A DNA stretch of 32,486 nt from Nitrososphaeraceae archaeon (GTDB taxonomy: Archaea > Thermoproteota > Nitrososphaeria > Nitrososphaerales > Nitrososphaeraceae), in the NCBI GenBank assembly GCA_009377575.1, contig WHTU01000039.1, forward strand, positions 1 to 32,486. The letters are read 5' to 3'. Below are positions 1-32,486 of this stretch, piece after piece (position 1 is the first letter of the stretch; each line of letters begins with the position of its first letter). The notes below the pieces were generated by a model that was not told the DNA's origin, did no database searches, and saw nothing but the letters and a program-made list of their open reading frames with translations. The position numbers and the translations under genes were made by a program.

Positions 1-1123
1 CCAAGGATTGGCCGATGTCTTCTTGTTTGGTATATTCAGGATAGTCTGGCCTATCTAGAATGAACTCAACAATATTGTAATCATTGGAGTCTAAGGCTAG
101 CTTTCTCAGGGCTGATTCTACCTCTCCAATATTGAAGGACGATCCATATGTTTTCTTACCCTTCAGAATGATTTTTACCCTTGCTGCAGTTGAATATTCG
201 TATCGTGTATTAAGCCCGTGGACATCAAAAGTATCTGTAACCCTCTTTAATATCTGGAGATTGGTATCCTCTGGATAAATTTCAATCGTGTCAAAGATGA
301 TATTTCTACCTGATTGAATTTTCTTAGTAGTGATCCTTGGAGGTGTCTTTTCTTGTTCTAGTTCGACCATGAGATATCCTTTTTCAGTATTAATCTCATT
401 GAAATTCCATAATTCTGTTGATCCAGAATACCAAGCATGATCTGTCACCTTTCGCATCCTATGATCGTCTCCCAGAGCAATGTACTGATAATTACCTTTT
501 AGAAAATCTTCATGTAGTGTAGAATTCTCGATCATACCGTGCGCCATGGCTATATTTATCAAATCAGGAGAAATAGAGTTATTCTGAAGATGAATCCAGT
601 TTTTATATATGGATTGCATACCAAGCGTGGACAACGCCCGAGACTCAATCGAGGGATGCGTAATCACCCTCAGATTTAGATTATTAATGTCAATGAATAG
701 AGGCTGTTGTATCCTTAATGAGTTCCTTGTATCATAATGTGTAAATAAGTGGATGTTATCGAAGGCGACTGGAAATACAGATAGAGTTGAACTGCGATAT
801 TCCATGTATCGTCCGTGGTTACCATCTATTATAATCAGAGGAATATTTGCATCATATAATTGCTTGAATGTCATTGCGGCAACTTTTCGTGCATACTCAG
901 GAGGAGGACTAGGATCGTAGCCAGCAGGGGTGTCAAAGAAGTCTCCGCAATGCAGTATGACATCTGGCCTATTTCTAGCCTTATCTACTATTTCATTGAC
1001 AAACTTGATCCAAGCAGAGTAGAAGTCGTCTTCCAGTGGTCTTACTTCTTGGTTTATGATCCCAGGTCGTGTTTGTTTAGGCCGACGACCAAGATGAGTA
1101 TCAGAAATATGTGCAATTTTCAT
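1..1123 (-). CDS. Mre11/SbcD-like metallophosphoesterase, truncated by the window edge
   Basis: The minus strand is open from ATG at 1123 to the window edge, giving at least 374 residues with the C-terminus missing. The N-terminus MKIAHISDTHLG is the DxH motif of calcineurin-like nucleases. It is followed by GDFFDT (about residue 68), DGNHGR (about 107) and AHGM (about 193), the ordered metal-binding motifs of Mre11/SbcD, which process DNA ends together with Rad50/SbcC. The last motif, normally GHxH, reads GDDH, so one histidine ligand position is aspartate. No Rad50 gene is visible, but the downstream side lies outside the window. Family assignment is good; whether it is true Mre11 or a relative of DNA-repair exonucleases is open. 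Confidence 0.8.
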   Translation of the reverse strand, partial: MKIAHISDTHLGRRPKQTRPGIINQEVRPLEDDFYSAWIKFVNEIVDKARNRPDVILHCGDFFDTPAGYDPSPPPEYARKVAAMTFKQLYDANIPLIIIDGNHGRYMEYRSSTLSVFPVAFDNIHLFTHYDTRNSLRIQQPLFIDINNLNLRVITHPSIESRALSTLGMQSIYKNWIHLQNNSISPDLINIAMAHGMIENSTLHEDFLKGNYQYIALGDDHRMRKVTDHAWYSGSTELWNFNEINTEKGYLMVELEQEKTPPRITTKKIQSGRNIIFDTIEIYPEDTNLQILKRVTDTFDVHGLNTRYEYSTAARVKIILKGKKTYGSSFNIGEVESALRKLALDSNDYNIVEFILDRPDYPEYTKQEDIGQSL

Positions 1124-1205
1124 GGCCGTATAACCTACGATGTATATCAGTGTTCTTGATGTGAGGTATTTGAACTTGTATCTTCATTAGTCGAGCTGAT
1201 ATGCC

Positions 1206-1219
1206 AAGGGATATCCCTT
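1206..1219. repeat. Perfect 14-base palindrome AAGGGATATCCCTT
   Basis: The sequence equals its own reverse complement. It lies 83 bases upstream of the nuclease ATG in a gene-free region, so it could be an operator. No second copy was noticed in the window. Confidence 0.5.
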
Positions 1220-1524
1220 ACTTACTTTAACTCTTGCCCTTGACAACAACAGCTAGACTATAACAGCCATTACAGTTACTTGTGACCGTCCCCCCTTTAT
1301 TGTGAAAAATTTTTGCCGCCGACAGATCATGGACATGGTCATGTTCACATTGATAAGAAGTAGTCTAACTCTGCCTTCATCTTTTTTGGTTCATTCTCGA
1401 TTCAGGATCATAAAACCTCCTTTCAGGGACCCCTAACTTAATATATAAGAATTGAGTACCGCGTGATCAAAGGAATAGAACTTCATAATGATTTTTATGC
1501 CCTTAAATATTGTGCCATAGAAAA

Positions 1525-1534
1525 TATTATTAAT
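1525..1534 (+). promoter_or_regulatory. TATA-like box for the integrase gene
   Basis: TATTATTAAT is centred about 27 bases before the GTG start at 1556, the distance expected for a leaderless archaeal transcript. No ribosome-binding site precedes the start, which agrees with leaderless translation. Confidence 0.4.
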
Positions 1535-1555
1535 TAACCCTTTTTTATGTAATAT

Positions 1556-3055
1556 GTGGATCATAAAGAGCTACCACATGCAGTAACTTTGTCATCAGTA
1601 TTAAACGAAAAAGATATAGCTGAAAAAGTTAGATTAGCTACAGAGCATCTCCATATGCCCTTCTGCCAATCGTTATTGATGAATAGAGCTAGAATGTCCA
1701 AGGAAAACGCCACTACACTAGCAGATTATATAATAGTGATGAAAAGAGAAATCAATCCAAGAGCTAGTTATGTTAAGAATAATATCCAATTTCTCTCTGA
1801 ACTCTCAAGGTTTGTAGGGATAGAAAAGAGATTTGAAGGTTTAACAAAATATGATATTCTTTCCTATCTAGATAGTCTTCGTAAATCAGAAAATGATGAT
1901 CTAATGCATAAATGGATCGGAAGCTACAACGTGAAAAGTGAAGCCATTCTCCGTTTCTATAAATGGTTATACTATCAAAATATTGAGGATCCAAAGAAAA
2001 GAAATGAGCTGTCAAAACTTGAGGGAAAACCAGAATGTATCACCGGTATCCGCCAACTCAAGAGGAAAGAAATTAGCTGCTATAAGCCCAGTGATTTATG
2101 GACGCAGGAAGATGATAGGCTATTTCTAAAGTGGGTTACAAACAAACGGGACAGGTGTTACCATATAGTTGCAAGAGATCTATCGGCAAGGCCGCACGAA
2201 ATTTTGAGCATCAAGATAAAAGATGTTGTATTCAAGAATGTGAATAAATATCAATATGCTGAAACCCTTGTAAACGGCAAAACTGGAAGCAGACAGCTTC
2301 CATTAATTCAATCTATCCCATATCTAAAAGACTGGCTTTCAGAACATCCATGTCGTAATAATACCAATTCCCGTCTCTTCGTGGCTCTGAGTAACAGATC
2401 CAGAGGCAAACCACTTACTGTAGGAGGATTATATCAAATATACAAATACTACAAAGATGAGTTCTTTCTCACTCTATTGAATGATATCAGCATCCCGATT
2501 GAGGATAGAGAAAAGATAAAAGTTCTACTTATCAAACCCTTCAATCCATATATTCGCCGTCATTCTGCTATATCCGAAAAAAGTAAGACCCTCAAGCTCC
2601 ATACTTTAACTCAGCATTGTGGTTGGAGTTTCAATAGCAAGATGCCTCAGAAGTATATACATTATTTTGCAAATGAATCATCAGAATCTTTGCTGGAAGC
2701 TTATGGAATTGTTACCACGAATAATATTCATATTACTTCGTTAAATCCTAAAACTTGCAGTAATTGTGGAGAAGGTAATACTCAGGATGCTCATTTCTGC
2801 AGCAAGTGTAAGATGCTAATGAGTATAGAAGGATATGAAGAAATGTTGGAGACACAGAAAAAGAAAGAAGAAGAGATAAACCAAATGAAAGGAGACCTTA
2901 ACAATACTAAAGAGATGCTTCAACAGTTGATTACAAGTTTAGGGAAAATAACAGACCAGCAGCAGCTAAATACTGTAGCACAATCATTATTCTCTTCTGG
3001 AGTATTGAAAACATCTACATTGCGTCCATCATTAATTAATAGAACAAGTAGTTAG
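1556..3055 (+). CDS. Tyrosine recombinase/integrase with C-terminal zinc ribbon and coiled coil
   Basis: This 499-residue protein has the layout of archaeal phage-type integrases. It has an N-terminal SAM-like DNA-binding part (about 50-150) and then a catalytic domain. Catalytic candidates are Arg212 (ARPHEI), Lys242 (NGKTGS), Arg335-His336 (PYIRRHSA), His354/Trp357 (QHCGWS) and Tyr367 (SKMPQKYIH). A zinc ribbon follows (Cys401, Cys404, Cys415, Cys418), then a charged coiled coil (about 430-470). The start is GTG because a TAA lies two codons upstream in frame; an overlapping ATG at 1554 is out of frame. It probably inserts and excises the element formed by the genes to its right. Attachment sites were not found, so element boundaries are unknown. 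Confidence 0.85.
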   Translation: MDHKELPHAVTLSSVLNEKDIAEKVRLATEHLHMPFCQSLLMNRARMSKENATTLADYIIVMKREINPRASYVKNNIQFLSELSRFVGIEKRFEGLTKYDILSYLDSLRKSENDDLMHKWIGSYNVKSEAILRFYKWLYYQNIEDPKKRNELSKLEGKPECITGIRQLKRKEISCYKPSDLWTQEDDRLFLKWVTNKRDRCYHIVARDLSARPHEILSIKIKDVVFKNVNKYQYAETLVNGKTGSRQLPLIQSIPYLKDWLSEHPCRNNTNSRLFVALSNRSRGKPLTVGGLYQIYKYYKDEFFLTLLNDISIPIEDREKIKVLLIKPFNPYIRRHSAISEKSKTLKLHTLTQHCGWSFNSKMPQKYIHYFANESSESLLEAYGIVTTNNIHITSLNPKTCSNCGEGNTQDAHFCSKCKMLMSIEGYEEMLETQKKKEEEINQMKGDLNNTKEMLQQLITSLGKITDQQQLNTVAQSLFSSGVLKTSTLRPSLINRTSS

Positions 3056-3106
3056 ACTACTAAGCAAGCGATTTGTATTATTTATAATTAGAAATTCCAA
3101 TTTTAA

Positions 3107-4090
3107 TTACTTAACTCCTAGCTTTTTCATGAACTTTACCAGATTTATCATTATACCAATAACTAACTTGGAGGGTACATATGTAGTTAGTACTTTGAAC
3201 GGACCACATTCTATTTTTCCGCTTACTTGAGTCTTCCTTATTTTTCCTTTTCTAAGATCAGATTTTTGTGCTTTATATAAACCAGGATCATAATGTCTAA
3301 TGTAGTAATATTCATATGAATAGGTCTCTCTTCTATCTAAAACTTCATCTATATACTCGTCAAAATGCTGTCGATATAGTTTATTTAGTACCTTCCGAAG
3401 TTCTTTATCATTTATCATTGTTTCACGAACCTTAAGTAACCACTCATTACATTTTTTTACTTTTTTAGTGTTCGCTAAAACGCTATAAGATTTGTCGATT
3501 GCCTTGTCTTTCTGCTTGATGTAGTTAGGTGAAAGATACTTTTGTTTCCCATCCTTTTTTGCAAAAAATTTACGTGATGCAGCATGGTGTCCATAATCTT
3601 TTGAATATGATATAATTTCTCCCCATTCGAAAATGCTTCTGTCCCATCTTCCATCTATAATCGGTATGAAGCATTCACCCACCGCCTTTAAGTAACCTTT
3701 GAAGTACTTTTCGAATAGCTTGTATTCATTATATAAATCTGGATACTTTACAAAAATGAAAGGAAGAATTACAGCTAAAGAGAAAAGCCCTATGGCTCCC
3801 TTTTCCATCTTTCTTACCTTCACCATGTACAATTTATCAGATGGATCTGGCAATTGAGCATTAATAATGGGTATTCTACGTGGATCAAGATCTCCGAAAC
3901 AGGTTTCATATTTGTAGCTATGCTGATTTCTGCTAGGAATCTCTCTTATTGTTCTTCCGTTGCTAGGAGCTTGCATAATTTTATGTATCAACTTCTCCCG
4001 ATTCAGTTTGATCATTTTTTTTCTTACTGACCCATAATTACGACCACATTTAGGGCAATCAAAACCTAACTGGTGTCTTTTAGCAGGCAA
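3107..4090 (-). CDS. Unknown 327-aa protein with N-terminal CxxC
   Basis: I do not recognise this protein. It is basic, begins at TTG (or at Met26), and carries a single CPKCG near residues 12-16 with another Cys near 64, perhaps half of a zinc knuckle. A hydrophobic stretch around 98-115 could be one membrane segment or a buried helix, and the C-terminal half is rich in Lys, Arg and Tyr. It is convergent with the integrase (51 bases between stops) and divergent from the small gene at 4130, with which it would share the AT-rich promoter interval 4091-4129. Its position inside the integrase-led cluster suggests mobile-element cargo or a DNA-binding accessory; this is inference from context only. 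Confidence 0.6.
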   Translation of the reverse strand: MPAKRHQLGFDCPKCGRNYGSVRKKMIKLNREKLIHKIMQAPSNGRTIREIPSRNQHSYKYETCFGDLDPRRIPIINAQLPDPSDKLYMVKVRKMEKGAIGLFSLAVILPFIFVKYPDLYNEYKLFEKYFKGYLKAVGECFIPIIDGRWDRSIFEWGEIISYSKDYGHHAASRKFFAKKDGKQKYLSPNYIKQKDKAIDKSYSVLANTKKVKKCNEWLLKVRETMINDKELRKVLNKLYRQHFDEYIDEVLDRRETYSYEYYYIRHYDPGLYKAQKSDLRKGKIRKTQVSGKIECGPFKVLTTYVPSKLVIGIMINLVKFMKKLGVK

Positions 4091-4129
4091 GTATGATAGG
4101 GGGTAAAAAATACTGCAGTTATAATCTTT

Positions 4130-4390
4130 ATGGTAACTATAGATATGGTTCTAAAAAGAAGTCAGCAAACAATAATCGCTATTTCTAAAAAGAATCACCT
4201 GCAACTTTCCTGGCGGTGTAGGAAAGGACAGTCATTTGATAGCATCTTGACAGAGGTGTTGAAGAAATTAAAAGAATCTGAAGAAAATAAGGCCGAGCAG
4301 TCAAAGGTCGGAAGTAGGAAGCCAAACACTTCGACTGTCGGACTTACTAGCATTCAAACCATCAGTAGGAGTGATTCGAATGATGAATAA
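4130..4390 (+). CDS. Small DUF7557-like protein, possible antitoxin or regulator
   Basis: This is an 86-residue basic protein. The pattern L..L...RKGQSFDSILTEVLKKL (about residues 24-49) resembles small archaeal proteins of the DUF7557/antitoxin type, in which a short strand is followed by KxGxSFDxVI and a helix. The C-terminal 35 residues are Ser/Thr-rich and probably disordered. The ATG at 4130 is preceded by the AT-rich run GGTAAAAAAT about 26 bases upstream. The gene overlaps the next one slightly, so they form an operon. No cognate toxin is recognisable nearby. The family label is from memory of the pattern and tentative. Confidence 0.55.
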   Translation: MVTIDMVLKRSQQTIIAISKKNHLQLSWRCRKGQSFDSILTEVLKKLKESEENKAEQSKVGSRKPNTSTVGLTSIQTISRSDSNDE

Positions 4391-4628
4391 TATTGATTTA
4401 GTAAAAGATAAGCTTTTTCCTTCTACTTTTGAAAATCAATCTAATAAAAATCCAGGAACAGCGCTTCAGCATGATAAAGCTGTCATAGCACGGATTACTA
4501 TTTGTTTAACACCTCATCACAAATGTACTGGACGGTATATCGATTTCTCTAACAGTTTTTCAATCATTTGTGACTGTGTATGTCATTTGGGGCAAGGAAA
4601 AGACGATGATAAAACATCAGATGATTAG
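4380..4628 (+). CDS. Small unknown protein with histidine/cysteine cluster
   Basis: This 83-residue protein is taken from the ATG at 4380, with GGAG about 8 bases before it. A GTG at 4371 or an ATG at 4383 are alternatives. It overlaps the end of the preceding gene by 11 bases, which suggests translational coupling. The C-terminal half has PHHKCTG, then CDCVCHLG, a Cys/His arrangement that could bind one metal ion, followed by an acidic tail. I cannot name the family. Its small size and place between integrase and topoisomerase-like gene fit accessory proteins of a mobile element. Confidence 0.5.
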   Translation: MMNNIDLVKDKLFPSTFENQSNKNPGTALQHDKAVIARITICLTPHHKCTGRYIDFSNSFSIICDCVCHLGQGKDDDKTSDD

Positions 4629-4651
4629 GTCTCCATGAAAGGTGAATTAGT

Positions 4652-4777
4652 GTGAAAAATAAGAATAGAAAAATGTCAACTTTGAGAATGGACTTGAAAA
4701 ATTATAGCAAACAGATTGGCATCATAGGTACAGACATGGACGTCCGGTACCAAAGGAAATGGATAGGCATATGGTAA
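4652..4777 (+). CDS. Possible 41-aa leader or accessory peptide before the Toprim gene
   Basis: GTG at 4652 follows a perfect GGTGA ribosome-binding match at 4641-4645 with 6 bases of spacing, the clearest such site in this operon. The frame runs 41 codons to TAA at 4775. The product is basic (starts MKNKNRKMSTLRMD) and unrecognised. It overlaps the start of the Toprim gene by 19 bases, so its translation could deliver ribosomes to that gene, whose own upstream site is poor. It may be a leader peptide rather than a functional protein. Confidence 0.4.
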   Translation: MKNKNRKMSTLRMDLKNYSKQIGIIGTDMDVRYQRKWIGIW

Positions 4778-6021
4778 AGTACATAATTGGACAACGAAAG
4801 AAAGCAATACAAGAAAACCCAAGCTTATTTGTAACTGAAAGGTGGGATCATTCAGATGTCTTTTACGCCATTAGAACCCACCTAAATCAACACGGTTACG
4901 ACACGTCTGTATATAACGATAATGTGAGAGGTGGCAGTGACCACAGAAAGAGTCTTTATGATATGATTAAACCGGTATGTGAAGACTATTACCATGTAAA
5001 ACGTCATCAAATAGGAATTTATCCTGAAGATAGAACAATCATGGCATTCAAAGGACGAGTTTATTCAGTAGGCTTTGATGACTTGAGGGCTTTAATGCAG
5101 AATGGCACAGATGTAATAGTTGTAGAAAAGCAGGGTACAGTTATCAAAATGGTACCATTCACTGGCAACATAGGTATTGCCTTTATTCAGTCTCAAGGAT
5201 TTGTAAGCGAGTACGGCACCGCATTAGCTGCACTATGTACTGGTGATGGTAAAACAGCATTTGATTATACAGATAACTATGTTCCAATGTACAAAGGCCA
5301 TTTAGGAGTCTTAACTGATTGCGATTCCAGTGGTATTATGATTGGATTGAAAATCAAAAATGCTACCCGGATCGGTATTGACCCTAATACTGTAATTGAG
5401 ATGAATCAGGTGAATAAAGATCTAGGAATAGACCTAGACCTAACAATAGAGGATTTACAAGAAACAACTAGTGTTAATTCTCACTGGACTGCATTAGATG
5501 GTATATTACGTGGTACTGGCAGGGTCTATCAAGGCTTGTCTATACAGGAATGGAAGTTCTATCGAGATTATTTATCCCAATCCTATGACGTCAACGGTGA
5601 CAATATTCAATTTATAGACTATTTAGAGGAGAATAGAATTGAACTAAATACCATGTTAGCTGCGGTCAAACCTGAACCTTTCTGGAACTGGCTAAGATGG
5701 AAATTACTGCAACTTTGGCCTAATAGAGATTATCGGCGTGGCAGCATTTATCTAAATGATACCATGCAAACACCCACCATTAAGAAGCTTATAAACTGGC
5801 ATGCAAAACAGACCAAGCCAGTTATAGAAGATAGTATCAAAAAAGCCAAAGAAGGGCTATCGAAAGTAAAAGGTTTCTATCAAGATGTCAATACTAAACA
5901 AAAAGAGATTGAGACTGAAGTATTGAATAATGTTCTACTAAAGAACAAGAAAATACAGGAAATTGACCTAGCCATAGAATCGATTATGACGAATAACAAT
6001 GAAAACGGCAGAGATGGTTGA
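4759..6021 (+). CDS. Toprim protein resembling the topoisomerase VI A subunit / Spo11 (mini-A-like)
   Basis: The 420-residue protein carries a Toprim fold: VVEKQG with catalytic Glu123, then LTDCDSSG with Asp187 and Asp189, the E...DxD trio that binds Mg2+ in Top6A/Spo11. Upstream is a winged-helix-like region where SDVFYAIR (Tyr36) sits 87 residues before the Glu, close to the spacing of the DNA-cleaving tyrosine in Top6A; Tyr67 (RKSLYDMIK) is the alternative. The C-terminal 150 residues are unlike Top6A and end in a basic coiled coil (about 345-400). No GHKL-ATPase Top6B gene is in the window, so it resembles the stand-alone A-type proteins described from mobile elements. Likely role: DNA nicking, cleavage or relaxation during element replication or recombination. 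Motifs are visible; the role is inferred. Confidence 0.6.
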   Translation: MDRHMVKYIIGQRKKAIQENPSLFVTERWDHSDVFYAIRTHLNQHGYDTSVYNDNVRGGSDHRKSLYDMIKPVCEDYYHVKRHQIGIYPEDRTIMAFKGRVYSVGFDDLRALMQNGTDVIVVEKQGTVIKMVPFTGNIGIAFIQSQGFVSEYGTALAALCTGDGKTAFDYTDNYVPMYKGHLGVLTDCDSSGIMIGLKIKNATRIGIDPNTVIEMNQVNKDLGIDLDLTIEDLQETTSVNSHWTALDGILRGTGRVYQGLSIQEWKFYRDYLSQSYDVNGDNIQFIDYLEENRIELNTMLAAVKPEPFWNWLRWKLLQLWPNRDYRRGSIYLNDTMQTPTIKKLINWHAKQTKPVIEDSIKKAKEGLSKVKGFYQDVNTKQKEIETEVLNNVLLKNKKIQEIDLAIESIMTNNNENGRDG

Positions 6022-6051
6022 GAGTGACTATGAATAGGGGTAATATCATCA

Positions 6052-6243
6052 ATGATAAATAGATCTCCTCTTTCACAGAAAAAAATAAGGTCTGTGATAC
6101 TTAAGATAGATACCAATACACAGACCCAAAATAATCTGTCTCTACATTTCTTGTACGACCATGACAAATTCAATGAAGTTATAGAAGAACTAATTGTAGC
6201 AACAGACAAGTTAGATTATCCTCATTATCATTATGAATCATAA
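6052..6243 (+). CDS. Small unknown protein (63 aa) between Toprim and ATPase genes
   Basis: An ATG at 6052 is preceded by GGGGT about 11 bases upstream. The product starts MINRSPLSQKKIRSV, is mixed in charge and ends in a Tyr/His-rich tail (DYPHYHYES). It lies between and in line with the Toprim gene (30 bases before) and the ATPase (31 bases after), so the three probably share a transcript. Nothing in the sequence identifies a family. The opposite strand is also open here (5880-6209), but that product is less credible. Confidence 0.45.
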   Translation: MINRSPLSQKKIRSVILKIDTNTQTQNNLSLHFLYDHDKFNEVIEELIVATDKLDYPHYHYES

Positions 6244-6274
6244 TCCAAGCAAAATAAAAAGGAGCAATTAATGA

Positions 6275-8410
6275 ATGACTCATATTATCGAACGATGTCC
6301 CAACAAGATTGAGGATGTAATAGAATACTGTGTTTCTATTATAGTCAAAGAGGCTAGAAATGAAGAACGATTAGTAAAGCAGTTAATATATACAATGTTA
6401 AGTGCATATACAAACAATCCTTTCAATCTAGGCATTAACTCTCCATCAGGAGAGGGTAAAAATTGGGTGTTAAGAAAGGTGGCTGAAAAGTTTCCCCGTG
6501 AAGATATAACCTTTTTATCACATATGACTGAAAGAGCCTTATTTCATAGAAAAGGAACATTAGTCCATAAGGATGCATCGGGAGAATACATTCCGACAGA
6601 ATCGAAAATTAAAGAAATTAACAAAATGATTGCTGAAAACGAATATGAGCGAGATAAACTTGATGACAGAGATCAGCAGAAGGAAATTAACGCAGTCATA
6701 GAGGAGTTAGAGGATAAAAGGAAAGAGATTCTAGATAATACTAAGAAACTCATTGAATTATCGCATACAATACTTATTTTTGAAGACACTCCAAAGATGG
6801 GGTTATTCGAGGCCTTAATGTCATTATTTTCTCATGACATGTATGAAGTTGAATATGAATATGTTGATACTAGTGGAACGATTAAGACGAAGACCAACAT
6901 ATTAAGGGGTTGGCCAGTTGGCATATTTGCACAAGCTGTAGACTATAGCAGATATGAAAGATGGCCTGAAGTTCAAAGAAGGTTCATAATGACTAATCCC
7001 AAGATGGATTCAAAGAAGTATGCTGCTGCTGTTGACCTAACGATTGATAAAAACTGTTTACCCCATTTTGTTTATCAAAAAATCGTTTCCAGCGATGAGG
7101 AAAAGGATGAAGTCAGAAATATTATACTGGATATAAAGAGGGCAATATTATCAGTTTGTGATGGTATTGGCATGGATGATAATCCTACATTCGTGCCTTA
7201 TAGTGGGATCCTAAAGCGTATCCTCAGTAAGAGCAAGACTTCAGATATGACAGCAGCGAAAAGATTTACGTCATTTCTTTCGCTGCTGCCGATAATCAAT
7301 ATCAAGAAAAGACCCACTCTTAGAATAGTTACTGATGAGGAAACAAACGAAGTTCAAATGATCCCATTGGCGCTATTCGACGACTTGAGAGAGACATCAT
7401 ATCTAATGGAAGATCCTACAGGAATTAGGCCATATCAAGCAGAATGGTATCATGAAATTTTCCTTGTAATATATAATAGTAAAACACAGCCTGATAGCAG
7501 ACCTAAGGGCAATATAATAATAGAAGAATTAAGGAAAGCAGTAACCACACAGGAGCTCATAGAAGCAACCAAAGAAATGTGGGGTAAGGACTATAATTCA
7601 AACCAATTACTTCAAACTTTTATTTATCCACTGCTTAATCAGGGATATATAGACAGTATCCGGGGTGAAATTGACAGGAGATCGAATATTTACTATCCAC
7701 TTGTAACCTCGAAATATATTAAATTATTATACGAAGACGAATATAATAATTTTGTAAACTCAAAGAAGATACTTATTGAAAATCCCGATATATTTCCTAG
7801 CAAAACATACTTAGAATTTCAAATTCAAGGTCTTTTGAAGTATTATTATGAGAAAGAGGTTTCAATAACAATTGTAGATCATGAAAGTAACGTAATCGGT
7901 ATCAAAGAGTTAATTGGCAGATATTATAATGACACAAAAAAGTATTTCGAAATGAGTGAAATGGCTAAACTGCGATTGAAATCATTATGCCTTTTGGATG
8001 CACTATATCCAACACGACAAGAAGCTGTTGTTAATAGCAATAATAATCGAAATAACACTTCTCATAATAATATTTCTGAAATCCCGAAAATAGGGATATC
8101 TTACAATGAAATTACAGAGAACAAAATAGATTTGGACACTTACAAGGATGAAGATTCTAAGAAATTATTATATGATGACAAATATAATAATTTAATATGT
8201 TTAGACTACCCGGGAAAGTGTTACTATTGTGATGATGGCGGATTTATGGATAAAGATCAATACGAAAGACATGGCATTAGATACCATAAGAATAAGCCGT
8301 TATACCCCGGTTATGCAGACATCAAAGCCTTAGGACTGCAAGCTCAAGGAATGTCCTGGGAACAGGAACCTGAAATAGATGTAATTTTTGAAGAATTTAA
8401 AGAGAATTAA
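6275..8410 (+). CDS. Large P-loop ATPase with coiled-coil insert and C-terminal C2H2 zinc finger
   Basis: This 711-residue protein has a Walker A-like loop GINSPSGEGKN (53-63), with Asn where Ser/Thr is usual, and Walker B ILIFED (166-171). Between them lies a charged coiled coil (about 105-160). A winged-helix-like middle follows, then an Asn-rich linker (about 596-612), and last a finger Cys649-x2-Cys652-x13-His666-x4-His671 and the segment YPGYADIKALGL-QGMSWE. The build recalls primase/helicase-type ATPases of plasmids and viruses, so DNA unwinding or loading for element replication is the leading guess. GGAG at 6260-6263 serves the ATG at 6275; an ATG at 6271 is in a short frame. Substrate and exact family are unresolved. 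Confidence 0.65.
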   Translation: MTHIIERCPNKIEDVIEYCVSIIVKEARNEERLVKQLIYTMLSAYTNNPFNLGINSPSGEGKNWVLRKVAEKFPREDITFLSHMTERALFHRKGTLVHKDASGEYIPTESKIKEINKMIAENEYERDKLDDRDQQKEINAVIEELEDKRKEILDNTKKLIELSHTILIFEDTPKMGLFEALMSLFSHDMYEVEYEYVDTSGTIKTKTNILRGWPVGIFAQAVDYSRYERWPEVQRRFIMTNPKMDSKKYAAAVDLTIDKNCLPHFVYQKIVSSDEEKDEVRNIILDIKRAILSVCDGIGMDDNPTFVPYSGILKRILSKSKTSDMTAAKRFTSFLSLLPIINIKKRPTLRIVTDEETNEVQMIPLALFDDLRETSYLMEDPTGIRPYQAEWYHEIFLVIYNSKTQPDSRPKGNIIIEELRKAVTTQELIEATKEMWGKDYNSNQLLQTFIYPLLNQGYIDSIRGEIDRRSNIYYPLVTSKYIKLLYEDEYNNFVNSKKILIENPDIFPSKTYLEFQIQGLLKYYYEKEVSITIVDHESNVIGIKELIGRYYNDTKKYFEMSEMAKLRLKSLCLLDALYPTRQEAVVNSNNNRNNTSHNNISEIPKIGISYNEITENKIDLDTYKDEDSKKLLYDDKYNNLICLDYPGKCYYCDDGGFMDKDQYERHGIRYHKNKPLYPGYADIKALGLQAQGMSWEQEPEIDVIFEEFKEN

Positions 8411-8517
8411 AAGTTAAGCTTTGTTCTGTTAGGAATAATCAAAGAGGTCGTCGAATATATATTAAGAAGACTGACTCTAAATAAATTAGTCAAGCAAGGA
8501 GGTGAGATCTAATAGGA

Positions 8518-8754
8518 ATGGACGAGTACGATAATTCATTCTGCACTTGTGGACATGAAAGAGAATATCATTCACACAGACCCATTATTCCTCTAGAAGG
8601 GATGGAGAATGATCCCAACGAGCATCTGTACTATTGTACACAGATAGGAGATGGCTGCGGTTGTAACGGATTTGAAGGAAGAAGAATCAATCGTCATAAA
8701 GGAGTCGTTAGAAAGTACGGCACTTCATCATCCTTTTTCTCTTCCACAAAATGA
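8518..8754 (+). CDS. Small zinc-binding protein
   Basis: This 78-residue protein has CxCGHxxxxH (FCTCGHEREYH) near the N-terminus and C....GDGCGCNGFE in the middle, an arrangement typical of small archaeal/viral zinc proteins. A strong ribosome site GGAGGTGA (8498-8505) lies 12 bases before the ATG, which is long spacing. It is the last clear gene of the integrase-led cluster. The stop codon lies inside the palindrome AAATGATCATTT (8749-8760), and T-rich sequence follows at about 8766-8780, a plausible transcription end. Confidence 0.6.
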   Translation: MDEYDNSFCTCGHEREYHSHRPIIPLEGMENDPNEHLYYCTQIGDGCGCNGFEGRRINRHKGVVRKYGTSSSFFSSTK

Positions 8755-8842
8755 TCATTTGCGGGCGTTTCTTCCTTTTTTAAACGTTGACGACTGGTGA
8801 TTAGGATCTTGGGTACTAAAGATAGCAGAAGCGAGTAACTAA

Positions 8843-8953
8843 ATGAAGAAAAGAAGTATTATATCGACATTTGAAGCTGCACACATTCAAAAGCAACTGA
8901 ACGCAGTAAGACATGAACGTGCTAGCATAAGTTCTAATATTAATAAATCATAG
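8843..8953 (+). CDS. Possible 36-aa basic peptide
   Basis: The frame ATG 8843 to TAG 8951 encodes a basic peptide beginning MKKRSIISTFEAAH. There is no good ribosome site and no recognised relative. It is listed only because the interval 8755-9000 otherwise contains no gene. Confidence 0.2.
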   Translation: MKKRSIISTFEAAHIQKQLNAVRHERASISSNINKS

Positions 8954-9000
8954 GGGTGCTTTAATAAAGTAAAAGTAGGGGGTTCTGGCTTTCCAAAGTT

Positions 9001-9873
9001 GTGAAAATAAAGGTTCAGCCGGTCAGAATAACTTTTGTTATAATGACATTCTTGCTATCAATAACTGCGGTAATAACTACTGGTTACTTTTTTTCTTATC
9101 TCCCTCTAGTTAAAGGTCAGCCAGATGAACCTTTACCCGTTCTCCTTATACACGGTTACCGATCTACTAACAATGTATGGGATGAATGGGTAGATCAACT
9201 TGAAGATCTAGGCATATACGCAAAAGCAATAAGTTTTGAAGATGATCCAACAACTGCTATTGATGAAGATGAATGCGGAGCTGCTGAGGATCATGCTGCG
9301 CAGCTAAACCAGTTAGTTACTGATTTCAAAGAAGAAACTGGAAGAGACAGAATAAATATTGTCACCCACAGCAAAGGCGGGCTAGATGCTCGATTGTATT
9401 TGGCTATTAATCCCTTTAGTAAAGATGTCGCAAATCTAATAATGATTGGAACACCTAATGAGGGATCACCGTTAGCTGACCGCTATTATCTGCAAGATGA
9501 TTGCAAACCGGCTGTATTTGATTTAAGAACAACCGCGCCAGTGCTCAGAGCAGAAAAAAATGAACATACTGTATATCATACTATTGCAAGTAACTGGATT
9601 AGCATATACGAATTATTTTCACCATTTTGGTGGATAGCTGAAGATATAAATTGTCCATATCCACCCAATTGGTTTGACTTAGAAGGCTGGAATTTCCTTG
9701 CTTTTCAATACAACGGAAGAAATGAGATCGCAGGACCGGACGATGGAGTAGTCCCAGTATGGAGTGTAGAGGAACCAGGAGAGTTTGCGTCACTAGGTCG
9801 GACCGATAATTGTCACACAAATATGTTTACAGACGATGAATTCGAAAAGGCTATCCGAGTATTGTTAAATTAA
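9001..9873 (+). CDS. Secreted lipase/PGAP1-like alpha/beta hydrolase
   Basis: This 290-residue serine hydrolase begins with a signal peptide or anchor (hydrophobic about 10-36). LLIHGY (48-53) forms the oxyanion region. THSKGG carries the nucleophile Ser124, GPDDGVVP (about 246-253) supplies the acid, and NCHTNM (His272) the base. The fold and order match the lipase class 2/PGAP1 group, acting on ester-linked lipids or surface molecules outside the cell. The start is GTG at 9001 with no ribosome site; Met15 is an alternative. A paralogue with the same motifs lies at 26611-27438 on the other strand. The substrate cannot be read from sequence. Confidence 0.75.
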   Translation: MKIKVQPVRITFVIMTFLLSITAVITTGYFFSYLPLVKGQPDEPLPVLLIHGYRSTNNVWDEWVDQLEDLGIYAKAISFEDDPTTAIDEDECGAAEDHAAQLNQLVTDFKEETGRDRINIVTHSKGGLDARLYLAINPFSKDVANLIMIGTPNEGSPLADRYYLQDDCKPAVFDLRTTAPVLRAEKNEHTVYHTIASNWISIYELFSPFWWIAEDINCPYPPNWFDLEGWNFLAFQYNGRNEIAGPDDGVVPVWSVEEPGEFASLGRTDNCHTNMFTDDEFEKAIRVLLN

Positions 9874-10634
9874 ATGATTTCTTACTCAACGAATGTCATA
9901 TTGGTTTCATATGTCCCCTAATATCTGATTCAGAATCTGCATTTTGACTTGCTAATGGGCTAGAACCTTTTGAGTCACATGATTGTGCCGATAATATTTT
10001 ACAAACCTCTGGGTTTCACGTCTATCTTTTCCCTTTATTACATATATTCCCTTAATAGATAGATTCAATATTACATTCTAGAAGTAGACAATACTGCCTC
10101 AGAGTATTATTTAAAGGTATAACAGCAAGGTTACCTGTCATGTAACGTCCTAAATGGGCAGCAAATACCTCCTTATACTCTCACAATGCGTCCCATATGT
10201 CCCATGTGTCCCAATCGTTAGACGAACAAGAGGAGGGGTCTTATGGTAATTCCTAAAAATTGTAACAAATAATGATAATTTTGATTCTCATTTTGGGACT
10301 TCGTGTTCCTCTGTTTATTGGGCTAATTATTAAGTCTGCGTTGTTGTCATCAATTGATTTAATACGCCATCCCTTTCCGATAGGAAAGATACAGCAGCTG
10401 CAGGTGCTGTACGTCAAATCCAAACAGACGTAATACTGTCTGAGAAGTGTTGGGGAAGTGAGTTGATCAGTTGAGTATAAGGAGTATATACGCGGAGTAA
10501 TTCCCTATTACGAACTAACCTTTGAAGAGAAACAGAGGCTCAATTCAAGGGCTAGATCAGACAAAGGAGACAACAATAACATTTCACGTATTTCGGAGGA
10601 AACATAAGAAGATAAACAGTAGTCTGAAACAATT
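9874..10634. other. Gene-poor stretch with hairpins and a short coding-like remnant
   Basis: About 760 bases hold no complete gene. Three near-repeats of TCCCATATG/TCCCATGTG lie at about 10192-10215. Two adjacent inverted repeats lie at 10374-10410. From 10467 to 10607 a frame without a start codon reads like protein (YYELTFEEKQRLNSRARSD), probably a decayed gene. The 13-mer at 10464-10476 recurs at 32145-32157. Confidence 0.4.
10374..10410. repeat. Two adjacent small inverted repeats
   Basis: TTTCC-GATA-GGAAA (10374-10387) is followed by ACAGCA...TGCTGT (10391-10410). Tandem hairpins in a gene-free region could be an RNA structure or protein sites. No associated gene was identified. Confidence 0.35.
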
Positions 10635-10978
10635 GAGATTCTAAATCGCAAAAAAAAGCCTGAGGGAATGACAGACAAGGAATGACAGGCCAAAAGACGG
10701 GAAGCCAGAAAACTACGAAGAGAATTAAGAAGGAACGCAATGCTGATATGAAACTCTGGCATAATAATGCAACAGGGGAACTTGGACATAGAGTAGATAA
10801 ACTGCGTTTCATGTGTTATTGTAGAGGGAAATACATTAGAAGTAGAAGGATTTGCAAGATTTGTAAATTAGCAAAGAAAATTGATGATTACATGTTAGAT
10901 CTCTTCAAAAGTGCGGCGGAAGGGCGTAGCAGCAGCAATATTTTTAATATATTGATAGTAAAATCATGTGACGCTTAG
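10635..10978 (+). pseudogene. Remnant of a basic Cys-rich protein, with in-frame stop and frameshift
   Basis: Coding-like sequence starts at 10635 in one frame (EILNRKKKPEGMTDKE), meets TGA at 10683, and goes on in frame as QAKRREARKLRRELRRNA. It then continues in another frame from about 10745 as MKLWHNNATGELGHRVD and CYCRGKYIRSRRICKICK (CxC and CxxC pairs). The basic helix followed by a Cys cluster looks like one broken DNA- or RNA-binding gene. A distinct short gene starting at 10682 is possible, but its first 20 residues would be a shifted reading of the Arg-rich helix. No family is recognised. Confidence 0.4.
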
Positions 10979-11144
10979 ATGTGACGATTAGACATAAACA
11001 AATTTCATTTCGACTTGTGATAAGCAATAAAAGGTCTTCTTGATACAGTATTGCATATGACAAAAATTTCTGTCATCACCATTTCTCCATTGGAGGTACA
11101 CAAAACACTAAATCAATGCAAATCCTATAATATCCTACGTAGCA

Positions 11145-11813
11145 TTGCTACTGTTATTATCTCAGCTGTTTCTACTACTAACAAGTAAGTTGCAATACAC
11201 TAAAATATCATTGAATGTTAGTTATTGTAGTATAGCTTTGACATCTGCTATAGACAAGGGTTACTTTATTAATACGTCTCCTACCGCATGGTCAAATGCT
11301 TCTCGTACTACTACTAAAGATAGAAAAACTGTGGTTCTAACTACTGCTCCTGATCCCATCCCCAGAATTGAGGTAACATGGCCAAATGGTACATTAACTC
11401 ACTATACGCCTGGAGGATACAGCTCTAAATATCGTTTCATAGGATCAGACAACTATTTGTTATTGCTTGATTCGTCTACTGGAGTTGGAGCTGTACAACA
11501 TAATGTATATGTAGTAGACTTTAACCTTTCTTCAGAAAAATCTATTATTAGCACTGGATACGTACCACTTACTGTTAATCCTCCTAATATTCATTACAGT
11601 CAAGGAACAGGTTCAGCTTTCCTTGTATTTAATCCAAATAGATCTAACTTTGAAAATATTGGAATTTACGAAAGTGATGATGGTGCACCGCTTTGCATAC
11701 TCTATTCTGCTGCCGATCTTACAGGACAGATACTTGGAGAGGCTACCGGTACAGAATTAAAAATCTATTATGTATACAACGGAGTTACTAAAACCCATTC
11801 ATGTCCACAATAA
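11145..11813 (+). CDS. Secreted beta-rich protein of unknown function
   Basis: This 222-residue protein starts at TTG with a Leu-rich signal-like segment, followed by a Thr/Ser/Gly/Asn-rich beta-strand pattern with several Asn-x-Ser/Thr sites. Segments such as RIEVTWPNGTLTHYTPGG and NIGIYESDDGAPLCILY suggest an extracellular beta domain. No ATG is available in frame, because the next upstream stop is at 11109. That makes the 5' end suspect, and the gene may have lost its original start. It sits alone between remnants. Function is not inferable. Confidence 0.45.
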   Translation: MLLLLSQLFLLLTSKLQYTKISLNVSYCSIALTSAIDKGYFINTSPTAWSNASRTTTKDRKTVVLTTAPDPIPRIEVTWPNGTLTHYTPGGYSSKYRFIGSDNYLLLLDSSTGVGAVQHNVYVVDFNLSSEKSIISTGYVPLTVNPPNIHYSQGTGSAFLVFNPNRSNFENIGIYESDDGAPLCILYSAADLTGQILGEATGTELKIYYVYNGVTKTHSCPQ

Positions 11814-11884
11814 TCTATACTTGTAAAAAATGATATGGGTAGTATTGACAAAAACATACGATTCTTGGCGACTTATTATCTTGA

Positions 11885-12142
11885 TATGCAAGCAAGTTTG
11901 GACTTGCGGGGTTGGCTGAAAGTCTGGCATTAGAAGTTGACTCCTATGATATAAGAGTGATGACAATATTTCTGGGACAAGTAGCAACAAAAATGTGGCA
12001 GGATTATGATTACAATTATTACGAGAAAAATAAGAATAAGATGCTTAGTCCTCAAAAGGTGGCAGCAAAAAAAATTGTCGAAATGATTCTAGACGTAAAA
12101 AAATACAAGAATGGAGACTCTGTAGAGATGTATAGCCCCTGA
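11885..12142 (+). pseudogene. C-terminal fragment of a short-chain dehydrogenase/reductase
   Basis: The frame begins directly after a TGA with YASKFGLAGLAESLALEV, which is the catalytic YxxxK motif of classical SDR enzymes plus the following helix. It continues through IRVMTIFLGQVATKM (the usual FPGQVAT segment) and KMLSPQKVAAKKIVEMIL to the end. The Rossmann half with the NAD(P)-binding TGxxxGxG motif and the catalytic Ser is absent upstream. The 86 remaining codons cannot make an enzyme. Sequence quality of the fragment is high, so the truncation is probably recent. Confidence 0.75.
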
Positions 12143-12441
12143 GTACTAGAAAGTGTATGACCTTAGATACAATCTGAGGTTTCTGAGGATCTGATATATT
12201 TAGAATGAATACGAAATAAGAAACAGCAGGCAAGATTGCAGTTGAACCAGTTAATGTGTGGTTTGCTGTTGCTGATCAATTTAATCTAGAATGTCGTACA
12301 ATCTGAGCTTGATTTTGGTAGCAGTAAAAACAGGCGATATCATATGAAACCAATTGGAAACTAATAGATAATACATGGGAACTTCATGGTAACAGATGAT
12401 AACAATGTTTAAAGCTTCAAAATCTATTTCATATATGGAAT

Positions 12442-13644
12442 ATGCAAGGATTAAACAGGCAGGAAACAGAGGATTACGTCATAGATCTGTATTATAATCA
12501 AAAAAAGACGATTAGAGAAATTCAGAAAATAGTAAGAAAATCTCCTCGTGATCTAAGTTTTATTCTCAATAAGGTGGAGCCAGAACGGTCTTCTCTTTCT
12601 GAATCTTCAAGAGCCTATCGATTATTTAAAGATCGACGCAATTTAATCGATGTTGCTACCCTTCTAAATCTAAGAGAGAAAGAAGTGACCGAGTATTACA
12701 GAGAATTCTGGAATCTAAATGGAATGTATGCCCTCAATCAGATCTATGAAGAAATCAAAGCAGAAGGAATTCTATCAATAGTCGGATTACATAGAAGAAT
12801 GAAGGAAGAATGTCTGAGTCCACAACAGTTCACTAGAATTCTTAAGAGGATTATAACACTTGAACGTCAAAATATAGATCTAGAAGGTGAACAAGCTAGA
12901 TTGGAAGTAAGCAATAAGCAGGCAACTAAGACCTTTCAGCAATTTACCGATCTTGCACAGAAAGATCGCAAGACAATGGAAGAAAATTTTTCTATCATCA
13001 GCCAACAAAGACGAGAGATTGAAAATCTAAACATAGAAAAGGCAAGACTAGAGAATAGCATTGATTCTATTTGGTTGAACAATGAAACATGTGTTAAAAT
13101 CAATCATATAGTAAAGCATGAAATAGAAAGCATCATATCAAATCCTAGATGGATGTTAAGATTAGCTCTTGCATCTTTATTTGAATCTTCAAGGAAACAC
13201 CCTGGAAAATTTCAGACCTTGTATTATAACACGCTTTCTCACCTGTCAGTGGAACAAATATTATCAGAATCATCCGACAGTCAAGACGCTAGCCTATATG
13301 GTTTCGGTGAAAATGAACATGAGAAATTACTTTTAGACGAAGCCGAACAGTCCTACAATAGGATTGTTGATGCCATTACAAACAATTGTATTAATGGGAT
13401 GCCTAACAATACTGAATCATTATCTCCCATATCGCATGTACCTGATGTGCAAGGTATAGGAGGCAGTAGTAAAATATTTGATACTAGAGACTTGTCTCAG
13501 GTTAATTTTGTGTATAATAACATTACATTTCAACTGTCCCCTGGTCGTCCAAAAATCACAAATGAGAGTAATAGCGGAACGGATGTAATGCCAGGAGAAG
13601 ATGAATCAGATACCTACAGCTCCTTACAAGAGCAACAAGAATGA
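12442..13644 (+). CDS. HTH protein with long coiled coil (thaumarchaeal-type)
   Basis: The 400-residue protein opens with helix-turn-helix sequence (RQETEDYVIDLYYNQKKTIR then EIQKIVRKSPRDLSFILN, 5-42). A second HTH-like unit follows (SRAYRLFKDRRNLIDVATLL then NLREKEVTEYYREF, 56-91), then a coiled coil (about 135-210) and a polar C-terminus. Proteins of this build are common and multicopy in soil Thaumarchaeota; DNA binding is likely, targets unknown. GTTTAAAGC about 31 bases upstream is a TATA candidate. The TGA stop is followed in the same frame by 53 further coding-like codons, so this copy may be a shortened version. Confidence 0.6.
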   Translation: MQGLNRQETEDYVIDLYYNQKKTIREIQKIVRKSPRDLSFILNKVEPERSSLSESSRAYRLFKDRRNLIDVATLLNLREKEVTEYYREFWNLNGMYALNQIYEEIKAEGILSIVGLHRRMKEECLSPQQFTRILKRIITLERQNIDLEGEQARLEVSNKQATKTFQQFTDLAQKDRKTMEENFSIISQQRREIENLNIEKARLENSIDSIWLNNETCVKINHIVKHEIESIISNPRWMLRLALASLFESSRKHPGKFQTLYYNTLSHLSVEQILSESSDSQDASLYGFGENEHEKLLLDEAEQSYNRIVDAITNNCINGMPNNTESLSPISHVPDVQGIGGSSKIFDTRDLSQVNFVYNNITFQLSPGRPKITNESNSGTDVMPGEDESDTYSSLQEQQE

Positions 13645-13806
13645 GCACTTTCTTACACTCTACGATTAGCAAAGTTAGGTCTTGGATGGAATACCTTCTC
13701 TGCCGGAGTTATTACTGGGTTCGAAAAAGCAATTGATGTTGGTACTCCTATTATCAAGGACTTAACACAAGAAGCTAAAGATTATATGAAGTGCTCGTGC
13801 ATTTGA
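13645..13806 (+). pseudogene. In-frame coding-like extension after the TGA of the HTH gene
   Basis: Directly after the TGA at 13642-13644 the same frame stays open for 53 codons to TGA at 13804. It reads ALSYTLRLAKLGLGWNTFSA and then GVITGFEKAIDVGTP, protein-like and unlike intergenic sequence here. Either the gene lost its C-terminus by one nonsense mutation or the extension is a remnant of another gene. Confidence 0.5.
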
Positions 13807-14141
13807 GCGGTAGGTTATAAGATGAGATGCTCAGTCATAATATTTGCAACTGAGCAGAAAACAGCTTTCGTAGAATGAATGCAGAGTACACGAGCAATAT
13901 CCAGGCACAGTCATTGTTCTAACTGTGAATGTGACTGTTACGCACATCCGCAGGTTCAGGTCCTAAGTTCATCTGACCAGAGCGAGATTGTGATGAAGCG
14001 TACCGTAGTAGTCCCACGAATCCTTTTCATATTTGGCAATGGAAAGTAAATCCGTTACTATATTTTTATAATGTAAGTTAAAAACTTCCCTTCGACACAC
14101 GAACTAGTCCACTAAATTTAACCCCGTTTCAAGCCTTTGTT
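13807..14141. other. Gene-free stretch, 335 bases
   Basis: No credible frame, repeat or promoter was seen apart from the AT-rich TATATTTTTATAATG at 14059-14073, about 70-80 bases upstream of the next open frame. Composition becomes noticeably less AT-rich near 13930-14040. Confidence 0.4.
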
Positions 14142-14411
14142 TTGGCGCACCTCACCACTGAGGATATCCAGCGTCAACGTGACGGTACGGCGTTCGGGAG
14201 GCCAGTACCAGACTTGGAGCATACTCTTAGATATAGATATGCGACCAGCATAAACGAATTGACAACCATAGTGAATCCAGACCTTATTCCAGGCCATGAG
14301 TGGAATGCAGATGATACTCTTAGAAGAATGGGAGTTCATATAATAGAAACCAAGCAATATCACAGACTGATGCTTGTGGAAACGGTCAAGAACCGACAAA
14401 CCATCCCATGA
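14142..14411 (+). CDS. Doubtful 89-aa open frame
   Basis: TTG-started frame with an ordinary composition (segments PGHEWNADDTLRRMGVHIIE and TKQYHRLMLVETVK) but no recognised family and no ribosome site. It is followed by an out-of-frame remnant of a secreted protein, so it is probably also part of a decayed gene. Confidence 0.2.
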   Translation: MAHLTTEDIQRQRDGTAFGRPVPDLEHTLRYRYATSINELTTIVNPDLIPGHEWNADDTLRRMGVHIIETKQYHRLMLVETVKNRQTIP

Positions 14412-14622
14412 TTCGTCCGAAGTTCAATTACTTCCAGGCGATTACCGGGTAATTGAAGACGTTGAACCTGTACCAGAAACCGAAGGCTTTGATTTTGTTT
14501 CTGTTGTTCTTGACGAAGGATGTAGTAGCAGTACCTCCGGAGGACCCATACAGGCTGGAGAAGAGAGAGAATGTCAAATCATAAACACCTATCATGAGGT
14601 ACGGTTACCACCACCAGACTAG
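14374..14622 (+). pseudogene. Fragment of a prealbumin-like/SpaA-type secreted protein
   Basis: The frame carries LLPGDYRVIEDVEP, GFDFVSVVLDEGCSS and IQAGEERECQIINTYHE, then ends PPPD. This is the signature of prealbumin-fold (SpaA/Cna-B-like) domains in archaeal surface proteins: PGxYxVxE, a C-containing strand, AGExxxCxxxN, and a proline linker before the next domain. Such proteins normally have a signal peptide and several repeats. Here one domain remains, without a credible start, and the frame stops at the linker. It is a leftover of a surface protein. Confidence 0.5.
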
Positions 14623-14910
14623 AATCGTAGTAGCAAGAGTATTACGCCGAGGCCAAGGTATAATAGTCCTGGAAAGTCGTTACCATGTAATTCCTGTGTC
14701 GCCCTCAGGGAATCCAGGGTTGATGACAGCGAGACTCGCGTCACTTATCAGGAGCGCTGGGACATCGAGACGAGGAACGCTAACCAATACGTTTGAAATA
14801 TCACGTCTAGTTTTTAATAGATGAGACAAAACTCTCTAGATATCTATATCTAATAATTCATCACCAAAGAAATAATTAATACCGTAATACAAAGCTTAGA
14901 CTGAATTTCT

Positions 14911-16329
14911 TTACTCAGCTACTTCAACAACACCCATCATGCCATTATCTCCATGGAACATAGTGTGGCAGTGATAGACAAACTTTCCAGCGAAATCATC
15001 AAATGGTATGCGAATTACTACTTCACTTTTCGCAGGAAGCACTACAGTGTCCTGTAAACCACTCGCGTTGTAAGGTTATCCATTTATTGACATTACCTGA
15101 AAGTCATTAGTGTGAATATGAAAGCTATGCGATTGCTCTTCGCCATCCATATTTCTGATTGTCCACTCCTCAACATCTCCTAGCTGCACCTGCTGGTCTA
15201 CTCTCGTAGGATCAAAAATCTTACCGTCGATCATGTAACGTCTCTCTTCATCATTTGACGAAAAGACAAGCGTCCGATGACGATCAACTGTCAGATTGCC
15301 AAGGTCATTTCGTGGTGTGAGAGTAGATGGTATTGTCGCCTGTGTTATAGTGGCACCTTCTACGTTTAGCTTTGCCAATGTTACCTCCGGACAGTCTACA
15401 GATGTACAGATGGTCAGATGGGTGGACAGTGCAGTGAGAGGATATGTTCCTGGAGCCCCTGCAGTGACTAATACATCATACCTTTTACCAGAGGAAAGCA
15501 GAAGCTGCTGCGCATCCCAAACGCGCCAGACGGGGTTCCCATCTTCTGCTATTACATGGAAGGTATGGTTGGGCAAAACAATGTTGTAGTATGTTTCAGA
15601 CCCTATATTCGCCAGTCGCCACAGCTGGGTTTCCCCTGTCGCGATATTCAGAGTAGGATTAATATCACCATTAATAGTACGCTGGGAAGGGGCCGTTGGA
15701 CCTCTGATCTGAAAGTCCTTCATTGCAATCTCTTTTTCTTCAATATTGTGGAGTGACGCGGGCAGCAGATTAACCAGCTCCTCTATCACAATTAAACCTG
15801 ACATTCCAGCAGACACTTGATCATATGAAAGATGATGCTGGTGGGAATGATACCAGAATGTTCCTGGAGGATGATCGGCTGGAATGTCTATAATGTAATT
15901 TGCGATCGCTCCAGGGCCTACTTCACGAAAGACATTGTCTGAGTTGCCTGATGGAGACACGTGAAGCCCATGGAAATGAAGGTTCGTAGGCATTTCAAGC
16001 CTATTAATTAAAGTCAATTCTATTCGGTCGCCCGCACTAGCTTGTAGTGTTGGTCCAACGAGAGATCCGTTGTAAACCATAGCTGTAAATGATTGGTTCG
16101 CAATCTTGCCCTCCTGTTCGTCAGCAATTATTGTCGCTCGTAAGACTCCATTCTTACTATGGACTTGTGTGGCTGCGGAGAAACCTTCCTCGACAGCGAG
16201 GCCAACCAGACCGCCAGATATAATTGTCATAAATGTCACTAGCACTAGAATAAATGAAATTACTACTACTATCACGGCATCCATTTTATTAGAAATAAAG
16301 TTTCTCTTAAATGCTCGCTCTCTGTTCAT
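14911..16329 (-). pseudogene. Three-domain multicopper oxidase interrupted by one in-frame TAA
   Basis: From ATG 16329 the frame encodes an anchor or signal segment (17-45), then HFHGLH (118-123), WYHSHQHH (159-166) and HSFHIH (401-406). It meets TAA at codon 418 (15076-15078), directly after FQVMSING. The same frame then resumes with PYNASGLQDTVVLP and ends at 14911 after HCHTMFHGDNGMM (453-465), the type 1/type 3 copper motif. The complete reading of 472 codons is a normal length for CueO/laccase-like oxidases of Cu(I), phenols or metals. The truncated 417-residue product lacks essential copper ligands and should be inactive. The segment is less AT-rich than its neighbours. AACTTAAAG about 23 bases before the start is a weak TATA box. 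Confidence 0.85.
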
Positions 16330-16676
16330 CCACTATCAGAATCCAACTTTAAGTTTATGTTCATACACTCCTAAGTTATAATTGTGAACCTACTCCGCGT
16401 AAACTTCTAAAAAAGAGAAACAGAGAGAATCCGAATTGAAAGAGCTTAAAGAGAAAATCACAAACAGTTCAAACCTAAAGTCCAATTGGTTTATGGCAGT
16501 GATACAAAAGAATGCAATATGTTATAGCGGATTTAATCTAACCCACTATTTTAAGTACCCAGACTTTATATGATTGACATCTAAGCATTGAGATAAACGA
16601 TTCTTGCTTGTGTTGAAGCATACTTTCCGGGAGGTATTCGGGTTACTGTACAGCATACAAGCTTGGCTATGAACAT
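16330..16676. other. Gene-free stretch with a startless coding-like frame
   Basis: Between divergent genes, the plus frame 16403-16573 is open for 56 codons without a start. Its first half is a Lys/Glu-rich helix (KKEKQRESELKELKEK). It may be a gene remnant or chance. Confidence 0.3.
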
Positions 16677-17417
16677 ATGGTTGGTATTCGATTGCCGGGA
16701 GTAAGCAATGTATCAGTGAAATGTTTAATTTCATCTCCGGATAGTTATAGTTACTTCATGGCTGTCGAGGATGCAGGCAGTATAGAATTGATCCTGCAGA
16801 AGATTAGGCATATTATCCCCGCTCTAAATGATAATTCTGCTCTAGGATTACCTAATGCACAGGTTCTAAGATGCTTAATCATTCTGTATGTAGCCAATAT
16901 AGACCCATGGTATGGATATATGGGAAAACCAAATGAAGATAACAAGCTTCGTTATTTTACAATCGGCGAGCTAAAAAAAGTAAGTAAGAAAAAGGGAATC
17001 CAATTTACCGGTCCGAGAGCCACAGAACCATATGAGAAATGTGAAAGAGACGGCTATGTAGACATAAAACCTGAACCTGGAAATCGCACTTCATTCGCCC
17101 TCTTCGAAAAGGGTAAGGGGCATTGTCGGAAACTGGTGGTACAAATGTATGATGACAAATACCCGCAACAAGACCCTATACTAATTTCAACAGGAAATCA
17201 AGCAGAAGATAAAATAACTGTATTAAGCAACCTCCTTTCAGTAGATCAATTTGTCAAGCGACGAGAAATTCAGATTGTTTTGAACAAATATCCAGTTTTT
17301 ATTGGAAGAAAAATAGAGATCGAAGAACTAAATAGTTTTTTGGAAAATCCCACCAAATCAGTTATGCTGATTACTGGAGAAGGGGGTACGGGGAGCACAC
17401 CAATACCCTCATCATAG
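16677..17417 (+). pseudogene. STAND/AAA-type ATPase regulator truncated inside its P-loop
   Basis: The 246-codon frame has a winged-helix-like N-terminal region (about 95-150: FTIGELKKVSKKKGIQFTGP, then YVDIKPEPGNRTSFALF). It then has YPVFIGRKIEIEELNSFL, the usual lead-in to an ATPase domain, and LITGEGGTG, the start of Walker A. Where GKT/S should follow, the sequence turns to STPIPSS and stops. Downstream there is no continuation in any frame that I recognise, so the ATPase domain was lost by deletion or recombination exactly at the P-loop. The start could be ATG 16677 or Met28 (16758). The remaining protein cannot hydrolyse ATP but could still bind DNA. Confidence 0.6.
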
Positions 17418-17587
17418 CCGTGCTAACCCCGTCATTCCATTATTGTTGGACCGTCACTCCAGATTGTCTGTGTATCACCCTTTATTATCTATTTTGGAAC
17501 ACTATACCTCCATCAGTAGCAGTCTCGGACATTAATTTTTGATACTAAAGACTTGTTTCCGACGAAAGCTCAAACATGAGAAACTGA

Positions 17588-17728
17588 CTTTCAAACCCCA
17601 GGCCTTTATCTACAGATGAAATCAAAGAATTGAATGTTCAGAAACAACGTCTGACCATTCACAAAACATTGGAACTGCAACAAAGGATAATAGAAGGGGG
17701 CGGGATTTCTTTATTCCAATCATTTTGA
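17588..17728 (+). pseudogene. Startless fragment, possibly from a regulator protein
   Basis: Following a TGA, 46 codons read RPLSTDEIKELNVQKQRLTI and HKTLELQQRIIEGG, an amphipathic helix pair resembling the N-terminal LSxEEIxxLxxQRxRL segment found in STAND-type regulators. It ends at TGA 17726, exactly where a minus-strand membrane-protein fragment begins, so this is probably a recombination joint between two broken genes. Confidence 0.4.
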
Positions 17729-17729
17729 C

Positions 17730-17963
17730 TGCGGTTCTAACTGTATTTAAGAACATATTATAAACGTAACCATAAAAAGGATCGTACTCGATTCCTAATT
17801 GCGTCAGTAGATTCAAGTGTTCCAAATATGGAATTATATATAGGCTTGCAAAATAGACGAGGGGAATGCTTACAATGATCCAATACTTTATCTTTGATTT
17901 TGAAGCATAATGTCTTGTCAAAAATAAAGTAGCTATCCATAAAGTTACAAATGATACGATCCC
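17730..17963 (-). pseudogene. Fragment of a multi-pass membrane protein
   Basis: On the minus strand an open stretch follows TAG (17964-17966). It reads GIVSFVTLWIATLFLTRHYA, KIKYWIIVSIPLVYFASLYI, and GYVYNMFLNTVRTAV, that is three hydrophobic segments with a charged loop. No start codon precedes it except a TTG after the first helix, and coding character ends near 17730. It is the middle of a larger membrane protein whose ends are lost. The family is unrecognised, though the RHYASKSKIKYWI loop looks conserved-type. Confidence 0.5.
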
Positions 17964-18065
17964 CTAGTTGATGAGTTTAAGAAACACCTAGAGAATCTTG
18001 TTGCCTGATAGTAGATGCATCATTCTAATAGACTAAAAGCCAAAAACATCACTTTACCCCAGCTC

Positions 18066-18072
18066 TTATATA
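18066..18072 (+). promoter_or_regulatory. TATA box for the 67-aa protein gene
   Basis: TTATATA is centred 31 bases before the ATG at 18100, giving a very short or absent 5' leader. Confidence 0.5.
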
Positions 18073-18099
18073 CGTAAACTCAAATAAGCATATTTTAGA

Positions 18100-18303
18100 A
18101 TGAGCTGGCAAACAGATTTAACAACAGGAATACAGGAGTATTTTAGAAAATTTGAAGATGCAGATAAGCATGTAGAAGAGATAAATATTATGAGAAGACC
18201 TCGAGTTAAGAAGGAATACGATGAAGCTCTTAAAAAGCTAGCAGAAGCAAAGGAAGCCGTTTCAGCTTTTGTAGGTGTTTATGATGACGAATCTAGAAAA
18301 TGA
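18100..18303 (+). CDS. Small helical protein (67 aa)
   Basis: The product begins MSWQTDLTTGIQEYFRKFED, is highly charged and helical (DADKHVEEINIMRR; EYDEALKKLAEAKEAVSAFV) and ends in an acidic/basic tail. A good TATA box and clean ATG make it a credible gene although no family is recognised. It stands alone between the remnant zone and the metal-resistance operon. Confidence 0.55.
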   Translation: MSWQTDLTTGIQEYFRKFEDADKHVEEINIMRRPRVKKEYDEALKKLAEAKEAVSAFVGVYDDESRK

Positions 18304-18335
18304 TACCAATCTGACACAATAAAACTAGGCTTGAA

Positions 18336-18432
18336 AGCTCACCTTTTCTTTATGTAACTGAGTGATAACTATCAGTAAGTAAGCTAATCAATCAAGGAAT
18401 GTGTTTCATGTAAAGTCTTTCTTGAGATCTGA
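18336..18432 (+). repeat. Dispersed non-coding repeat, copy 1
   Basis: This 97-base stretch matches 28631-28729 in the same orientation at roughly 85 percent by hand alignment. The shared blocks at the two ends are AGCTCACCTTTTCTTTAT and TCTTTCTTGAGATCTGA, with TTTCATGT inside. Differences include small indels and no maintained frame, so it is non-coding. It lies 141 bases upstream of the ArsR gene. Confidence 0.8.
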
Positions 18433-18534
18433 TCTCCTCTGAAGGCACTTATACCACTTGGCTATTTTTAGACAAAAATAACAGCTATCAGAAAATATTA
18501 ATAAGCATCTATCATTTCATGTTTTATCGATCAG

Positions 18535-18551
18535 TTAAATATATATATTTT
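18535..18551 (+). promoter_or_regulatory. TATA box of the ArsR/metal ATPase operon
   Basis: TTAAATATATATATTTT is centred about 28 bases before the ATG at 18573. This supports that start over the ATG at 18519, which would lie upstream of the promoter. The metal sensor probably represses here. Confidence 0.6.
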
Positions 18552-18572
18552 CTTATCTCATTAACTAATTAT

Positions 18573-18941
18573 ATGTCTATTCAACTTCAAAGGCTTGAGC
18601 TTAAGGCAAAACTTTTCAGGGGATTTGGAGATGCAACCAGACTTTCTATCCTTGAATCTTTGCGTCACGGTGAAAAATCTTCTTCTCAACTAGTAAAGGA
18701 AATTAATCAAAGCCAACCTAATGTTTCTAATCACTTAGCTTGTCTATTAGATTGCGGCCTAGTAAAAAATAGAAGGCAGGGAAGGAACATTTTCTATAGC
18801 CTCAGAAATAAGAAGATTGCTAACATGTTGGAAGAGACAGATTCTATTTTGGCGGAGATAGCAAATGGTATCTACGCTTGTGTAAACTACAAGGAAGAAG
18901 TTTTTCATAGAAAGAGGAATCAATATGAAGGCAAAGGATGA
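18573..18941 (+). CDS. ArsR/SmtB-family metal sensor, CmtR-like
   Basis: Starting at 18573 the protein has 122 residues with the ArsR winged helix: FGDATRLSILESL (18-30), recognition helix QPNVSNHLACLLDCGLV (48-64) and wing KNRRQGRNIFYSL. Cys57 and Cys61 in the recognition-helix region plus Cys103 near the C-terminus match the positions of the Cd(II)/Pb(II) ligands known in mycobacterial CmtR (57, 61, 102). It should dissociate from DNA on binding soft metals. Its stop overlaps the start of the downstream P-type ATPase by 17 bases, which indicates one operon and self-regulation. The metal preference is by analogy; the TATA position decides the start. Confidence 0.85.
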   Translation: MSIQLQRLELKAKLFRGFGDATRLSILESLRHGEKSSSQLVKEINQSQPNVSNHLACLLDCGLVKNRRQGRNIFYSLRNKKIANMLEETDSILAEIANGIYACVNYKEEVFHRKRNQYEGKG

Positions 18942-21111
18942 ATTACCAGAACAAGAGAACCTAGAAACTAAAGAAAACAGCAATGATTGTTTGACTTCTT
19001 GTTCTATATCGCCAACATCAAAAAATGGATCTGAAGATGATGATGAGGAAAAGGAATATGAGTTAGATCCAGAAAAGCCCAAATTACTCATAGTATTGGG
19101 ACTTTCTTTGACACTGCCATTAGTTCTAATTGAGATATTCTATGAATATGGATCTAGCGTGTTAATCGACTATATCTTAATAGCTCTAGCATCTCCTGTC
19201 CAGCTCATTCTTGGAAGGCCATTTTATGTTAGATTCTATATGGGGTTGAGAAAGAAGAGAGTCTTTACCATTAGTACATTAGTTATATTGAGTACAACTG
19301 TTGCATACTCTTACAGCGTTATTGCCATTATAACGGGTCAAGATATAAGGTTTTTTGAAGCATCAGCATCTGTATTAACCATATTCACGATAGGCGAATA
19401 CCTAGAGAGTAGAGTATTGCGGACTACTTCTGAATCAATTAAAAAATTGCTCACTTTAAAGCCCAAAAGAGCGGTAGTAATCAGAAAGGGAATTATCAAT
19501 GGGAAAGAGGAAGAAGAACAGGAAGTGACAATTAATGCTGATGAGATTGTGGTTGGAGATATTGTCGTTGTCAAACCTGGAGAAACTATTGCAACAGATG
19601 GAATAGTAATCGCTGGAGAATCGTCCGTAGACGAATCTATGATTACAGGAGAATCAATACCGGTAGACAAGGAAATTGGTATTAAGGTCATAGGCGGCAC
19701 AGTAAATAAGAATGGTTATCTAAAGTTTAGAGCGATTAATGTCGGAAGCCACACAGTGCTAGCAAATATTATTGAAATGGTAGGGAGAGCAAGAACTTCA
19801 AAGCCATCAATTCAGAGGATTGCGGATCGGGCAGCAAGATACTTTATACCTGTTGTAATTGGTATCGCACTTGCTTCTTCTTTTTACTGGTTGCTTGCAG
19901 CACAAGCCTCTGTTCAGTTTGTTGTAACTGTTTTCGCAACTGTTCTTGTAGTTTCCTGTCCTTGTGCATTAGGAATAGCTACTCCTATGGTAGTATCATT
20001 AGGAGTGGGAAAAGCAGCAAATAATGGAATACTTATAAAAGGTGGAGAATACCTTGAAAAGCTAGCAACCATAAACACAGTAGTTTTCGATAAGACGGGA
20101 ACTTTGACCAAAGGCAGACCTGAAGTTACAGATGTAATACCAAATGATGATGATGGTACTAATGCAGTATATAATAAATCCGATATTTTACAACTGGCGT
20201 ATTCGGCAGAAATTAAATCAGAACACCCTATAGCACAAGCTATTGTTCGCAAGGCATCTTCTGAGGATATTTCTCCATTTGAGGTTTCACAGTTCAATGC
20301 AATAACAGGACAGGGTGTTGCAGCAATATATCAAGGAAGAAAGAATATCTTTGTTGGCAGCCCAGGAAACAAAGCAAAAGAAAGTAGTGATAGTCGGCGA
20401 CAGCACTATTATCAGATCCCAGCACGGTTACAATCAAAAATCTCAGAGCTGGAATCAGAAGGTAAAACCGTAGTTGGTGTCTTTACTGAAGACAAACTAG
20501 CCGGAGTAATTGCAGTTGCGGATACGTTAAGAGATAATGCACGAAGTATAGTAGATGAACTCAAGAGATCCGGAAAGGAAGTTATATTAATGACTGGGGA
20601 TAATGAGCGAACTGCTGATGCTATTGCAAAAAAATTAGGAATAACCAGTGTCATGGCTCAGGTATTTCCTCAAACCAAAGCGCAAGAAATTATGAAGCTT
20701 CAAAATCAAAAAAGGAATGTTGCGATGGTTGGTGATGGTATCAATGATGCTCCAGCATTAACACAGGCTGAGGTAGGAATAGCTATGGGTTCAGGTACAG
20801 ATGTTGCCCAAGCCTCAGGTCATGTAATCCTTTTGAAAAGTGATCTACAAGATGTAGTCTATGCTTTCAAAGTAGGTGAATATTCTTTAAAGAAGATAAA
20901 ACAAAATTTAGCCATTTCATTTGCCTATAACTCAATAACAATACCAATTGCTGCTGGATTGCTCTATAGTCTTACAAATTCTCTTGTACTTACACCAGCA
21001 TTAGCAGCACTGGGTTGGATTGTAAGCGATTCAGCAGTCTTTGGGAATTCGCTATTAGTTAGAAGGTTTGCTGTGCATAAGCAGAACGTAATTGGAATAA
21101 ATAGAAGTTAA
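18925..21111 (+). CDS. P1B-type heavy-metal-exporting ATPase
   Basis: The 728-residue pump has TGES (241-244), the membrane CPC (345-347), DKTGT with the phosphorylated Asp389, SEHP (432-435), TGDN and GDGINDAP (603-610). It drives soft-metal ions out of the cytoplasm. YNx4P in helix 7 (668-674) is the copper-type signature, but helix 8 reads WIVSDS (698-703) instead of MxxSS, so the metal may not be Cu(I) alone. There is no N-terminal CxxC heavy-metal domain; only DCLTSC (21-26) ahead of an acidic stretch. A ribosome site GAGG lies just upstream of ATG 18925, inside the sensor gene. Pairing with a CmtR-like sensor favours Cd/Pb, so specificity is Cu, Cd or Pb. Confidence 0.9.
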   Translation: MKAKDELPEQENLETKENSNDCLTSCSISPTSKNGSEDDDEEKEYELDPEKPKLLIVLGLSLTLPLVLIEIFYEYGSSVLIDYILIALASPVQLILGRPFYVRFYMGLRKKRVFTISTLVILSTTVAYSYSVIAIITGQDIRFFEASASVLTIFTIGEYLESRVLRTTSESIKKLLTLKPKRAVVIRKGIINGKEEEEQEVTINADEIVVGDIVVVKPGETIATDGIVIAGESSVDESMITGESIPVDKEIGIKVIGGTVNKNGYLKFRAINVGSHTVLANIIEMVGRARTSKPSIQRIADRAARYFIPVVIGIALASSFYWLLAAQASVQFVVTVFATVLVVSCPCALGIATPMVVSLGVGKAANNGILIKGGEYLEKLATINTVVFDKTGTLTKGRPEVTDVIPNDDDGTNAVYNKSDILQLAYSAEIKSEHPIAQAIVRKASSEDISPFEVSQFNAITGQGVAAIYQGRKNIFVGSPGNKAKESSDSRRQHYYQIPARLQSKISELESEGKTVVGVFTEDKLAGVIAVADTLRDNARSIVDELKRSGKEVILMTGDNERTADAIAKKLGITSVMAQVFPQTKAQEIMKLQNQKRNVAMVGDGINDAPALTQAEVGIAMGSGTDVAQASGHVILLKSDLQDVVYAFKVGEYSLKKIKQNLAISFAYNSITIPIAAGLLYSLTNSLVLTPALAALGWIVSDSAVFGNSLLVRRFAVHKQNVIGINRS

Positions 21112-21122
21112 AAATATTTTTA
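21109..21122. terminator. AT palindrome between convergent genes
   Basis: TAAAAATATTTTTA is a perfect 14-base palindrome containing the stop codon of the ATPase gene. Only 16 bases separate the two convergent stops. Its T runs on both strands suit archaeal termination in both directions. Confidence 0.5.
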
Positions 21123-21127
21123 GTAGA

Positions 21128-21700
21128 TCATCGAACCTCTAATTTTATCTGCTCACCGTCTCTTAGGACATGATCTATGAAGCCTGTTAGTGGCTTACCA
21201 TTCACTGTCATTTTTACTGTTCTTCCATCAAGATTCAGCCCCCATATATTTAGAAATTCTCCTAAAGTATAATCCTTATTTACGGTCGATTCTACATGTA
21301 CTACACCGCTAGCATCGTGCGTATGTATAGGAGCCATAGCTGACATGTTCATTTCTGGCATTGACTGCATACCGAATTCATCTAGAGTATGATCTTTCCA
21401 GAGAGAGGGATCTATTCCGATTTGTGCTGGCACTGTTAATGATTTTTCTCCGACAAGAAGGCTAAGTTGAGGGTGAATATGCATTACTATAGGATTCATG
21501 CTTGTAGTCTCAGTTTGTGCCCTAATGATTTCTTCCTGACCAATACTTCCTATCACTACAATTACAGTTACAGAAAGTATCGCAACTATGCCATTATTGC
21601 ATGACGCATTTTTGGTGCAACTGAGATTCTCATGTTTGCTGATATTGATGTCATTAAAAGTTAAATCATGCCTCATAGAATCTTTAAACCATCTAGTCAT
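21128..21700 (-). CDS. Membrane-anchored Met/His-rich protein, probable metal binder
   Basis: The 190-residue protein has an N-terminal cytoplasmic stretch and one membrane segment (about 38-55). An extracytoplasmic part follows with MHIHP (73-77), a Met-rich run (FGMQSMPEMNMSAM, 109-122), IHTHD (125-129) and VVHVES (133-138), and a compact C-terminal domain (YTLGEFLNIWGL, VKMTVNGKPLTGF). Met and His clusters of this kind bind Cu(I)/Cu(II) in periplasmic copper proteins. Its end is convergent with the metal ATPase gene, which supports a role in metal handling. Met9 (21676) may be the true start, since TTTTTAATG lies about 27 bases before it. The family is not named; copper binding is inferred. 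Confidence 0.6.
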   Translation of the reverse strand: MTRWFKDSMRHDLTFNDINISKHENLSCTKNASCNNGIVAILSVTVIVVIGSIGQEEIIRAQTETTSMNPIVMHIHPQLSLLVGEKSLTVPAQIGIDPSLWKDHTLDEFGMQSMPEMNMSAMAPIHTHDASGVVHVESTVNKDYTLGEFLNIWGLNLDGRTVKMTVNGKPLTGFIDHVLRDGEQIKLEVR

Positions 21701-21823
21701 TAAAAAGCATCAGCTATTAAGTATCAGACAAATTTGTAAAAAGTTACCTTTCTCTATGATTATTTCTTGACCTTCTTACTTTTGTATAGTTGAAATTTAA
21801 GTTAAATCTTTCTGATGATCAAA

Positions 21824-22345
21824 TCAAATGAGCGGCAGAGTAAAACTGAATGTGACTCCCTTTCCATCGACATTCTTCTCAACCCAGATCCTGCCTCCAT
21901 GAGCTTCAACAATATTCTTTGAGATAAACAAGTCTAATCCGGTTCCTGAGGTAGATGATTTTGTAACAAATTTTCCGAATAATCTGGGTAATATTTCAGG
22001 ATCTATACCCTGTTCAGAGAGCCTTTGGAGCTTCTTCGCATTTCTAAGTATAGGATTTGCGTATTGCATACCATTTTCGGGATCCGCTGCTCAGAATAAC
22101 CTGTAATAGATTGTATAGACGTCATTAGTTCATGAGCTGCTATATTGATAAACTCTTTCTGCATATTTTCTTGAACCCTCAACTATTCATTTGCATTTGT
22201 TTGTATCCAGTTGTCTAGGTCTCTGTTGTTCAAATAGACTTGTATTAATGCTATCTTCGGTAAGACCTTGAAAAATAAAATACAATCCATATGAAAGTGA
22301 AACTATGAGAACTATGGAAATAACTTCTATCTCTTTTAGCAACAC
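21824..22345 (-). pseudogene. Decayed sensor histidine kinase with internal deletion
   Basis: The minus strand begins at GTG/TTG (22345/22342) with a membrane segment EVISIVLIVSLSYGLYFIF. It shifts frame, passes a stop, and shows EFINIAAHELMTSIQSI, a HisKA phospho-acceptor box (His codon 22134-22132) altered from the usual HELRTP. After another frameshift it reads PILRNAKKLQRLSEQGIDPE and ILPRLFGKFVTKSSTSGTGL to AHGGRIWVE and the end at 21824. The N-box half of the ATPase domain is missing, joined out between LSE and GIDPE. GTGLGL has become GTGLDL. It is non-functional. The start overlaps the end of the Cys-rich peptide gene, so the two formed an operon. Confidence 0.8.
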
Positions 22346-22482
22346 CCACCTCCTCTTCTTTCTTCACCTTCGAAACTGACTGAAGGACCACCACCTGCAC
22401 AACATGAGTCATCACAACATGGGTCATCTGTCAGAGCTACCTTTTCATTGATTTTTTCTTTTGTTTTTTGCAAATTAGCCAT
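22336..22482 (-). CDS. 48-aa peptide with three Cys-Cys pairs
   Basis: ATG 22482 to TAA 22336 encodes MANLQKTKEKINEKVALTDD, then PCCDDSCC (21-28), a Gly-rich stretch and a terminal GGGCC (44-48). Six cysteines lie in three adjacent pairs. A TATA box TTAAATA is centred 27 bases before the ATG, so the transcript should be leaderless and the gene is credible despite its size. The last codons overlap the histidine-kinase remnant start and contain its GGAGGTG ribosome site. With a soft-metal sensor and pump 1-4 kb away, metal or arsenite binding by vicinal thiols is the first guess. A modified peptide with a helical leader is another. No family is recognised. Confidence 0.6.
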   Translation of the reverse strand: MANLQKTKEKINEKVALTDDPCCDDSCCAGGGPSVSFEGEERRGGGCC

Positions 22483-22505
22483 CACTATATGTTTACTAAA
22501 GAAAC

Positions 22506-22512
22506 TATTTAA
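22506..22512 (-). promoter_or_regulatory. TATA box of the Cys-pair peptide gene
   Basis: TTAAATA on the minus strand is centred 27 bases upstream of ATG 22482, the canonical distance for a leaderless archaeal mRNA. Confidence 0.55.
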
Positions 22513-22573
22513 GTTAGCAAGAGAAGCCAGGTAAAGTAAGTGTAAAAATGGAAACTAAAGCAAGTTCAAAACA

Positions 22574-22738
22574 ATGGAGAAAGTTATCATTTCATTAAAA
22601 TCGGCACAGGACAAAGGAGATAATCCTTACTCAATAAATAAGACTAAATCAGTATATCATGATTCACTGGTTAGCTTTAGACTGGCTTTATGCTGTATGA
22701 GACATTCATCCAGTTCTTTTCTAATTCATCTGGATTAG
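22574..22738 (+). CDS. Possible 54-aa peptide or gene remnant
   Basis: ATG 22574 to TAG 22736 reads MEKVIISLKSAQDKGDNPYS and a hydrophobic Ser/Leu-rich end. The first half looks protein-like; the second half is poor. There is no ribosome site. It is probably a remnant, listed because it occupies the 300-base gap between the peptide and the next secreted protein. Confidence 0.2.
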   Translation: MEKVIISLKSAQDKGDNPYSINKTKSVYHDSLVSFRLALCCMRHSSSSFLIHLD

Positions 22739-22787
22739 AAGGTAACAGAATAGAAATAAATATTCGTGTTTGTCTTGACAAGCACTA

Positions 22788-22997
22788 ATGATCAACCACA
22801 AATTGTTTGGCGTGCTACTCCTGATAGGAGCAGTTGCGTCTTCTTCTGTCCTACTTGCCGCTTGGTCGCAGAATGCTAGTGCTTCCGCTTATGGTGCTGA
22901 TCTAGACGTAGAAGAAGCTGAAGAAGTGCTAGGAAATGCTACAACTACAAATAAGACAACCAGTATTAATATGACCGGCGCTAATTCAACCCGTTAG
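22788..22997 (+). CDS. Small secreted protein (69 aa)
   Basis: The N-terminus MINHKLFGVLLLIGAVASSS is a signal peptide or anchor, followed by a probable cleavage region (QNASASA). A short acidic stretch (DLDVEEAEEVLG) and an Asn/Thr-rich tail with NxT/NxS glycosylation sites come next. Small exported proteins of this style are frequent in Thaumarchaeota. No domain is identifiable. The next gene begins 371 bases downstream. Confidence 0.5.
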   Translation: MINHKLFGVLLLIGAVASSSVLLAAWSQNASASAYGADLDVEEAEEVLGNATTTNKTTSINMTGANSTR

Positions 22998-23368
22998 AGA
23001 CGACTATCCGACCTGTGGATAAAGAACCTTATCTTTTCTTTTATTACTTTAGTCAAAATATCAAATTAATTGTACACCTACCAATCTGTATTATTTACTA
23101 ATACCTTGCAGCTGGAGTAATTATTGGGCTTGCAATAAGCATTCATCTTAGACTTTCGGCTCTGGAATCAGAATGCAGGAAGAATTGGCTCACTCTGAAA
23201 ATGGAACGTCTGAAGTGATAGAGCATCAAGAAAATAGATGAACTATTTTGTCCAGCGGGCTGCAGCTATGACCCTCAGTTCAGAGTCAACAAAGATTCTT
23301 AGAAATCAACGGAAACTGAAACCTACAATATATCTGTAGGAAGCCAATATTAAATCGATCAAGATAAC
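22998..23368. other. Gene-free stretch with a short coding-like remnant
   Basis: A startless frame around 23106-23217 reads AAGVIIGLAISIHLRLSALE, resembling a membrane helix plus coiled coil. No complete gene was found. The immediate upstream region of the UPF0060 pair (after 23300) shows no strong TATA box. Confidence 0.3.
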
Positions 23369-23746
23369 ATGACTGATGCTGCAAAAGTAAGGAAGATACT
23401 ATATTCAATATTTTTCTTCGTCATTGCCGGTCTATGTGAAATTGGCGGAGGTTACCTAGTCTGGCTATGGCTTCGTGAAGACATGAGTTGGGTACTAGGT
23501 GCTGTAGGTGGATTTGTCCTATTTTTATATGGTATTGTACCAACTTTTCAACCATCTTATTTCCACAGAATATACGCAGCTTATGGAGGAGTCTTTATCG
23601 CTATGGCTTTATTGTGGGGATTAGTGTTTGAGCATGTTATTCCTGACTTTTATGATATTTTAGGAGCTACAATAGCAATCATTGGAATAGTCATAATATA
23701 TTATGTTCCTAGAAAGGGGGAGGAATCATTGTGGCAGAAACCATAA
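23369..23746 (+). CDS. UPF0060/YnfA-family membrane protein, first of a pair
   Basis: The 125-residue protein has four membrane helices and the family hallmarks AGLCEIGGGYLVWLWLRE (19-36), VPTFQPSYFHRIYAAYGGVF (57-76) and a final helix IGIVIIYYVPR. The family belongs to the small-multidrug-resistance fold; E. coli YnfA exports quaternary-ammonium-type drugs. This copy has a C-terminal tail (KGEESLWQKP) that overlaps the next gene by 16 bases. Close pairing of two divergent copies suggests an obligate heterodimer, as in EbrAB-type SMR pairs. Substrate unknown. Confidence 0.85.
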   Translation: MTDAAKVRKILYSIFFFVIAGLCEIGGGYLVWLWLREDMSWVLGAVGGFVLFLYGIVPTFQPSYFHRIYAAYGGVFIAMALLWGLVFEHVIPDFYDILGATIAIIGIVIIYYVPRKGEESLWQKP

Positions 23747-24090
23747 TCACTGATAACGCATTAATAAGCATATTTGCAAGTGTTGTATTGTTCTTTGTCG
23801 CAGCTCTTGCTGAAATCGGAGGTGGTTATCTTCTATGGAAATGGATACGTGAAAGAAAAGGAATCGTCTTTGGGGTAGTTGGTGGGATCATTCTATTCAT
23901 TTATGGTATTATTCCTACACTGCAACCTTCTAACTTTGGAAGGGTTTATGCTGCGTACGGTGGAATATTCATTCTATCTGCAATTATATGGGGAATTCTT
24001 GTAGATAAGAAGAACCCAGACAGATATGAAGTCATAGGATCGTTGACTGCCATTTTAGGTGCAATCATTATATTCTACGCTCCAAGATAA
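23731..24090 (+). CDS. UPF0060/YnfA-family membrane protein, second of a pair
   Basis: The 119-residue partner has the same four-helix layout: ALAEIGGGYLLWKWIRE (25-41), IPTLQPSNFGRVYAAYGGIF (61-80) and the end IIIFYAPR. The GTG start at 23731 follows GGGGGAGG by about 7 bases, inside the first gene, so the two are translated together. The loop residues differ in charge between the partners (REDMS in the first, RERKG here), in line with opposite membrane orientation. That reading of topology is inference from the positive-inside rule. Confidence 0.85.
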   Translation: MAETIITDNALISIFASVVLFFVAALAEIGGGYLLWKWIRERKGIVFGVVGGIILFIYGIIPTLQPSNFGRVYAAYGGIFILSAIIWGILVDKKNPDRYEVIGSLTAILGAIIIFYAPR

Positions 24091-24302
24091 TACACATTGA
24101 CTCTGCTATTAGGTAGAGAGTAGCAATATTTCCTCTATTTTCATCTCTTTCCATGTATTTTCGTCCAATCCCAAGCTGACTTCAAGTTGTACGCATCAGA
24201 GCTTAAAATTGTGTATTAACAGTAATGGTTGATTACACAAATAAGTACTGCTTTGATTTGAAGTTGTGTCGTCACAGTATTAGATATTGCCTAGACTTTC
24301 GT

Positions 24303-24842
24303 TCAGATATCTGATTTTTCGGGGTATTTCTGATCAGTCTTCATATTGTTAGCACTAAAATCCATAACACAACTTTGCACAATCCTCTTATGTATATAGT
24401 ACAATGCAAAAAATAGAATCGCTGCAGAAATTATTCTTAATGGAATCTGATAAATTGTAAGCAGATTAGAAGCAATGATACCAATACTACCAAATGTAGA
24501 TATCAAAAGGAAGCCTACAGATGAACAACTGCTACACACACCTGATATGATGCTCAATGATGATCCTGAAAATAATGACCCTCTACTAATCTTCAGCTTG
24601 GAATGCCTTATTACGTAAATATTCATGCTGACTAACATGCCTATCAGAATAGTAACTATTGTAGTCAAGATAAATCCTGTAATCGCATCTTCTGGTAGAT
24701 AAAAGATCCAAATTGGGTCAAAGAAGATAAGTTGGTCGAAGGCGTTAAAGAGTATCCAAAAAGGAATTGCTACCGCTGCAGCTATTAGTATGTACGTAGG
24801 TATCGAAAATACGACTTTCACTGATAACGGTAGTGAAATCAT
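24303..24842 (-). CDS. Four-helix membrane protein with CSSC, partner of the DsbA-like protein
   Basis: The 179-residue protein has four hydrophobic segments (about 8-34, 53-78, 95-125, 130-150). The third carries GVCSSCSSVGF (Cys103, Cys106), a CxxC at the membrane face. Its ATG overlaps the stop of the upstream DsbA-like gene by 4 bases (ATGA), so the two are translated together. The pairing of an exported thioredoxin-fold oxidase with a small CxxC membrane protein matches the logic of DsbA-DsbB/VKOR. The sequence is not recognisably DsbB or VKOR, so the redox-partner role is inference from context. Confidence 0.6.
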   Translation of the reverse strand: MISLPLSVKVVFSIPTYILIAAAVAIPFWILFNAFDQLIFFDPIWIFYLPEDAITGFILTTIVTILIGMLVSMNIYVIRHSKLKISRGSLFSGSSLSIISGVCSSCSSVGFLLISTFGSIGIIASNLLTIYQIPLRIISAAILFFALYYIHKRIVQSCVMDFSANNMKTDQKYPEKSDI

Positions 24843-25600
24843 TTTTTCAATTCGTCAAGCTTCTTTTCAATGACAGATTGGAATGCAGGAAAAGGTTGTG
24901 CTCCTCTTATTATTTCTGGATCTGAACCATCTGTGCTATCTACAACAATAAAAGAAGGTGTATCAAAAAAACCCTGTGAATGTGCAAGTATGACATCATT
25001 ATCAATAGATTCCTTATAAGTTTGAGAATCAAAACAAGTATTGAACTGCTCCTTTTCTAGTCCAGGGATTTGCGATGCAAACTTTTTCAAGTTATCTTTG
25101 CTAACCCATCCTGAATCAATTGCTTGTTGATTCTCATATAATAGCTTATAAAATTGCCAGAACTTTCCTTGATCATTTGCACATTGAGCAGCTATGTGAG
25201 CGCCCATAGAATCGAATCCTCTATTTGGAAGATGTTTGAATACTAAAGCTACCTGTCCTGTCTGTATATATGTCTCATTAATTAGGGGTTCAGTATTTTT
25301 TACGTGTCGTGCACATAGATGACATTGAAAGTCACTAAAATCGACAATAGTGATCGGAGCTGAAAGATTTCCTATGTAAGGTGAACCTTGTTCTATAAGG
25401 TTTGATAATGTAAACGATGAGGATCCAATAGACTCAGCAGTTTGTGCCATTACCAACATCTTGTATTCAAATGAGGAATCAGCGTGTGAGAATAGCAATA
25501 AGGTACCAAATACAAACGCTGTCATTACTACTAGTGCTGACAGAATATTTACTATCATTTTCCTATCACAAGATGTTTTCTCCTCTTTATGGAATATCAA
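24839..25600 (-). CDS. DsbA-family thioredoxin-fold protein, membrane-anchored
   Basis: The 253-residue protein has an N-terminal anchor (16-38), then IVDFSDFQCHLCARH with the redox pair Cys93/Cys96, HLPNRGFDSMGAHIAAQCAN, and GFFDTPSFIVV carrying the cis-Pro next to the active site. The final part (IIRGAQPFPAFQSVIEKKL) is the usual DsbA_4 end. It should oxidise or isomerise disulfides in exported proteins. The start is TTG 25600 (TATA-like CTATATAAC about 30 bases upstream) or ATG 25558. The following membrane protein overlaps its stop. Two Cys outside CxxC (about 139 and 188) may form a structural disulfide. Confidence 0.85.
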   Translation of the reverse strand: MIFHKEEKTSCDRKMIVNILSALVVMTAFVFGTLLLFSHADSSFEYKMLVMAQTAESIGSSSFTLSNLIEQGSPYIGNLSAPITIVDFSDFQCHLCARHVKNTEPLINETYIQTGQVALVFKHLPNRGFDSMGAHIAAQCANDQGKFWQFYKLLYENQQAIDSGWVSKDNLKKFASQIPGLEKEQFNTCFDSQTYKESIDNDVILAHSQGFFDTPSFIVVDSTDGSDPEIIRGAQPFPAFQSVIEKKLDELKK

Positions 25601-25709
25601 ATAACATAATCTTTTTTAAACATGTGTTATATAGCCATTCCCTCAGTTATTCATGGTTGATAATTCAACCCCTGTCTCTGGATGAAATGTGACCCACTCA
25701 AACTATCGC

Positions 25710-26378
25710 CTACCGACTTTTCAGATCAGCGCTACCAAAAAGAACAGAGAACGCTCTACACCATATCAAGACTGTATCATATTTTGTTATATCTGTTCCT
25801 TCGGGAATCTGATAGTTTTGATTTCCAATATTGGCCTTTAATCTACCCAAATTCACAAAGTCAGATGCACTCTTATCTGTTGAGAGATATACATATAGAT
25901 CTGGTCCATTAGTAACTATCAAATCCTCCAATCTGAGTACGTTACCGCCACCCTCTATAGGAATAACTTTCGTAATACCTTGTGCATCATGTATACCATC
26001 TCCAACTCCAACAAACGAACCAGTTAATAACAAATCACTAGTTTCATTTCCTGTTTGCGAAGTCTGCTGTTCTAATAAGGACTGATTAATCTGAGCCATT
26101 GATTCATCAATACTAGTGTTCATCCTTGCGAATTCAAGCATAATTTGATTCCTTTCTTGTTCACCCATCTGATTGCCAGCCTCAATTCTTTCTTCGCTCA
26201 TTGCCATAAATTCTTGAAATTGATTTGATGATGGCGATGCTGCTGGTACCTCAGCTCCTTCAGGCAGAGGTTCATCAATTTCAGTTGAAATGAATAAAGG
26301 AGAAGCAAGATAAAATGCACTTACGCCCACAATAATTATTATTGCACCAATGATTCCTAATTTGATTCCCCTACGCAT
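25710..26378 (-). CDS. Membrane-anchored DM13-domain protein
   Basis: An N-terminal helix (8-28) anchors the protein, followed by a Met/Gln/Glu-rich coiled coil (about 50-105). A C-terminal DM13 domain follows: LLLTGSFVGVGDGIHDAQGI, then NVLRLEDLIVTNGPDLYVYL and YDTVLIWCRAFSVLFGSA with the conserved Cys207. DM13 domains are thought to take part in electron transfer or redox reactions at the cell surface. TTAATAATA lies about 30 bases upstream of the ATG. It follows the DsbA-like operon in the same direction but 110 bases upstream of it, so a separate transcript is likely. Confidence 0.8.
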   Translation of the reverse strand: MRRGIKLGIIGAIIIIVGVSAFYLASPLFISTEIDEPLPEGAEVPAASPSSNQFQEFMAMSEERIEAGNQMGEQERNQIMLEFARMNTSIDESMAQINQSLLEQQTSQTGNETSDLLLTGSFVGVGDGIHDAQGITKVIPIEGGGNVLRLEDLIVTNGPDLYVYLSTDKSASDFVNLGRLKANIGNQNYQIPEGTDITKYDTVLIWCRAFSVLFGSADLKSR

Positions 26379-26610
26379 GTTATCACGGATAGAACAAACT
26401 TTGTATTATTAAGTCTTCAACTAAATAGAATGAAAAAAGATCGTAAATGTCGAAACTAAAACAAAGGTCTAAAATAAAGAACAAACTTAGACTTTCTTCC
26501 TTTAGAAAACGGATGAAAAAAGAGTATGGATCGTATTAAGGAATTTAATATCTATCATACAGTCATGGATGTCCCGATTCTAGGTTTAGTACCTCCCTGG
26601 AAGACTTCTA

Positions 26611-27438
26611 TCATTCTGTTCCTAGTAATAATCCTCTTGATTTTTCATATTCTTCATCGCCAAGCAGATCTGTGTGACAGTTATCAGTATTGCCTAGATT
26701 GTTGAAGGTTCCTATTGAATGTACACTTAGTACAGGTACGATTCCGTCATTTGGAACAGAATTATTAGGAATAGAATTCAACGCAAAATAACCGCCCCTC
26801 TGGAAATCAAGCAAATACTGCTTACTTGGCGAACAATTGTGATCCACTGTCGAAGCCAATGAAGGCGTCCAACTTCCAGCAATGGTATAATAATTTGTAT
26901 TTTCATTAATCGTTGCTTTGGTAGCGTCCGACCCAGGCCTGATATCAAATATAGCTGGCGAACATAATTCGTTTAGATATGCAAGTGGTGACCCCAAATT
27001 AGGAGTTCCTATCATTATTAGGTTTTTAACATCGATGCTTGAAGGATTATTATGCAAATATACTCTTGCGTCTAGTCCTCCCTTACTATGTGCAACAATG
27101 TTTATCTTTTCTGCATTGGTACTACTTCTAAATTCATTAACGATATCATTTAGCTCTTGCGCATGATCGGCAGCGCTTCCACATCCATCCTCATTCGCCC
27201 AAGTCTCATTATAATCTTTAAACTCTACCACTTTGAATGTTATGTTATCCGTCTTCAATAAGGCTTCCCAGTTTTTCCACACTGAAGAGTTTGAAGCGTA
27301 GCCATGTATCAATAGTACTGGCAGCTTTTCATTCTCAGGCTGACTGTTCGCTAAAGGAAAGTAAGAGGTAGTGCTTAGAGCAGACAAAGGTAGTAATAGT
27401 GACAGGACAATTGCTAAGGTCATATACTCACTTTTCAT
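26611..27438 (-). CDS. Secreted lipase/PGAP1-like hydrolase, paralogue of 9001-9873
   Basis: The 275-residue protein has a signal peptide (about 6-32), LLIHGYAS (42-49), VAHSKGGLDAR with nucleophile Ser118, PNDGIVPVLSV (Asp231 region) and DNCHTDLLGDEEYEK (His255). The order and spacing equal those of the hydrolase at 9 kb. Both share GCGSAADHAQELN/ECGAAEDHAAQLN, NLIMIGTPN-GSPLA and the C-terminal HT-x4-DEE/DEF region. The 9-kb protein carries extra residues around 195-235. AAAATAAAAG about 29 bases before the ATG is a promoter candidate. Substrate unknown; probably acts on surface or environmental esters. Confidence 0.8.
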   Translation of the reverse strand: MKSEYMTLAIVLSLLLPLSALSTTSYFPLANSQPENEKLPVLLIHGYASNSSVWKNWEALLKTDNITFKVVEFKDYNETWANEDGCGSAADHAQELNDIVNEFRSSTNAEKINIVAHSKGGLDARVYLHNNPSSIDVKNLIMIGTPNLGSPLAYLNELCSPAIFDIRPGSDATKATINENTNYYTIAGSWTPSLASTVDHNCSPSKQYLLDFQRGGYFALNSIPNNSVPNDGIVPVLSVHSIGTFNNLGNTDNCHTDLLGDEEYEKSRGLLLGTE

Positions 27439-27722
27439 ATCTGGAATAAAATGTCAGAGGTACTTTTATTTTGATAAAGTCCTTTTATGATTTATCATAT
27501 ATAGACTTATTCTATACTATCTCTGCTCTAATACGCCGTAGCAGTTCTTCTGAAGCCGTGAGCATATTGCCACAATTCACTAGTGATATAAGCATACGAA
27601 AGTGTTACCAATGCAGCGCCATTATTAATTGATACAAGATTAGGGAATGAGAATAGGGAACACTGTTATAATATCTTCTGTTAAAATGTATAAGTAGATA
27701 GCTCTTCATTCCTCTAGCGGCT

Positions 27723-27887
27723 ATGACATCAGTAGTAAATAAAGAGGCGTATGGCCTCATGAAAATACACCTTAGAGATAATGTAACACCAAAGGAAGCA
27801 GAGAGAAAGATAAGTCAATTCATTAATCAATCTATTGGATGGACCGAAATAATAGAGATTGCAGAAGGGAAACTAAATGGCGTGTAA
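27723..27887 (+). CDS. Small protein (54 aa), conserved-looking
   Basis: ATG 27723 to TAA 27885 encodes MTSVVNKEAYGLMKIHLRDN, followed by an amphipathic helix TPKEAERKISQFINQSIGW and a short acidic end. TGTATAAG at about 27688-27695 is centred about 31 bases upstream, a good archaeal promoter spacing. The composition is that of a folded small helical protein. No family is recognised. The gene after it starts 3 bases past the stop. Confidence 0.5.
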   Translation: MTSVVNKEAYGLMKIHLRDNVTPKEAERKISQFINQSIGWTEIIEIAEGKLNGV

Positions 27888-27890
27888 GAG

Positions 27891-28120
27891 ATGGAAACAG
27901 TAACTTTGGCGGCACTAATTCCGCCGACTTATGCTAGTACTGGAGATAATGAGGGACAGATCATATTAGCTGGTACCAAGAGCAATACAGTAAGAACGCA
28001 AGATATAACCCTACTCAGCAAGACGTACTAAAGAGAATATTGCCAGTAATCCAGGATAATAAGCCAGAAGGTAAAGAGCTAACTATAGTGCAATTCGAAG
28101 ATTCTTCAAATGCAATGTAG
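27891..28120 (+). pseudogene. Small gene split by a frameshift near 27950
   Basis: ATG 27891 starts METVTLAALIPPTYASTGDN (frame stops at 28031). From 27953 another frame without a start, open for 55 codons to TAG 28118, is clearly protein-like: HISWYQEQYSKNARYNPTQQ, then DVLKRILPVIQDNKPEGKEL and TIVQFEDSS. Joining the frames at GATAATGAGGG gives one protein of about 75 residues. It is either an indel pseudogene, a sequencing error, or less likely a recoded gene. The family is not recognised. Confidence 0.5.
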
Positions 28121-28128
28121 GTTATTAA

Positions 28129-28419
28129 CTAGTCTAGCCCATCAGCCATTTCTAGCCTATAAACACGCTTCGTAAGGTCTGTAATTCTGACACGTAGCTC
28201 TTCTTCTATGATTAGATTCAAGAGGTGACTCATGGTCCATTCTCTTTTGTTTTCCAAAGTAAGTCTGTCTATCCGATCGGTGAGTTCATCATCCTTGAGG
28301 AATCTGTTGTAAAGTTCAATCCTCTTTTCAAATACTAATTTCATTTTATCGAAATCACCATGTGATTCCTCTAGCTCCTGATTTAGCTTATCGTCCTCAA
28401 CCTGCAGATTCCTTGTCAT
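28129..28419 (-). CDS. Coiled-coil protein (96 aa)
   Basis: The product starts MTRNLQVEDDKLNQELEESH and is almost wholly helical and charged, with heptad patterns (LTDRIDRLTLENKREW; LRVRITDLTKRVYRLEM). AAATTTTAGG lies about 26 bases upstream of the ATG. It ends 8 bases from the convergent frameshifted gene. A structural or DNA-associated role is possible, but nothing specific can be read. Confidence 0.55.
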   Translation of the reverse strand: MTRNLQVEDDKLNQELEESHGDFDKMKLVFEKRIELYNRFLKDDELTDRIDRLTLENKREWTMSHLLNLIIEEELRVRITDLTKRVYRLEMADGLD

Positions 28420-28554
28420 AGATTTACCGAATAATTCGACCTAAAATTTGAGTGGAAAGGGACCGGAGTTTGTCTAGTGCATCGTCATCTTCAGTACCCG
28501 ATATGGGGAATAAATCCCTAATAATTTCTAAATATAAGTGAAAATATTTTATGT

Positions 28555-28568
28555 ATCTATACATAGAT
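28555..28568. repeat. Inverted repeat ATCTAT-AC-ATAGAT
   Basis: A perfect 6+6 palindrome with a 2-base centre, followed 30 bases later by a half-site-like TATATATCTATATG. It lies between the minus-strand coiled-coil gene and the Lrp gene and has the look of an operator. Confidence 0.4.
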
Positions 28569-28630
28569 GTATAAGATTTACATTTGATTTATATATCTAT
28601 ATGAATAATAAAGTGCGTGAAGTAATGTCA

Positions 28631-28729
28631 AGCTCACCTTTTCTTTATAAGGAACTGAGTAACAACTACCAGTAAGTAGACTAAACAATTAAAGAAAGTG
28701 TTTCATGTTAAATCTTTCTTGAGATCTGA
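28631..28729 (+). repeat. Dispersed non-coding repeat, copy 2
   Basis: This 99-base partner of 18336-18432 has the same orientation and the same conserved ends. It lies 259 bases upstream of the Lrp/AsnC gene. Indels relative to copy 1 (about five single-base positions) exclude a conserved reading frame. No terminal inverted repeats or target duplications were seen. Confidence 0.8.
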
Positions 28730-28987
28730 CATCGTACTATATTGATATGTATTTTAATCGTTAGCCCCTAAAAGTCAATGTAACGGGAAGATCATAATTC
28801 TTCATAGATTTTAAAAGGATTAGAATAATAAGCATATATTCTTGATATTCTTACCTTTATTTGCAGTAAACTTATGGGATACACATTGCTTTCATATCCT
28901 GTCATGCATTCAAGAAAAAAACAAAATATTGTCCATCACTATGTATTTATGCCCTTTAATAGTTTCTATTGAAGATAAAGGATTCGA

Positions 28988-29530
28988 ATGGATTTCCCTC
29001 TAAATCTCAATGGTAATAAAACAAGTAATAAGTATAGTAAACCCCACTCCTTAGACCTGATCGATCTACGAATAATATCTATGCTTTGCAATGACTCGAA
29101 TACGCCATTTGTTGAAATTGCTAGAAATATCGGCATTTCAGATGCAACTGTGCATATACGAGTAAAAAGGTTGATGGTTGAAGGGATAATACGAAAATTT
29201 ACTATTGTTCTTAACTATGATGTGATAGGGTACGATCATCTCGCCTTCTTGGGAATAAATACAAAGCCAGGATTTACAGATATAGTTATATCAAAACTTT
29301 CATTGTTAGATCCTGTCCTAGAAATACATGAGATGTATGGAAGATTTGACCTAATGTTGAAAATACGTGCTAAGAACCTGGAAGACATGAGAAATATTAT
29401 TGAAAATAAAATAAGAAACCTGCCTCATATCGTAAAAGTAGAACTCTTAACCGTACTCAAGTCGGTCAAGGAAGAGCAAATCATTCCTCTAGATGCAGAG
29501 ATTGATGCATTACAAAAAAATATTGTCTGA
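28988..29530 (+). CDS. Lrp/AsnC-family transcriptional regulator
   Basis: The 180-residue protein has a polar N-terminal arm, then the AsnC helix-turn-helix (LDLIDLRIISMLCNDSNTPF, VEIARNIGISDATVHIRVKR, GIIRKFTIVLNYDVIGYD, 22-85). A C-terminal RAM ligand-binding domain follows (AFLGINTKPG, VLEIHEMYGRFDLMLKIRAK, VKVELLTVLKSVKEE). Such proteins form dimers to octamers and respond to amino acids or other small effectors. A TATA box lies 30 bases upstream, and inverted repeats flank the gene on both sides (28555-28568, 29625-29646), possible autoregulatory sites. Effector and targets are unknown. Confidence 0.9.
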   Translation: MDFPLNLNGNKTSNKYSKPHSLDLIDLRIISMLCNDSNTPFVEIARNIGISDATVHIRVKRLMVEGIIRKFTIVLNYDVIGYDHLAFLGINTKPGFTDIVISKLSLLDPVLEIHEMYGRFDLMLKIRAKNLEDMRNIIENKIRNLPHIVKVELLTVLKSVKEEQIIPLDAEIDALQKNIV

Positions 29531-29624
29531 TATATTGAACATACTGAATTAGGATGTCCAGATAGTATCAAACACCATAAATATCAATTAAAGTTTATTT
29601 CTGAATTTACAATCAAATTAATAT

Positions 29625-29646
29625 TAGAATATCGATTAATATTCTA
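29625..29646. repeat. Inverted repeat TAGAATAT-n6-ATATTCTA
   Basis: Perfect 8-base arms with a 6-base spacer, 95 bases past the Lrp stop. It may be a regulator site or an AT hairpin at the transcript end. Confidence 0.45.
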
Positions 29647-29771
29647 TGTAGATGTATTAGTTTATAGGTACTATGGGAAGTTCTAGGCTTTTCATGTACG
29701 ACCCCCAACTTCCCTCAATAGTCATCTCCGTCAATACGTTAGAAGAGTCCATTTAGATTGATAATCGCTTA

Positions 29772-29987
29772 CTAGCATATAGGGCATGCAATTGGTTCTC
29801 TAGATGATATTCTGCCGCCGCTATCATCTGTTTGAGACATATTACCCAAATATGGATCGGTCATATTTACTGTCATGTTTTGAGCTTTCACAGGTTGTTC
29901 AGCAAACACACTGCTACCAACCATAAGGCTACCGACTGCTGCAATCATAATCGCAAATATTGTGAGCTTTGTTATTTGAAGTGACAT
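29772..29987 (-). CDS. Small secreted protein with C-terminal CPIC
   Basis: The 71-residue protein has a clear signal peptide (LTIFAIMIAAVGSLMVGSSV, ending FAEQPVKAQ). A short mature part follows with Asn-x-Thr sites (NMTVNMTDPYLGNMSQ) and ends at EPIACPIC, so the CxxC is the last four residues. A decayed copy lies at 31290-31478 in the same orientation. It is divergent from the coiled-coil gene at 30104. The terminal CxxC could be a metal or redox site; function unknown. Confidence 0.6.
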   Translation of the reverse strand: MSLQITKLTIFAIMIAAVGSLMVGSSVFAEQPVKAQNMTVNMTDPYLGNMSQTDDSGGRISSREPIACPIC

Positions 29988-30074
29988 ATAACGTCACGTC
30001 ACCAACCATCGCATTATTAAAGGTTATATTCTATCACGATTATACACTCCCCCAATTCTTTTCGTATTCTATTG

Positions 30075-30081
30075 ATTATAT
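30075..30081 (+). promoter_or_regulatory. TATA box of the coiled-coil gene
   Basis: ATTATAT is centred 26 bases before ATG 30104. It decides that start over upstream in-frame ATGs (29969, 30080), which would be before or inside the promoter. Confidence 0.55.
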
Positions 30082-30103
30082 GGTAAATTGGCAAGTTGCT
30101 ATA

Positions 30104-30625
30104 ATGCATAAACACAAACTCATTGAACTGCGAAAGATTGTCGAAGAGAAAATTGGATCGCTTAGAGAGGAAGTCGAAATAGCAACTAACGTAAAACCAA
30201 ATCCATCATACATTTCAGATCGCAAAGATGAAATAGAATTTCTACAGTGGGTCACGAGAATTATCAAACCGATTTTAAATCATGATAACGATGAACCACA
30301 ACAACTTGGAGCAATCAAAATGAGAGTAGAATTAGCAGATACTATCAGATTTGAAAACCTAATGAATGAAAGAGTACAGGAGCTAAATTTGAAATTAAAA
30401 GAGTCCAACAATCTACGGGAGTCCGATATTTTGATTAATGAAATTGATACGCTTGAGAGTACGCTAGGTCGTCTTTCAGATCTGAAATATGGCGATAAGG
30501 CGCGAGCTATAGAAATCGCAGAAGCCAACAATAACTTCCAGCAAGCTAACCGTTTAAGAAAACAGCTAATCAAGATCCAAGATATGGAATTAGAGATTGG
30601 TACACAAATACAAATGCAAAAGTGA
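30104..30625 (+). CDS. Coiled-coil protein (173 aa)
   Basis: From ATG 30104 the protein begins MHKHKLIELRKIVEEKIGSL. It is helical and charged throughout, with coiled-coil stretches (REEVEIATN; RVQELNLKLKESNNLRESDI; NNFQQANRLRKQLIKIQDME). The TATA position supports a leaderless message. No catalytic motif or family is recognised. It may be a structural or scaffolding protein. The upstream extension to 29969 would run through the promoter and into the divergent gene, so it is rejected. Confidence 0.6.
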   Translation: MHKHKLIELRKIVEEKIGSLREEVEIATNVKPNPSYISDRKDEIEFLQWVTRIIKPILNHDNDEPQQLGAIKMRVELADTIRFENLMNERVQELNLKLKESNNLRESDILINEIDTLESTLGRLSDLKYGDKARAIEIAEANNNFQQANRLRKQLIKIQDMELEIGTQIQMQK

Positions 30626-30706
30626 TATTAGTTATAGAATAGTTATCAGATTTATTTGAATCAATTGAAAAATAGATCCGTCAACACAACATAACTTGCG
30701 AACAAT

Positions 30707-31159
30707 ATGACCCAAAATCCCTATGTCAAATATGGCATATTATCAGGACTTCTGCTACTATGTACAATATTACTAAACACAGCTGAAGATAATCCGAGAC
30801 TGGCTCTTGCACAGATAACGCCAGCCCCAGAGAAGTTTGGTAGCGCAGATGATTCATCTACAAATAGCTCTCCAGATACTGGAGATGGTAACGGTGACGA
30901 TCAAAATGATGGATCAACTGGCTCATCTGGTGATGATGACGCTGATGACGCTGATGGTAATGGCGTCTCAGAAGGTGCATCTTCAAACGATGAAGCCACA
31001 GAGGAGGATTCTACTGAAATATCCGATTCGAATGATGATAATGACGGACAGAGTACAATTGAAGAGCCGACAACATCAGAAGACACAAACCCATTAATGG
31101 AAGCCATAATAAACCAAGTCAACGACGCGTTATCTGCCTCTGGAATACCTGGTCTATGA
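30707..31159 (+). CDS. Secreted acidic Ser/Asp/Gly-rich protein
   Basis: A signal peptide (YGILSGLLLLCTILLN; LALAQ) is followed by about 85 residues made of Asp, Ser, Gly, Asn, Glu and Thr (DTGDGNGDDQNDGSTGSSGD and similar). A short amphipathic C-terminal helix ends the protein (NPLMEAIINQVNDALSASG). The strongly acidic low-complexity centre should be extended and bind divalent cations. The conserved-looking terminal helix may dock to a partner. The DNA of the centre is repetitive (GATGATGACGCTGATGACG), prone to length change. Function unknown. Confidence 0.6.
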   Translation: MTQNPYVKYGILSGLLLLCTILLNTAEDNPRLALAQITPAPEKFGSADDSSTNSSPDTGDGNGDDQNDGSTGSSGDDDADDADGNGVSEGASSNDEATEEDSTEISDSNDDNDGQSTIEEPTTSEDTNPLMEAIINQVNDALSASGIPGL

Positions 31160-31289
31160 TTCTAATTCATATCCCCATTTATTTTTGTTTATTAGTTGAA
31201 TGTTAAGAGATCAGCTTTAGCTCTGATCCATCTGTATTCCAACTGTAGGCCTAGTTGAAATGTAGCTTCCTACTATCCCATTGCCCGGT

Positions 31290-31478
31290 CTCTGGATGCT
31301 TTTCTAGTTGATATACTCCCACTATCATAGTCTCAGTCATATTACTGGCCGAGTTAGTCGTATTTACTGTCATGTTTGAGCTTTCACAAATTGTTCAATC
31401 ATTGCTCCAGTACCGACCAAAAGACTAGCGGTAGCTACGACCATAAACACAAAGGCCGTGAGCCCTTGTTATCCCCAT
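31290..31478 (-). pseudogene. Decayed copy of the small secreted protein gene at 29772-29987
   Basis: Reading across frames gives a start MGI, signal-like KGLTAFVFMVVATASLLVGT, EQFVKAQ, NMTVNTTNSASNMTE and DSGSISTRK, aligned in order with the intact gene. DNA matches include TATTTACTGTCATG and GAGCTTTCACA. An extra C in GAGCCCTTGTTAT (near 31463), a lost base in the T run 31375-31377 (T3 against T4 at 29878-29881) and a further indel near 31330 destroy the frame. The C-terminal CPIC is not recognisable. The flanking gaps 31160-31289 and 31479-31686 hold nothing else that I could identify. Confidence 0.75.
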
Positions 31479-31686
31479 TGATATATGGCATTCTACGGAC
31501 AGCGCTATATATGGTTTCCCAAAACGGATAACTTTATAGCTTTTTTCCCATTCAATCGAAGTGATGCGACAAATGGGATAAACAACACCAAACATTACAA
31601 TCGGAGGATACATCATTAGAAAGTATTGCCGCACGATCTGGCCTCATCTAATCATATTCCGGTTCCCGTAGTGTGGTTGGCTGATA

Positions 31687-31908
31687 CTAGTTAACGTTCA
31701 ATTCTAATCGGCAGTTGTTACAGTGGTATGAGAGATAATCGAATTTGGAGAAGAGCTCCATTACATCTTTACATCTTGGACACTCAATTTCAAAATCTAA
31801 TTGGTCTGCTAATGTGTTTTCGTTTTGATGTAGTAGTCCAGTTTCCAGTACCTGGTTGTTAGATCTAGCTCTTTGAGATATGTATCTCGCACGAGCATTT
31901 CTAGACAT
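31687..31908 (-). CDS. Small zinc-ribbon protein (73 aa)
   Basis: An Arg-rich N-terminus (MSRNARARYISQRARSNNQV) is followed by ECPRCKDVMELFSKFDYLSY and HCNNCRLELNVN, a four-Cys ribbon (CPRC...CNNC). CTTAATAA is centred 26 bases upstream of the ATG, so a leaderless transcript is expected. Basic arm plus ribbon suggests nucleic-acid binding. No exact family. Confidence 0.65.
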   Translation of the reverse strand: MSRNARARYISQRARSNNQVLETGLLHQNENTLADQLDFEIECPRCKDVMELFSKFDYLSYHCNNCRLELNVN

Positions 31909-31959
31909 ATCAATAATTGTACGCTAAACGTTATTAAGTTCACAATAACTTTGTAGACT

Positions 31960-32000
31960 GGGGGAGCCCTCAGTTCGGTACATTAGACCCCCCGCTCCCC
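31960..32000. other. GC-rich hairpin-forming segment
   Basis: GGGGAG (31961-31966) can pair with CTCCCC (31995-32000), or GGGGG with the C6 run at 31988-31993. The intervening CAGTTCGGTACATTAG forms the loop. It stands out in AT-rich surroundings. It lies about 52 bases upstream of the zinc-ribbon ATG, beyond that gene's TATA box. It is not a recognisable tRNA. Confidence 0.4.
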
Positions 32001-32151
32001 GTCCATAGGTTACTGCAGAGAATATTAACAATGAGTCGAGATTAGCTAACGTAGGAGAGCTCTGATTTATGAACAATAAACAACGTGAGAGAGACGTTGA
32101 ATCAGCAAAATCTGAATTATAAAAAATGAATCTTGGGAGCGTTCTGATCAG

Positions 32152-32391
32152 TTGAGTCTATTCCCCGACGAGGATGTTCTAACTAAAGAGATAGAGACAT
32201 GGAAGGGATTTATAGACAAACTTCCGTCAGAAGACGACAAAGTTCTATTAACTAAATTACTCAATAATTGTTACAAATACGCAGTAGCCATAAATAATCA
32301 CGACCACCCATTTCCTACAGAACCTTTGATTATGTCTTTGTTATTGTTACAACACAAATTAATTCGTCAATTAGAGTCTATGCTGACCTAA
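32152..32391 (+). CDS. Small helical protein, 5' end probably frameshifted
   Basis: The frame beginning at TTG 32152 reads SLFPDEDVLTKEIETWKGFI, then DKLPSEDDKVLLTKLLNNCY and PFPTEPLIMSLLLLQHKLIR. It is a plausible soluble four-helix protein. The frame extends upstream in protein-like fashion (NESWERSDQ) to a TGA, without a start. A separate short frame from ATG 32069 (MNNKQRERDVESAKSEL) ends just before in another phase. Removing a TA dinucleotide near 32120 would join them into one 107-residue protein, so the annotated start is doubtful. No family name can be given. Confidence 0.5.
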   Translation: MSLFPDEDVLTKEIETWKGFIDKLPSEDDKVLLTKLLNNCYKYAVAINNHDHPFPTEPLIMSLLLLQHKLIRQLESMLT

Positions 32392-32486
32392 ACAGGATTC
32401 TCAGTCATGACTAAACTCATCATATAGGAAACAGACTGTTAAAGCGCCTAATGAATCCACCCACAGATCAATTGCAAGATCCATTG

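Follow-up and report, generated by a model that had tools for sequence, protein, structure and literature searches.

What job can an A-type DNA gate of a type IIB topoisomerase do when it lacks its ATPase half? The question is raised by a locus on contig C313 of a draft genome of a Nitrososphaeraceae archaeon (3.89 Mb, 380 contigs, 99% complete), where a Toprim protein and a large ATPase are encoded downstream of an integrase gene. "The window" below denotes the whole stretch of DNA that was analysed, 32,486 nucleotides in length. Topo VIII is the name given to type IIB topoisomerases that plasmids and integrated elements carry (Takahashi et al., 2020, as cited in PMC8185306, PMC7614492 and PMC8084294), and the four published archaeal examples given in PMC7614492 are all euryarchaeal. 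For one Topo VIII, supercoil relaxation in the absence of ATP has been published (PMC7614492). Mini-A proteins have been described from archaeal viruses and phages, with their function given as unknown (PMC7614492, PMC8185306, PMC8084294), and the main text of a 2019 survey of thaumarchaeal elements names, among topoisomerases, only those of type IA (PMC6563490).

The integrated element and its gene array

We read the region from 1556 to about 8754-8927 as an integrated mobile element of a soil-type Nitrososphaeraceae archaeon, which supports the thaumarchaeal integrated-element setting proposed in an earlier note on this DNA. It is led by a 499-aa tyrosine recombinase (1556..3055, plus strand) with a C-terminal zinc ribbon and coiled coil, the kind of integrase by which integrated mobile elements are recognized, which matches phrog_1 in PHROG (E 1.4e-11) and, weakly, the Pfam families Phage_integrase and Zn_Ribbon. 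A further 17 matches to this integrase, many of them broken, are found elsewhere in the genome. The right end is placed in the stretch 8755..8927, since chromosomal homology to a related genome, at 89% identity, begins at 8927 and continues rightwards. A left end or left flank was looked for and not found, and a search for an attachment repeat and for an empty site bounded the right edge only: no attachment repeat was detected, a 13-base match at 17229 being the sole repeat of at least 12 bases. There are no tRNA genes in the window and no Rfam RNA in positions 1-12000, and the composition of the element resembles that of the remainder of the contig.

All of the genes named in the earlier note, comprising the integrase, the Cys/His small proteins, the 420-aa Toprim protein and the 711-aa ATPase with its C2H2 finger, were recovered in the ORF listing of the window at the coordinates given here. 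Its description of one directional array holds for the integrase and for the genes from 4130 to 8754, which are tightly packed on the plus strand in an operon-like manner, and fails for a minus-strand gene (3107..4090) that is convergent to the integrase, separates it from the operon and encodes a 327-aa CxxC protein. The operon begins with an 86-aa protein (4130..4390), likened in the same note to DUF7557, which has no family match in PHROG or, at E<=1, in Pfam. This is followed by an 85-aa Cys-rich protein (CLTPHHKCTGRYID...CDCVCH; 4371..4628), the 420-aa protein (4759..6021), a 63-aa protein with no Pfam family match (6052..6243), the 711-aa ATPase (6275..8410) with a C2H2 finger module at its C terminus (8219..8311), and a final 78-aa Cys/His-rich protein (8518..8754), all on the plus strand. 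The longest open frame in 3901-8800 comprises 711 codons, compared with a maximum of 148 among 300 shuffles.

The small genes have counterparts at other loci. A relative of the 327-aa CxxC protein (E 1.4e-5) adjoins a split topoisomerase at locus L087 and, by inspection, similar Cys-motif genes adjoin the integrase at L033 and L126. Cys-rich small proteins also lie between integrase and replication genes at L031 and L033, and upstream of a solo A gene at L072; the regular expression used for such proteins leaves the window's own 85-aa copy outside its pattern. A 59-aa ORF at L072 occupies the same position as the 63-aa ORF of the window. Related elements with the same kind of integrase carry other replication genes, namely an AEP-D5 primase-helicase on C255, a different ATPase bearing the same C2H2 finger on C221, and a Mini-A on C33.

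The 420-residue A subunit and its lineage

Sequence and predicted fold identify the 420-aa protein as a stand-alone A subunit of the type IIB topoisomerases, within the Top6A/Spo11 superfamily. It contains the motifs VVEKQG and TDCDSSG; Tyr36 of the winged helix is kept in 18 of 19 aligned relatives, and the Toprim residues E123, D187 and D189 are near-invariant among the same 19. Profile alignment against 11 Nitrososphaeria Top6A sequences (hhalign, 96.8%, E 2.3e-10, 169 columns) pairs Glu123 and the TDxD motif with E198 and D250/D252 of Top6A. An AlphaFold model of moderate quality (pLDDT 67.9, pTM 0.63) returned MksG and the Top6A proteins of M. mazei and S. shibatae as the best five Foldseek matches in the PDB (311-376 columns, prob 0.97-1.00, E 6e-3 to 2.5e-2), and relatives of the protein match DUF2399, Toprim and TOP6A-Spo11_Toprim. 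Single-sequence searches of Pfam, PHROG and the PDB with the 420-aa protein gave nothing useful, comparison with viral and phage sequences, including tblastn in phages, gave no match, and a search of a viral structure library with the model gave no informative match. An OLD- or primase-type Toprim is ruled out by the domain matches of the relatives, Foldseek and hhalign, which uphold the Top6A/Spo11-like identity first suggested for the protein. A PDB sequence-profile match to the methyltransferase 2i2x was set aside because it covers no more than a part of the profile, the linker and the start of the Toprim domain included, and is at odds with the fold and motif evidence.

A rival reading makes the protein a nuclease like Spo11 or MksG in place of a topoisomerase, which would make lasting breaks for recombination, element excision or competition with other mobile DNA. 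The lowest Foldseek E-value is that of the MksG plasmid-defence nuclease (8b7f), 11 of the 19 relatives match DUF2399, the Toprim family of MksG/JetD, and the element carries no GHKL half. However, the element encodes no SMC-like partner (MksB/JetC), PADLOC gives no match, and the conservation of Tyr36 in a protein whose close relatives keep the full GHKL-transducer would fit a topoisomerase lineage, and we regard a nuclease as an unlikely, if serious, alternative to a topoisomerase subunit.

Relatives of the 420-aa protein were found in 11 of the 70 family genomes, including Ca. Nitrosopolaris and Nitrososphaerales TH1177, company that marks the host as a soil-type member of the family, and most of them are Topo VIII-like proteins in fused or split form. 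Fusions of GHKL, transducer and A domains, about 810-1000 aa in length, are encoded at L073, L074, L075, L076, L079, L082, L084 and L089; at L030, L081, L083, L085 and L087 a transducer-A protein comes after a GHKL piece (about 270-310 aa), and at L080 and L090 the B part (655-670 aa) and the A part (about 340 aa) are encoded as two proteins. The fused B parts contain an N box (KELxDNALDF) and a lid region (YSSKRNQxxISRGALGDALKE), and one separate B protein gives weak matches to HATPase_c and Topo-VIb_trans. Integrases are present at the topoisomerase loci L030, L082, L084, L089 and L090 by match, and at L077 and L087 by inspection.

The A protein of the window is 23-35% identical to the A domains of the fused proteins. 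In a midpoint-rooted maximum-likelihood tree of 22 A domains, it forms a clade on a long stem (support 100/100) with an intact 389-aa solo A protein from Ca. Nitrosopolaris (L072), to which it is 37% identical, and this clade is nested among the A halves of the Topo VIII-like fusions. In both solo proteins the sequence begins a little before the winged helix, GHKL and transducer domains are missing and the catalytic residues are kept; in each case a short ORF and then a helicase gene come next. The solo A state is an old lineage.

A protein of this descent might still function as a true topoisomerase subunit with its B subunit supplied in trans, either by the host Top6B or by the Topo VIII-like B of another element, C325. 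The host has a Top6A gene of its own, on contig C111, with Top6B-like frames just upstream, C325 encodes a split GHKL together with a transducer-A protein, and the solo A retains the N-terminal helix that follows the transducer in the fusions, a helix missing from the separate A proteins encoded at L080 and L090. The similarity to the host Top6A is nevertheless distant (169 aligned columns), and the integrase of C325 is broken, so that C325 is not a dependable partner; supply in trans appears improbable, though credible. No GHKL or Top6B gene is found among the ORFs of the element itself, and in the rest of the genome, which has no B gene dedicated to the solo A, a profile of the mobile-element GHKL/transducer part matches only C325 and a broken piece on C370; the earlier observation that no Top6B partner is visible holds for the element.

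Considerably less probable is that the topoisomerase gene is decaying cargo, the remnant of a Topo VIII fusion minus its B part. Broken relatives occur at L078 and L091, remnants of elements are abundant in the genome, and inactivation, at various stages, is frequent among the published Topo VIII (PMC7614492). Set against this, the genes of the window and L072 are both intact and fully supported sisters, and have kept their Tyr, Glu and Asp residues at 37% identity.

The ATPase and its A-type neighbours

The 711-aa protein is probably an AAA+ replication helicase or initiator, MCM/D5-like and with a predicted winged helix. Its Walker A reads NSPSGEGKN and its C-terminal C2H2 finger CYYC...YERHGIRYH; across the family G61 and K62 are invariant and a hydrophobic-acidic strand is conserved, giving the Walker A and B motifs of an AAA+ core. 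No Pfam family covers this core, single-sequence searches of Pfam, PHROG and the PDB with the ATPase gave nothing useful, and neither the ATPase nor a Topo VIII-like fusion found a match in plasmids. Relatives are present in 20 of the 70 family genomes. Four of them, of about 830-880 aa (L125, L126, L130 and L131), carry an N-terminal Prim-Pol domain, with calls that exceed the Pfam cut-off, at L132 the relative and DNA polymerase B (PolB) are joined in one 1636-aa protein, and L129 and L135 adjoin PriX-bearing primase genes. In IMG/VR, relatives are encoded on four contigs (L183-L186), two of which (L184 and L186) additionally carry large terminase genes. The AlphaFold model is weak (pLDDT 60, pTM 0.42), and the best Foldseek match of this low-confidence model is Mcm4, followed by ORC and RuvB-like proteins, with poxvirus D5/E5 and AsfvPrimPol lower. 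The Prim-Pol and PolB fusions, the primase neighbours, the viral contigs and the fold matches thus point to a family of replication helicases or initiators. The C2H2 finger recurs on six other contigs of this genome (C221, C322, C20, C365, C199 and C316), sometimes alone.

This ATPase family adjoins the solo A in the window, a complete Topo VIII-like fusion with its own GHKL and transducer in TH1177 (L075, the same locus as L140), and a Mini-A in the Nitrososphaera elements L133 and L134, where integrase, phrog_6247 'DNA topoisomerase' and ATPase follow one another in that order. The linkage of A protein and ATPase that the earlier note had proposed checking therefore recurs, and the pairings indicate that one slot can take a solo A, a Mini-A or a complete Topo VIII, all of them type IIB A-type proteins, which ties the three to the replication of small archaeal elements and opens to experiment the question of what the gate does when its ATPase half is missing. 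A search with the phrog_6247 protein of L134 finds Pseudomonas phage NP1, whose Mini-A, pictured in PMC7614492, is encoded in a replication/recombination cluster together with a primase, a ligase, Sak4, a Cas4-type exonuclease and a helicase. Other A genes neighbour a helicase and an AEP-like primase (L072), a primase-helicase-PolB set (L088) and an MCM-PolB pair (L090).

A rough chance estimate, based on about 29 within-genome A/ATPase pairs, a 10 kb neighbourhood and 4 Mb, gives about 0.08 linked pairs against the 2 seen, one of which is the query itself, with the Mini-A cases extra. A topoisomerase is found at 4 of about 17 ATPase loci, and its absence from most of them indicates that it is optional for the helicase. 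As the genes of one element cluster naturally, linkage alone is modest evidence for joint function.

Proposed role and comparison with known systems

On balance, and with slightly more belief than doubt, the operon at 4130-8754 is read here as the replication module of the element, in which an AAA+ helicase or initiator acts together with a solo A DNA gate that manages topology, or cuts DNA, for it. The winged helix and C2H2 finger of the ATPase probably bind the origin. A dimer of the 420-aa protein would cut both strands via Tyr36 with Toprim-bound Mg2+ and could reseal them; we infer cleavage and resealing from the conserved residues and the fold, and likewise the homodimer, its partner and the replication role. 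The protein would have descended from Topo VIII-type proteins, standing alone without the GHKL half, and most likely relieves supercoils or unlinks excised circular copies during helicase-driven replication. Its gate may operate slowly without ATP, or with a B subunit borrowed from the host or another element. The earlier suggestion of a replication or transfer module is supported in its first part by the helicase profile and not in its second, as neither a relaxase nor a conjugation gene was noted in the element.

It is also conceivable, though very unlikely, that the solo A starts replication of the element, with a tyrosine-linked cut at the origin whose 3'-OH ends would prime synthesis and load the helicase. 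If true, an origin-cutting solo A would do what a primase or Rep protein does for the relatives of this ATPase. The loci that combine this ATPase with an A-type protein (the window, L075, L133 and L134) have so far shown no primase or polymerase, and at seven other ATPase loci one or the other is fused or adjacent. Strict exclusivity between primase and topoisomerase was rejected on account of L072, where the solo A is accompanied by a helicase of another family with a primase gene beside it, and is therefore retained only for the origin-cutting reading. The earlier speculation that the topoisomerase draws its energy from the ATPase instead of GHKL has the adjacent same-strand genes and the missing GHKL in its favour but is the least probable reading of all, contradicted by the GHKL-bearing Topo VIII that adjoins the same ATPase family in TH1177, by the Prim-Pol and PolB fusions of that family elsewhere, and by the pairing of the closest solo A relative, L072, with a helicase of another family.

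These findings extend the poorly understood mobile-element type IIB topoisomerase group to ammonia-oxidising soil archaea, for which the lists of Takahashi et al. (2020) may already contain thaumarchaeal entries. With the published archaeal Topo VIII being euryarchaeal only, in the accounts cited above, their presence in large numbers among the ammonia oxidisers of soil would widen the known range of these enzymes.

Compared with known systems, the window protein stands closest to Topo VIII: its A domain is homologous to the C-terminal halves of the GHKL-transducer-A fusions in the same archaeal family, and like Topo VIII, which is found on plasmids and integrated elements, it is encoded on an integrated element. 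Topo VIII, however, has GHKL, H2TH and transducer domains, whereas the window protein has none of the three, fused or adjacent. The Mini-A proteins of phages and archaeal viruses, such as that of NP1, are also stand-alone A proteins in the replication regions of mobile elements, and the Mini-A loci L133 and L134 share the window's order of integrase, A and ATPase. The similarity of Mini-A to the window protein is only a distant one between profiles (hhalign, 78%, E 1.8e-5), and the window protein, unlike the Nitrososphaera Mini-A, has no phrog_6247 match and groups with the Topo VIII A domains. With Topo VI A and Spo11 the window protein shares its fold and catalytic residues, but cellular Top6A is recognized by PF04406 and the window protein, which has no adjacent B gene, is not. 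It resembles MksG/JetD in fold and through the DUF2399 matches of its relatives, and differs in having no SMC partner and no PADLOC match.

The ATPase, in turn, recalls the Prim-Pol and AAA+/SF3 primase-helicases of mobile elements, in that its relatives carry an N-terminal Prim-Pol, whereas the window copy has a C2H2 finger and no primase; it recalls the MCM-like helicases through its best fold match. The element as a whole is comparable to the thaumarchaeal cryptic integrated elements described by Krupovic et al. (2019; PMC6563490), which are likewise small, integrase-led and equipped with exchangeable replication genes.

Related topoisomerase subunits within and beyond the host genome

A second element in the genome that carries the window (G000) lies at locus L030 (contig C325, 7244-12557), where a broken integrase gene is accompanied by genes for a 273-aa GHKL-like piece and a 663-aa transducer-A fusion, and these two proteins together constitute a split Topo VIII-like enzyme. 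At locus L036 (contig C33, 4610-9820) of G000, an integrase gene is followed by genes for a 330-aa canonical Mini-A of phrog_6247 and for a C2H2 protein of 195 aa. The genome carries both a canonical Mini-A and, in the window, a Topo VIII-type stand-alone A subunit.

A 381-aa A-domain relative at locus L037 (G118:C8, 8932-10077) lacks the catalytic Tyr and the Toprim Glu and is encoded among methyltransferase and McrB/McrC-like genes; it may be a derivative that is inactive or linked to defence. An 865-aa Topo VIII-like fusion is encoded at locus L143 (1202-3799) in archaeon LSA3.bin14, a GC-rich archaeal draft genome placed far from Nitrososphaeraceae in the tree.

Genes flanking the elements

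Many of these elements are adjoined by similar proteins that combine an HTH with a coiled coil and are of the KGKTYREIAKE.. type (window 12442-13644; L031 1741-2502; L082 8447-9268; L123 11284-11817; L132 6279-6776). These proteins may regulate the elements, or their genes may form a family that provides target sites. The window also encodes two secreted alpha/beta hydrolases (9001-9873 and 26611-27438) that are paralogues of each other and oppositely oriented; a related genome holds a third copy, which served to locate the right edge of the element. The stretch at 14000-16500 is richer in GC (0.43-0.46), differs in composition from the remaining contig, carries a multicopper-oxidase-like gene close to one for a metal P-type ATPase, and was possibly acquired.

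C2H2 modules and viral relatives of the ATPase

The C2H2 finger module CYYC...YERH.V.RHP.LPGYPG is repeated on G000 contigs C221, C322, C20, C365, C199, and C316, in some cases at the end of an ATPase and in others as a short ORF of its own; these recurring modules may be what is left of elements, or a DNA-binding mark specific to the elements. Two IMG/VR contigs (L184 and L186) each encode a terminase and a relative of the window ATPase, together with a ParB-like protein in L184, and these relatives represent a viral branch of this probable helicase family.
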